This document shows positions 1-64,000 of a stretch of DNA of 64,000 bases, one piece after another. The position numbers were made by a program, and so were the translations under genes. The DNA comes from Owenia fusiformis (lineage: Eukaryota; Annelida; Polychaeta; Sabellida; Oweniidae), in the NCBI GenBank assembly GCA_903813345.2, contig CAIIXF020000007.1, positions 8,561,730 to 8,625,729 on the forward strand. The letters run 5' to 3'. Below the pieces are notes generated by a model. It worked only from the letters and a program-made list of their open reading frames with translations, ran no database searches and was not told the DNA's origin. The stretch's first letter is position 1, and each line of letters begins with the position of its first letter.

Positions 1-2574
1 CAGCTGTATCATTTATGATGCGTTAAAAACAGCTGCATCATTTAAATACAGCTGTATCATTTACGATGCAAAGTCAGTCAAAATTCATGTTAAACTTTTG
101 TTCATTAAACTGCAAATATCTTTGACGCACATATACATTTATGCTCAATCTTTGAGCTTAAGGTTCAATATTTTTGAGCTTGGGGTTCAAAATCTAAACT
201 TGTTTGAGCTAAATTTTCATACACTGTCTCATTATATCAAACATGAAATTAATTTGGAATCAGTGGTTGAATGAGACCAGTTCTTAAATTGAGATAACCT
301 ATGGATTTGTGATATGCTGAATTTGAACAACATCACATCCTGTATGTGTATGTACAATAAAGCGAAATGAATAACTGGACAATAGCTGATCCGTTACCAT
401 GACTATAGCAAGATCTGATGCACAAACAAAATACATAATTCAATATGAACAATAATATGTATCATACAATTACGTGTATCATTCAATAACATGTATCGTA
501 CAATAAAACTGTTATTGTTATTTCTTGAGAGAAGATCATATGCTTGCTATGTACATTAATGTCTCTGTACAGAATGCTAGAGTTTTAATTTGAGTGGTTC
601 GGCATTTATTTTAATGTAAACATGTACAGTATGATTTGAAATGAACAAAGTTTTAAGAATGTGATCCGTAACTGAGTGGATGGCAGTGTTTTTGTGTTCG
701 ATAGCTTATAGATATTTCTTAAACCTAAAAAAATATTTACAAGAGTTTACAAGAATCTGATGTTTTTCGATCAATATTCATGTAAGATCAGAATAATGCT
801 CATAAAATTGTTTTTAGTTAGATTTTTCACAAATTAAATGATGTCGTTTTTTTATTTGAGGAATATTTACATGTTATCCAATACAATTTAAACTGCCAAA
901 ATGCCCAGTTATGACCATCTTTATGAGCCACCAAGCATATTAAACTGATTTTATTGAAAGTGTGGAATAAAGAGAGTTGAAGTATGATAAACGAAAGTGA
1001 GAAAGATGACTTGTAACTTCTAACTAATAAATATTTGTAATCTGCTTGTGTAACAGCAGACAGCTTTCAATTACAATGTATTTTATTAGTTATAAGTTAC
1101 ATTTGTTTATGAAATGTTATAAAAACTCATGTTCAGAAACAATAATACAGTTATAAATAATGAATAAATAGAAATGGAATTTTAAAGCAGATCAGCAGTT
1201 GTACATTAAAGCAAGAGGCTTAATATTAACAATAAATGTTTTAGAAAAATGTAGATTTGATTTTGTATATTGTTGTATGAGTTGGAGATGAACACAAGCC
1301 ATTTCTTTTATATCATTCTCTTTTTAAAAGTGATAAACATGATGTCACTCTCTCAATATTTCATTTTTATGTCGCCACCAAAAGTGACACATTGTTATAC
1401 GGTAGTTTTTGAGGATGGTGTTCGATGATTGGTCTTTGGTATTCCATGGTTGGTGTCAGTACAAACCAATGTCACCACCTTAAGTGTTGACATATTGTTA
1501 CAGTCTACAATATTTTTATCCCATCGAACGGAGTTCGGAGGGATAAAGGGAACGCCTCCATCTGTACATATGTCCGTCCGGGCAATAACTCCTGCCTCTA
1601 TATATTATGTTTAGCATAGAGTGGTTAATTGCAACATGGTATAAGGTACATTGGGCTACCCTGGCTTTAATGAGCTGAGCATTCTGAATTTGTCTAAAAT
1701 CATGTAAGGCCCCAAAAATCTCAGCCGTAAAAATGAATGACTACAGGGGAGATTGGTCCAGTATGGTCATATTACCATTCCACCATTGACCCATTACCCG
1801 TTAAATCACTCCGCAGCTTTTGATCAATTTTGTATTTAATAGGAGAAATATTTTAGGGTACTTTTTGAAAATGTTGCTTTCATTAAATCCATGATTGAGT
1901 TCAAAATCTCAAGCTACTTTTAGAAATGTGAAAATGTTTTACATTAAGGCGTTTATTAAAATAATCCAGGGAGTCCATTTCTAATTTTATCACGCTTCAC
2001 TTCTTATGTGGGTTAACTGTACACGCGGAATGCATCCGCAATCCAAATGTCATGACTTCTGAAGGTGGTCAGTTAATTAAAGGTCAGATGGTCAGGGTTT
2101 CATTGTTTGATAACTCTAATAACGTGGAATGCTCGTTGTAATTTCGCAATGCCAATGTCCGTTTGAGTAATCATGAATACGAAAAACTAACGTAATTATA
2201 GTAACCATTATCTACTGATTTAATTACAAAACACGCCTTTCTACGTCTGATGATGGATTTACATAAATCAATTAAACAATTACGGAAAATTGATTTTTTA
2301 TATTTTTGTAGAAATAATTAATCAGTGTTTTCGTGATGCAATTTCTAGGGATGTCTATCATAGCTGACAGTCTACCAAACTATAGCATGATTTGTTTATC
2401 TTAGAGTTGCTAAGTTCATCAATATCCTTCGCAATAGTGACTTCTACAAAAAGGGACTTCATTCCTCTTGTAATTCTTCTGTTCGACTATGCAATATAAT
2501 TGTACAAAATGACTATATATCCATTTAGAGTTTCCCCCACTGCAATGTCATTTATGCAGCTGACTTTGATTTTT

Positions 2575-2725
2575 ATGCCACCACCAAGTAAAGGGTGTCC
2601 AACTTTTATGTCGCCACTTATTATGGTCAATAATTTTTTGTGAGGGCATTTGGCGTTTGTAACAAGTGTTACAAATGATAGGTGGTCTGGTGACATTTTG
2701 CATGTTAATGCTTTGTATATTTTAA
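2575..2725 (-). repeat. Dispersed repeat family A copy
   Basis: This belongs to a family whose forward form begins with AAGGCATTAACATGCAAAAT, runs through a TGTCAC-ACCTGCCATTTGTTA segment and ends in a GGTGGTGACATAAAA-type segment. Other copies lie near 2945-3190, 26738-26895, 29383-29515 and 30112-30237, with fragments near 1370-1500, 21515-21620, 23310-23430 and 53645-53745. The ends are weakly complementary (TGTCAC / GTGACA), so it may be a small non-autonomous DNA element. No coding capacity is visible. Confidence 0.6.
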
Positions 2726-3036
2726 TTCTCATTTAATGTCAAACTCTCATAAAATACAAATCCTTAATTAATATGGTTAAAAGATCTGATCAGTATCAAA
2801 CTAAAATCACTTGAAGTACTCAGAGTGTAGTATTTTATTGCTAGCCAATGGGTTTCAGGGTAGGCCGTTAACCTCCATATTCTGCATGGATCACAATCTA
2901 AATATAACCAGTCAGTAATCTCTTCATAATTAACAACACATTATCAAACAAGGCAATAACATGCAAAATGTCACTACCTGCCATGTGTTACAGACACCCA
3001 ACCATGGAACACCAACTGTTGAATGCTGAACATCAA

Positions 3037-3164
3037 GTAATGCCTGGGTCACATTTGCTCCGATCCATCGGCCAGCGCCTGGCCGATTGAGTGTTTTGTT
3101 CAATATTGTATTCAATTTTGAACAAAATAGTGAAAATCGGAGCAAATGTGACCAAGGCATTACA
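3037..3164. repeat. Short foldback inside a family A repeat
   Basis: The arms at 3037-3064 and 3136-3164 are inverted copies around a GGTCACATTTGCTCCGAT core, so a transcript of either strand would form a hairpin. It interrupts a copy of dispersed repeat family A, so it arrived after that copy. Confidence 0.65.
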
Positions 3165-3823
3165 AACACCAACTGAGAGATGGGAACAACCGCGATAAGA
3201 CAGAACACATTTCCAGTTCTTTGATGTGTCGAGATCTTTGTTTTTCACTTTGATAATGACACGGAACAATGTCTTGATTAGAAGAAAATGATATAAAAGA
3301 AACAATTAGAATCCCACTCAGGTGTATCTTAATCTATTTATATACAAACTATCTTAATTAAAATTAGGATTAAAAACTTTAAGTGTGGATGGAAAGAGAT
3401 ACGGCAATAGATATTTATATCCCTCTGTGCGGAAATACACAATGCATATATGGCAATTCCTGGAAAGGTGCGATATTATTTTATAGCGTAGGGAGTGCTT
3501 TAATTAAAAATTAAATTACAAGACCTTGTTAATGATACGTTGTAATATCAATATAATACTATTTTGATGCACGCAATTATGCCAGATCAACTAGTGGGTT
3601 TATTTCAATCAGTATTCATGACCAATGAAAAGTAAAAATATCAATTAATAAGTGCATGTTGTGCGTATAAAAGAATTGTTCAGATAATGATATTTCTAAT
3701 TGTATTGGATTATTAGGAAACAGAAATACATCTAAGTTAGTCTCAGGGAAGGCAGCCAAGACAATCAATTTAAATTAATTTAAACCTCACCGAGGGACAA
3801 TCAACTTCTTAATTCTATAAATC

Positions 3824-6800
3824 ATGGATTTATCTAGGTTTTTCCTGTTAAGCTCTATAGGTAAGATTGCATTTATTTTATTTTGGAACTGAGTATGCCC
3901 TGGTTTCAAGATTTACATGTATTTACTTAATTCTGAAACCAGGATGTACATGTATGTGAATTGGGATTCTAATTTTTAAAATAGGTAATTTTTAAGTAGG
4001 TAAGTAGGTATTTCAGGATTTCAGGATTTCATTAATGTCATCTTAATAACCAAATCTAATCAGATCGAGCAAAAATTTACAAATCAAGAAACAGGTCAGT
4101 TTATATTGATTAATAAATTAATCTGATAAAGTCATAAAAAACAAAATTTCAACAATACAATACTATATTTTTTTATGAAGAACTCCTACCATTTGGAATT
4201 TGTTAAATCAATTATATCCATACAATTGGCCTAGACTTTAGCCACAAACGAGTCTGACAACAACATACCAACCTGTCATTAGTAAACTGGACTTCAAAGA
4301 CCCCTCATTTTGATTAATCAACTCAAACATTGCAAAATACATGTCATGTATAGATAGTCCTATTCTGCTTAATATTGGAATTGGTCATTACCTTCTTCGA
4401 CAAACAGTGTACATGATTTTTTAAGCAAAAGCTTGACAGCTGATACAATTTTTTATCTGATTGACTGTGATTTCATGAAATTAAACAATGTATCATATAG
4501 AGCTCTCTGGGTAGATCTTTGAATGATTTAATACATTTTTTCCCTGCATTAAATAAAGGAGCACATAGGTTATCGCAAACAATTTCAGAAGGTTATATCT
4601 TGGATTATGACTATTTTCTGACAATGGAAACAGGTTTATCTTTTAGATCAATTCATTATCTCAAATAAAATTATATACAGTAATAATAAAGTCAAACAAA
4701 CTCGGAGATATTTAACTTGCAATCAACCCATCATTTTCAAAGATGTTGACCCCATTTTCACCAAAAATGCAATCATTTTTTACAATGTTTAATGCCTTAC
4801 TATTCTCTATTTTGATGTATCAAATAGTTCTTGAAAGAAAAACTTAATTGTTTGAAGATAAGTGTTCCCCATGTTATTTCTCCATTGAAAAATCTCATGC
4901 TATCCATTGGTTTCAGTTCATTTTGGTCATCCAAATTCAGTATCTTTAAAGTCCCGGGAGCAATCAACTTTTCCTTTTAGGAAATCGAACACGTCTCAAA
5001 GCACATTCTAATTATGCACTCAACAATATAAAAAAAGGTTGCATTTTTGGTGAAAATTAGGTCAACATTTTTGAAAAAGTATGTTGATTGGTCCATTGCC
5101 CCTTCAATATCACTTATGTCTGATAACTAAATTATCGATATATATACTTTTCTTGAAGATAATGAATGGATCTAAAAGATGCACCCATTTCCATGATCAG
5201 AAAATATTCATAATTCAAGTTAGAATCGTTTGAAATTGTTTGCGATAACCTACGTGCTCCTTTTATAATTTGTACATTACTATTGTAAAAGTATCCTTTG
5301 GCCTAGCTGCAGAAAATAAACAGAAAGTAAGGTCTTAATATTGTATGCTTAAGGTCAAATAGATCCAAAAGTTGTTTCAATTAGTCAAGAATTGAACAAG
5401 CTTTCATATGATATATAACATATTGGGGTATGCTATCAAGGTTCAGCTAATGATGGGGAGAGGACAAGCATTATAAGGCATCCTGTATGTAATATGCAAA
5501 TATATGTAAAAATGAAATTCTAACCAAAACATGTACAATTGATATCAATTTCAATTTAATTACTTTCTCTTTCAATTCAATTCAGCTTTATTCTCTTAGT
5601 TGGGCTTACATGATTTTAAAAGAAATGTGTTTTTAGTACTACAAAGTATATCAATTTTGTATGACCTTCAAATGTGGTCAAAGACAAGCAGCATATTCAA
5701 AAATAAAAGCTATATGAATGATATATAATTAAGGAGAATTTTTTAATATCAGTGCATAATGAAACAAAAATGTTCTGTAAAATAATATTTCTGCTATGTT
5801 GACCTGATACCTTGAATTATTAGAAATGGCTGCTTTTTTACTTCTACAACCATTTATAAAGTTTGAAATGAGACAGTATTACTACAAAGGCATACATGTT
5901 TGTACATAGAGTAGACCAGTCACAAATAAATAAATGTTAATTCTGATAATAGCAGAACAGACAGATGGACAGACGACACGATACACGGCTCTAGAATGGA
6001 TTTCTAACTTCATTGAATTTTGGATAAAACTCAGCAGTTATTCCAAGGACTGCAAATTCTAGATATATCATGATTGAAAAATATGATGTTTGATTGTTAT
6101 GGATAAAAGTAGAAAATTGGGTGATAAAAATAATGGATTATGATTACGTGAATAGATAATAGTTTAATGAACTACAATTATATCATGCTCTTTTGAAATC
6201 ATAAAGAAGGATTGAAGGAATTAAAAAATATATGATGTTGGATTGTTTTGAATAAAAATAGAAAAATTGTGAGATAAAATGGATTATTATTATAATTACA
6301 GGTTAAACTAATGGATTATAGTATTATGAACTAATATGAAAACAATTACACTATGGTCTTCTGAAATCATCCAAAAGGATTTACGAATTAGAAGGGATGG
6401 GGTTTCAGTGTAAAAGGTGGAAAAATTATGCCAATGTTTTTCTCTCAATCCTGATTATATTTTCTGAAAGGATTCAAGATAGATGATGAAATATTACAAC
6501 TTATAGAAGATTTAAGATGAAGAATGTCCGCCTACGTTTAACTGCTCCCGGTCGCTTCTTCTTTAAAATCAATTGAAAGATCTCAGCTATATTGCATACT
6601 TAATAACTTTTAGACAGTGTAGCATAATGTTTATAAATAAAAGGAAAATTGTTCACATGATTTTTAAATCTTTGGTTTTTCTTAAAGGTGCAACAATTAG
6701 TGAAGATTCGGTTTCATCAAGGCTAACATATATTTTTATCATCTCCAAAGAAACCCTCTGGATGAACATTATTTCAGCTGATATTCCTCTTGAAACGTGG

Positions 6801-9800
6801 TGGATCTTAAAAATCTATAAGTGGGACTCCATTTATAGAGGCTTTGAACTAAATTTCCACTTCTTAATGATGAAATTGATATTTTATCCATACATTTTAA
6901 GAAAATAGGTATATCAAAGATTTAAGCCAAATGTTGCACTGATAGCTCAGAAAAAGTAAAAGATTTTTTTCTCTACAGGCCTTGTTGCCCCTTTAATATT
7001 ACCAGTTGTATCAAATACGTTATAAAACAAGTATATCACAAACTAATGGCATAATGCATAATATACAGGGTGTCAAATAAGTCCCGTCCCCCCCTCTACA
7101 GCCAAAACCAAGATATATGGTACCAAGTGTGATATACTATTGGAAAGGTCTTCCAAAGTTACGTTGATTAGCATATATCTGAAACATGTCAATCAATCTC
7201 ACAAAGTTTTACAGTGTATCAATTGAGGTGACCATAGGCCTAGAAACATGGCAATTCGGCGCATTTCGCAGGATTTGCAGAATCGGGTATAAGAAAGGTC
7301 AAAGGACCTAAAAATGACTACATATGTTTATGGCAATGAATTTAACCAATTTCTGGATAGGGGAGGATGTGTAGAAAATAGAGGAGCAAGGTAAGTGGTG
7401 AAAACATTTTTGTAACAAGTGGAATTTGAAAAAGATTAAATTTTTGACGTATTTCTGAGGTCAAATCCTTCTCATTTTGAAGCAAAAAAGCTGCTTAAAT
7501 GAGGGTGTGCTAACTATAAAAGACATCATGAAAATATAGGTGAAGTTCATCCAAAATACTTGAGAGTTGGTGAGTTAACATAACTTTGTATGATCTTCCC
7601 AATGGTATATCACACTAGGCACCATCTATTAAGGTTCTAGCTGTAGCAGGGGGGACGGGACTTATTTGACACCCTGTAAATAATACTTTCTGTATGTCTT
7701 TATCAGTTTATATAATACTAGTATAAGATCAAATAATAATAATCATTATACATGGAATAAATTCAGCCATTGTATTGTTCTGGTTTAGAATCCTACACAG
7801 GACTACACAGTGCACAATTAATTTTTTTTCATTTGTCATCAAATGAGGAAATAAAAAAAAATGGGCCTGTAAACTAAAAAACTGAACTGGAATTTTTAGT
7901 CAGGTATTATGATTTATTATATGATATTCCGTGTTTGGCCACTAAAGGTTAACTGATTGTTTAGCAGGAATTCTGGGAATTAGGCTTTCTCATTTTTATT
8001 TTAATAGTAATCAGACCCAAATGAATAAATATTCCCTAATCTTAAAAAATTGATAGATATTTCACTGGGATGATTTGTAATGACAAAGTAGTTATTTTCA
8101 AGCATAAATTTAATTTACTTTGGGCTAAATGATTCACATTTAATGACGTTCACATCTGGGGTCTCGATATCTTTTTTATCAGTCATATCAATAACTGGTG
8201 TATAGATGTGATCCTGTTTATCAATCATTTATTGATGTTCATTATTTATAATACTGTTTCATCTAAATAAAAATAAACAGGTCATTGAGTGCATTTTCAG
8301 TTTTAATTACCATTTTAAATGCACTATGTAAACTTTTAACCGATCACTTGTGTGTATAATAAATATTAAAAATAATTAATTGAATAAATTAGGTAAAATG
8401 GGTAAAAACAATAAAACACTTGTATTTCTCTTGACATCTTTAATAGTCTTTATAATAATATCAACATATTTGAACTAGTATAAATATACTGTATGATTTA
8501 AGCATGGACAGATCTGTGATTATAAAAGGTTATCTTGGTAAATGTATACAAATCATTCATCTATGCAATATAATTTGTGTATCCCTTGCAGCCAAATTAC
8601 ACCATGTGTAATATAGTTCCCTTGACGCAGCACATTATCACATTTACAATATATTACTTACAATTAAGTACTATACATTTGACACAGTAAAGAACCTTAT
8701 GCAATACATAACCAAAGGTGCAATATATACTATACCTTAAGATGAAATATTTAACCTTAGCTTCAGTAAACAACCTTAGGTGCGATATATTACCTAAGGT
8801 GCAATAATATTACCTAAGGTGCAATATACTACCTAAGGTGCAATATATTACCTAAGGTGCAATATATTACCTAAGGTGCAATATATTACCTAAGTGCAAT
8901 ATATTACCTAAGATGCAATATATTACCTAAGGTGCAATATATTACCTAAAGTGCAATATATTACATTAGGTGCGATATATAAGGTGCAATATATTACCTA
9001 AGGTGCAATATATTACCTTGGTTATTTAGTCCAATATAGAACCATAGCTGCCATTGATATGCTATTAAATCAGAATGTTATCTACTTAACCATGACGGGT
9101 ATTATTGCTGAAAACAAGTTATTTGATATCATAACATGATTCAATATCAATAGAATTTGAAATCCTAGACAAGGTAGCATGTTAATAAAACAAATTCAAG
9201 AACAATCTGACTAGAATCATATATTGCCACAATTAAAATGTTAATGAAAGTTTGAAAATCTAGACATCTTCAATGGTTGAAATAAAATTGAATGTAATTG
9301 TTTTATAATTATCAATAAAGTGTTCCGCAAATTCTTTAAAAAAGTTGCTTTGGAGATATCAAACTTTCTCAGATTGGTTGTTTTGACAAGTAAAATCCAT
9401 GGCAGATAATACAGTTAATAAATATGTATCTTAAGATTATGTAAAAGACTTAACCTGTTTGTATGCTTAATATTTAAATATATTTAAATTATCTATACAA
9501 ACACTTCCAGCTAGATGATAATACTTAAGAATACAAGCTCATGCCATGCCTACTGGATTCTACAATTTGGAGAACAAAATCACGGTGACCAAGAGTTAAC
9601 AGTGCAAATCGGCCCGGTCGTGTTTTTTTTAACTCTTTAGTCGTGTTTTTTTGAAAATTTGAGAGGTAGGTTGATAAATTTGGTCATGAAATTGCTGTTA
9701 CTTGACTTTATGTAAAAGTAAGTAATTTATATTGCTTTCCATACTATATATCTTAACTTCAGGTATTCGTATTTGTGTTATTTGCACGAATCGTATGCTA

Positions 9801-12800
9801 TAGTCTTGTTATATTGGGAAATGAGCAATTCTGTCAGTGTTATACATATTTTTGCCTGAAAATCACTTGCCTGACTTATATTCAATGAATACATCGATTC
9901 ATAAGGAAAGCATTCACAATATGTGCGAAAATCAAAAGTTAGAAGAGCTTAAATAAGTAGCAATTGACCGAATAATATTTTTTAGATTAAACTCTTTAGA
10001 CGTGTTGAAAAGATTGCGGTTAATGACGTTGACCTGTTAGTGAAACGTTCTAGACGTGTAGAGACATTGAGGTTTAACTATTTGGAAGTGGGAAACAGCA
10101 CAACTAACATTATGTATTTCCCAAAAAATGATCACAATGTGGAAGAAGTTGTCTGAGTGACACTATCTTAATTATAAATGATTAACAATAATCAAATGTA
10201 CGACATAATATGTCAAGATTGATCTATGGGATCACTACCGAATTTGATACTTAAATCAAAATGGTTAGAATCAGACACGCATGGTTAATGCAAGCGAGCT
10301 TTGCCCCGTCGCTCGTCATTTTGAAAATTTTACCAGTCATATTATTTTTTAATTGCCCTGTCGCTCATTAAATGGCTCGTTGCTATTTTTGAATTTGCCT
10401 CAAATACGTTTTAAAACGTCCCTATTGGCCTTAAACTCACTTTTCCCTGTCATGAACGTAAATAAATTTATTTAAAATGAGAGGAAATGTTTGGTTTGTG
10501 ATGCACTACATGTAAATGCATATATATGATCACCTAATGTAAGGAATAACTCCACCGTTATTAAAATTGTATGCTCAATATCTATTAGGTTTGCCTCAGG
10601 ATTTTTAACAATTTGATTCGATGTTATTCCCTAATTCGCCTCACACAATGCAATACAATTTTAATTTTCAAATTGCAATAGGTAAAAAACGCTACATATG
10701 CTGCTATCGTTCTATGAGTGATCTATGAACTGTACTGTAACATAGTTTTCTAGCGAATTAAATTACAACATCTGTTGATCTTGTTAAATCATATATCTGT
10801 CTTTTTTATTTATTCTTATTTATTCATATCTTGACTACAAATTACAATAAACGGGTGACACATAATGTATATTCCCGTGTTTTATACTAATACATGAACA
10901 GATGGTGGGGATCTGCTTGTGTAATAATGCATACAATTTGTTTCTGGTTAATAGTGTGTGTCGCACTAGGCCCGCAAATTATTATAAAACCAACATAAAC
11001 TATAAATTATATTATTGATTAAGAAGAAACTTTTTGAGTTTTAACTTCTAGCAGAAATACGAGATAGTAAGAATTTAGATTTTCAATTTATTTTAGTACT
11101 AGATCGTGGATAGGGATGTCAATTCTGAACAGATCAGTCGGATGAACCTTCTCGTAATGTTCAAGGAAAGTGTTCTTATGAGCGCTTTTGAAAGAGCACG
11201 CGTGGCACTTATTCCGAGGAACTGAAATTACAAAATATGTGAATAGTCATGTAGTACAAACACTTATCTTCAAAGTACTAATACGATTATTTTCAGAAGC
11301 ACAGACAAATTATTAAGCAACAAAACATGGTCAATGTGAACAATATTACAAGACAATTCAAAGTCGTTAATTTTTTCATGTCTAAAACGTTATCTTTACA
11401 ATTCCAAAACGTTAACATGCTTATTATAAGACACGTCCATGACGTTATATTGTCCCTTCTCCATAGTTAACTCCACTTTCTACATTTACGGTCATTTATG
11501 GCAATTTTAAGATAAATACAGTTAAAATATTTACACGATCTTTAGAGTAGTGAATATTATTCCACGTTGTTGAATGGATTGTCTGTTTAAACTTGATTAA
11601 ATAACACTAAATGCAAATTAAGTACATATTTCTGGCACTTTTGGTATATAATTGCGATTGATATGAAGTATGATGGATTTATCCCCAAAATAGATTCGTG
11701 GGTATGAAGAAGAACATCTTAGGTAGAAGTCAAGATATGTAAGTTTGTAAAATATAGAATATTCTTACCATTTTGCTCCATTCTATCGAATGTCGCATCC
11801 CATGTTCTTACAAAACACGACTAAAGAGTTTAAAAAAACACGACCGGGCCGATTTGCACTGTTAACTCTTGGTCACCGTGAAAATGTGTTATGTTCACTG
11901 ACATGTTGTTCTGTGCAGTAATATGTTATTTAAAACAATAAAATCTTATTCTGAACAATAACATGTTTTTCTAAACATTTACATGTGATTCTGTATATCA
12001 ATGTCTTATTCTGCATAATGACATGTTATTCTGAACATTAACATGCTATTCTGTTCATTGACATGTTATTCTGCATATTGCCATGCTATTCCATACATTA
12101 ACATGTTATTCCATACATTTACATGTTATTCCGTATAATAACAGGTTAATTCTGAACATTAAGATATTATTCTAAACATTAAAACATGATTCTGAGAAGG
12201 ATAAGCCATAACAAGAACACAAATGTGTACAAAATGTCCCCACCAATGGGTGATCCCGTCAAATGGTTATCCTGAAAATGAGTAGACAAGACTTTACCGA
12301 CACAATTTGAGGACGGAAAATCCAAAATGACCACCTTAAAATTTACCCAGAATGCCAAAAAATAGTCAGTTCTAGATTTTCATACTAAGAATCATCTCTG
12401 AAAATTTGACATTGATCTACCAAACGGTTCACCTGGAAATGTGTGGACAAGACTTTACAGACAAGATTTTAGGACGGAAAATCCAAAATGGCCAACAATA
12501 AAAAAGTGATTATGAGTTTTTGCTGATTTCTTTTTACAAAATTATCAGAAATAACTACTGTTAACAATAACGTAGGCTTTTACAACAAAGTACACCTAAA
12601 ATTATTTATAAAGCTACTAAATAGTTAAAGTATGAAAACTCAAAAATACCAATATGATACAAAGTATTATCACGCACTAAGGTTTAAGGTAGTTATACAC
12701 ACATTGGTATAAAATTCTTGTCAATGTTTTTGAACTGCAAAAATACAATCAAAATTAAAATGATTCTGATCACCGGATCAATTCATATTAGTAGTATGTA

Positions 12801-15800
12801 ACCCTATGCTATAGCATGAAGCCACATTTTTTATAAACAGAGTAAAACATTATGTACAATGTGAAACTACCTTAAGAGTTTACAAGCATGCAACCAATCT
12901 CAGAAATCACCATCAACATGTATTCTCAACCATTTTACCATTGACTAACTGACTACAATCTTGAAATCTGACAGCTGTAACATGTAAACTGAAATGATAT
13001 GATGAATGCCATTTATGAAACAGAAAAGTTCATTCGACATTTCATTTTGATAAAATCTCAGAGTACAAACAAGATGAAAAAACTATGAGTACAGACTGAT
13101 TGAAAAAGTAAATAAAATCTGATCTATAAATTAAAACACAGGAATTTTACATCATGTTACATCATGCAATGATTCCTGTTTATGATTTAATAATTGTATT
13201 TTTCAATTGTTTCAGCCATTTTCAACATTGATGTTATAACCTGTGATCCAGTTAATACAGGTAAAGTGAAATATCTATACGTGTATATGGTATACATCAA
13301 CTTGATGCAAACTTGGGCTAGGGAGTAATTGTACATAGGACTGCTAATTTGTTGTTTTATTGTACATATACAGTGAAACCTGTTTGAGTGAAACTCCTTC
13401 AGTATTTCTAAAGTGTTCCACTTGGGAGGTGTTCCACTTATAAAGGTTCATTTAATATTTGTCAAGGGACTCTGAAAAGTGTTCCACTAACAGAGGTGTT
13501 CAATTTCTAGAGGTGCTCCAATTTACAAGTTTCACTGTATACAGTAAAATGTATCTTTTTGAACATTGCTTTAGATAAATACCTCTGTGTCGTTGACACT
13601 TTTAAAGGCCTCATTTTTCAACAATGTTCATTAATTCATGTTAAATCCACCAAGGTAAATATCTCTACACTAGAACACTCTTTTGCCAGGCACACTTCCA
13701 AGCATTCACTAAAGATCGGTTTTACTGCATTACGCTAGATTTTATTTTTTACAAAATATACAATCACTGGGAGAATACTTTTATGTTTAGACAATGAATA
13801 TCCCTTGCAAGCAGCTATATGTGGCTTTTTATCTTTTCAGAATACAAAAGATATATTCAAAATTTATATCCAAACTTAAGGTGGAGAGTCTGATAGAAAA
13901 ATAAAGATATTTAAAAAATATTTAGGTGTTAATGGCTTGTCATGGGAATCATGTGTTATGGTCAAAATGCATATAAGTTTCTCTCTGTAACAATTAAGGA
14001 AAATCCACATGGACTTTATTAAATAAGTTTAATCGGTTTTCATTATCTTACTGTTAATTGGATTTGAGGTTACCGTTAACTATCTAATAATGTTTCATTT
14101 CATTTCTTTTCATTTGAAACAAAGAACTACAATAATGCGTGTAATTCAAAAGAAATAAAAACATTATTTCATATAGAAGAAAGAAGAATGTAAAAGTGCA
14201 TCTCATGAATATTATGTCTCTAAATTTTAAGACACAGAGTGAAAAATACACACTTGAAAAAAATTGCCTTGTAACTTAATCAGCAAAAGTAAAATATATA
14301 ATCAGAAATGATGCGAGTCTGATTTTGCAGCTGTTCAACATTAAATGTGAAGGTGTTAAATGGTTGAAAGATTCTCTTGTTATCATGATGACAACACATC
14401 CCACCTGGCCATCACCACAAGACAACAATATAGCAACTTTCAGGTGCCCTAGGAAGAAATACCACTGTAATATTTCCATTCAACATTTATGAGTTTTTTA
14501 TCAAGTTATAGAAGAGACCTCCATGAGTTAATTTTCATCAATATTTTGTTTTTCATTTTCCCTGAAAATGGACTAGCTATTGAGGCAACTGCCTTGATAA
14601 AAGTACAACAGATAAATGCTTCTAAGATGTCTTTACAAACAATGTGGGAACTAGTTGCATAGAAGTAAAATATCTGGGCCCAGAAAAAAAATTGTGCCCA
14701 AATACATTTTCTTGCCCAACAGTCCAATTAGCCTAGTGGGCCTTTTTGGTCATCACTGGGCCTTTTAAGGCCTTATTTTTAAATTTTAGGCCAAATTATC
14801 AAGGCCCTTGTTGGTTCCCAGATCCGCCATTGAATATTCTCTTTGGCTCAAGTTTTGCCTCACCTATTTAAATTTGCCTCACCTTTTTAAGATTTTGTTA
14901 ATGTTCCTGAATGCTATTATCCAAAAGGATCCAAATTCAGGAATTGTAGATTATTTAATCTATGATTTTGGATGAGGGTCGCAGGCCAAATTCAAAGTCT
15001 ATGATATAAGACATGAGTGTATAAATCATCCACAATTCATTGAGTCATCTGCTTAATTTTTTTCACACATTGCAAAACATTTTGCACAGAGCACTTAAAA
15101 TAATGATTTTTGCAAGGGTCTTGCATGTTTGACATTTTGACCTGCATAAGCACCTGACTATTTTATGATACTAGTTATAGCTTTTTTCTCAACTGCTAAC
15201 TCAATATTATGAAATTGTTGAGGGTAGTCAATTTCATTGAATCTAAAAATAGCCATGCACTCAATGTCCTAAAATTAGGAATACAGATTATTGGAAACAT
15301 GCATTTTGGGCTCAACCCATATATTCATAATGTATTCATGTATGTAACAACTTTTATCAGAGAATGAAACTCTTTTTCAGAAAACACTTTAGAAAAAAGG
15401 ATAAATAGTTTACGACAAAGACGTGAGTTAGCTGCACCTCCATATCATTTTACCTGCACACAGGCAAATGGCTACTTCCAAGACATCTATGATTGTACAC
15501 AATATTGGAAGTGTACAGACAGTGTTCCAAAAATAATGAAATGTCCTTATCTAAATCGTTGGAGTGAAACTAAGAAAAATTGTGACTGGAGATTTAGAAC
15601 AACTTGCAATGAAGCTGACTATACAATTCGTAAGCTATTGCTTCATTTTAAAACAATCTCTGATAATTTTTTATTTTCTATGGGGACAATAGGGTTCAAG
15701 ATTTGGTTGTAAACATGACTGTCACAATTTATGGTATTGGCATGTCTTACAACAAAACAATATAAGATATGATATAATATGAATATATAGTATTCCATTC

Positions 15801-16102
15801 CAAATACAAATATCCAATTTGCCATGATTAAAAACTGATTAAAAATGAGGCAGTGTCTAATTTGAACCCTGGACGAAAAAAATTGTTGAACAGTGTAAAA
15901 TTGATTTTTTATTTCAATTTTAGCAACTACCTTGGCCCCAACGACAGTAGAGTCGGAAGACCAGGCATTCTGTAAGGAATACAGTCAAAAGACTGAAGGA
16001 TGTATAACATACGTGTGTTGGATGGCACAATGGATATTCTTGGACTATGACAAATCTGAAGCAAAGAAATCAGAATGCTGTTCACTTTATGGCGGTTGTT
16101 AG
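3824..16102 (+). CDS. Secreted CBM14 (peritrophin-A) chitin-binding protein
   Basis: Four exons join in phase: 3824-3860, 13216-13260, 15381-15629 and 15924-16102, giving 169 residues. The N-terminus MDLSRFFLLSSIAIFNIDV is hydrophobic and reads as a signal peptide. A six-cysteine CBM14 domain follows in exon 3, with a YFQDIYDCTQYWKC core (aromatics and cysteines as in peritrophin-A) and a CPYLNRWSETKKNC segment. Members of this family bind chitin outside the cell, in matrices or mucous layers. The tail from exon 4 has six more cysteines, including a CC pair and a terminal YGGC; I do not recognise it. AATAAA lies about 15 bases after the stop. An alternative 42-base segment near 6979 would also fit the signal-peptide phase, but its donor is poor. 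The joining of exons 1 and 2 across a 9.4 kb intron is the weakest step; the exon 3-4 part is solid. Confidence 0.82.
4553..5266. repeat. About 710-bp foldback (imperfect palindrome)
   Basis: The left end reads ATAAAGGAGCACATAGGTTA and the right end is its inverse (TAACCTACGTGCTCCTTTTAT). Further inward, ATCTTTTAGATCAATTCATT pairs with the segment near 5160-5180, and TTGACCCCATTTTCACCAAA pairs with the segment near 5050-5075. The element is diverged, non-coding and sits in intron 1 of the CBM14 gene. No target duplication was obvious. Confidence 0.7.
6060..6400. repeat. Diverged direct duplication of about 170 bp
   Basis: Segments starting near 6070 and 6230 share the order of GATTGAAGGAATT, ATATGATGTTNGATTGTT, TAGAAAATTG and ATAATGGATTAT motifs. 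They look like an old two-copy tandem duplication in non-coding DNA. Confidence 0.45.
7076..7676. mobile_element. 601-bp mariner-type MITE
   Basis: The ends are near-perfect inverted repeats: CAGGGTGTCAAATAAGTCCC at the left and the inverse, GGGACTTATTTGACACCCTG, at the right. Both are flanked by TA (7074-7075 and 7677-7678), the target duplication of the Tc1/mariner superfamily. The inner sequence also shows inverted similarity (GATATACTATTGGAAAG against CCAATGGTATATCAC). No transposase frame is present, so it is non-autonomous. It lies in intron 1 of the CBM14 gene. Confidence 0.85.
8762..9022. repeat. 19-bp tandem array
   Basis: About 13 units of CCTAAGGTGCAATATATTA and close variants, with some truncated units. 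It is non-coding and lies in intron 1 of the CBM14 gene. Confidence 0.9.
9581..11880. mobile_element. 2.3-kb non-autonomous DNA transposon with long TIRs
   Basis: The left terminus CACGGTGACCAAGAGTTAAC is followed by about 50 further bases that recur inverted at the right end, finishing in GGTCACCGTG at 11880. The TIRs are about 65 bp. AAAAT flanks both ends (9576-9580 and 11881-11885), a likely 5-bp target duplication. The motif AACTCTTTAG-CGTGTT recurs inside, near 9967 and in altered form near 10046, like subterminal transposase-binding repeats. No transposase-sized frame is visible, so the element would need a helper. Superfamily not recognised. Confidence 0.85.
11900..12200. repeat. 20-bp degenerate tandem array
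   Basis: About 14 units related to ACATGTTATTCTGAACATTA, each differing at a few bases. Non-coding, just after the 2.3-kb transposon. Confidence 0.8.
13370..13538. mobile_element. Family B MITE (ACAGTGAAACCTGT ends)
   Basis: It starts with ACAGTGAAACCTGT and ends with the inverse form (TACAAGTTTCACTGT). Inside are repeated GTGTTCCACTT-type motifs. Related copies occur at 21834-21992, 30236-30415, in degenerate form near 41840-42040, and partly near 47655-47710. TA flanks are present here. It is a small inverted-terminal-repeat element without coding capacity. Confidence 0.7.
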
Positions 16103-16628
16103 GAAATTTCTGAAATAAATTCTTTAAGGGTAACTGGTTCGAAAAAGTTTTTCACCTAGCAAGATAAGAGCCTGCAATCTGTTTAATACATTGTAGGCCT
16201 AGTACGGGAATTTCTTAGACAATGACATGACACAACCATTCTTTTATCAACCCTGGGACTCATTATGACCCTCTGATGACACTTTTGAAATGGATAACTT
16301 TTGACCAAAATTACCAAAACCATCCTCTGAACGCAGCAATGAGACATCATCCATGACATTCCTTCCTGATTCTTGGAGTAATTACCAAAACATGATCTTT
16401 TGATTGTCTTCTAGAAAGCCCATGGTTGCACATATTGAAAGATTGACCCTTCTAAATATAAAGTAAATGAGCAGATATAATGGTTCTTTACTAGTTTATC
16501 TGGATAAAATACAGAAGCACACAAAGGAGAATTCATTTTTTTCGATTTGAAATACAATTCTGGGAATACAATAAAGTACTTTATTGTATGAACTGTGAAA
16601 TGAAGCCCTCTGATTGGTCAGTTCTTGT

Positions 16629-16890
16629 GTTGTACCAATCTGTATTGCTACTGAGATTGTCCCCGTTGATCATCTCCGTCGCAATACAGAAAATATTGGT
16701 ACGGAAGGGACAATCTCAGTAGCAATACAGAGGATCACACGATAAAAACATTATTGAATGATTCGAAGTGGAATACAGGATATATTCTGTCTCGATATTC
16801 TTTATTGGCACTCGACTTCGTCTCGTTCCAATACAGAATTTCTCGAACAGAATATATCCTGTATTGCACTTCAAATCATTCAATAACTTA
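16629..16890. repeat. Two adjacent foldback elements
   Basis: The first pairs TCTGTATTGCTACTGAGATT with its inverse near 16708-16728. The second pairs TTATTGAATGATTCGAAGTG and the following ACAGGATATATTCTGT with inverse copies ending near 16885. Both are non-coding and could form hairpins. Confidence 0.75.
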
Positions 16891-18589
16891 TAGTATTTAA
16901 AGGACTGACAATATGTATTTTTAGCCCAGTACAGTTTACATTTTAACAAATAAACTCTTTTATATCTTTTAGTCCTGGAATCTTTTATTACTTGAAATTT
17001 AAAACCATCGATGCATGCATTTATTTAACCCATCTAAATAATGCACATTGGCTGCATCCTCGAGCAAGCATCATATTTGATCAATACAGGGTCTTTGTAC
17101 TTCTTAGGACTATACAACAAATAGCTTTAACACTTTCAATTGTCATAAAAACTATTAATATACTATTCATTATGTATAAAATTAATAACCACTATTTCCT
17201 AGATGGCTATTTGATTAAATCCTAATAAAATTGTCTACATGTTTATTCTATCTACAAGTAAATTGTTACATTTATCATAAAGTCACGAATGGTGAAATCA
17301 ATTTCAGTTTATTCTGCTGTTCATTTGATACAAGGTCATTTTCAAAGCTAACAGTCATTAAAGTGGTAGTTAAGTCTAGGCAGTATTTATCCATCAACAG
17401 CTACTGTTCATGATTTGTTTGTAATGTGTCATTTTATGAAGGAGCCATTCAACATCTCCATGTACTCCAATTAAATGTGAGCTTCTAAAAAGTTCTTTTG
17501 TGCCAAATGTGAGAGATTTTTGTCATGGCCCTATACTCATACATCCTCACATCAATCTGATTGTAAATCATTCAACTTCACTGTTAAAGATGTTGCTGTA
17601 TACTAGGTCAGTAGCCAATAACTAAAAATTGCTTAAAAAGGCAGTTTAATTAAAAAAATACCCTATTGATAAATTACATACCATTGGAAAGCTTATATAT
17701 TCAAGTGTATGGAACAAGGATTAAAGAAGGCTCCAGAGTTGTATGTTTTTAGGAAGTGCAATTGTAGCTGGTTTGCAACATTTTAAAGCTTATCCATCGG
17801 GGATCTGGGAAATATGCTCAATATACAAATTAGCATATACAGTATATAAGCTTTCCAATGGTATATAATCTATCTGGAAATTACACAACCTTTCCCTGCT
17901 ACAATGCACCATTCAGTGGGCTCATTGAGTGATTTAAGCAGATTTTTCCAAAATGAGGCAAAAGCAAGAGCTCGAACTAATGTTGTTGTAAATGACAAGA
18001 GTAGTCAAATGGCAGTGTTTGTTTTGTCAAACAGACAGTTAAACGAAAGGATGAACATTTAACCAAGTGGGTGATTCTATAGGCTCATCATGTGAGCAAA
18101 AATAGCCCAAAATCCAAACAGTATATTATTTTGGGATTTTCAGTATTTAACACTCACATATTTTAAACCAAAAGATTCTAATTTACGGAAAATGTCTGAG
18201 GCAATAATCTGATAATGAAAAATATAACTCATACATTGATTCATTAACATTAATTTTCCACATTGTCTTTCAAAGAAATGATTAACGCCATAAACTGATA
18301 ACAATAAAGGGTAATATAACTGTTTCAGAAACTGCAAATATGACTTCTAATTGATTATGTACCAGATTATTCCAGATGTTAAATTATTACAACACCCATG
18401 CATGCATAAAGATTGGTATCTTTCTTTTAATATTAAGATCCAAGCCAACAGAAAATAACAAACACATTACTTTTATTCAAACCTTTTCAGAAAAATATAA
18501 GTTCCTAAAAGATGTAATGCTCTGCATTTTATGCTGGTTTGATTATAATACAGCATTTGAATTGTATCTGTATATGAAGAAGAAAATTT

Positions 18590-18860
18590 TCATATCTCAT
18601 ATGGAAAATATGTCTCTGTAGTAGATGACTTCTATATCTCATACAGTGAAAGATGGGTCCTTGTAGTGGATCACTTTCATATCTCATAGAGAGAATATGT
18701 CTATATAGTGGATAACTTTCATATCTTATACAGGCAATATGTCTATGTTGTGGATACTGTAATTGTAGTGGATATCTCATGCACCTTTCATATTTCAAAC
18801 AGAGAATATGTCTATGTAGTGGATAACTTCCATATCTCATAAAGGGAATAGCTATATAGA
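18590..18860. repeat. Degenerate tandem array
   Basis: About six to seven units share GAATATGTCTATGTAGTGGA and AACTTTCATATCTCATA blocks, with a period near 40-50 bp. Open frames across it are a by-product of the repeat. Confidence 0.7.
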
Positions 18861-19428
18861 TGTCAAGGAAATTCAAATTAGACCCATATTATAATGCTCA
18901 GTGAATATGTATGTTAATTTCATTGAAACTCTAAAATATTTAATTGATTTTAAAGCATTCAAAGCATTCAGTCATTTAACTGTCTCAAATCATGGCAATT
19001 CTATCTTATCTTCATTCTCATTTGTTGTTACAATATTGTTAAAAAGATTCATGCAAAAGGCATGTATGAATTGAGGATGTTTTACAATGTGTAACCACAT
19101 ATAATTTCATACCTTAAAAATAGTTTTAAATGGTTTATGAATGCATGTTCAATTCATAGTACAATGTTCCCATATTCCCAGTACCATTCTAACCAGGGTT
19201 TAACACACTATGAGGATTTTAGACTGACTACATTGAGCAGATTGTACCACTATTAAGTTCACCATTACATGAAGCCCAATGCCTAAGCTAGTACCACCAA
19301 GCAAGCTCATGCTATCATGAGGTCTGGTTAGTACCTGTGATATTGGTGATTCGAAATATAGATTTAAAATTTCTCATTTTAAATGAACATTATGTATCAA
19401 TCTGCTACTTGAAACTCTTGAAAAGGTT

Positions 19429-22400
19429 TCACGAAGGATACACCTCATAGAAAGATGGCACATGGACATCCCTCCTAGTAAAAGTTGCACCCAGTTTTCT
19501 AACGTCTCTCTCAAAACCTTCACGATATTCTACTGCACTCTTTGTGTTACCCTGGAAGTAAATTAAGGGAGAAGCTTAATATATCAGCCAATATATTATA
19601 TTTGGGGTAGGAGAGTGAGGAGGTTAGGGGAGGGAGGAAAAGTCCATTTCAAACCACACTGTAATCACTGAGAACAGCATCACTATAATCAGAAGGAAAC
19701 ACACTGCAATTACTTAGAACAGCATCACTGTCATCAGGAGGAAACACACTGCAATCACTTAGAACAGCACCACTGTAATCAGGAGGAAACACACTGCAAT
19801 CACTTAGAACAGCACCACTACAATCAGGAGGAACCACACTGCAATCACTTAGAACAGCATCACTACAATTAGAAGGAAACACACTGCAATCACGTACAAC
19901 ATCATCACTGTAATAAGAAGGAACGACACAGCAATCACTGAGAACAGCATCACTGTAATCAGAAGGGGTAACATAGTAATTAATGAGAACCGTAATCAGA
20001 AGGAACCAAACTGTAATCACTTAGAACAGCATCACAATAATCAGAAGGGGTAACATTGTAATCAATGAGAACATCACTGTAATCAGAAGCGGTAACATTG
20101 TAATCAATGAGAACAGCATCACCATTATCAGAAGGAACCAAACTGTAATCACTTAGAACAGCTTCACCATAATCAGAAGGGGTAACATTGTAATCATTGA
20201 AAACAACATTACTGTAATCAGAAGGAACCAAACTCATAGCACCATTGTAAATAGAAGAAAGAAATCATCAAGAACAGCATCATTTTACTCAGAAGAAACC
20301 ATTATGAACAGTGCCACTGTAATGAATATACAAGAAAATAGGAAGTGAGGTGCCCTACAATATGGAGCATATTGTCCCAAAAAATCATGTACAGTAACAA
20401 TTGCCATGAATCACAATGAACTATTGATGACATCACAATGACAACAATCTGTGACTGCAACTGAAACTGGAGCAGGAATATTCAAAAGCTATAAAGAAAG
20501 ATCCAGTATCAATCACATCATCTGAATTATGAATTGGGAACCTAGCTTTTCCAATGTGGTGACATCATCTCCATTGCAAGAAATGAGTAAAGGAACAATA
20601 CAGCAACTAACTGATACAAGTAAGCCTTCAATAATTAATGCTGAAAGAAATCAGGACACCGCTACAAATGAAACAAGTAAGGAATCAATTACTCAAAATA
20701 ATGACTTGGATGATGACATGCACATTCTAAGTGATGAAAATGAATCCACTAGACAATACAATACAGAGAAACTACAGAATACTTTAGATATTGGAGAACT
20801 GATACCATGTGACCTCAAAGATCGCATTCAGTTCCTGGAGAATGACATTTCCAGCCTGAGGCTCCAGGCATGTGCCGCATCCAATGACATGGCAGACCTA
20901 GGTCATCGGATATCCAAAGTTGGATCTACATGGCGTTCAATTGAAAATGAAATCTATTTGGAGCTAGTCATCAGAAAGGAGGAAAAGCACTTTGAAAATG
21001 TTCTAAAAGATGCAGTTGATATCGGAAATAAACTGAAGCTACAAGGTGTAAGGGTCACACCATTAACCTTGAGTGAGACTCCAAAACTTGAACTCTAGTG
21101 AACCTTAGAGTTTATTATTGCATACTGTTCAATAAATCTAATTGGAAACATGGAATCTACAAACAGCAGTGTATAAATATTTGGAAATGAAATAAAATAT
21201 TAGTATGTAATTTGACAATGATTTAATCTAAAAATAATTTCCCAGAACATGTTTTCTGGGAGACTTACCCTACCCCCATAAATGTGGGGTCGAAATGGCG
21301 TTTTTTCTTATATTTTATCATTCTTGCGCCAATACTCATTGGCACTAATATATTAAAAAATAAGAAAAAACGCCAATTCGACCCCACATTTATGGGGGTA
21401 ACTTACCCTGGCTAAGTATTTTCCAGAGTCTTTGATTGTCTGTAGGGACATCTCTAATACTTGACTGGCTGTCTCAAAGTCATAATCAAACCCTGTAATA
21501 ATATGAATACAATAAAAGACATTAACGTTACAAAGTGTAACCACCAAGAGAGTGACAAGTGTTACAGTTAAATCACCAAATGCTGACACTGATCACTGGT
21601 CACATTGATGGTGACACAACAGGAGGAGATATTGCACAGCCAAAAACAGATCCAAAATTCTAATATATCCCCAACACGGGAGTCACTTGCAGAATCTTTG
21701 TTAAGAATTCATAAATCAATTATAACCATGGATATAATGACTTCATAGTAAGAGGAACAATTGAACTTTACAAAGTTCCTGTTAATGACACACCAAGCGG
21801 CAAGCACTTATCCATGGCCCCAGGTTTTAATGAACAGTGAAACCTGTAAAGTAAAACACCTGTTAGTAGAACACTTCAGAGTTTCAACACCAACTGACTT
21901 AATGTTAAATGAACCTCTAAAAGTTGAACACCTCCCAAGTGGGATGCTTTTTAGATGTACCAAAGGTGTTCCACTTAGACAGGTTTAACTGTAGTCTATA
22001 AGCCTTTGTCTGTATGGGTAAATGCAAGCAATAACTATGGTCTCCTCAAACGAGAAATTGATCTTCCTGTGTGCTGCTTGTCATTCACTCACTCTGAAGC
22101 ATTAAGAACAATTTTTTATTCTGTAATATTTTAAAGGTTATGCTATTAATTTGATTTCAGTGTAGTAAATAGGCCTAGGATAAACTGCCAGTCTATACTA
22201 ATCGTAGAATTCTTCTGGGGCATACAACAGATTGTATGAAATTGTCTCAAGGTGAGACGGTCTAATAAAAGATGCCTAGTCCTTTTTCACATCCAGGGTA
22301 TTCGATTGTATGTACTGAACATATTCATTGTATAAGCATCTGTATCAACTCTCAGGGGCTAAAGTTATTGAATCTATGTCCTGAAATCATGCTTTTTTTA

Positions 22401-25400
22401 CTGTGACCTAAACACATGTCAATTCCATCGTTCTATATGGTCAATTATAAAGTGAACTAATATGAAGAGCATACAATGGGAAAACCTATCATGAAGGTAG
22501 TAAATGTAGTATTGTAGCTTTAATGAAATATTCCTGTAGAAAGCCAAACCAAGAGTATCTGCATTCTATAACCCAAAAGGCGATGATGACATGATCACAC
22601 AGTATTTTTGGAAGCTACAAGATTGCTCGACAGATCTAATTTGTATGAATGAAGTTTTAATTCAGGGGTGTAGCCAAGAGCCAAAATTAAGCATGGCAAA
22701 AATCAATTCAGGCAAAGAGAGGTATATAATTTACTTGTACTTTTAACATTTCCACAATTCAAATTGAAAAAATATCTGGAAACTTTTATTTCTGTAAACT
22801 TTGGCATTGCAAACTTTATACATGGCTACAAACATATTTGATACTAGAATTGAATATAACTGTTTGGTTTTAGTTGAATTCAAAAAAATATTTCCGCAAA
22901 ATTTTAGAATGGCAGTTCCCTTGTCCACACCATACATGGATACATCCATGAAATTTAGTTTTTAAGTTATTATTTTATCATCATATTCTTCACTCCCTGA
23001 TTGGTCCACGTCATACACCTGACCCAAGAATGCAAAGCCATATTTCCCGCTCAAGTGTGATGTCTACGGGAATTATAAATTGTGAAATATGTATGCAGTT
23101 ATTATTCAACTAAGTAGAATGACATACGTGTATTTGTATAAATGTAATACCCGTAGAAAGTAATTAAATACCTTTTGATTCTTTGTCTACTGGAAATTCT
23201 GTGAGATCATTGATGACAAAGTCATATTTCTTCCCTGATTCTATGGCTTGCTTGAGAACATCTACACAGTCTTTTATTAGGATCTACAGCAATATACGTA
23301 GACAGAGCATTTTAAAACATGACAATAAACATCCTAATCTGGTTACATTATTACATATGGTTGGTTACAGAAGTGTAACAATTTGTTACAGACACCGTCT
23401 TTCTAATGTTGACACCAAATAGTGACACTGAATGGAAGAATAAAAAATTGATGGCTATAACGACATGCCCCTTCTACTTGACATAACAGCTTGAGTCTAG
23501 AAAGATATACATAAAAATGTACTGTACTGTTTCTATTATAGCTGGTCCCTACCCAACCCTTTAAAAATGTCAATTATAATTTGGGTGGAAATGAATAGGT
23601 ATGCTTAAAAATGAAAATATTAACACAATGACAACTCAACACAAATGACACCTCAATGCAATGACACCTCGTCTGAATAATAGCTAAACCCAATGACACC
23701 TCAGCACAATGACAACTCAACCCAAATGACACCTCAATGCAATGACACCTCGTCTGAATAATAGCTCAACCCAATGACACCTCAGCACAATGACAACTCA
23801 ACCCAAATGACACCTCAATGCAATGAGACCTCGTCTGAATAATAGCTCAAACCAATGACACCTCAGCACAATGACAACTCAACCCAAATGACACCTCAAT
23901 GCAATGACACCTCGTCTGAATAATAGCTCAAACCAATGACACCTCAGCACAATGACAACTCAACCCAAATGACACCTCAATGCAATGACACTTCGTCTGA
24001 ATAATAGCTCAAACCAATGACACCTCAGCACAATGATAACTCAACACAATGGCTGCTCAACCAATGGCCCTTTAACACAGTGACACCTAAATTACAATAA
24101 AATTATATCTTAACCCAATGATAATCCAATCAAATGACTTAATGCAATGACATGTAAATCCAGTGACACCACAATGACAACTGAACCCAAATGACAACTC
24201 AACCCAATTGACAACTCAACCCAATTGACAACTCAACCCAAATGGCACCTCAACCCAAATGACAACTCAACCCAAATGAAAACTCAACCGAAATGGCACC
24301 TCAACCCAAATGACAACTCAACCCAAATGACAACTCAACACAATGACAACTCAACCCAATTGACAACTCAACCCAAATGGCACCTCAACCCAAATGACAA
24401 CTCAACCCAAATGAAAACTCAACCGAAATGGCACCTCAACCCAAATGACAACTCAACCCAAATGACAACTCAACCCAATTGACAATTCAACCCAATTGAC
24501 AACTCAACCCAAATGGCACCTCAACCCAAATGACAACTCAACCCAAATGAAAACTCAACCGAAATGACACCTCAACCCAAATGACAACTCAATCCAAATG
24601 ACAACTCAACACAATGACAACTCAACCTAATATCAGCTCAACATTTGACAATATATTCAACAAAAATCATCAGTAAAAATATAAATCCATATAAATCACA
24701 CATTCATACTTACTTTATAATTTGGGCCTATAAATGTATCCATAGTATCTCCACAAACACTTCTCAAATGTTTCCGACACACTTTAATCACTTCCTCATC
24801 TATTTCAGCCATTGTTATCATTTTGGGGTTCTCCTTTTGCAGTTCATGTATTATCCCTCCATCTCCACCTCCAAGGATGAGGATTTCTTTATTTTTGAAG
24901 TCTAATCTACCAAGTTGGCATAAAGTGTCTATGTAGATTTTGTCACTCTCTCCATACACTGAAATCGTTTTGAAAACAAAAATATAACAACTTTTAAAAG
25001 TACATATACGCGTGCACAAGAAGATTATTTTTTCATAACATACATCATCAAAACTGTTATGAAAGTGTAATAATGTTACGCATGCCAAAAAGATGATGCC
25101 AATCATGAAAATGATTGCTGTAACAGTGCGAGTCAACTGACTTGCTTTCAGAAAAATGAACATGGCTGAAACTCCCTAAATAACAAGAGGCCACAGGTTT
25201 TACGAGAAAGAGTCGAAGGCATGCGAGGCGAATCCTGGAAACCCGGGTTTGGGAAAGCAGGGTTCACTGTTTGTTTCCGTTGACAAGTGTGCGAAACTAC
25301 ATTCATAATTCATACGACAGTGAACAGGAGGTTTACAGTCAGACCCGGGTGCGCCAATCCCTTATTTAAATGTTTGTTTCGCGGACCAGGGTTTAAGGCC

Positions 25401-28400
25401 ATTCCAAACAAAATAAGTATTTAATGAGGCCACGAAACATAAAAGTTCGTTTTATTAGAATTTTATACGTGTTATTTTGTATCTACCAAGACGTTAAACA
25501 TATTGGAAATAGTTACGTATTATGACTGGTCTGAAATGTGCAAAGCTAGAAGACCCCTTATACTCGTTCGTTCTCTATTTTGACTAAGATAATATATCAG
25601 TACAACGGCTACTAAAACAAGGAAAAATTGGCCAGTTAGAGATGAGGAACTTGAAACAAATTTATTTTTATTCATACATATAAATAATATTTGATTTAAA
25701 TACAATTCCACGCTATTACCATCTTACAGTGTTGCAATTTCTATTGTGTCTGTTTGGGATAAAATCTTATATATTACAATTGATAACGAGGAACCCTTCT
25801 AGTAAAAACAATTAAATCCAGGTTTGAAAACTCGCGAAAATAACACGAACGAGTCTAATTATGAACCGTTCACATTTTTACAAAGGCGGGTTTGGATGAC
25901 GGCAAACCCGGGTTTTGAGGGTGCGACTTATGGCAACGAGTGCTTCTGGGTTTTACAGCCCATACAACATATTCATCTAAAATATACAAACATATTGCAT
26001 CTAAAAAACCCACACTATATATCAATATGTTGGTGGAGACATCAAACGGAACAGTATCATACACAATATTATATCATATAATTGGATCTCATACTTGTGT
26101 CATGGTCTAGCCTTAGCACGTTGCCATGCTCCTTGGAGTGCATTATGAGTATATTTTGCCATCTTGAATCGACATTACTAACAACTGCATCATAGTCTGC
26201 CTCTATGAGTCTCTCATCACCGGCAACTGTGTAGGGCCAGACAGGACCCCCACGTTTAATAGGGGTATACAGACTGAAAATATAACAAGTATAATGGGAT
26301 TTTCCATCGTGCAACAAAAAAATTTTTGTTATTACCTAGCACCTAGGGCTAAGATGCAATTAATTTTGTGTAAAACGTTAGTCCAGTGTTATTGGGCGAT
26401 AAATGGGATATAGCAACAATGTCTCTTACACTGGCTCATGAGATCAAATAGACCAAAATTGACAATGTAATAGAGGTTGGGGTGCAGCATACCATTCTCC
26501 AAGATCTAGTAATTATAAATTCTATCCAAATATTACACTGGGTTGGATGTAACTACTGTGGTAATAGTTTACAAAACTTGATGATTCAGATAAAAATTTG
26601 AACATGTGAAAACCGCAAAATTTACTATTTTATATTTATTTTATTATGAATTTCTTTACCTGTTGACCTCTGTGGTTAGGGTTCCTAGGTATTGTTTAAT
26701 CTTGCTTTGCAAGTTCCGAATGTACTGAAATAAAAACAAGTCATTAACATGTAAAATGTCACCACCTGCCATTTGTTACAAACACCAACAGCAACTGCGG
26801 AATGCCAAACACTGCAAACATCATCTATAAAAAAGTTGGAGACTATGACAATAGGTCACCACTTGTGGTGGTGAGTGGTGACATAAAAATAAAAGAAATA
26901 ACAAGGCATAAAAAGGACAAAATGTCACCAAAGCGGCTATAACAATGTGTCAACTCTTCTTGAATCTTTGTCACTCTCAACTAAACTGACTTTTATTGCT
27001 TTTTGAATTCATCAATAAATGGACTAGGAATATATTACAATTGTAATAAAATAATACTTACATCCATGTTATATGGACTGGTTCCATCTTGAATAAGGTA
27101 CTGTATATCGAAGGTCACCAAACCATGACTGTAGATTCTCATTGAGGCATGACTAAAATTCAATAAAATATTTAATTAAACATTCATAATGTAAGTCATC
27201 TAATATTTGATATCTCCTAACATCTAAACACTAATTAACACTAATTAACACTGCTTTATTACAGTTAATTACATTTCAAAGGTCCATGTGCAGTATGGCA
27301 AGTGATTTTAGATGGTCATATTTTTCACTATGAGTACTTTCTGGGTATAAATACAGTGTTTTTTTAAAACAATATGTTTTCTTTCAAGTGAAGTACCCAC
27401 GATGATAGCATGAGTTTTCTCTATGGGAAAATAACATGGGATATGTGGTTTTAACTTTAATGGATTTCTATACCCATCCCCTTTTCAGAAATTCTTAATA
27501 CGTATGATGTAGAAGAAACTTTTGATATCTTTAAATTGTGAAAAACAAGATCCTCTTTTTAGAAAATAAGCCTTAATTTTTAAAAAGTGCCAAGGTGGGG
27601 TCCTAAACCATAATTTTTCAAAGAGTTGGATTGATATTTTACTATCATTGGGACTTCACTTGAAAGAAAACATATTGTTTAAATTAATAAATACCACTGT
27701 ATTTATGCCCCGAAAGTGCTCATGGTGAAAAATATGACCATCTAAAATCACTTGCCATACTGCACATGGACCAGACCAGATTGTAGTATTTTGCATCAAC
27801 AATTGTTTCAATGATATATTATTTGCTTGCATTAATTATTGGGATGTTTTAAGCTGATTCCGTGTACAGCGGAACTTGTTTTGATGATGGTTTAGTTGGT
27901 TTATTAGGTTTGATTGGTTTACCATATACAATGTTGCCCTTATGTTTTCTTTTTTTACCTGCATTTAATTCCTAAATCTTCAACAGATTTCTTTACTTCA
28001 CCAGATTGTTTATTATCACCACATTTTCAAATTCCTTAAATTTACCAGATTATTTAGCTTCACTTGCTTCTTTACATTCATCAGACTCCTCATTTTCACC
28101 AGATTTCTCACCTTCTTCAGAATCCTTATCTTCAGCAGATTCCTTATTAGCTTCACCCAATTCCCTTACTTCACGATATTCCTTACTTTAAACAGATTCC
28201 TTAAGTTACCAGATTCCTGAACTTCACCAAATTCCTTTCACCAGATTCCGTATCTCCACCAGATTCCTTAATAAGATTCCTTACAAGATTGACTGATTCC
28301 TTACCTGCCCTCTTCATTGACAAATGTGTATAGTTTATTCCCAGGTGTACCAAGCTGAACACATGTTGGGTTGTCCATACATCCCTTCAGGCAAAGTGGT

Positions 28401-28616
28401 CCTAGGCCTAACAGAACATTCTCTGTCTCTACAAATCAGAAAGCACATGTATTATTCATTATTTGGGGCATGCTAGACTATGTTAAAACTATAGTTCCTA
28501 GAATACACAAAATCTAAGTTTTCAAATTTTTGATGATACCATTTTGTCTTACCTTGGTCAGCAGTAAAGCTGTCTGGTGGCACCTTTACATACAGACTTA
28601 TGGTTTCTGCGGTCAT
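19429..28616 (-). CDS. SMS: Spermine synthase, complete, nine coding exons
   Basis: Spermine synthase transfers an aminopropyl group from decarboxylated S-adenosylmethionine to spermidine in the cytosol. Exons in transcript order: 28616-28553, 28428-28305, 27152-27062, 26724-26660, 26273-26095, 24958-24714, 23283-23172, 21492-21407 and 19551-19429. All join in phase to 362 residues, against 366 in human SMS. The N-terminal part matches the SMS-specific domain (RIYSHGLVTFD). TPIKRGGPVWPY and NILIMHSKEHGN begin the catalytic half. GGGDGG at 204-209 is the cofactor-binding loop and D282 in VINDLTE corresponds to the second catalytic aspartate. The C-terminus ends VPSFYEVYPS, slightly shorter than in vertebrates. 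An AG (TTTAG) about 25 bases before the ATG suggests a 5' UTR exon further right. Introns host many repeats, and two of its donors are duplicated. Confidence 0.95.
19655..20240. repeat. 45-bp minisatellite in SMS intron 8
   Basis: About 13 units contain ACACTGCAATCACTTAGAAC, CAGCATCACTGTAATCAGAA and close variants, with a period of 42-45 bp. Because most units are multiples of three, the minus strand (the SMS sense strand) is open for 123 and 85 codons with a repeating SDAVLSDCSVFPSDY-like peptide. It sits inside an SMS intron with no matching exon edges, so I treat it as a repeat and not as a gene. Confidence 0.85.
20529..21098 (+). CDS. Intronless ORF, predicted coiled-coil protein, nested in SMS intron 8
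   Basis: A 189-codon frame runs from an ATG preceded by an in-frame TGA to a TAG, with AATAAA about 30 bases downstream. The first 80 residues are polar and acidic (DLDDDMHILSDENES). Residues 95-175 look helical with heptad-like hydrophobics (LKDRIQFLENDISSLRLQA and WRSIENEIYLELVIRKEEKH). No family is recognised and no signal peptide or membrane segment is seen. The composition is protein-like, unlike the repeat-driven frames nearby, and the frame lies antisense to spermine synthase. It could be a real single-exon gene, the last exon of a longer one, or a retrocopy. An upstream exon is possible but the in-frame stop rules out direct extension. Confidence 0.6.
   Translation: MNWEPSFSNVVTSSPLQEMSKGTIQQLTDTSKPSIINAERNQDTATNETSKESITQNNDLDDDMHILSDENESTRQYNTEKLQNTLDIGELIPCDLKDRIQFLENDISSLRLQACAASNDMADLGHRISKVGSTWRSIENEIYLELVIRKEEKHFENVLKDAVDIGNKLKLQGVRVTPLTLSETPKLEL
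21271..21400. mobile_element. 130-bp foldback MITE inserted in the SMS exon 8 splice donor
   Basis: The termini TACCCCCATAAATGTGGGGT and its inverse are flanked on both sides by ACTTACCC (21263-21270 and 21401-21408), an 8-bp target duplication. Read on the SMS strand that is GG|GTAAGT, the exon 8 donor itself. The arms are about 48 bp and the loop about 35 bp. The 8-bp duplication fits hAT-like elements, but the family is not otherwise recognised. Confidence 0.85.
21834..21992. mobile_element. Family B MITE copy
   Basis: It begins ACAGTGAAACCTGT and ends ACAGGTTTAACTGT, with inner AAACACCTGTTAGTAGAACA and GGTGTTCCACTT motifs shared with the copy at 13370. It lies in SMS intron 7. A short forward reading frame over it is incidental. 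Confidence 0.75.
23620..24040. repeat. 81-bp tandem array in SMS intron 6
   Basis: About five units contain CACCTCGTCTGAATAATAGC, CAATGACACCTCAGCACAAT and GACAACTCAACCCAAATGAC in fixed order. The units are nearly identical. It is a higher-order form of the short repeat that follows. Confidence 0.9.
24150..24640. repeat. 18-bp minisatellite in SMS intron 6
   Basis: About 27 units of AACTCAACCCAAATGACA with variants (CAATTGACA, AAATGGCACC and AAATGAAA). The variants recur in the same order, so blocks of several units were duplicated together. The 85-codon forward frame (NPNDNSTQM repeats) is a product of the 18-bp period. Confidence 0.9.
26738..26895 (+). repeat. Dispersed repeat family A copy
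   Basis: It opens with CATTAACATGTAAAATGTCA and closes with GGTGGTGAGTGGTGACATAA. It is the clearest full-length copy in the window, inside SMS intron 3. Confidence 0.7.
27281..27772. repeat. 490-bp foldback in SMS intron 2
   Basis: GGTCCATGTGCAGTATGGCA at the left pairs with its inverse at the right end, and similarity continues inward through GATTTTAGATGGTCATATTT and ATATGTTTTCTTTCAAGTGA. The arms are about 130 bp, slightly diverged, with a loop of about 240 bp. Confidence 0.85.
27960..28304. repeat. Degenerate 24-bp array beginning at the SMS exon 2 donor
   Basis: About 12-14 units are related to GATTCCTTACTTCACCA. On the SMS strand each would read about GGTGAAGTAAGGAATC, so the TAAGGAATC that follows the genuine donor (GCAG|GTAAGGAATC at 28304) recurs every 24 bases or so into the intron. 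The 61-codon forward frame over it is incidental. Confidence 0.7.
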
Positions 28617-28689
28617 CTTACTTCTTGGGGGCAATCTAAATCACAAACTAGAGGCACATTAAAAGACAACTATTTACCAGTATGACATA

Positions 28690-29010
28690 GCATACCACAC
28701 AATTCCATTTCATACCATTCCATACCATACCATACCATGCCATAACTTACCATACAACACCATACCATACCATACCTTACAATATAACACCATACCATAC
28801 CATTCTATACCACATCATACCATACCATGCCTTACAATATAACACCATTCCATTGTATATCAAACCATACCATGCCATACCTTACCATACAACACCATAC
28901 CATTCCATACAACACCATACCATATCATGCCTTATCATATAAAATACCATACCATTCCACATCACACCATATCATCCCACACCATTCCATACCATATCAT
29001 ACGGTACCAT
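28690..29010. repeat. Pentanucleotide (CCATA)n tract
   Basis: Long runs of CCATA with interspersed variants such as CCATT, ACACCATA and CATGCCTTACAATATA. It lies just upstream of the first coding exon of SMS, probably in its first intron or 5' flank. Confidence 0.9.
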
Positions 29011-29382
29011 AGACTACACAAAGTATACACAGCCTAATTCTAATTATTTTGGTTTGGATTAAATCCATCCAAACAATCATTTATTATCAAAGTCCTCTTT
29101 CAACTAAAAGACTATTGTAAATGCTACCAGGCAATTTTTTCCAATATATAACATTTTGACAAGACACGTCATAAACACTTAAATTTATTTTATGCTAAAC
29201 CTAAATATAAACCAGACTAAAAATGATTGATCAAGATAAAAAACAGATGAATCCATGATGATATATAAAATATTGGAATCTATAATTTCATGACATCATA
29301 AACAATACACAATCCATAATTAATCCAATACACAATACACAAATGAGCAACAAAAAGACAACAAATGCACAACAAAATAAAT

Positions 29383-30415
29383 AAGGCATTAACATGCAAA
29401 ATGTCACTACCTGCCATTTGTTAAGGATATCACACCGCATGTTTAACACCATCCATGAAAAAAAGTTAGAGACTATAACAATATGTCACTACCTGTGGAG
29501 GTGACATAAAAACAATCAATTCCAATTTGCACAATAAACTACAAAGCACAATCAATGCATCTCTTCATTCTTAATCATATTATATAATGTTTATTACCTG
29601 AATTGTTTGTTGAATCTTTATATTAGGCAATGGAATATGTAATTAATATGATCCAAGTTAGTCTCACTCTCTGCTATTATGTACTCCAGAACTTTATGAC
29701 GGAGCGTTTTTATATGTCTTTTGTACATGTATTTTGTTCATTGTTTTTGTTTATTAACACTTAATTTTGAATTTATTTCTCTGTTATAATTTTGCCCAAC
29801 TATACAAAGCCAGCTGGTTTCCCAGACACTATGTGACAAATTATAAATTCAGATTTCTGGTAACATAAAACATACTACAATACAAATGACACTTGAATTT
29901 TAACAGATATTTCGGGAGAAATCTGGAAATATTTTAATGACCTAAATCCAATTGCTGAGTTAATGAGTACATCTTTTATTACCAAAGTTAATTGATGTTA
30001 ATTTAATTTCAACATAAGTGAAACAAAAACAAAACAATAAATAAACAATGAAATCCCCTCGTGAAAACTTCACAAGGGCTCAATATTAGTCAATCTTGTC
30101 CTACAATATAACAAGGCATTAACATACAAAATGTTACCACCTGCCATTTGTTATAGATGCCAAACTCCAAATGCTGAACACCATCCACAAAAAGTTGGAA
30201 AATATAACAATATGTCACAATTTTTGGTGGTGATAGAGTAAAACCTGTCTTAGTGAACACCTCTCTCTAATGAACACCTGTGTTAAGCAAACACCACGTC
30301 AAGACACATTTTACATTGCCTTCTGTCTAAAATCCCCTCTCTGTTGTAAACACCTACATAGAGTGAACACCTTTTTGTGCCTCCATAGGTGTTCACTATA
30401 TACAGGTTTTACTGT
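29383..30415. repeat. Cluster of family A copies and one family B MITE
   Basis: Family A copies lie at 29383-29515 and 30112-30237. A family B element at 30236-30415 starts AGTAAAACCTGT and ends ACAGGTTTTACTGT, abutting the end of the second family A copy. No exon is seen here. Confidence 0.6.
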
Positions 30416-32369
30416 ACTTACCTTTCAGATTGCCCCCTCCCCCTTCCAAGAAATTAAAATAGAACATTTGTTGATTTTTTCAAATTAAGAGTCCCAATTT
30501 TAATGCTAACAAAATGTGATGTACTATTACCTTTTCTTTTAACCTAATTCCAATCAGTATCTCACGTATTGATATTTTGACTTTGTCCGTCATTACATCT
30601 AGATCATCTATACATAGTATTTTTCTGAAGCAGTCACAAGCAAATCACAAGACATAAGTTCATAGAAATCATCTGTAATCTGTCAACATAAGAAGTCAAA
30701 TATTATTTTAACCTTTGACCAAAAGAAGGATTGACTTAGATTGTGATTTGAACTGTACTAGATAGTTTTAATTCATCAAATTCTATTATTACCACCTTGC
30801 CAGGCCAGTTCGGGGGGTTTTAGTGCTAGCCTTCGGCCCTTGGTCCAATATTTCACTAAATAGCCCTTCGAAATAATGTTATTGTACTATTATTTGGCAT
30901 TGGTATAAATATGAAGACTCCATCATTTTGAACAAACTAACCAATCTAAATCTCTGTAGGTCTTTAAATCCCATTGTTTTTGTTTAAGAGATGCTAAGAG
31001 ATAAATAGGGCAATTGACTCTTCCCTAAAATACAAGTGAAATTAAGTGTGCAAGTATAAATAAAATGTTATATTTGCATTACTTGCATTCAGGCCTTTCA
31101 AAAAAGCTATCAATACATCGACTTCATTCTTAAGATGTTTTTTTAAAGTGATAATCATGAATCACAGAGACAATTAATGTTCTTAATGCATCCCATATCA
31201 CAACTATTCCCAGGGATTTAAAAAATTATTTACAAATTACTTTTATTTTAAAATTTACTTGCACTTTCTTTGGAGAATCATAATAATAATCAAGAATCAA
31301 AAAGACCATAATGTTTTTATGTGAATGTCATTAAATTAAAGCAGATATGAAATGGTATTTTTAACCTAAAGGAATCAATATAATTTTTTGATAGATGTAT
31401 TTGGACATGTTTTCTAATCAGTAGTGTGAAAACTATTGCACTCTAACGATCGTTATAGCTGCTTAATAAGCAATATTCGAATTGGTTGTGACGTTATTGG
31501 CCCCCACGTGATCTCTCACTGGCCCCCACGTGGCCCGTTTTGGTCCATTAGATCATGACGTCATAATGCCAAAATGTTTTGTTATTTGTTTACACAACAA
31601 TCCTATGGTTGCCGTGACGTTGTGATTACTATGGAACCAATAAACCAAAGCTATAATTTGTATATGACGTTACTAATCACGTGGGGGCCAATTTGATTTA
31701 TCAGTTAGTTTTATTTTGTTATCTATTACCGTTAGCAGTTATGTATTATTTATTTTATAATGGCTATCGCAAGAACTCTACGGTGGGCTTACAACAGAGA
31801 AAACAGCATTTTTGTAGCTGCAAGTTGAGAAAAGCTATTTCAGTTGTCCTTTAAAGCAAATATTTCATTTAATGAGATTTTCATTATGCATTGCATTCCT
31901 ATGGTAAAGTGGGCAAGTATATAAATAAATTTTTCAATCTATTACATCATAATCAAACGTATAAATTCTGACATCAACCAATCAAAATACTGTGATTCCA
32001 GCAATAATGAGCTTCTGAAATAATACATAGCAGATTTTCTTGTTTATATTTTGTTGTTATGGGAACATATATTTGAGTTCCATTATATATCTCACCAATG
32101 ATGCCATAGATATTACTTGTTTTAAATAGCAACAGTTACTATAAACACATGAACAAAGAAATGACATCACAATGTCCCAAGAAGTTAAAAAATTCAATTC
32201 ATATTTGTGATGTCACCAACAGTGTTTATGACATCACAGCCCATGTTTATGATGTCACAATATTTGTGGTTGCCATGATACACATATTCAGAAAGTTTTG
32301 AACATTCTACAAGCTTGTTGACAAGCTCCTACAATCTATTTTTGAGAAGAAAAATACAAACAAGGAAAG
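30416..32369. other. Intergenic region between divergent genes
   Basis: No coding exon is supported. It separates the minus-strand spermine synthase from the plus-strand genes starting at 32370, so promoters for both sides probably lie here. The motif cluster at 31440-31690 is the only sequence that stands out. The rest is AT-rich spacer. Confidence 0.5.
31440..31690. promoter_or_regulatory. Cluster of CACGTG and CRE-like motifs
   Basis: GGCCCCCACGTG occurs at about 31499 and 31521 and inverted (CACGTGGGGGCC) at about 31678. A full palindromic CRE (TGACGTCA) sits near 31557, and TGACGTTA/TGACGTTG half-sites lie near 31487, 31616 and 31665. CACGTG is the core bound by Myc/Max- and USF-type bHLH factors, TGACGTCA by CREB/ATF. 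The segment is less AT-rich than its surroundings. It could be a promoter shared by the divergent genes, or a repeat that happens to hold these motifs; no transcription start is visible. Confidence 0.4.
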
Positions 32370-32979
32370 ATGATTCTAACTGGAGTATTTGCGATATTGA
32401 ACATTGTTCAAACAGTGCTGACAACAAATGCTAATGAAAGGAACAAACCAAGAGGTAATCTAGCTAGGCTTATACATAAAGAAAACACCAATAATGGAAA
32501 TATAAAAAGTGAAGACGCAAGTTTTCTAAAATTAACCAGCCATTAACAATTTGCAAAGTTAAGAATTCATAAAATCCATTGTTCTCTAACTGTGACGTCA
32601 TTATATCCATGGTTACAAAAATTGATTTACGAATTCATAACTTTACAAAAATTCTGTTAATGGGCCCCAGATCTTCTTAAGATATAACATTCCCTGTATA
32701 TACATTCATAAATTCAATAGTCTTGAATATTACCATAAAGAATTGCCTTATTCTTGTTTTTCAGAAGGAACACCATGTGACCAACCTGTATTCATAAATT
32801 CGAAAATTGCTCAACAGATTGAGATGATAAAGAAGAAACAATCATTAGGATTGTCATGGGCTTTAGAAGACGCCACTAAGGGAATATCATCAAGATGTAT
32901 GCCAAAGAAGGCTAAAGTACCACCAAAATCATGGTACACTATATGTATAGAATATGAGGGACCTGATGCCATTGAATGA
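32370..32979 (+). CDS. Small secreted protein, 99 residues, unknown family
   Basis: Two exons, 32370-32454 and 32765-32979, join in phase with a good donor (GAG|GTAATC) and acceptor (TTTTTCAG). The first 21 residues (MILTGVFAILNIVQTVLTTNA) form a signal peptide, with cleavage likely near NA|NE. The mature part has three cysteines (PCDQP, SRCMPKK and YTICIEYE) and a basic KKAKVPPKSWY stretch, ending EGPDAIE. An odd cysteine number suggests a dimer or one free thiol. I do not recognise the family. The ATG is the first in the frame and precedes a strong hydrophobic run. The next gene starts 876 bases downstream. Confidence 0.65.
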
Positions 32980-33854
32980 TTGCCTCTGATGTTGGACTGT
33001 GTAGAAACATTGTTCCTGTTAACAATCAGGGAAATGTGGTCTTTCCTTTGCATGCAGTAGTTACACTTTGGTATTTATTCCATGATACTGTCATTATTAA
33101 AGATTACCGAAATAAAGGACTCAAAATAAATACTAAAAGATTGTGTTTCTTTTTCTGCTATTGTTCAGTTTGTCTTCCAAACATAATTTCTGAATACCAT
33201 ATCAACTTTGTACAAAGATCTACAAAAGCACTAAAGCTTAATTTACATCATGAGAAATTCACTATTTCAGAACAAAACTCAACCATCGGTGAATTTTAGC
33301 AAATATATGTTAAGAAAATTAGAAACAGCATCTCTCAGGACATGCAGTATGAGCAAATCCAACGGAAGGAAGAACTAAAAAACAAAAGCTAAATTTCCAT
33401 CATTCTGTACAGTATTTCCAATGATAATAGTGCATAAATGTCAATAAAATAAAAAAAATGGATTGTGAAGAGTTTGAAGATTTCAATCTTGCACGATTGA
33501 CAATATTTCAATGAAGTTCACCTTTACCTTAAATAATTAAATGGAGTAAACTATATGTAACCATGAGTTTCAGTGCCTCTAGTGAAACTACTCACATGTA
33601 AGATTAAGAATAGGTAGTGACCAAATTCATCTGTTCCCCTAGTAGTTGGGCTAGTCTGTTATTCTATGTATCCTTATATGTGTAGTTTATGATTGTATGT
33701 CTGTTTTACAAACATCTAAACATAAGACATAAACACATAGATAAACTTCATATATACATATGTGAAGGTCATTGCAAACTCTACATAACACAAGATAACC
33801 CACTATGCTAACAAAACAATAGTATATCTAACAGTAGCCTTCCAGTATAACACA

Positions 33855-35881
33855 ATGGCAGTGCCACAAAACACATTACAAGAGAAGATCTTACAGACGT
33901 TAGCTCAACAAGATGGTGTGTTGTTTGCAAGGAGAGCTATTGTACACCGTGGTGGATATAATGGAAGGAACATCCTAGGAAAGAACAGTAGTTTTAAGCC
34001 AGAATGTGTAGATGATAGAGGTTATGTTCCCGTAGAGTGGTGGGTCATGTCAAACACAACAGCCGAGAACACAATACCAAAAGAAAATGAGGGTGAGTAC
34101 AATCTGAAAGCACAATCATATTTAGATTGTGCTATATGAAATGTATTTTTATTGAGCCTGGACTTTCTAACTTTGGAGTGATTATAAGTGCCTTCGATCA
34201 CATAAAGTCCTACACTCTAACCATCCATAAATTTAAAAACATGATTGTGTCAAAGATGCAACATCTTGATAGATATCTCCATATTTTATTTTCAATGTGA
34301 TAAAATACAAAATTTAAGGGTATATACAATATTGCCAAATAACATACTTATAACATAGGGGGAGGGGTCTGGGTTCATAAGACAAGGTATGAGAGCGAGG
34401 AGCCTCTATTGGATAAGGTATGACAAGACCCTCAATACATTCTGGAAGTTCATGTGCTTATACATGTACAGACTTTTGATTATTTTCTTCATAGGTTTGA
34501 CAAAACTACTAATTGATGAAGAGGAGATTTTTCTGACTGATGCCCTAGCTGTTGCTGAGCAACAGTTGTTTGGTTGTTATGGCAACAAGTGGCCATTGGT
34601 TAAAGTTTTGGACATTGGAGGAGATCTGGTGGAGACATCTTTTGGGACTAAAGAGGTGCCACCTATCCCATGCCATGTTCACGCAGGTAAGACATATATT
34701 AATGTTAATACTAATACTAATTCAGGATAGAACAATTAAATTCTACTTAGAACCAATTAGCATTTAGTTCTGAGTTTGACCTCACAATTAACCACTGTAT
34801 TCCATTTATTGATGAACTTGTAGGTGAGTTCAAAGATGGAAGATGTTGCATGGAGGATGGTAAATTAGAGGCTTACTTCATGTTACCAGTAGACTGTCCA
34901 CCTTACAATATATACTTAGAAAAGGTATTGTCACATAATATACTGACACTGTAAAAAAGAAATTAAAGTTATTTTATCTTACAATATAATGTATACTTGG
35001 AGAAAGTATTTTGCCTTGTAACACATACCAAAACAAAGTATTTCTAAAGTTAAGACCAAGATAATTCGTAAGAAAATTCTGATTGGGTCTGACTGTAGTT
35101 TGGTTCCAAAAGTCCTTGCTCCCCAGGTTTCAAACAACATGTGGAGACATGGATTCAGAAATGGATTTTCATGTATAAACATTTCCAGGTTATTACAAGA
35201 CTTGGCTTGAAGCCCCAATGTAGCAAAGAGGACCTTGTGAAGGCAATGAAACAGTTTGGTTTTGACGACTCTTGCTACACCTTACTGAGAAGCTACCAGG
35301 TTCAGCCTTACGATTGCTGGACAATTAAACCGGGCATGGTGCACTCACCTGGGCCTTGGCCAACCTTAGAGGTGCAAAGACCCCAGGATGATGCAAACCA
35401 TTTAGCATGGGTACTCGGCTATGTTGAACCAGACCAGATTAAGCGATCAACAAAAAAGTCCCAGGAACAGTTGAGAGGTGTGCCAGATGAACAAGGTCTG
35501 CTAGATCACATGGTTGATTTTGATGGTTCAAGGGATCCAGAATTTGAAAGCAGATGGCGCCATAAGTGTCTTGAAATCTCATCTGGTAAATGGGGGCGAC
35601 ACTTTCAAATATTTTTTGGAGAGTTTTATGGAGAAGGAATGGAGATCAATTCAAATTCTCATTGGGTTCGGGAATTAGATGAACGACCATATATGGCAAT
35701 TGTATGGAGTGGAAGCGGGAAAATTCAAGGCAAGTTGGTAAGTGCAGAAATTGATGGCACTCAAGAAATACTAGTGACACCTGGTACAAAAGTGACAATT
35801 GAGAATACAGATGCCGTGAATAAACTGTTGGTTTATGCAGTTTTCCCAATCAGAAAAGATGCAACAAACAGCTTAAACTAA
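33855..35881 (+). CDS. Cupin protein, class I mannose-6-phosphate isomerase-like
   Basis: Exons 33855-34092, 34495-34686, 34824-34924 and 35189-35881 join in phase to 407 residues. The metal-ligand set typical of this cupin group is visible: H140 and H142 in PCHVHAGEF, E159 in GKLEAYF and H229 in PGMVHSPGPWP. A second beta-rich domain ends the protein (DERPYMAIVWSGSGKIQG to VYAVFPIRK). No signal peptide or organelle signal is clear. I infer a cytosolic metal-dependent sugar-phosphate isomerase or a relative; the exact substrate cannot be read, and the sequence is closer to bacterial-type cupins than to canonical animal MPI as I recall them. AATAAA near 36411 could be the poly(A) signal. The last exon is tandemly duplicated downstream. 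Confidence 0.85.
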
Positions 35882-37652
35882 TTAATGATGAAACATGTGA
35901 TTACCATCAACATTATGCTTCAAATTTTGTTGAATATTTGAAATTATTGAGAATAATAGAATAACTATTGTTAGGGTCTCTTTAATTGTAAAAATGTTGA
36001 TAGAATACTCTTGTACACTTTTAAGTTGATACCCTAGCCCTTATTTTCCATGGTTTAGTCTGAGTGTAAAATATAAAAATTTGTCAACCAATGTGAAATA
36101 TATAGGAATATTACTGGCAGTTTGGTTAATATGATTTTACTGTCAATGGGCAATGATAAAAATTCCCTTTTGTTTCAATGGATCTTTTCCACTTTGCTCA
36201 AAAATCCAAGATATATAATAATAGCCACCATGAAAGTACTAATTTACCCAGCATGCCATAAACCTAATCAGATATTGTCAAAAAAAAAAAAATTATTATT
36301 ATCTGTAAAAATTTCAATTTGAATGGATGAGCAGTTATCCTGGCTGCACAGACGCATGCATGTCCAACATCACCAGATGACAATATAAAACTTGACAATA
36401 TAAAAAGTGCAATAAAGTCTAACATATTTAATAACAATGTAAAAACAAACTATGATATAAATGTAAGATCATATATTATACCCTTCCTTTTATTCCCTTA
36501 TAAATTATGAAAATACATCATCCAAAAATAGATGAATCTAAGGATACAGCTTTTATAACTCATTCTCTGCTTATTGCTGGGATTTGACGTCCTTATCACA
36601 GTTTGCACATAAAATATTGCTTCAAAATGATATGTATCACAACATCTTCACGATTTACAATATGGGTCATTTCAAAATATCAAATACATTCATCCACATT
36701 ATTTGGACTGATCTATCATAAATGGCATTATAATAATTTTTAATCAATTTAAAACCAAACAATTCTTTTTCACATTTTCAAGTATTGCAGAGATTCAACA
36801 ATATTGATAGTTTCTAAAAACATAAGAAGTCTAAACCATTGAACACTTAGCAACAATATCATAAAAATAATGTTAGACAGTGAATTCTATAGTAACATGC
36901 ACTTTAGAGTTCAAATGCACTCATAGACTAAGGAAATAGATACCTTTGCAGGTACTTCTATATGAATAATTTGATATGTAAAATCCTCTCAAATCACATG
37001 ATGCAAATACTCGTATAAATACTTTTCTTAAATACCTAGATTTCCCATAAATAGTCACTCAAAGCACACAAAAAAGAAAGCAGCAACTATGAAAGCATCA
37101 ATCAAATAATTATTATCTTATTTGCGTAAATTCAATTGCATATTATGTGAGATACAGTTTGATCACCATTGGTATATGGAGCTTTCACATTGGACCTAAT
37201 GGCTTGTTGCCATGACGGCAGGATAAGCATTGACAGGATCTAATTGGCCCGTCAAGATTGGAGCTTTATTGTGAATTCAAAATGTAAAACAAAGTCGATC
37301 AATCTTCAAAGGATCGGACCTAAATTTTGATATCCGATTTCAAATCTGAAAGTGATTTACTATAAATTATTATTATGAACATAATATCAAGTTGGTTTAA
37401 CAATGCTAGATATCAGAGAACCATATACCAAGGGTGTTCACACTGAAATATGATTTGAGTATACTCAGGGACATAAACACCTATAAAATGACCATTTTAT
37501 AATATTTTTAAAAAATCTTAGTAATTGTGTCACTGGGGCCCATTTTTGGTACAATCATACTTGTGATTTCTAGAAATTTTGTACTCTTAAATGGACAATG
37601 ACAGGTATGACAAGTACAACCTAATCAAAAATTACAAAAGTTGTTCCAAAAA
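35196..37652 (+). repeat. Tandem duplication, copy 1 (contains last exon of cupin gene)
   Basis: A segment of about 2.46 kb starts seven bases inside the last exon of the cupin gene and runs about 1.77 kb past its stop. The same sequence recurs immediately at 37660. The offset is 2464 at the left edge and 2465 at the right edge. The indels I noticed are an A run of 13 against 12 and one extra TA in copy 2. Confidence 0.95.
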
Positions 37653-37659
37653 GACAAGA

Positions 37660-40117
37660 CAAGACTTGGCTTGAAGCCCCAATGTAGCAAAGAGGACCTT
37701 GTGAAGGCAATGAAACAGTTTGGTTTTGACGACTCTTGCTACACCTTACTGAGAAGCTACCAGGTTCAGCCTTACGATTGCTGGACAATTAAACCGGGCA
37801 TGGTGCACTCACCTGGGCCTTGGCCAACCTTAGAGGTGCAAAGACCCCAGGATGATGCAAACCATTTAGCATGGGTACTCGGCTATGTTGAACCAGACCA
37901 GATTAAGCGATCAACAAAAAAGTCCCAGGAACAGTTGAGAGGTGTGCCAGATGAACAAGGTCTGCTAGATCACATGGTTGATTTTGATGGTTCAAGGGAT
38001 CCAGAATTTGAAAGCAGATGGCGCCATAAGTGTCTTGAAATCTCATCTGGTAAATGGGGGCGACACTTTCAAATATTTTTTGGAGAGTTTTATGGAGAAG
38101 GAATGGAGATCAATTCAAATTCTCATTGGGTTCGGGAATTAGATGAACGACCATATATGGCAATTGTATGGAGTGGAAGCGGGAAAATTCAAGGCAAGTT
38201 GGTAAGTGCAGAAATTGATGGCACTCAAGAAATACTAGTGACACCTGGTACAAAAGTGACAATTGAGAATACAGATGCCGTGAATAAACTGTTGGTTTAT
38301 GCAGTTTTCCCAATCAGAAAAGATGCAACAAACAGCTTAAACTAATTAATGATGAAACATGTGATTACCATCAACATTATGCTTCAAATTTTGTTGAATA
38401 TTTGAAATTATTGAGAATAATAGAATAACTATTGTTAGGGTCTCTTTAATTGTAAAAATGTTGATAGAATACTCTTGTACACTTTTAAGTTGATACCCTA
38501 GCCCTTATTTTCCATGGTTTAGTCTGAGTGTAAAATATAAAAATTTGTCAACCAATGTGAAATATATAGGAATATTACTGGCAGTTTGGTTAATATGATT
38601 TTACTGTCAATGGGCAATGATAAAAATTCCCTTTTGTTTCAATGGATCTTTTCCACTTTGCTCAAAAATCCAAGATATATAATAATAGCCACCATGAAAG
38701 TACTAATTTACCCAGCATGCCATAAACCTAATCAGATATTGTCAAAAAAAAAAAATTATTATTATCTGTAAAAATTTCAATTTGAATGGATGAGCAGTTA
38801 TCCTGGCTGCACAGACGCATGCATGTCCAACATCACCAGATGACAATATAAAACTTGACAATATAAAAAGTGCAATAAAGTCTAACATATTTAATAACAA
38901 TGTAAAAACAAACTATGATATAAATGTAAGATCATATATTATACCCTTCCTTTTATTCCCTTATAAATTATGAAAATACATCATCCAAAAATAGATGAAT
39001 CTAAGGATACAGCTTTTATAACTCATTCTCTGCTTATTGCTGGGATTTGACGTCCTTATCACAGTTTGCACATAAAATATTGCTTCAAAATGATATGTAT
39101 CACAACATCTTCACGATTTACAATATGGGTCATTTCAAAATATCAAATACATTCATCCACATTATTTGGACTGATCTATCATAAATGGCATTATAATAAT
39201 TTTTAATCAATTTAAAACCAAACAATTCTTTTTCACATTTTCAAGTATTGCAGAGATTCAACAATATTGATAGTTTCTAAAAACATAAGAAGTCTAAACC
39301 ATTGAACACTTAGCAACAATATCATAAAAATAATGTTAGACAGTGAATTCTATATAGTAACATGCACTTTAGAGTTCAAATGCACTCATAGACTAAGGAA
39401 ATAGATACCTTTGCAGGTACTTCTATATGAATAATTTGATATGTAAAATCCTCTCAAATCACATGATGCAAATACTCGTATAAATACTTTTCTTAAATAC
39501 CTAGATTTCCCATAAATAGTCACTCAAAGCACACAAAAAAGAAAGCAGCAACTATGAAAGCATCAATCAAATAATTATTATCTTATTTGCGTAAATTCAA
39601 TTGCATATTATGTGAGATACAGTTTGATCACCATTGGTATATGGAGCTTTCACATTGGACCTAATGGCTTGTTGCCATGACGGCAGGATAAGCATTGACA
39701 GGATCTAATTGGCCCGTCAAGATTGGAGCTTTATTGTGAATTCAAAATGTAAAACAAAGTCGATCAATCTTCAAAGGATCGGACCTAAATTTTGATATCC
39801 GATTTCAAATCTGAAAGTGATTTACTATAAATTATTATTATGAACATAATATCAAGTTGGTTTAACAATGCTAGATATCAGAGAACCATATACCAAGGGT
39901 GTTCACACTGAAATATGATTTGAGTATACTCAGGGACATAAACACCTATAAAATGACCATTTTATAATATTTTTAAAAAATCTTAGTAATTGTGTCACTG
40001 GGGCCCATTTTTGGTACAATCATACTTGTGATTTCTAGAAATTTTGTACTCTTAAATGGACAATGACAGGTATGACAAGTACAACCTAATCAAAAATTAC
40101 AAAAGTTGTTCCAAAAA
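37660..40117 (+). pseudogene. Tandem duplication, copy 2: orphan last exon of the cupin gene
   Basis: The frame over 37660-38345 encodes the same 229 residues as the end of the cupin gene, with no difference seen. The copy has neither the splice acceptor nor the upstream exons, because the breakpoint lies inside the exon. The open frame extends left only to a TTG, with no ATG before the shared part, so a functional protein would need a new promoter and start or exon skipping from copy 1. It also carries the duplicated 3' flank with its AATAAA near 38876. The absence of substitutions means a very recent event, a gene-conversion product or an assembly artefact. Confidence 0.85.
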
Positions 40118-40764
40118 TGCGCCCATGGTTTAAGACATTAATAAACTCTATAAATACACATTTAAATATCACGATTCCTTAAATCCAATTACTGCCTTTC
40201 ACTAATTTGTGAAAGTATACAGCAAAACGCAACAGCATTTTCCCAAATCATCTTAAATAAATTTTTTGATGTCCTAAATGTCATGCAATGTAACAAACTT
40301 GAAATTCACTACTAATCATCATCGAAAGATATTAAGGAATTAGCTAGTGAACCTTAGATCTCGAAGGTAAAACGCATAAGCAGGTCCAAAATCTAATAAT
40401 TATCATGAAGGCCAATTTCAAAAATATCCATAGAGAAACAATCATAATAGTTAATCCTTCAATTATTGAAGTATTCAAGTCACTTTCAAGTCAACAGTAC
40501 AGCTGAAGTAATCAATTTTAGAACCCTGTGGCGTTTATGGGGATTTTCTCTTGTAAGTGCAGTGTATGTTTCACTCTATGCCGAGTAAAAAATATGGCCT
40601 CAGTGTGAAATTTGGCCTGAGTGCCGTCCTATCAGTGTGTAATATGGCCTCCAGACCCTCTTTTCAGTGTGTAATATGGCCTCCAGGCCCTGATTAAGAC
40701 AATGCATAAAACTATGATGCATATTTGGATTTCAGAATGTATGTATGTCCTATTGCGATATGTT

Positions 40765-43700
40765 CTATGGTCTGGCGAGAGATGGGGGAAATAACCCCAT
40801 TTCCACATAATCATCCAATATCTAAAACAAAACAAAACAGGTCATTCAAAAAGTAAGCTCGCCAATTTTGCCCTTAAACACTTATTTTTCAATATCTATT
40901 CCTCAAGTTCTATTCTTCTATTTTTCAATACGTATTCCTACATTTTGCTATACATCAACATTCAAAAATGTCAAATGAATATGTTAACTTTTTTTAAAAT
41001 AATTATTGAGCTGAACAAACAGTATTTGGATGGTTTACACTGTATGCCCTAAGAAAATACATGATTTAAATGTAATTTCGATATGAACTCATATGATTTT
41101 GAATTAAAGTCCATAATTTCAGATTGATAAAATAATTGATAAAATGTGATATTCTGAGAGCAACGGGGAAACATTTAGAGAACACAAATAAAGTGTAAGT
41201 ATACTTCATTATAGTGTTGTGTTGAAAAGTGTCATGTTGTGAAGCCAGGTTCTTAAAATTGGTGAGGCAAGTTTAAAAAGGTGAGGCAAAGTCTATCTGT
41301 AAATTTTGACAAGGCAGCTGCCTTTACCTGGTTTATGCCCATATATGGTAGTGTCACATAGCGGTGTTTTGTACTTAAACCACAAATGTAAGTGGTAAAG
41401 ATCTTATATAGACGTATATACTGACCTCCTTTAATGAGTCGATGGTTAAGCTTGGCCTATCATAGCAAAAGCCTGTAGATTCTATCTTGGTGCCGTCCAT
41501 GTGTATATGCTTGTCATAGAGCAGCTCCTAAATGCAACAAACAAGAAGCTGAAGGATAATGAGGCATATCAATAAGATTTTGAACGCTGTTAGATATGTT
41601 ATAGTTTGTTGAACATGGCAGAAACTGTTGGAAATATTATTCACTGTTGGACATATGGGTGTTGTTGAACATTTCTTACACTGTTTTATATATTTTGATT
41701 GGTCAGGCAAGTCATAAACCTAATACTTGTAAAATGACCCATACTCAATTATAATTCAGAAATATCCTATCAAAAAATAAATAAAAAACAACTTATTTTA
41801 ACTATTTGATGTCTATTTGTACATAAACATGTTGAACTGGGAACATTTAGAACACTGAACTCAGTTGGTAACCTGTGTATGTACCCTCTATACTGGATAG
41901 GTTGTTCCTTGTAGACAGGTGTTACTTACAGATAGGGCTCATCAACATGTAGGTCAATGGGATATAGTTGTTCTCATAACTGTACCATATAGAGAGGTAT
42001 ATTCCTTACAGATAGAGGTGTTCCATTAGACAGGTTTTGATACAGAACACCACCTACTAATAACTGACCTGATCTAAGTAAGGATTAAGAGGGGTGTTTA
42101 TTATGCCATCCTTCTGACAGGCCTCAGACCATGGCATCATGTGCTTTTCATTAATATCTTCAGCAACACTTTTAAAGTTGAGCTGCAAGTGAAGAAATTA
42201 CTATCAATAGTAATCAATAGTTAATAAATAGTACTATTGTAGTGTTTTCCCGAGATTTTTATACAAATGTGGCTGCATAATTCTTATTTTCAAAATTGAC
42301 ATCATTCTCAGTTTCATGTGTATTTGTACTAAAGTGTTTTCCAAAGATTTTTTTACATACATCACATGTATATGGGTGCATAATTCTTATTTTCAAAATT
42401 GACACCATAGTTGTTCATAACAAGCTTTTCTCATTTTCATTCTATTTAATTTCATAAAATCAGCAAGTCCCATCAATGCTAATTCATCTCAAAACATATA
42501 TTACTGTATATATTAAAGACCCCATGCTAAGTTTGAAAATATATCTTTATCAATCAAACATCATAAACTTAATCAGAGCCTTTAAGTAACTTACTTTTGC
42601 AAGAGAAGACATGGCTGTCCCCACATAGTCATGGTTTATGTCAAATACCTCAGATACAAGCTCACTTATTTTGCCTTGAGCTGAAAAGGTTTTTACATAA
42701 TACACTCACAATATTGATGTAGGGGGGGGGGGGGGGGTTGAACAGGGAGATCATGTTACATAAAATAATGTTGGATTAAACAAGTAAGCTATCTATGCAG
42801 CCAATATAATTTAGTGAAAGAGCTTTGTATAAATCAATCTACAGTATTTGTAGTTCCATTTATAGTCCCGGCACCTTCAAATAAAAGATTTAGTAAAAAT
42901 TTTGATATAATTTACAATGAATGTCAGTACAAATACTATTGCTGGACTGGTCACAAAAAATCCTTACTTGTATCTCCTTTATCTACTAGGTGGTATATCT
43001 CTCCCTTGTTACCATGGTGACAAAGATGCAATATTGCACGACAGACATCATATACATGTACTGTGTTCATCTTGAGACTGCCTGTCCATAACATCTAAGA
43101 AATTAAATTATTTAATATATGAGTTTATGTGATTTCTGTTTCTGGATGTACACCTGTATATTATAATGAAGATGAAATTATTATAATGATGATGTACTAT
43201 GAAGTTATATAATGGTTCTTTCTGTATATCGTGTTTATACTCGAGTGAGTATATGATATATCCACAAGTGAGCATAGCGTTGATTCGAACACAATCAAAA
43301 CAATTAAAACCATAAAAACCATAATAAAAACATCCCATAGCCAACTCAATAATGCCGATGTTGATCTCGAACCATTTATGACGTGGCTTGATTCTAGCAA
43401 ATCATGCCGGAACCATTTATGACGTCACTTGATTCTAGGAAATCATGAAAATTTTCATGATTTTGTTATTCATTAGTTCCCAGAATGCACTTCTACAGTG
43501 GTATAGGCTGGAGTTTATACGGAGGAGTTGTATACGATGACGATATACCACTCTCCACTGTATATCGTTGTTATATACCCATGTTATACAACTGTAATTG
43601 GACTTAGATTGGTATAATACAGGCTATACCATATCTAACACCAAAATTGAAGCAACAGAGTACAATAGACAAATATTTGCAAAATGCCAAAATGTAAACA

Positions 43701-46700
43701 TTCGTGTCATGTTGCCTTATGTTTGCAGATGCGAAAGATGATATATTGAGGTCAGAATAAAAGCAGAAAAATATTAAAGTCATCTTTTAGATTCAGTCTT
43801 CTCATTAGTTTATCATATTCCATATATCTGAATGAACAGTTTTAGTCGTGTGACTCTCGGGAATGAGCCAATTCCAGATGGGTAGAGTCTCAAATGGATG
43901 ATTTTCTATATAACTAGGACTAAAATCACATAGATTCAGCCAAATTGATCATTATGCTACACATGGATACCTCAAACAGACTTTTTACATACCTTCATTT
44001 TCTCTTTTATTTGTTTGTATACTGCACCAATTATAAGTCTTGGAGCTGAAAATAGACCAAATACATAAATACATACACGTCGTATGATGAACCGAAAATA
44101 TTACAGCAGTATCATCCTGGCTCCCTCGATATCCACTTACATGTGGTCATCAAAGAATTTCATGTAAAGCTTTCGCTGGTAACATATTTTAGGAAGCCTG
44201 AGAAATCGAGAAATGATGTTTACTATTTTTACATTTACTATATTGTTTTCAGGTGTTCAAACCAATGTAAGAACCAAAATAAAATAAAATTATTTGCAAG
44301 GGGTTTACATTCATCTTTTCTCACAATTTTGTATTAAATTGTATAAATCAGAACACTGTGTCTCTCATTCGAACCTCACAGAATTTAAACTAAATAATGC
44401 ATACATTGCTCTCTTAAACAAATAACATGTACTGTCACATTGCAAAAAATTCATTTAAAAAATAGAACAACTTTGGAATTCTTACAAATAACAAAATAAT
44501 GGAAGTTATACAAGGTGTACATACCATATATATGTAGCTATACAATGTACTTACTAAGCCCCCTTCTGTCCCCTATGCCATAATGTATTGCTGGTCTAAC
44601 AATGCAGTAATCTAAGTCTGGTATTGTCTCTAGCTCTACCTCCACGAGTCTCTTATGTTTGGCAAGGTTGGTCCAGGGCTCCACTTTGTGGTCTTCCTTT
44701 ACTGCAGTCTGAAAAATGCAGGAAAGAAAACTTAATTGAAGATATGTTAAAAACAGAGTTAAATACATGGAGAAAACATGAATATCTGAATAGAAATGTA
44801 AACATGAAGAAACACTTCTGAAATCATATCTGGTCACAAGTACAAAGCACACATACAGACACTTTTGAACACATGTAGAAAACACTTATGAACACAAGTA
44901 CAAAGCATACATACAGACACTTTTGAACACATGTAGGAAACACATATGAACACAAGTACAAAGCACACATACAGACACTTTTGAACACATGTAGAAAACA
45001 CTTTTGAACATAAGTACAAAGCACACATACAGACACTTTTGAACACATGTAGAAAACACTTATGAACACAAGTACAAAGCATACATACAGACACTTTTGA
45101 ACACATGTAGAAAACACTTTTGAACACAAGTACAAAGCACACATACAGACACTTTTGAACACATGTAGAAAACACTTATGAACACAAGTACACAAAACAT
45201 GTGTAGAAAACACATATGAACACAAGTACACAAAACATGTGTAGAAAACATTTCTGAACACAAGTAAAAAACACTTATGAACACAAGTACAAAAAACATG
45301 TAGAAAACATTTCTGAACATATGTAGAAAACACTTATGAACACAAGTAAAAAACACTTATGAACACAAAAACAAAATACATGCAGAAAATACTTTTGAAC
45401 ACATGTAGAAAACACTTCAGAAAAAAGTAGAAAACACCATCTGATTATTAGTATAATAGTAAAACACATGTAAAAAATACTTTTGTTGCATAATGACAGT
45501 AGTTAAATGAGCATGACATGTATTTACCTTACTGCTAGAAAACATTTGGCCACTAGAAATCTCAATATATCGGCTACATTTGTGTGCTGCTGCAGCTCTG
45601 GCACAATTCATACTAAGCTGTAATATACCTTCCTTGTACACCTGCAATGTAACAATACTAAGCTGTAATATACCTTCCTTGTACACCTGCAATGTAACAA
45701 TACTAAGTTGAATATACCTTCCTTGTACACCTGCAATGTAACAATACTAAGCTGTAATATACCTTCCTTGTACACCTGCAATGTAACAATACTAAGCTGT
45801 AATATATCTTCCTTGTACACCTGCAATGTAACAATACTAAGCTGTAATATATCTTCCTTGTACACCTGCAATGTAACAATACTAAGCTGTAATATACCTT
45901 CCTTGTACACCTGCAATGTAACAATACTAAGCTGTAATATATCTTCCTTGTACACCTGCAATGTAACAATACTAAGCTTTAATATACCTTCCTTGTACAC
46001 CTGCAATGTAACAATACTAAGCTGTACTATATCTTCCTTGTACACCTGCAATGTAACAATACTAAGCTGTAATATACCTTCCTTGTACACCTGCAATGTA
46101 ACAATACTAAGTTGATGACCATATAACAATGCAATGTAACAATACTAAGCTGTAATATACCTTCCTCGTACACCTGCAATGTAACAACACTAAGTTGATG
46201 ATCATATAACAATGCAATGTAACAATACTAAGCTGTAATATACCTTCCTTGTACACCTGCAATGTAACAATACTAAGCTGTACTATATCTTCCTTGTACA
46301 CCTGCAATGTAACAATACTAAGCTGTACTATACCTTCCTTGTACACCTGCAATGTAACAATACTAAGCTGTAATATATCTTCCTTGTACACCTGCAATGT
46401 AACAATACTAAGCTGTAATATATCTTCCTTGTACACCTGCAATGTAACAATACTAAGCTGTAATATATCTTCCTTGTACACCTGCAATGTAACAATACTA
46501 AGCTGTAATATACCTTCCTTGTACACCTGCAATGTAACAATACTAAGCTGTAATATACCTTCCTTGTACACCTGCAATGTAACAATACTAAGTTGATGAT
46601 CATATAACAATGCAATGTAACAATACTAAGCTGTAATATACCTTCCTTGTACACCTGCAATGTAACAATACTAAGTTGAATATACCTTCCTTGTACACCT

Positions 46701-49700
46701 GCAATGTAACAATACTAAGTTGATGACCATATAACAATGCAATGTAACAATACTAAGCTGTAATATACCTTCCTTGTACACCTGCAATGTAACAATACTA
46801 AGTTGAATATACCTTCCTTGTACACCTGCAATGTAACAATACTAAGCTGTAATATATCTTCCTTGTACACCTGCAATGTAACAATACTAAGCTGTAATAT
46901 ATCTTCCTTGTACACCTGCAATGTAACAATACTAAGTTGAATATACCTTCCTTGTACACCTGCAATGTAACAATACTAAGCTGTAATATACCTTCCGTGT
47001 ACACCTGCAATGTAACAATACTAAGCTGTAATATACCTTCCTTGTACACCTGCAATGTAACAATACTAAGCTGTAATATACCTTCCTTGTACACCTGCAA
47101 TGTAACAATACTAAGCTGTAATATACCTTCCTTGTACACCTGCAATGTAACAATACTAAGCTGTAATATACCTTCCTTGTACACCTGCAATGTAACAATA
47201 CTAAGCTGTAATATATCTTCCTTGTACACCTGCAATGTAACAATACTAAGCTGTAATATATCTTCCTTGTACACCTGCAATGTAACAATACTAAGTTGAA
47301 TATACCTTCCTTGTACACCTGCAATGTAACAATACTAAGCTGTAATATATCTTCCTTGTACACCTGCAATGTAACAATACTAAGCTGTAATATACCTTCC
47401 TTGTACACCTGCAATGTAACAATACTAAGCTGTAATATATCTTCCTTGTACACCTGCAATGTAACAATACTAAGCTGTAATATACCTTAATTGTACACCT
47501 GCAATGTAACTTGTGGATGATGATATAACAATGCAATTTAACTATAAAAGAAAGAACAATGCAAGTTACCTGTAATGTAAGTTATGATTATCATATGATA
47601 ACAATGCAAAGTTAGTTCAAATAAATACCAACAACTATAACAATGCAAAATTGCTGAGACTTTGAAAAGTTTTAACTAACAGAGATGTTCCACTTTACAG
47701 GTTTCATACATACATATAAATAATGATTGGTAACAAACTTTTAAATAGTAATGCAAAAAATAATGATTGTTATGTTACATTGTGATAAATAAAAAGTGCT
47801 TAGAATTTCTACAAAAAATGTTTTGAAGCACTATATATGTATTTCCTAATGTTTTAACCAATACCAAAAATATACATACTCATGTACACATTAAAGAAAG
47901 ATAAAAAACTTAAAAATTAATTTGAAAGAAAGGGTTTCAAATAGAGGAAAGAATAAATAGATATATAGAATGATGAGAAAACAAGGAAATTGTAAAATAT
48001 ATACAATAAAATTGAGAGTTCACAAAGGAGTATGTAGTTTATTGTATAATAGACAAAAATACAACAAACAAACAGTTTTCACAACAGTACACTTTATACA
48101 TTTACAATTCAATTCACTAAAAAATTTACTTTAAATGATTTTTAACAGGAAACCCCACACCAACATAGTGTTTAAGATAAAGAACATTTACAACTTCTTG
48201 CAAATCCATCAATTCAAAGATTTTCAAATTTCTAAATTGTATATCAGTATTTGAATCTTAAAACAGAACTGACTTCTAAAGTTATATGTACAATTTCAAA
48301 AGATTGTCAGTTGTGGAGGAGGTTAACTGTTGAAAATGAAGTGAACAGAAAATCAACATTTTTCAAATTTCATTTTTGAGAGTGATAAACCAATTTCCAA
48401 CCCAAAAATCAATTTAATTATATATAAACTGATGATATTTGGATGGACACGTAAACACTTACACTAGAAAAAATAAAATAAAAACAACACCAAACTAACA
48501 ATACTACACAAATGGAGTGACCCTCACTCACTCAATTACTCACACAGAGTGAATTCACCCTATGCAGACAGAGCCTGTGGGAAATATTGGGTGCGGAGCA
48601 AATGAGCGGAGGGTGCGGAGCTAACGGTTATTTTTGAATTTAAATTTGGGATATATCTGAAACTAAGCCGTTTTGGGACTTCAAATATACCAAGATATGT
48701 GTATTTGACACCAAATATCAATACAATTGTGAAAATAGTAGCGCAATTCATTCTATAGCGACGCAGTGTGCCTTAAACCTTTCCCAGACCTATATATTTT
48801 GAAATTATCCTTTTTATACTGAGTCCCCAGCATTCATAAAAAATGGTGTTCAAGGTGCACTATCTATACAAATTATTTTTGCATCTTGGAAGCCAGGCAG
48901 TATCTGTGTGATTTTATAAAAATTCGGAAATTTTTTCAGATATGAGCCCCCTCTAAATATTGGGTGCGGAGCAGCTCCATAAACGTAGCTCCGCACCCAA
49001 TATTTAGAGGGGGCTCATATCTGAAAAAATTTCCGAATTTTTATAAAATAACACAGATACTGCCTGGCTTCCAAGATGCAAAAATAATTTGCATGGGTAG
49101 TGTATCTTGAACACCATTTTTTATGAATGCTGGGGACGCAGTATTAAAAGGATAGTCTCAAAATATATAGGTCTGGGAAATGTTTAAGGCATACTGCGTC
49201 GCTATAAAATGAATTGCACTACTATTTTCACAATTTTATTGATATTTGGTGTCAAATACACATATCTTGGTATATTTGAAGTCCCAAAACGGCTTAGTTT
49301 CAGAAATATCCCAATTTTAAATTCAAAAATGACCGTTAGCTCCGCACCCTCCGCTCATTTGCGCCGCACCCAATATTTCCCACAGGCTCTGTCTGCATAG
49401 GGTGGAATTTAAAAGTGAAAGTGAAAATGCAATTGGGAAGGAGTACTCACAGCACTTATTTCGGACTTGAGGCAAAATTGGAAAAAATATATTTCCGTTG
49501 ACATAATGTATTCTTTAATTTAAATTTCAATTGGTTCAAATTGTCATATCATTATTTCTATTTTTCTTATTTTATCAAAAATTCAGGGTGCAAACAGGGT
49601 GGTATATTATGTATTGTGTGAACATATTGATTTATAAATGAAAGTGTGATTATAATGCACATACATTAGAGGACCTCAATAAAGTTCCAATTATAACATT

Positions 49701-52700
49701 GAATTATTGGGTTAATAATATTAAAATAAGGAATTTCAATGTTACTTAATCAAAAATTAATAAAAATTGTAAGAAAATAGACATAATGCCTCGTACAGAC
49801 TCGATAGTGTAAAATCTACTACAATCGACTTTGAGAAATAAAAATGTTGATTTAAAACTTACTGATTCCATTTGTCCATATTTGGTTTCCATGGCACAGT
49901 TGATAACAAACTGGAATCCCCCTCCCTCATCCTCAAACACTTTCTCTACAGCTTCTAAATACATTAATTAAACTTTGCGATTATTCAGATTTAAAAGCTT
50001 TATTGTATGTTGAACAGACTTTCAAGTGAAAACCCATGTTCTTTATATATATAAATGTGAATAAACTATTAGACTATATAATAAGACTATTCTCAGTTTG
50101 GAGAACGAAGTTCATCACTCTAATTGAGTGTTACCCCTGCTTCGGACAAAGGATTGGTATCGATATGGAGAATTGAATTCAACAATATTTTTCTCTTAAA
50201 CCAATCATTGAAAACATTCTATAAAAAACACGATATTTTATGATAAAATGAACTTCTTTTTCCAAATCGAGACTTGTATTTTATCGAATCGGTCTACTTC
50301 ACTTTACCTCTGCTTCGGACAAATTTGATATTTTTACATCTTGTAGATTTAAATGACCTCTTTTGAATATTTATAATTTAATTTGGGTGATATTTCTAAT
50401 ATTTTTCATGAAAAACATTAGGCTCATATACAGGGTGGGCCAAAAAAAAACAATACCCAAGTTCAAATCAGGATAAAAATAGTTACGTTCAATATGATAC
50501 ATTGACTTATGTATCATTTTAAAGGTAATACATTTTCAAACAATTTGGTATATAACACTATGACATAAATTCAATAGCAAAGGTGTATTATACTTATTTG
50601 GGAGGCTGGGTCGCTATTTAAGGTCTCTAGATTTTAGGGAGAAAACAGTAAATCTGTGGAATTATGTAAACTTTTTATTCATAGAATATCATTTTGTTAG
50701 GTGAATACATGCATGTGTATTTGCATTAATGTGTGACTAAACTTATTGTTTATGAATTTCAGTATTGTTTAATAACACTTTACAATTTATTTATTAAACA
50801 ATTGCTTAATATGCCCCCCCCCCCCTATGCATCAACAATAAGCCTCAAGCGGTAGGGCCATCTATCAACAGATTTCTGTTGCAATACATTCCAGCAATTA
50901 GGATTCCGCGGTTCAGCTAATCACTACTTTTTATTGGATGCTTGTGATTGTACACCATTTCCTGTACCTATTACCATATATGAAGATGGCTCCATGTATG
51001 GTAATCCACCACATTAGCATCGGGGCTTCTGGGTCATGTGGGTGGCCAAGCATCTGGATCAGTCAAATTGACAACTTGTTACTGAAGGAATACCAATGTC
51101 ACCTTTGATCTATGGGACAAGGCAACGTCTTGTTGAAAAATAACCCCCCCCACCACATATACGTTTTATGTCTTTTAACATACCTATTTTGAGTACTTAT
51201 TGATAGTAAACAATACAAAAAAATCATAAACAATAAGTTAAGTCACAAATGATGCAAATATACAAGCTTGTATTCACCTAACAAAATGATATTCCATGAA
51301 GAAAAAGTTTACATAATTCCACAGATTTACTGTTTTCTCCCTAAAATCTAGAGACCTTAAATAGCGACCCAGCCTCCCAAATAAGTATGATACACCTTTA
51401 CTATTGACTTTATGTCATAGTCAGTGTTCGCGCTGGCCATTAAAATTTCTGAGTCCCAGGGACGCAACCCATTTGAAAAATTTGAGTCCCCATCTAATTT
51501 TTTTGCGTCCCTCTTATTTCTTCACAAAGTTCAAGAAATATTGTGAAAGTGAAAATAAAGTGGGCGATAATAGAGTGCTTACACTATAATGGGATAAAAA
51601 TGACATATATTGTAATTTGATGCATCCTCCCGATAAATATCTATCACTGGGTCCTTTTTACACAATTCTTAAGTAATGTTATACCAAAATAGTCCGAAAT
51701 GAATAAAGGAAATGCTCAAATTAAGAGTTTTGTTTTCACATTTTACAAACCTGCGATCTTGAAGGTCATGTCAAGGTCGTGAACTTTTGCTTCTTTTTAT
51801 TAACATTTCTCCTTATTCTGAAGACTTTTAGATGAAAAACCTCGATCTATCATTAAACATTTATCTTGATGTATAACATTAGATCATAATGGTTTCTAGT
51901 TTATTTATTTATTTATGTTTATTTTATCCACCAGAATTGGTGTGTTTACATGTGTTATATAAAATATTACATAAGGGGTTGAGATTATTATGTTACATAC
52001 AATAATGAAAAAAACAATTAAAATGTTTATGTACAACCAATCCCTGGTGTTGACGGACGTCAGGCTACCGCGTTGACGCCGTCAAGTTACTACTTTCTGT
52101 TACATGCAATAAGAAAAACAAGTTCTCCACCTAATATTTGCCGTTGACGGACGCCAGGCTTCTAGTGGAAATGATAAAGATAATCGTGAAAAACAATCGT
52201 TTCAATTTGTGGGGAACCACAGGGAATTTCTGCAATATTGTATGTTTTGATCTTCCATTTCGATTGCGGCATTTTCCGGAATATATCGGAACCAATCAAA
52301 ATCCATGTCTCACACTGGAAACCCTGTTAATCTTGGGTAGTCATGAAAGCCAATCAGATTTGTCGATATAAATATACCTGGATCATTGCTCGTATATCAA
52401 GGTAGTGAGTTTGAAAATCTTGATGAAAATCATGTTTCACCGCTACTGTGCTGCAGTAAAAGTTATCTTGAAGCAGTTTATAATTTTTGTGTCCTAGGGA
52501 CGTAAGTTGATTTTGATTTTTACGTCCAACCATCTGAAATTTCCGTAAAAATGGCAAAAAAACGGCGTCAACGCAAACACTGCATAGTGTTATATACCAA
52601 ATTGTTTGAAAATGTATTACCTTTAAAATGATATATAAGTCAATGTACCATATTGAACGTAACTATTTTTATCCTGATTTAAAGTTGGGTATTGGTTTTT

Positions 52701-54103
52701 TTTGGCCCACCCTGTATGTCCAGTAAAATGCAATTGTCATGTAATGGAGATGTACATTATACCTGTATACCAATTATTCTGGAGAAGGACTTTTAAATAA
52801 ATATTTCATGAAAAATCAAGTTTATGGTAAAAATGCAGTCCAAATAAAAAAATGGCCTATATATCATTATAATACAGTATTTATACTTTTATTACTATTC
52901 AGTGGGTGGGATTAAAGAAGGTTTGTGATTTTTATAAAACCGGATATATGTTTGCCTTACTTGAATTAATCAGGTTTGCATGTTTAAATTCCACCTTTGA
53001 GAAAGATTCTTTGTGTTCTTTATTCAACCATGCCATGGGTGGCATGACCTTGTCAACTATACGAATCTACAAACAAAAAGAAACTATTTCATAAAAACAC
53101 AGTATCCTTTTATTACAAGTATTACTTAAAATATTGATTTAAATTCAAAATACAGTTTCCCACATGAGAGTTATCCCCACAGCATTCTTCAAATATTGAT
53201 TCAAATTCAAAATACAGTTTCCCACATGAGAGTTATCCCCACAGCATTCTTCAAATATTGATTCAAATTCAAAATACAGTTTCCCACATGAAAGTTATCC
53301 CCACAGCATTCTTCTTTTATCCAAAGTCCATTTTCCTTCAAATTTCACATCCAAGATGTTTATAAAATGATAGCCCCCTTCCGATGCTACTTTATCAAAC
53401 AATATTCTACAGAACATAGAAGTGAATAAATATTGTTCGGCAGTCCTTAGATCACTGTCAATGCCTGCTTTATGGGCCCCTGCCTCATAAATTCGTGATC
53501 ATCAAATGACTTAAAATCTTTGTTTACATAACTTATCTTAAAATAAAATGCTTTTACTTACCTTTGATGTTAGGTTATTGCTGACTAAATAGTGGACAAG
53601 GTTTCGACCAATGAAACCAGTACCTATAATATGTAAAATAATTAAATTTAGTGGCCGATTGTTACAGGCAAGAATGTTACTAGGTATACAAATGTGACAA
53701 AAAGCAGTGGCTATAACGATATCAAGGCATTAACTTGACAAAATTTGTATTACTTTTATTATCCAATGTTTCACAAACTTAACACAGCACCTTTAAGTTT
53801 AATAATTACCGGTTTACTCTAAATTGCTTAGTGTCTGCTTAAATTTGGGGATTTACCCATTTAAGTTTAAATATTCATCAATAACCAGATTATCATATTA
53901 TCTAATGTTGTTTTGATATGTTTTCCCCAAAAATCCCAGAATTATAACAGCAACCAATGTTCTGAAATGTTTAATTCATCAAAGTTAATAGTAATACCAC
54001 AAACTTAAATCAATCTACAGTATCTAATTTAGAGATACTAGAGATATAAAAAAAATTCTATACTGATACCTCCAAGTATGAGCACTCTTGGTTTTTCCTC
54101 CAT
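40765..54103 (-). CDS. Extended SDR family NAD(P)-dependent dehydrogenase/epimerase-like protein, twelve exons
   Basis: Exons in transcript order: 54103-54070, 53623-53562, 53066-52961, 49954-49863, 45641-45528, 44708-44555, 44045-43993, 43094-42968, 42680-42595, 42182-42069, 41527-41426 and 40821-40765, joining in phase to 366 residues. GGTGFIG at 11-17 is the Rossmann glycine motif, followed by IRIVDKV. FVINCAMETKYGQ, RYIEISSGQMFSS and CIVRPAIHYGIGDRRGL are typical extended-SDR segments, and TVHVYDVCRAILHL is the NAD-epimerase HVxDV region. The usual YxxxK is not obvious: the lysine is present in PWTNLAK (147-153) but the tyrosine position reads W or T. The substrate is unknown. The fit to the family is strong throughout. 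Intron 4 carries a remarkable acceptor minisatellite. Confidence 0.92.
42721..42738. repeat. Poly-G run
   Basis: A run of about 16 G in intron 8 of the SDR gene; a likely G-quadruplex or sequencing-difficult site. Confidence 0.9.
44824..45425. repeat. About 60-bp minisatellite in SDR intron 5
   Basis: Units contain CACAAGTACAAAGCACACAT, ACAGACACTTTTGAACACAT and GTAGAAAACACTTATGAACA in order. The first half has regular 60-bp units and the second half has shortened ones. Several minus-strand frames (repeating FSTCVQKCLYVCFVLVF) stay open because the period is divisible by three. No exon edge is included, so this array differs from the one to its right. Confidence 0.9.
45611..47516. repeat. 45-bp minisatellite built from the intron 4/exon 5 acceptor of the SDR gene
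   Basis: About 42 units of 45 bp; most contain CCTTCCTTGTACACCTGCAA. On the gene strand a unit is TTGTTACATTGCAG (end of intron) followed by the first 30 bases of exon 5 (encoding VYKEGILQLS). Unit 1 is the real exon edge at 45641. Unit 2 is a perfect in-frame copy. Several units are 44 bp (TTGAAT for CTGTAAT), and a few are 38-bp forms lacking the acceptor. The 3' splice site is therefore repeated about 40 times in series. Confidence 0.95.
48556..49404. mobile_element. 849-bp foldback transposon in SDR intron 4
   Basis: The arms are about 415 bp and nearly perfectly inverted. They start CACCCTATGCAGACAGAGCC and end with its inverse GGCTCTGTCTGCATAGGGTG. GAATT flanks both sides (48551-48555 and 49405-49409). 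The centre near 48980 is a short spacer. The mirror-image 63-codon frames in the two arms are the same sequence read twice and not genes. No transposase is present. Confidence 0.9.
50431..52714. mobile_element. Mariner-type foldback MITE, split by a nested insertion
   Basis: The left end CAGGGTGGGCCAAAAAAAAA and the inverse right end (TTTTTTTTGGCCCACCCTG) are flanked by TA at 50429-50430 and 52715-52716. Inner segments 50580-50740 and 51250-51410 are also inverted copies, so the element was a long hairpin of about 1.1 kb before another element entered its right arm at 51421. It lies in SDR intron 3. Confidence 0.88.
51422..52582. mobile_element. 1.16-kb non-autonomous transposon nested in the mariner-type MITE
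   Basis: The termini CAGTGTTCGCGC and GCGTCAACGCAAACACTG are imperfect inverted repeats. CATAGT flanks both sides (51416-51421 and 52583-52588), and removing the insert restores the palindrome of the host element. Inside are GAGTCCC-GGGACG-type motifs near both ends. No transposase frame. The 6-bp duplication and CAG-CTG ends are shared with the element at 57262. Confidence 0.85.
53150..53315. repeat. 62-bp tandem repeat, about 2.6 copies
   Basis: Units contain CAAATATTGATTCAAATTCA, AAATACAGTTTCCCACATGA and AGTTATCCCCACAGCATTCT. The copies are nearly identical. It lies in SDR intron 2, about 85 bases upstream of the exon 3 acceptor in the transcript, and does not include it. Confidence 0.9.
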
Positions 54104-55359
54104 ATTGGATGAGGCCTGAGGATGACTCACTATAAAACATAATGCATATCACTTTAGTTATCAATTTTATTTAGTATTAAATCATCATACTATGCCTATG
54201 TCAACTGCAATTAAATAGGTGTGTTTTTATATAGATCTATGTTTTAATGTAAAAGGTCCCCAGTGCACAGCAACAAGCCTGCACTACTGGTAAAGAGGGG
54301 TGATGTCAATGCGGTAGCCTGACAGTCGCCCAAGGGTATTTCAACATAAAGGGACTTCCTAGGGGGGTACAGGGGACAACAAGGAAGGTTCCTTTCAATT
54401 TTAAAATGAGTTGTAAACCATAGATCTATTTTAAATGTTAAGGTTTTAAATTATATTCTATTCAAATTCTATCACTGTTAAATTATATATCTGCTTTATA
54501 TGGGCTTATCAGCCTTTTGCAGATTATTGACACAGACATAGATAGACAGCCTAGCCTAAATTTTTTTCTCAGGTAACCTGTCTCCTAGACTATATCCTAT
54601 TTAGTCTGAATTATATTCAGACTATAAGGCACCTATGTTAAGGTTTGGTAATTTTGAATATTTGTTTACATAGGAAGTGCTATTCAAAATGGCCGATTGG
54701 GTAAAATTAATTTGCACATTTTTACTTCAACTAGCTTTATTTCCACTTGACAATATGCTGTGTTACTTTTTATTGCATTTAATTGTACCTTACTACTTAA
54801 TTAAAATTTTGTAATGTTTATTTTATTGAAGAAATGGTTCCTCTAATTGATAATTTTGTGCAAAAAATGTCACTGCAATTTCCACAGGAAAGTAGTACAT
54901 CATAACAGACCAAAGTCATCACCATCAATCTACCTTTGGTAATAGAAAAGTCCGAAAGCTCTTTGGAAATATAAACACTTCCGGTAAATATTCTGACATT
55001 TATCCTTCAAACTGTGACATTTATGCTTATATTTCGACATATATATGATTCTTACATACCAATACGATCAAAAAGGTTACTAACATACCAAATGAAAGGT
55101 GATTTCCTGGTCAAACTTGCAAAAGTTGGTCCAAACTCACACTCGATCCCTCCACTCCCTCCAATACGCATGTGCAGCGATGTTAAAAATAAGGCAGTGA
55201 CTGGAGAGCCTACATTTTAAGGTTCTTTAGCACTTCGGCCAAAGAGCCTTAAAGGTAATGTATGTACAAGCCACTCTAGTATATTTAAATGGTATAGAGA
55301 TAATATGTTATGAAGCATCAGATTTTGGATTATATGTACAGATAAAAGAAAATTGTTTC

Positions 55360-55747
55360 TACAGTATAATGGTAAGGATATTTCATGTGCAACTTGGATT
55401 AGAGCATTTAAGTGCAAAGTAGATACCAAACTCTTAATTATTCATTGGAAAACATTACACAACGTATATCCATGTAATGAGATTTTAAATGGTTTTAGAA
55501 TTAGAGATATTTCTTTTTAAAATTGTAATGTAATTGACAATGTTAAACATAATTTTTATGAGTGTACAAAAATAAGGGATATATGGAATTTTTTTGATAA
55601 TATCACTTTTGAACAAATTATAGGAATAAATAAGTATAAGAATTATAAAGAAGTTTTAATAACCAGGAGGGAAATACAAATTTTCAATAGAGACAAAACT
55701 GGAAGTATACATGCATATTTTGAAAATGAAAAACTGTACAGAAATTA
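55360..55747 (+). pseudogene. Non-LTR retrotransposon (LINE) C-terminal fragment
   Basis: The frame reads KDISCATWIRAFKCKVDTKL, LIIHWKTLHNVYPCNEIL, then after one in-frame stop HNFYECTKIRDIWNFF. That matches the conserved tail after the reverse transcriptase domain of LINE ORF2 proteins: a W-AFK-DTKL motif, a WK-LHN-YP-NE motif and a zinc-knuckle-like C-H-C-W segment. It ends at a TAA at 55747. The internal stop and the absence of the upstream polymerase domain show a dead fragment. Confidence 0.7.
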
Positions 55748-55832
55748 AACAATGTAACTGGGTCTATGTATAATTATATTATTCACATATGTTTTATTAT
55801 TGAAATATAGATTTTACAAAAAGAAAACACAC

Positions 55833-55900
55833 TCTAGTTTTGTGGTTATGGCGTTCGCCTAATACTCCCACGGCGCAGGTTCGATTCCATGTTGGTACAA
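55833..55900 (+). repeat. tRNA-like sequence (SINE head or tRNA relic)
   Basis: TGGTTATGGCG at 55843-55853 resembles an A box, and GGTTCGATTCC at 55878-55888 is a consensus B box for RNA polymerase III, followed by a T run near 55902. A seven-base acceptor stem could not be paired, so I do not call a functional tRNA. A tRNA-derived SINE end is likelier. Confidence 0.5.
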
Positions 55901-57261
55901 TTTTTTTCATTATGAAGTTTGTTCTCTGAGGTCCGGATATTATGTACACAATTTTTTAAAAATTCATGGGCTCGCTCCAACGCTCAACCATCCATGTTTA
56001 ATGAAATTAATCACTTGTATTGGCTTTACTATATTCACAAGCTTACAGCACACGGGGAATCCCATTTGAAGGTGGCAAAAAGTATGAAGGAGACTTTGGG
56101 ATGAAGAAAATGATCTTGTTGAATTCTAGATACAGCACATCATGATGCAGTTTATCGGGAATGTAGGGACATCAGCCCGGGGACATCAGAGAATACACTT
56201 CCAAATCTATTGTCTATTAGATTCCCATGCCGATTTTTAGGATTTTCAAATGACAAGAGGCACAAAATATTTTTTCAATTTTTTGCAAAAACTTCCCCTT
56301 CAAAAGTCCTTCATTTGTATCAACGTTTTTTTAGGCTAGCCTCCAATTGGGCATCACTAAATGTGACCTCAACACAATTCTCTCAAGGGCCTATTCTAAA
56401 CATCAAAATCATTACTGATTAGTAAAATTGAACAAGTATATGACTGCTCCAAGTTGCCGCACCACGAAGGTTACTGAACCTTTAAAAAGCCAAATTTAGA
56501 CTGAGGATTGAATAGGTTCTAAGAACTTTTTTTCGGTAGACCGGAAGTAAATTTATGAGTCGAGTAAAAGTGATAATGTTCTTTTTTTGAAGTGGGGAAG
56601 TCAAAACAGTTCTTATAGGAAGTCAAAGTAAGCATTCAAGGATCATTTAGAAGCATTTAAAATCAAATCCACTGCAAAAGTGAAATGAATAAAATCGTTG
56701 TATGTTTCCTTCTTCGTTTTCTTCGCGGACCTCAGAGAAGACACTTCCGGTTTAATAATCGGTGAGTTTATCGATCAAAAAATATATTTTTATGAATATC
56801 TCCGGTATCTGCTTAAATATAGTATGTTAATTTGTGTTGATTGTTAAATTACAAAACAGGTTGAGTAAAAATATGTCAAAATCGTTTGATCTCGTCCCAG
56901 AAGCAATATTTTGTCATTTCCGTCACTTAGAATTCCTTTAAGGCTGGCTCTCTAGCAAAATTGGCAATCAAAATGCTAAAGACCCTATTTAAGGCTTTCT
57001 AGCCGAAATGCCAAAGAGCCTTAAAATTTAAGGCTCTTTAGCCAAATGGGTTACCAAAATGCTAAAGAGCCTAAAATTTTAGGCTCTCCAGTCACTGCCT
57101 TATTTTTTACATTGGGCTGCGCATGCGTATTGGAGAGAGTGGATGGATCGGTAAATATCGTGACAAACAGCTTTTGAACTTCTCTCTTCTATTACTAAAG
57201 GTAAAGTATACCATTGATAGTGCTGACTGTGTAACAGACTGACTTTTAGTCAGTCTGTTGG

Positions 57262-57541
57262 CAGGCCTGTCAACTGTCCCGCAATTTGCGTATTTGTCAC
57301 GCATTTGCTGAAGAATTTGAAGTCACGCCAGTTTTTTTTGCGTGACAGAAAATGTCACGCAAATACGCATTTTACCTGGTAATTGTCACGCAAAAATATT
57401 TCTGAAAAAAATTTTCAAAATATGTTGACGATACGGTAAAAATACGAACGTTGGTAAAAAACCGAACGCAATTTGTTCGGATTTGTCACGCGAATCCCGT
57501 ATATGTCACGCATGTTCATTGGAAATTTGCGTACCTACCCC

Positions 57542-57581
<40 letters not shown>

Positions 57582-57778
57582 TTGACGACATCGCGAGCGT
57601 AGCGAGCGCGAAAAATTTGAGGTGATCAAACTTTGGCAAAGGTGCTCAAACTTTGGCCAAAGGTGTTTAAAAGTTGGCCAAAGGTGTTCAAAATTTGGAC
57701 AAAAGTGTTCAGATTTGGACTTAGGTGTCCAACATTTTGAAGTCACTCATATTAGGTGGTCCCAAGTTGACAGCCCTG
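57262..57778. mobile_element. 517-bp non-autonomous transposon holding a long poly-C run
   Basis: The ends CAGGCCTGTCAACT and AGTTGACAGCCCTG are inverted. TGTTGG flanks both sides (57256-57261 and 57779-57784). It contains several GTCACGC motifs and a run of about 38 C at 57543-57580, followed by a CGCGAGCGTAGCGAGCGCG block. The poly-G translation on the minus strand is meaningless. Confidence 0.8.
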
Positions 57779-58321
57779 TGTTGGATACATACTAACCTGT
57801 CTCCTGTGAATGGACTTCACAATTATGAAATATGATATGACATTCAAAGTCTATTCCAGACTGAGAAATGACATGCTCTGATTAAAATTTGATGATCAAT
57901 AGAACTGAAGCACGCCTAATAGACTATTAAAAGGACAATATGTCACGAAAATATTTAGAAAAATACAAACCGGAAATATATTTATTATGTCATGACACAA
58001 CCAATATAGATTTACGAAGCAGCAAGAATCACGTTCCCGGGAATATTGAATTTTATGATTCGCAACAAACATTGTTGTTCCTCAATAATTATGAAAGTAT
58101 ATGAATTTCCTATGGATGGATTGATGTTGTATTCCTTTTGAATAATAAAAGAATTATAAAAGAGCAAATATAGATTTAATCGGTTCTGAACGAAACGACT
58201 CAACAAATTTTCAAAATTGGAGGTAAAATAAGAAACTCCACTTCCTGCACGCTCGAATCACACATTTCACCATCTATTTAGTAAATTACATTGTTTTCGA
58301 AACCCAGGATTCCAGAAAAGT

Positions 58322-61300
58322 ATGGCACAGAGTGCAGAGAAACAGGTATTTGACGTCAAGGCGCTATTGATTGCTTCGATTACATGAGTTGAACGTTTTT
58401 AATTTTGCTTTTCATTCATTTTTATTCTTTCAACAAATTTCAATTTCATTTGTAATTTTTTGCAAATCATCATTTCACAATTTGATTCAAATATCAATTG
58501 CAATCCTCCAGTCTGAGTGCCTCGCCTTTAAACTTGTGTTCTAGCAAGTTGCTTCGTTTCTTGCTGTCAACATTAGACTAAAGTGTAGTATGTATCCAAC
58601 AGACCGAATATAATATTCGGTCTGTTATGATTGATATATTTCCTATGGAAATCGCGGTGATATTTTTTGCACATAAATTTCTCGTTTATTACAAGAATGT
58701 TCACCTTGAAAATTGGTGAATATGTTGAAGAGATGTTCATCTTAAACTAGAAGCAAAAATATTTGTATAAGGCGGGTACAAGTTGATATAAAATAATGAA
58801 ATGTTCAGACTCACCAAAACTTCAGGATGTGTTTATAAGTACATCGCGAAATCAATGTCAAGGACGTTTGAGTTCACGAGATCCAAACGAGATATGCAAA
58901 TTTTTTGAACTTTGACAACACATGACAACTTGATTACCTCGGCCTTCTTCATGAATATTTCCGCTCTATTTACTATAAATGAAGAAAATTAATCGGGATA
59001 ATGATAATAAATGACTAGATCTAATAAATTCCCGCACAAATGGAATTTATCAACACGCTTCCGTCCGCTCCACGTGTTATTTGTTTACAAATAGACTGAC
59101 GTCACTGGCTAAATCTCGTTTATCGTGAGAATTGGCATTGCCAAAATGGCTTGACCTAATCAATGGCTTCGCTACAAGAAGCGTCTGTACATTTTATGAA
59201 TATCTTCAGTAAGAGGACAATATACGAAAAAATAATATTGTAAGTACTTTACAAGGTAATCATTTTATCATTTAACAAACTTATTTGTAACATTTATTCA
59301 ACACCACATTTTACAATAGGTGACTTACAGTCTGAATATTTATTCAGACGAAGGATACAGTCTAGACTAAAGTGGGGGACAAAATAAATCAAAAGTTGTC
59401 ACAATGAGCTAAATTCTAAGTTTCGTGTCTCTAACTCTCCCAAGCGGTAGAAAAATAATTCCCATTCACTTTAAGTAGCACAATAAATGAATCCAAAGCT
59501 TCATACCTGCAAATGATGGATCGCCATGTTTGTGATCCAAGGAGGATTGACTCCCAGAATGCAACATCAGGTAACTTTATTTACTCGTGACAGGTTTCAA
59601 AATGGTGGAATGGCATTTTGAAAGCTGACACGTGTCATGTTGCATTCTGGGAGCCAATCCACATTGCAGCGTAATCAGGCTCCAAAATCACCTCAACATT
59701 TGAAGAATCAGCATTAACATGTGAATTCCACTTCAAATGTTTAAGTTCTTATTTGTCATTATGGACATGAATTCCACCATATCTGGACTTACTAGGACGG
59801 AGAAAATAGATCATTGAATACACTGAGGTAAGAATTTATTACATGTGCGACAGCATGTAATTTCCATAGCTTTTGTAATTCTTTATGTCCCCCACTGTAT
59901 ATCCTCTGTAGCTCTAGAGTCCATTTCACTGCTTCAGTTCGTCAGTAGAACGGCAAAAATAAGAAATTGGGAGACCATTGTGCAATAATATATGGAAAAG
60001 TATATTCATAATGTACATGAATGACATTTGTATATTTCAGATTTTTTAGTTTTTTGTGCAGTAAGCCCGTGCCGTCTTGTAATTTGAAGAATTTCAGCCA
60101 TGTTAATCTTATTGAAAATAACATGGCAGAGAAACATCCAAATATAAGAGGCCACACACTTTATAAGCCAAACTAGAAGCAATCCAAGATATACAAATGT
60201 CATTCATGTACATTATGAATATACTTTTCCATATATTATTGTACAATGGTCTCCCAATTTCTTATTTTTGCCGTTCTACTGACGAACTGAAGCAGTGAAA
60301 TGGACTCTAGTCTGAATTTTTTTTTGAAATTTGGAATGAAAATATTCAGACTATAGCCAACATATGTTAAAATTTGGGATTGAAAATATTTTTTTATATA
60401 GGAAGTGCCATTCAAAATGGCCCATTGGGTAAATTAATTTGCATATTTGTTACTTCCCCTAGCTTTATTTCCATTTGACAATATGCTGTCTTATGCTTAT
60501 TTTTGAGAAGTAAAGTTTCCTAAAATTGATATATTGTGTGCAGGAACTTTCCTGTTTTTCTCACAGGAGGGACATGATCAATCGACTGAATTCTTGGGAA
60601 ATTCAGTCTATTGGATATAGACTATGTCGACATCCTCTTGCATTTGGCATGACCTATGGGAGATGCGTCAAATTTCAACGTATGAGGCTACTTCGTCAGG
60701 CTATTTCGACCATGGGGTTATTTCGACATTTGCTGATTATTCATATTTCCAGGGTCAGCCATCTTGTGAATTGGTAAAAAAACAAGTGTCAAAATACCCC
60801 CACGGTCGAAATAGCCCAATGACGAAGTAACCCCATGCAATGTATACATTCATATTCATGGATATTTTTACATGAACCAAATGATTTTTCAGATTTTTAT
60901 AGATGAAAGAAATACTATTAAGAAGGTATTTGTAGAGAATAAGTCACAATGTTTACTGTTTATTTTTTGAAGATGTTATTCATGCAAATGAATGTCACTG
61001 TCAAACTTGACAAGTTTTAACATGTGACACTTAAAAATTTGGGTAAATTAAAGAAAGAATAGGAAGTACTAAACAGTGTTGTTGTTATTATAGGTTACTA
61101 TAGATACTTGAAATATTTACAATGTATGTTGATTTAACCCCTTTACCTTGTGCTAATGGCCATTGTATGTTATATCAAACCGCAATAGTGAGACTTAAAA
61201 GCCTTTAGCTCAGACCAAAATGCCCTAATCGGTGATTCACAAACTTTTTTATAGTTATTTCTTGACAAATACTTACTGAAAAGCAAGAAACAAAACATTT

Positions 61301-64000
61301 GACCCTTTAATTGGTATCATTGATTGTAAATCAGGCCCGTAGCCTGCTCGAACCCATCAAACCCCCCCTGGCCAAAAAATCTTTCAAAATGACAAAATCA
61401 TGCAGTTTTTTTTTCCTTTCTGAGCACTTTTTAAGTGATTTTGGCCATTTTGGATCAAGATTGTCAAAAGTGACCCCCCCCTATAATTTTTCAAAAAGTG
61501 AACCCCCCCTTGGCAAATGCTGGCTATGGGCCTGTAAATCACTTAAAAAAAGTGTGAACTCCCTTATGGCTTATTGCTATGTTTACAGGTGACACAGTTC
61601 AAAGAGGAATACAAAACTCAAGCAGAGAAACTTGTGTCAGAAGTGTTACCCAAGAAAGTGATTGAACTCAACGACATTCTGAATGTAAGTATAGCAATAA
61701 CATGAACATTGACTTACTAAAGTGTCAGGCCTCTTTGTCATTATTTGGGTGAAATATCATTTGGTTGATTTTTTCTCTTGATTATTACATTGATTGCATG
61801 TTGACATTTTGTATGCTCACAACATGCGTTTAATTTTTCTCTCCATCTGTTTTTTCCATATAACTGATATCTCATGTATTAAAGCAGAACGTGTATTATC
61901 TATACAGAGAGGTTTTGACATATGATAGGTGATCGTGAGTGTACATGTATTTCAGTTGAAAGATTTTGATGCTGCACGTGTGACAGATATTAACACAGAT
62001 CTTAACATACCAGTTCCAGAGGTGGTCTTAAACAATGATGCAGATGGGGTAAGTTACAGCTTAAGAAGTTAACTTTTGAGGTGGCTCCATAAGCCCCTGG
62101 CCAAAATTCTTTTCTAAATCAAGCCAGTTTTCATCATCTGAGCACTTTCAAGTGATTTTGGGCCAAAATTTTTCAATTTGAACTCCATAGTCTTTTTAAA
62201 AAAAACTGAACCCCCTTGGCAAAAGCTGGCTATGGGCCTGGAGCGAAACTAGTAACTATACATGTACAATATTTTCAGCCCCAACCAAAAAAGCGAAAGC
62301 TGGACCTTATGGATGGGTTATCCGAGTTTCCAGGTATATAATCAGTTACTTTTGGGTTAATTTTCTTGTTATTAATTCTGAACCTACACTTACTTGAAAA
62401 AATGCTTGCCAAGCTGTTGAGTAGCAGTACCTCTTAAATTGTTCCAAAGATCCCATATCGTCTTGACTTCACTCCTTAGATGTGATTTTGTATAATGATT
62501 TCAAATATAATACCGGTTTGACTTCGTTTAGAATATTTAATAATAAAAATCAAGATTATGTTGTATCTAGTCTATTGACTTGTTTTTCCACATATCACCA
62601 TCCTTAATGAATTAATAATTAAATTGCAGGTTGTCGAATACTAGGATTACCAAATGGCACATCTCCCTCAAACAAGCACATCTCATCTTTGCTAGATCAA
62701 GTCAAGCCATACATTAGAGACCTCATAGATCATGCAAATATGGTAAGTTTAACATTAGAGACCTCATAGATCATGCAAATATGGTAAGCTTAACATTAGA
62801 GACCTCATAGATCATGCAAATATGGTAAGCTTAACATTAGAGACCTCATAGATCATGCAAATATGGTAAGCTTAACATTAGAGACCTCATAGATCATGCA
62901 AATATGGTAAGCTTAACATTAGAGACCTCATAGATCATGCAAATATGGCTAGCTTAACATAAGAGACCTTATAGATCATGCAAATATGGTAAGCTTAACA
63001 TTAGAGACCTATTAGATCATGCAAATATGGTAAGCTTAACATTAGAGACCTCTTAGATCATGCAAATATGGTAGGATTTACATTAGACATCTTATAGATC
63101 ATGAATATAGTAAGCTTAACATTAGAGACCTTAAAGATCATGCAAATATGGTAAGCTTAACATTAGAGACCTCATAGATCATGCAAATATGGTAAGCTTA
63201 ACATTAGAGACCTTATAGAGCATGCAAATATGGTAAGCTTAACATTAGAGACCTCACAGATCATGCAAATATGGTAGGAGTAACATTAGACATCTTATAG
63301 ATCATGCAAATATGATAGGATTAACATTAGAGACCTTATGGATAATGCAAATATTGTAAGCTTAACATTAGAGACCTTATAGATCATGCAAATATGGTAA
63401 GCTTAACATTAGAGACCTCATAGATCATGCAAATATGGTAAGCCTAACATAGATCATGGATATGGCAGTTAGTGTATAAGAGACCTCAAAGATCATGCAA
63501 ATAAAGTTTTGATGAAATTTTGATTTTAAACATAGTAAATGTACTAGAATAAGACAGTTAGGTGCAATAATCCAGTAATCACTATATATATAATTGGAGT
63601 TTTCATTTCAGATCCGTATGTGGATAGCTTTCCTAATGCCCAAGATTGAAGATGGCAACAATTTTGGTGTGTCTATACAGGTATGTTACTGCCAAGAGGA
63701 ATTTATTAATAAAATAGACTTAGGAAATATATAATGTATCTAAGGAGTGGGATGGGTATTTTTTTAGTGCATACAGAATATCCACCTTTAATTCACTCCA
63801 TCATTTGGGGAGTTCAGTTTACCTGCATATTATGTTAAAATCTCATTCCCTCTAAATAAATCATATATCTAATACCTCTCAGTGGATATATCTCATATAT
63901 ACTGTACATGTTTTATACATACAAACATTACTTCTATATTCTTAGGAAGACAGTATGTCAGAAGCACGACAGGTTGAAAGTGAGGCTGCATCATATCTAG
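58322..64000 (+). CDS. PSME3: Proteasome activator PA28-gamma-like subunit (5' part, truncated by window)
   Basis: PA28-gamma forms a heptameric ring that caps the 20S proteasome in the nucleus. Exons: 58322-58345, 61589-61684, 61956-62048, 62279-62333, 62630-62742, 63612-63680 and 63946 to beyond 64000, in phase, giving 168 residues so far. QFKEEYKTQAEKLVSEVLPK and PKKVIELND are the N-terminal PA28 helix. INTDLNIPVPEVVL matches the conserved linker. PKKRKL at 74-79 is a monopartite nuclear localisation signal, as expected of the gamma type. LLDQVKPYIRDLIDHANM, IEDGNNFGVSIQ and VESEAASYL are the C-terminal PA28 domain; IEDGNNFGVSIQ matches human PSME3. The last third lies outside. Exon 1 codes only eight residues and is the least certain; intron 5 carries a donor minisatellite. 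Confidence 0.93.
59535..59670. repeat. Foldback with TGCATTCTGGGAG arms
   Basis: GGATTGACTCCCAGAATGCA and its inverse TGCATTCTGGGAGCCAATCC bracket about 85 bases. It lies in intron 1 of the PSME3-like gene. CCCAGAATGCA also resembles the core of a ZNF143/Staf site, but the foldback explains its presence. Confidence 0.7.
59910..60312. repeat. About 400-bp foldback in PSME3-like intron 1
   Basis: The left arm from CTAGAGTCCATTTCACTGCT to CAAATGTCATTC-type sequence is repeated inverted, ending AGTGAAATGGACTCTAG. The arms are about 135 bp and nearly identical, with a loop of about 130 bp. Short frames over the loop are incidental. Confidence 0.88.
60685..60840. repeat. Short foldback in PSME3-like intron 1
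   Basis: GGCTACTTCGTCAGGCTATTTCGACC and GGTTATTTCGACATTT-type segments at the left match inverse forms (GGTCGAAATAGCCC, ATGACGAAGTAACC) at the right, with some mispairs. Confidence 0.55.
61330..62240. repeat. Two copies of a dispersed repeat around exons 2 and 3
   Basis: Segments 61360-61535 and 62085-62242 share GAGCACTTT-AAGTGATTTTGG, AAAAGTGAACCCCC-type and CTTGGCAAA-GCTGGCTATGG motifs, both ending GGCTATGGGCCTG. They are diverged direct copies of one element, in introns 1 and 3. Confidence 0.7.
62711..63495. repeat. 41-bp minisatellite built from the exon 5 donor of the PSME3-like gene
   Basis: About 18-19 units of ATTAGAGACCTCATAGATCA, TGCAAATATG, GTAAGCTTAAC. Unit 1 is the real exon end (encoding IRDLIDHANM) and its donor ATATG|GTAAGT at 62742/62743. 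The later units copy the last 30-odd coding bases plus the donor into intron 5. About 13 units keep GGTAAG; others read GGCTAG, GGTAGG, AGTAAG, GATAGG or TGTAAG. Confidence 0.95.

Follow-up and report, generated by a model that had tools for sequence, protein, structure and literature searches.

A minisatellite of 39 tandem 3′ splice sites at an exon edge of an SDR gene, and further splice-edge arrays in the same genome

Exon 5 of an SDR gene begins within a 1.9-kb tandem array that repeats the exon's own acceptor edge in 42 units and thereby offers 39 possible acceptors. The array belongs to an established class of repeats, the ‘mirage’ minisatellites, and is a large example; for a stretch of such length and identity a chance origin is far out of range. 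What is new here is recurrence: several more splice-edge arrays lie in the same genome. The preliminary account of the array did not mention that the kind is known from lancelets, or that there are others both in the window and elsewhere in the genome. We think it probable that the acceptor at 45641 is used, that the upstream copies are mostly spliced out and that no function is required of them. Positions refer to the window, that is, the whole stretch of 64,000 nucleotides that was analysed. GC content is 33.0% in the window and 34.85% across 92 fetched loci, against about 41% in lancelets. Twelve contigs of 32–62 Mb make up 95.8% of the assembly, whereas lancelets have 19–20 chromosomes, and the annelid haemoglobin-linker family gave three hits within 15 kb. 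Searches for COX1, the GFP family and molluscan haemocyanin gave no match, the last two being uninformative as negatives. The host is probably a spiralian, not a lancelet, and may be an annelid.

The whole SDR gene spans 40765–54103 on the minus strand, as delimited by exon joining and Pfam. Its 12 joined exons form a single open frame of 366 residues, and the protein matches Pfam Epimerase (7.8e-25, 88.1 bits), which places it in the SDR/NAD-dependent epimerase family; an SDR gene with the edge of exon 5 inside the array, as originally proposed, is therefore sound. Exon 4 (49863–49954, minus strand) ends in the donor TCA/GTAAGT, where the slash marks the splice junction, and is joined to exon 5 (45528–45641, minus strand; 114 nt, phase 0/0), of which the first 30–32 nt constitute unit 1 of the array. 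Alignment of the protein with the SDR 8rdi is gap-free at the exon 4–exon 5 join at 45641; alignment with 6bi4 has a three-residue gap there. We searched the whole assembly with the 366-residue protein and obtained 11 matches, each inside the SDR locus, indicating that the assembly holds no retrocopy of the SDR mRNA. Array DNA, with four units as the query, gave 12 overlapping matches, again in the SDR locus only. Neither the protein search nor the array DNA search found an allelic copy with another array length in the assembly.

Tandem Repeats Finder, run on the window, delimited the array at 45610–47510 (45 bp, 42 copies). We parsed it on the minus strand and found 33 units of 45 bp, five of 44 bp and four of 38 bp. 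The motif CATTGCAN occurs at 43 sites, of which 39 have the form CATTGCAG and could serve as acceptors, while the other four read CATTGCAT and lie where a 38-bp variant unit adjoins. Thus, the initial estimate of about 40 tandem acceptors holds, corrected to 42 units and 39 acceptors. Each unit combines an exon copy of 30–32 nt, encoding VYKEGILQLS, with 13–15 nt of intron. The split carries a two-base ambiguity, within which the reported division into 15 intron and 30 exon bases falls. Unit 1 overlaps the true exon 5, the remaining units lie within intron 4, and 14 of the 42 units are identical to exon 5 across its first 30 nt.

Several landmarks, all on the minus strand, bear on how the array can be read. 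The acceptor next to exon 5, which is probably the one in use, has its AG at 45642–45643; the AG of acceptor 2 is at 45687–45688; and that of the most distal acceptor, whose upstream context differs, is at 47499–47500. A frame-breaking 44-bp unit occupies 45687–45730, and the four other 44-bp units are found at acceptors 46698, 46825, 46959 and 47318. One 38-bp variant unit (TGTTATATGGTCATCAACTTAG...) lies at 46091–46128, its upstream neighbour ending in CATTGCAT and not CATTGCAG; three others end at 46211, 46609 and 46736. Adjacent units were not more alike than in shuffled arrays (nine identical pairs against 6.5, P 0.17), and turnover by local exchange therefore receives no support. The exon and the 38-bp variant units share an 8-bp microhomology, CTTAGTAT, and we considered an origin through it. 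We rejected this as circular: ordinary units fused to the distal flank may have produced the 38-bp units, and the flank itself lacks CTTAGTAT.

We scored splice sites with matrices derived from 16 acceptors (intron 4 excluded) and 16 donors of the SDR and PSME3-like gene introns; the matrices are small and rough, and authentic acceptors were scored leave-one-out. One common 23-nt window, comprising 20 intron and 3 exon bases and scoring 10.05, is shared by 37 of the 39 array acceptors. The other two score 11.18 and, for the distal acceptor, a weaker 5.3, compared with 2.97–12.22 for the 16 authentic acceptors and 7.96 for the highest-scoring AG in the rest of intron 4. Hence, array acceptors cannot be separated by strength, and the suggestion that the spliceosome meets a ladder of equal choices is borne out.

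Two further splice-like motifs had been proposed in each unit, and they fared differently. The donor-like AAG/GTATAT is plausible, scoring 7.49 against 2.15–11.46 for authentic donors (n=16), but it begins 13 rather than 14 bases in and is found in 23 of the 38 long units, with A in place of G in 14. The same motif is present within exon 5 itself, and PSME intron 3 starts with CAG/GTATAT according to an exon call made in this analysis. The junction AG/GTGTAC, put forward as a weak recursive (zero-length) site, proved very weak: behind exon 4 it scores −4.34, below the authentic donors.

To obtain the coding outcome of each acceptor, we joined exons 1–4, each of the 39 possible starts of exon 5, and exons 6–12 in silico. 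Acceptor 1 gives the normal protein, and acceptor 2 (45686) adds VYKEGILQLSIVTLQ in frame and stop-free, confirming the earlier statement that moving from 45641 to 45686 adds exactly 15 residues. Only these two acceptors keep the ORF (0 or +15 residues). The unit after 45686 is, as had been noted, 44 bp long and shifts the frame for acceptors beyond it; each of the remaining 37 acceptors leads to an early stop, 719–2598 nt ahead of the last junction. Skipping of exon 5 would stay in frame (328 residues). Pfam Epimerase scores are 88.1 bits for the normal protein, 81.4 for the +15 form and 69.3 for the exon-5-skipped form; with Pfam GDP_Man_Dehyd the order of the first two is narrowly reversed (45.1 for the +15 form, 42.9 for the normal one). 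The anatomy of the array and its consequences for the reading frame are thus established.

The window contains a second splice-edge array, of 41 bp × 18, at the donor edge of an exon of a PSME3-like gene (62711–63450, plus strand). The exon (62630–62742, plus strand) ends in unit 1, and the next exon starts from 63612. Each 41-bp unit comprises the last 32 nt of the exon and 9 nt of intron. Among the 18 units, 13 carry GTAAGC, one GTAAGT (the exon's own, working donor) and two GTAGGA, and two have no GT. The gene matches Pfam PA28_C (8.6e-24), and alignment of its protein with PSME3 (7yqd) crosses the junction of the array-bearing exon gap-free.

We then surveyed protein kinase loci, for which a search of the genome with the PF00069 profile gave 144 matches. 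Thirty loci were cut mostly around long exons, and 52 further 3-kb loci around shorter exon matches; arrays of L011–L040 were listed, with those of L013, L019, L029, L030 and some others left unread. The survey proper consists of the 52 loci (156 kb; 126 kinase exon matches once five array copies were removed), which were selected blind to repeats, except that one place was omitted as already tandem-looking. With a cut-off of a unit of at least 20 bp and at least 2.8 copies, we obtained 22 arrays, 13 of which were inspected base by base; the other nine were dropped solely because they overlapped no exon match. Six of the 22 arrays cross an exon edge. Five are at acceptors: L042 (88 bp × 7.7), L045 (98 bp × 3.0), L046 (86 bp × 3.8), L078 (51 bp × 4.8) and L080 (113 bp × 4.1). 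The sixth, L062 (54 bp × 3.9), is at a donor and retains GTAAGT in two units. We take the six loci to encode PKA-, PKN-, PAK-, MKK-, CDKL- and AKT-like kinases. L046 has an additional two-copy donor repeat. Splice-edge arrays are thus recurrent in this genome and involve donors as well as acceptors.

Other arrays were set aside. Those of L053, L075 and L079 and the 2745 array of L046 are near exons but proved on reading to have no splice edge, and the arrays of L022, L025, L033, L035, L038, L060, L063, L067, L076 and L081 were likewise read and have none. L027 has a 23-bp array with a donor-like GTAAGT directly after a kinase exon; the array has no clear exon part and was not counted.

Over-representation of splice-edge arrays among the arrays of kinase loci is only suggested. 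Random placement of units gave an expectation of 1.56 edge arrays, with P 0.014 for five and 0.003 for six observed, the exon of the L042 array, one of the six, being absent from the edge list; pooled placement gave 1.41 (P 0.010 and 0.002). The expectation rises if exon edges were missed, so that the excess is unproven: 1.5 times as many edges give 2.3 expected (P 0.02 for six), twice as many give 3.1 (P 0.07; pooled 2.8, P 0.05) and three times as many give 4.7 (P 0.3). The first 40 loci, with 19 arrays, account for all six edge arrays. A further 12 loci were added once the result for the first 40 was known; they contain three arrays, none at an exon edge. Across the eight edge arrays, unit lengths are 45, 41, 88, 98, 86, 54, 51 and 113 bp. 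Three of eight are multiples of three, which is the level expected by chance and fits copies that are untranslated. The intronic copies of L046, which we translated by eye, are alike among themselves and unlike the true exon, amino-acid positions included, a divergence that also fits untranslated copies.

Repeats of this kind are known from lancelets, where ‘mirage’ minisatellites are tandem repeats of intron–exon edges, acceptor or donor, in which many units carry splice signals (PMC3087553, PMC3902484). The cases include BflGb6, BflGb9 and Adh3 (PMC3087553) and TnC and PGBD5 (PMC3902484); regular splicing is reported for several lancelet mirage repeats, and Adh and TnC are cited as lacking aberrant mRNAs (PMC3902484). 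The exon 5 array shares the defining features: its unit spans the exon–intron boundary (13–15 plus 30–32 nt), its copies have splice signals (CATTGCAG at 39 of the 43 sites), and the authentic exon stands at one end of the array in an intact gene with a 366-residue ORF. By contrast, it lacks the immediate usable donor after an acceptor that marks a recursive splice site (−4.34). It differs from the lancelet repeats in scale, with 39 acceptors here against six and three units in the two haplotypes of BflGb6 (PMC3087553), and in its host, which is probably not a lancelet. Lancelet mirages also vary in length between alleles and are somatically unstable; the assembly examined here has a single copy of the array. 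In lancelet VCBP3, introns contain whole exons or parts of them next to the exons that they resemble, and canonical splice sites accompany some of these copies (PMC2632668); these are, as here, exon copies in an intron, although the accessible part of that paper does not term them a minisatellite array. In human segmental duplications, minisatellites alter the length of exons or introns, and those at boundaries may give rise to new introns (PMC2812944); the repeats described there average 30-bp units × 4 in recent paralogs, unlike the 42 units in a single-copy gene here. Duplication of an AG/GT segment can set up new splice sites and lead to intron gain (PMC3087553; PMC4974935), whereas here an existing acceptor is multiplied and no new intron is shown. 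A limited literature search found no report of splice-edge arrays beyond lancelets and human paralogs.

We propose that a short segment straddling the exon–intron edge may have duplicated, giving a tandem repeat that then grew on the intron side, a mutational origin that we infer. Exon 5 would have retained one copy attached to its unique body, and because that copy stays joined, the acceptor at 45641, with the adjoining exon body and the downstream donor, would still define the exon. The 38 upstream acceptors would mostly be removed as intron. Leakage to 45686 would yield a minor protein with 15 additional residues, and leakage farther up would yield early-stop transcripts, expected to be degraded. 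Use of the exon-body-adjacent acceptor, with the copies as tolerated intron, is the most likely reading of the sequence, and the array would then need no function. The better Epimerase score of the normal protein and the lancelet precedents speak for it; the slightly higher GDP_Man_Dehyd score of the +15 form speaks against it, as does the identity of 37 of the 39 windows, from which sequence alone cannot pick the acceptor used.

Distal acceptors might instead win, in which case the array would harm the gene and the present allele would make little protein. Sites close to the upstream donor can have an advantage: in constructs with duplicated sites, the acceptor nearest the upstream donor is preferred, which would predict distal use and protein loss here, where the ORF is lost with 37 of the 39 acceptors. 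The other SDR exons are nevertheless intact, the full ORF is open, and conserved kinase exons carry comparable arrays; we regard this outcome as very unlikely. A more regulated alternative is a working switch, in which the ratio of normal, +15 and decaying transcripts depends on the length of the array or on regulated choice among acceptors. The array acceptors are identical, the +15 insert is in frame, and the early stops have a decay-triggering layout, but unit lengths are not biased towards multiples of three, and comparable lancelet repeats are reported without disturbance of splicing (PMC3087553, PMC3902484). A switch is thus improbable, and the proposal that copy number tunes isoforms, though possible, is weak given the early stops from 37 of 39 acceptors and the unit lengths. 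Control through transcript decay is possible.

The score of AAG/GTATAT and its presence in most long units raise the idea that units serve as points of recursive splicing or as 13-nt microexons (AG/GTGTACAAGGAAG/GTATAT). This meets the very low score of AG/GTGTAC behind exon 4, the frame shift that 13 nt would cause, and a distance from donor to next acceptor of only 32 nt, shorter than the usual animal intron, and we give it hardly any credence. An equally slight chance attaches to an assembly artefact or a miscount of copies: long identical repeats are prone to error, but the irregular order of differing units, in three lengths, and the unrelated arrays of the same kind elsewhere in the genome argue against it.

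The locus has consequences for annotation and for the study of splicing. Loci of this kind are a pitfall for gene-prediction and short-read pipelines, which may place exon edges wrongly. Faithful joining of exon 5 would mean that the spliceosome selects a single acceptor from 39, among them 37 with the same 23 nt, and the choice would then have to derive from position, which sets exon definition against first-come scanning. The array would therefore provide a natural, construct-free test of this old question. That such arrays are also found at kinase and proteasome-activator genes hints at a mutational route acting on exon edges, which might in turn supply new introns. Tentatively, exon edges may be preferred birthplaces of minisatellites in this genome, through duplication tied to splicing or transcription, with several per cent of exons affected and exon definition keeping the cost low; we regard this broader idea as possible but somewhat doubtful.

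The window holds a second tandem repeat whose unit spans an exon-intron edge. This splice-edge array (62711-63450, plus strand) contains 18 copies of the donor edge of a PSME3-like gene, most of which read ATG|GTAAGY. We also detected such arrays at the edges of kinase exons, among ~3-kb genome loci around matches to kinase exons (PF00069) that were selected blind to repeats: a splice edge lies in a tandem array in L042 (locus positions 2326-3001), L045 (2051-2348), L062 (1306-1516), L078 (1578-1822) and L080 (59-525), and splice edges of kinase exons are found in arrays in two stretches of L046 (846-1174 and 1387-1527). At a further kinase locus, L027, a 23-bp unit that carries the donor-like motif GTAAGT is present in 35 tandem copies (667-1472, minus strand), the first lying immediately past a kinase exon; no clear exon part was found in these copies.

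Intron 5 of the SDR gene carries a distinct array (44835-45437, minus strand), with six copies of a 58-bp core and a decayed continuation, which lies ~90 bp from exon 5 and includes no splice edge. Within intron 4, a long palindrome (48552-49409) is 94% identical to its reverse complement across 860 positions and looks like a foldback element. Elsewhere in the window, a head-to-tail tandem duplication of ~2.46 kb (35195-37652 and 37659-40117; 99.9% identity between the halves) takes in most of a long open frame, for which a Pfam search returned no family.

Alignment of the SDR protein to 6bi4 places Leu at the position of the catalytic Tyr of YxxxK (44555-44708, minus strand). The gene product is possibly an atypical or inactive SDR.

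What the first reader, a model, noticed from the sequence alone, without database searches (positions are those of the whole stretch)
62711..63495. Minisatellite of about 18 tandem 5' splice sites in the PSME3-like gene
Seen directly: a 41-bp unit made of the last coding bases of exon 5 plus GTAAGC repeats into intron 5, starting at the genuine donor. It mirrors the acceptor array in the SDR gene. Because 41 is not a multiple of three and the next unit reads TCATAG in frame, any donor other than the first puts a stop into the mRNA. Around a third of the units have damaged donors, which may be neutral decay or selection against decoys.
Basis: partly seen in the sequence, partly recalled or inferred. 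Interest (0 to 1): 0.87.

Follow-up and report, generated by a model that had tools for sequence, protein, structure and literature searches.

The report
Tandem decoy splice donors in PSME3
In the marine worm Owenia fusiformis the end of one PSME3 exon, with its splice signal, is repeated 18 times into the next intron; this kind of repeat is already described in lancelets ("mirages"), and a small survey suggests it may be frequent in this genome, which would make it a natural test of how cells pick the right splice site.

Summary
At 62711-63446 lie 18 copies of a 41-bp unit, with remnants to about 63503. Unit 1 is the last 32 nt of a PSME3 exon plus GTAAGTTTA. The species is Owenia fusiformis (annotated protein 100% identical). 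Any donor after the first reads VSLTLETS-stop.

Corrections: no decoy matches donor 1 in strength (all 17 lack its +6 T). Two of 18 units lose GT; 6 of 18 deviate somehow. Donor columns change no less than the rest (11/153 vs 25/544, p=0.22), so decay looks neutral.

The type is known: amphioxus "mirage" minisatellites across exon-intron boundaries, and the human IFI6 donor minisatellite. New, as far as my capped searches show, are the lineage and apparent frequency: the SDR gene about 15 kb away has an acceptor mirage, and 4 of 80 edges of 40 kinase matches (MEK, PAK at both ends, CDKL5) carry one.

Best reading: ordinary minisatellites seeded on exon edges, tolerated because splicing uses the copy nearest the exon. 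Use of decoys was not testable.

The parts
62630..62742 (+). PSME3 coding exon (CRILGLP...IDHANM); its last 32 nt are the exonic part of unit 1
   Evidence: Sequence; PDB PSME3 alignment; P0001
62743..62751 (+). authentic donor, ATG|GTAAGTTTA, the only GTAAGT among the 18 units
62711..63446 (+). 18 units of 41 bp (unit 10 is 39 bp): unit = 32 nt exon end + 9 nt intron start
62767..62769 (+). in-frame TAG met by any mRNA that uses donor 2 or later, or retains the intron
62784..63443 (+). 17 decoy donor positions: 11 intact ATG|GTAAGC, 6 changed (units 6, 9, 10, 14, 15, 16)
63447..63503 (+). degenerate terminal remnants; the last keeps AAGTTT (the +6 T of donor 1) but lacks TGGT, so has no donor
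63612..63680 (+). next PSME3 exon (IRMWIAF...SIQ), acceptor AG 63610-63611
45610..47510 (-). companion acceptor mirage in the SDR/epimerase gene, 45-bp unit: of 43 copies of the acceptor motif 39 keep CAG (the authentic one included) and 4 have lost it
   Evidence: annotated protein P0121 has one copy of VYKEGILQLS

Best explanation
It is an exon-edge minisatellite of the 'mirage' type. A short tandem duplication whose seed straddled the end of the exon was amplified toward the intron (probably by slippage or unequal exchange). A copy without +6 T spread through the interior, leaving the two end copies with the presumably older T. The gene keeps working because splicing uses the donor nearest the exon (donor 1), which is slightly stronger and gives the shortest exon, as exon definition would favour; a product of a decoy carries a stop after eight codons and should be removed by nonsense-mediated decay. 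Shown: array, frame, donor differences, donor 1 in the annotated protein, the same architecture at other genes. Inferred: mutation mechanism, exon definition, NMD, neutrality.
For: Array and units. Annotated proteins of both window genes use the exon-nearest site (P0001; P0121). The published Owenia annotation used RNA-seq mapping and splice-junction hints (PMC9977687, passages); that these two proteins come from it is my inference. Donor columns vary as much as others, 11/153 vs 25/544, p=0.22. End copies differ from the interior, as in amphioxus BflGb6 (PMC3087553 section 16). Same architecture at 4 of 80 edges of 40 kinase matches. Terminal units of arrays cover 1.6% of a sampled 200 kb, so 1.28 of 80 edges are expected by random placement, P(>=4)=0.041: arrays do not avoid exon edges. 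Minisatellites are dense: 24 arrays in 200 kb of C7 and 11 in the window.
Against: No transcript reads were seen, so decoy use is unknown. In human paralogues, tandem repeats at exon-intron boundaries do alter splicing (PMC2812944, passages), and IFI6 is said to use downstream units (PMC4526556 passage), so 'ignored decoys' cannot be assumed. All 17 decoys are weaker than donor 1 and the one copy with +6 T lost its donor, which selection would also predict; one ancestral change followed by amplification explains most of it. In MEK only 1 of 5 listed decoy copies keeps GTAAGT. Column counts are not independent (units 9, 14 and 15 share variants). U1 differences are small (1.1 kcal/mol) and predicted accessibility does not separate donor 1 from decoys. 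The thresholds of the random-placement control were set after the kinase arrays had been seen, and two of the four edges lie in one exon.
Confidence: 0.8

Rival explanations
1. The array is a regulatory device: decoy donors divert part of the pre-mRNA to NMD and so tune the amount of PSME3, with unit number as the dial.
For: Any decoy gives a stop after 8 codons and 11 of 17 decoys are intact. An alternative-donor/NMD switch is known for mammalian Hps1 (PMC4222953, abstract), and a C. elegans minisatellite is over-represented near alternatively spliced regions (PMC4039745, passages).
Against: No reduced change in donor columns; similar arrays at unrelated genes and at acceptors, one of them with an in-frame 54-bp unit and no stop (MEK), argue for a general mutational process.
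Confidence: 0.08
2. Selection removes decoys: the loss of +6 T and the damaged donors are the result of selection against competitors.
For: All 17 decoys lack +6 T; the only copy with +6 T has lost TGGT. Of 5 MEK decoy copies listed, 1 keeps GTAAGT.
Against: 11/153 donor-column vs 25/544 other changes, p=0.22; the loss of +6 T can be one event followed by amplification; 39 of 43 SDR acceptor copies, and all 4 PAK and 5 CDKL5 acceptor copies listed, are intact.
Confidence: 0.08
3. Assembly or collapse artefact.
For: Not excluded by independent reads here.
Against: Units differ in a patterned way and the gene around it gives the full annotated protein.
Confidence: 0.03
4. A dispersed satellite or mobile element that inserted at the exon edge.
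For: None found.
Against: The only match of the stretch in the own genome is itself (the tool skips simple repeats and very common words, so this is weak); unit 1 is coding sequence of the gene.
Confidence: 0.01

Closest known systems
Amphioxus 'mirage' minisatellites (Adh3, globins BflGb6 and BflGb9, PGBD5, TnC)
   Same: [quoted passage not shown] concerted interior and excluded border copies in BflGb6; regular splicing reported as undisturbed (PMC3087553 section 16; PMC3902484 passage).
   Different: Another phylum (Annelida); 18 donor units, and 43 acceptor-motif copies in the SDR gene, versus 6 and 3 in two BflGb6 haplotypes; polymorphism and RT-PCR not available here. The 2002 Adh paper was seen only as a citation; it is not held.
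Human IFI6 (6-16) minisatellite giving multiple splice donors (Turri, Cuin and Porter 1995)
   Same: Minisatellite providing several donors; two downstream units are said to be used (PMC4526556 passage).
   Different: The 1995 paper is not held and was seen only as a citation. Here decoys add an in-frame stop and use is not shown.
Variable internal tandem repeats at exon-intron boundaries of human paralogues
   Same: Minisatellite-sized repeats at exon-intron boundaries (PMC2812944, passages).
   Different: Those are reported to change splicing and form novel introns; no such change is shown here.
Tandem dual-specific splice sites of polyubiquitin UBC
   Same: Splice sites recur once per tandem unit (PMC10809524 abstract).
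   Different: Those are AGGT sites within coding units acting as both donor and acceptor; here units are intronic and read ATG|GT, without AG before GT.
Intron gain by tandem duplication
   Same: Short duplication involving splice motifs (PMC2891723 passages; PMC4974935 listing).
   Different: No new intron is apparent here; the last remnant suggests that an existing intron was lengthened.

Membership tests
Mirage (exon-intron boundary minisatellite) | Tandem unit contains both exonic and intronic sequence across a real boundary | tested here: met
   32 nt exon + 9 nt intron per unit; boundary supported by P0001
Mirage (exon-intron boundary minisatellite) | Many but not all repeats keep splice signals | tested here: met
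   16 of 18 units keep GT; 12 of 18 keep ATG|GTAAG
Mirage (exon-intron boundary minisatellite) | Interior homogenised, border copies excluded | tested here: met
   +6 T only in unit 1 and the last remnant; of units 2-18, 14 have C and 3 have A; units 2-5 and 12 identical
Mirage (exon-intron boundary minisatellite) | Regular mRNA uses the authentic boundary | tested here: inconclusive
   Annotated proteins P0001 and P0121 do; no reads examined
Mirage (exon-intron boundary minisatellite) | Length polymorphism and somatic instability | not testable with these tools
   One assembly only
IFI6-type minisatellite | Downstream units used as donors | not testable with these tools
   No transcript data
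Dual-specific splice site array (UBC type) | AGGT at each unit boundary | tested here: not met
   Where GT is kept (16 of 18 units) it follows ATG, ATA or ATT, never AG

The most novel reading that the evidence does not exclude
Exon-edge minisatellites are a genome-wide feature of Owenia, present at a few percent of coding exon edges, with thousands of intact decoy donors and acceptors on the intron side that splicing ignores in favour of the copy giving the shortest exon. The genome would then be a large natural experiment on exon definition versus intron definition and AG scanning.
Probability: 0.5. Interest if true: 0.7.

Novelty: new member of a known kind. Interest (0 to 1): 0.52.

Why it matters
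Nearly identical splice sites repeated in tandem largely remove sequence strength as a variable, so they test what else directs splice-site choice. In amphioxus this was reported for a handful of genes. Finding it in an annelid, at donors and acceptors and in unrelated genes, suggests that a repeat-rich genome produces it routinely, and it bears on how extra introns and exons could arise from repeats.

Tried and rejected
Dispersed element: one place found in the genome. RNA structure as selector: 9-nt accessibility is low (0.001-0.016) for donor 1 and decoys alike (the donor of unit 10 was mis-registered by 2 bp there, its GT is at 63110). Two neighbouring kinase matches on C10, fetched because they repeat the same profile stretch, are two diverged copies of a whole exon and not a mirage; they are outside the survey counts. 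A trefoil-domain array (L030) spans a stop codon and is not counted as an exon-intron mirage. Of the 8 open frames at array borders sent to Pfam, 1 matched. L067's array is intronic and not counted. Short repeats beside exons (periods 10-21) were not counted. A pattern meant to list the PAK donor copies printed nothing; they are read.

Survey caveats: the 80 edges are ends of profile matches, not proven exon edges. 40 of 144 listed matches were used, picked by hand down the ranking as partial-domain matches before their flanks were read, near-identical neighbours skipped; the list itself is capped (124 of 876 candidates scored).

Full report
The window belongs to Owenia fusiformis: the conceptual PSME3 protein matches an annotated Owenia protein, P0001, listed at 100% identity and 100% coverage of the 239-aa query. 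P0001 has PA28_N and PA28_C domains. The own assembly has 498 Mb in 525 contigs and the window lies on C7. A search with the protein gave 8 matches, all within C7:8623318-8628028, that is, exons of this one gene.

Array. TRF finds 62711-63450, period 41, 18.1 copies. A wrap-around alignment gives 18 units to 63446 and remnants to about 63503. Each unit is the last 32 nt of the exon plus the first 9 nt of the intron. Units 2-5 and 12 are identical. The intron is 869 nt. Read on from donor 1, the frame meets TAG after eight codons, so any later donor or a retained intron gives a truncated PSME3; decay by NMD is inferred from the exon junctions further downstream.

Donor quality. Donor 1 is ATG|GTAAGT, predicted U1 pairing -9.1 kcal/mol; the 11 intact decoys are ATG|GTAAGC at -8.0; six are changed (units 6 GCTAGC, 9 and 14 GTAGGA, 10 ATA|GTAAGC, 15 ATAGGA, 16 ATT|GTAAGC). 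Donor columns show 11 changes in 153 cells, the rest 25 in 544, Fisher p=0.22 (units 2-18 against the consensus; shared variants make the cells non-independent). This shows neither protection nor excess decay. The last remnant aligns to unit 1 through AAGTTT, with +6 T, but lacks TGGT. So both ends carry T at +6, while of the 17 units between, 14 carry C and 3 carry A.

The companion. The SDR/epimerase gene on the minus strand has a 45-bp array ending at its exon: of 43 copies of the acceptor motif, 39 keep CAG (the authentic one included) and 4 have lost it. The annotated Owenia protein P0121 holds a single VYKEGILQLS, and the two orthologues read, P0122 and P0189, have one related stretch each. 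In both genes the annotated protein therefore uses the copy nearest the exon, which is also the only copy that leaves the protein unchanged. The published Owenia annotation used RNA-seq alignments and splice-junction hints (PMC9977687, passages); that P0001 and P0121 come from it is inferred, and I saw no read counts.

How common. The kinase family search listed 144 matches (124 of 876 candidates scored). I took 40 partial-domain matches in two batches, picked by hand before reading their flanks, skipping near-identical neighbours. Four of 80 edges in 3 of 40 matches have exon-edge arrays: a MEK exon (donor, 54 bp, 3.9 copies by TRF), a PAK exon (acceptor, 86 bp, 4 copies; donor, 71 bp, 2 copies) and a CDKL5-like exon (acceptor, 51 bp, about 5 copies). 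PDB comparison gives MEK1, PAK 1 and CDKL5 as best matches. The MEK unit is a multiple of three and the frame stays open through the contiguous part of the array, so there a decoy would add residues of the activation segment (named by recall) rather than a stop; 1 of its 5 listed decoy copies keeps GTAAGT. A 200 kb sample of C7 (20 evenly spaced 10-kb stretches) has 24 arrays of 100 bp or more. With period 30 or more, 1.9 copies or more and score 200 or more there are 19, whose terminal units on one side cover 1.6%, so 1.28 of 80 edges are expected and P(>=4)=0.041. Those thresholds were set after the kinase arrays had been seen, and the two PAK edges are not independent. The sample is small; it says that exon edges are not avoided, not that they are favoured.

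What is known. Amphioxus mirages match this in form: boundary-spanning repeats, at either edge, homogenised interior, regular splicing apparently undisturbed, length unstable (PMC3087553 section 16 read; PMC3902484 passage). Human IFI6 has a donor minisatellite, known here from citations and one sentence. Human repeats at exon-intron boundaries can change splicing (PMC2812944, passages). Searches aimed at Owenia or annelids (10 of 2,309, 10 of 51 and 8 of 756 papers listed) showed no annelid case among the listed titles, and the search for mirage papers found 2, both about lancelet genes in the passages seen; the library is partial and the lists are capped.

Verdict. It is a new member of a known kind. 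The value lies in the possible frequency and in the test it offers: in both window genes the annotated site is the exon-nearest copy among near-equal neighbours, as exon definition predicts.

Noticed in passing
window 45610-47510 (-): SDR gene acceptor mirage, 39 of 43 acceptor copies intact; the two copies nearest the authentic one are open in the exon's frame, so their use would add 15-residue repeats.
   Followed up: partly
L044 (C10:27469400-27470800, -): MEK exon with a 54-bp donor mirage that repeats the end of the exon in frame; later units lie among copies of a second repeated sequence.
   Followed up: partly
L054 (C5:68821-70377): One PAK exon with mirages at both edges; the acceptor decoys resemble each other more than the true exon.
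   Followed up: partly
L030 7138-10000 (C7:39000001-39010000): 73-bp unit, 39 copies within the stretch held, starting inside a Trefoil-domain coding sequence and spanning its stop codon.
   Followed up: partly
L031 (C10:2256201-2258200): Two diverged neighbouring copies of one kinase exon (GSK3-like by recall), possibly mutually exclusive exons.
   Followed up: no
window 35099-35881 and 37611-38345 (+): Two long open frames that share, by eye, a stretch of over 200 identical residues; perhaps a recent duplication.
   Followed up: no
C7 of the own assembly: C7 has 39,776,147 bases while the contig listed for P0001 and P0121 has 39,792,004; the difference is unexplained.
   Followed up: no
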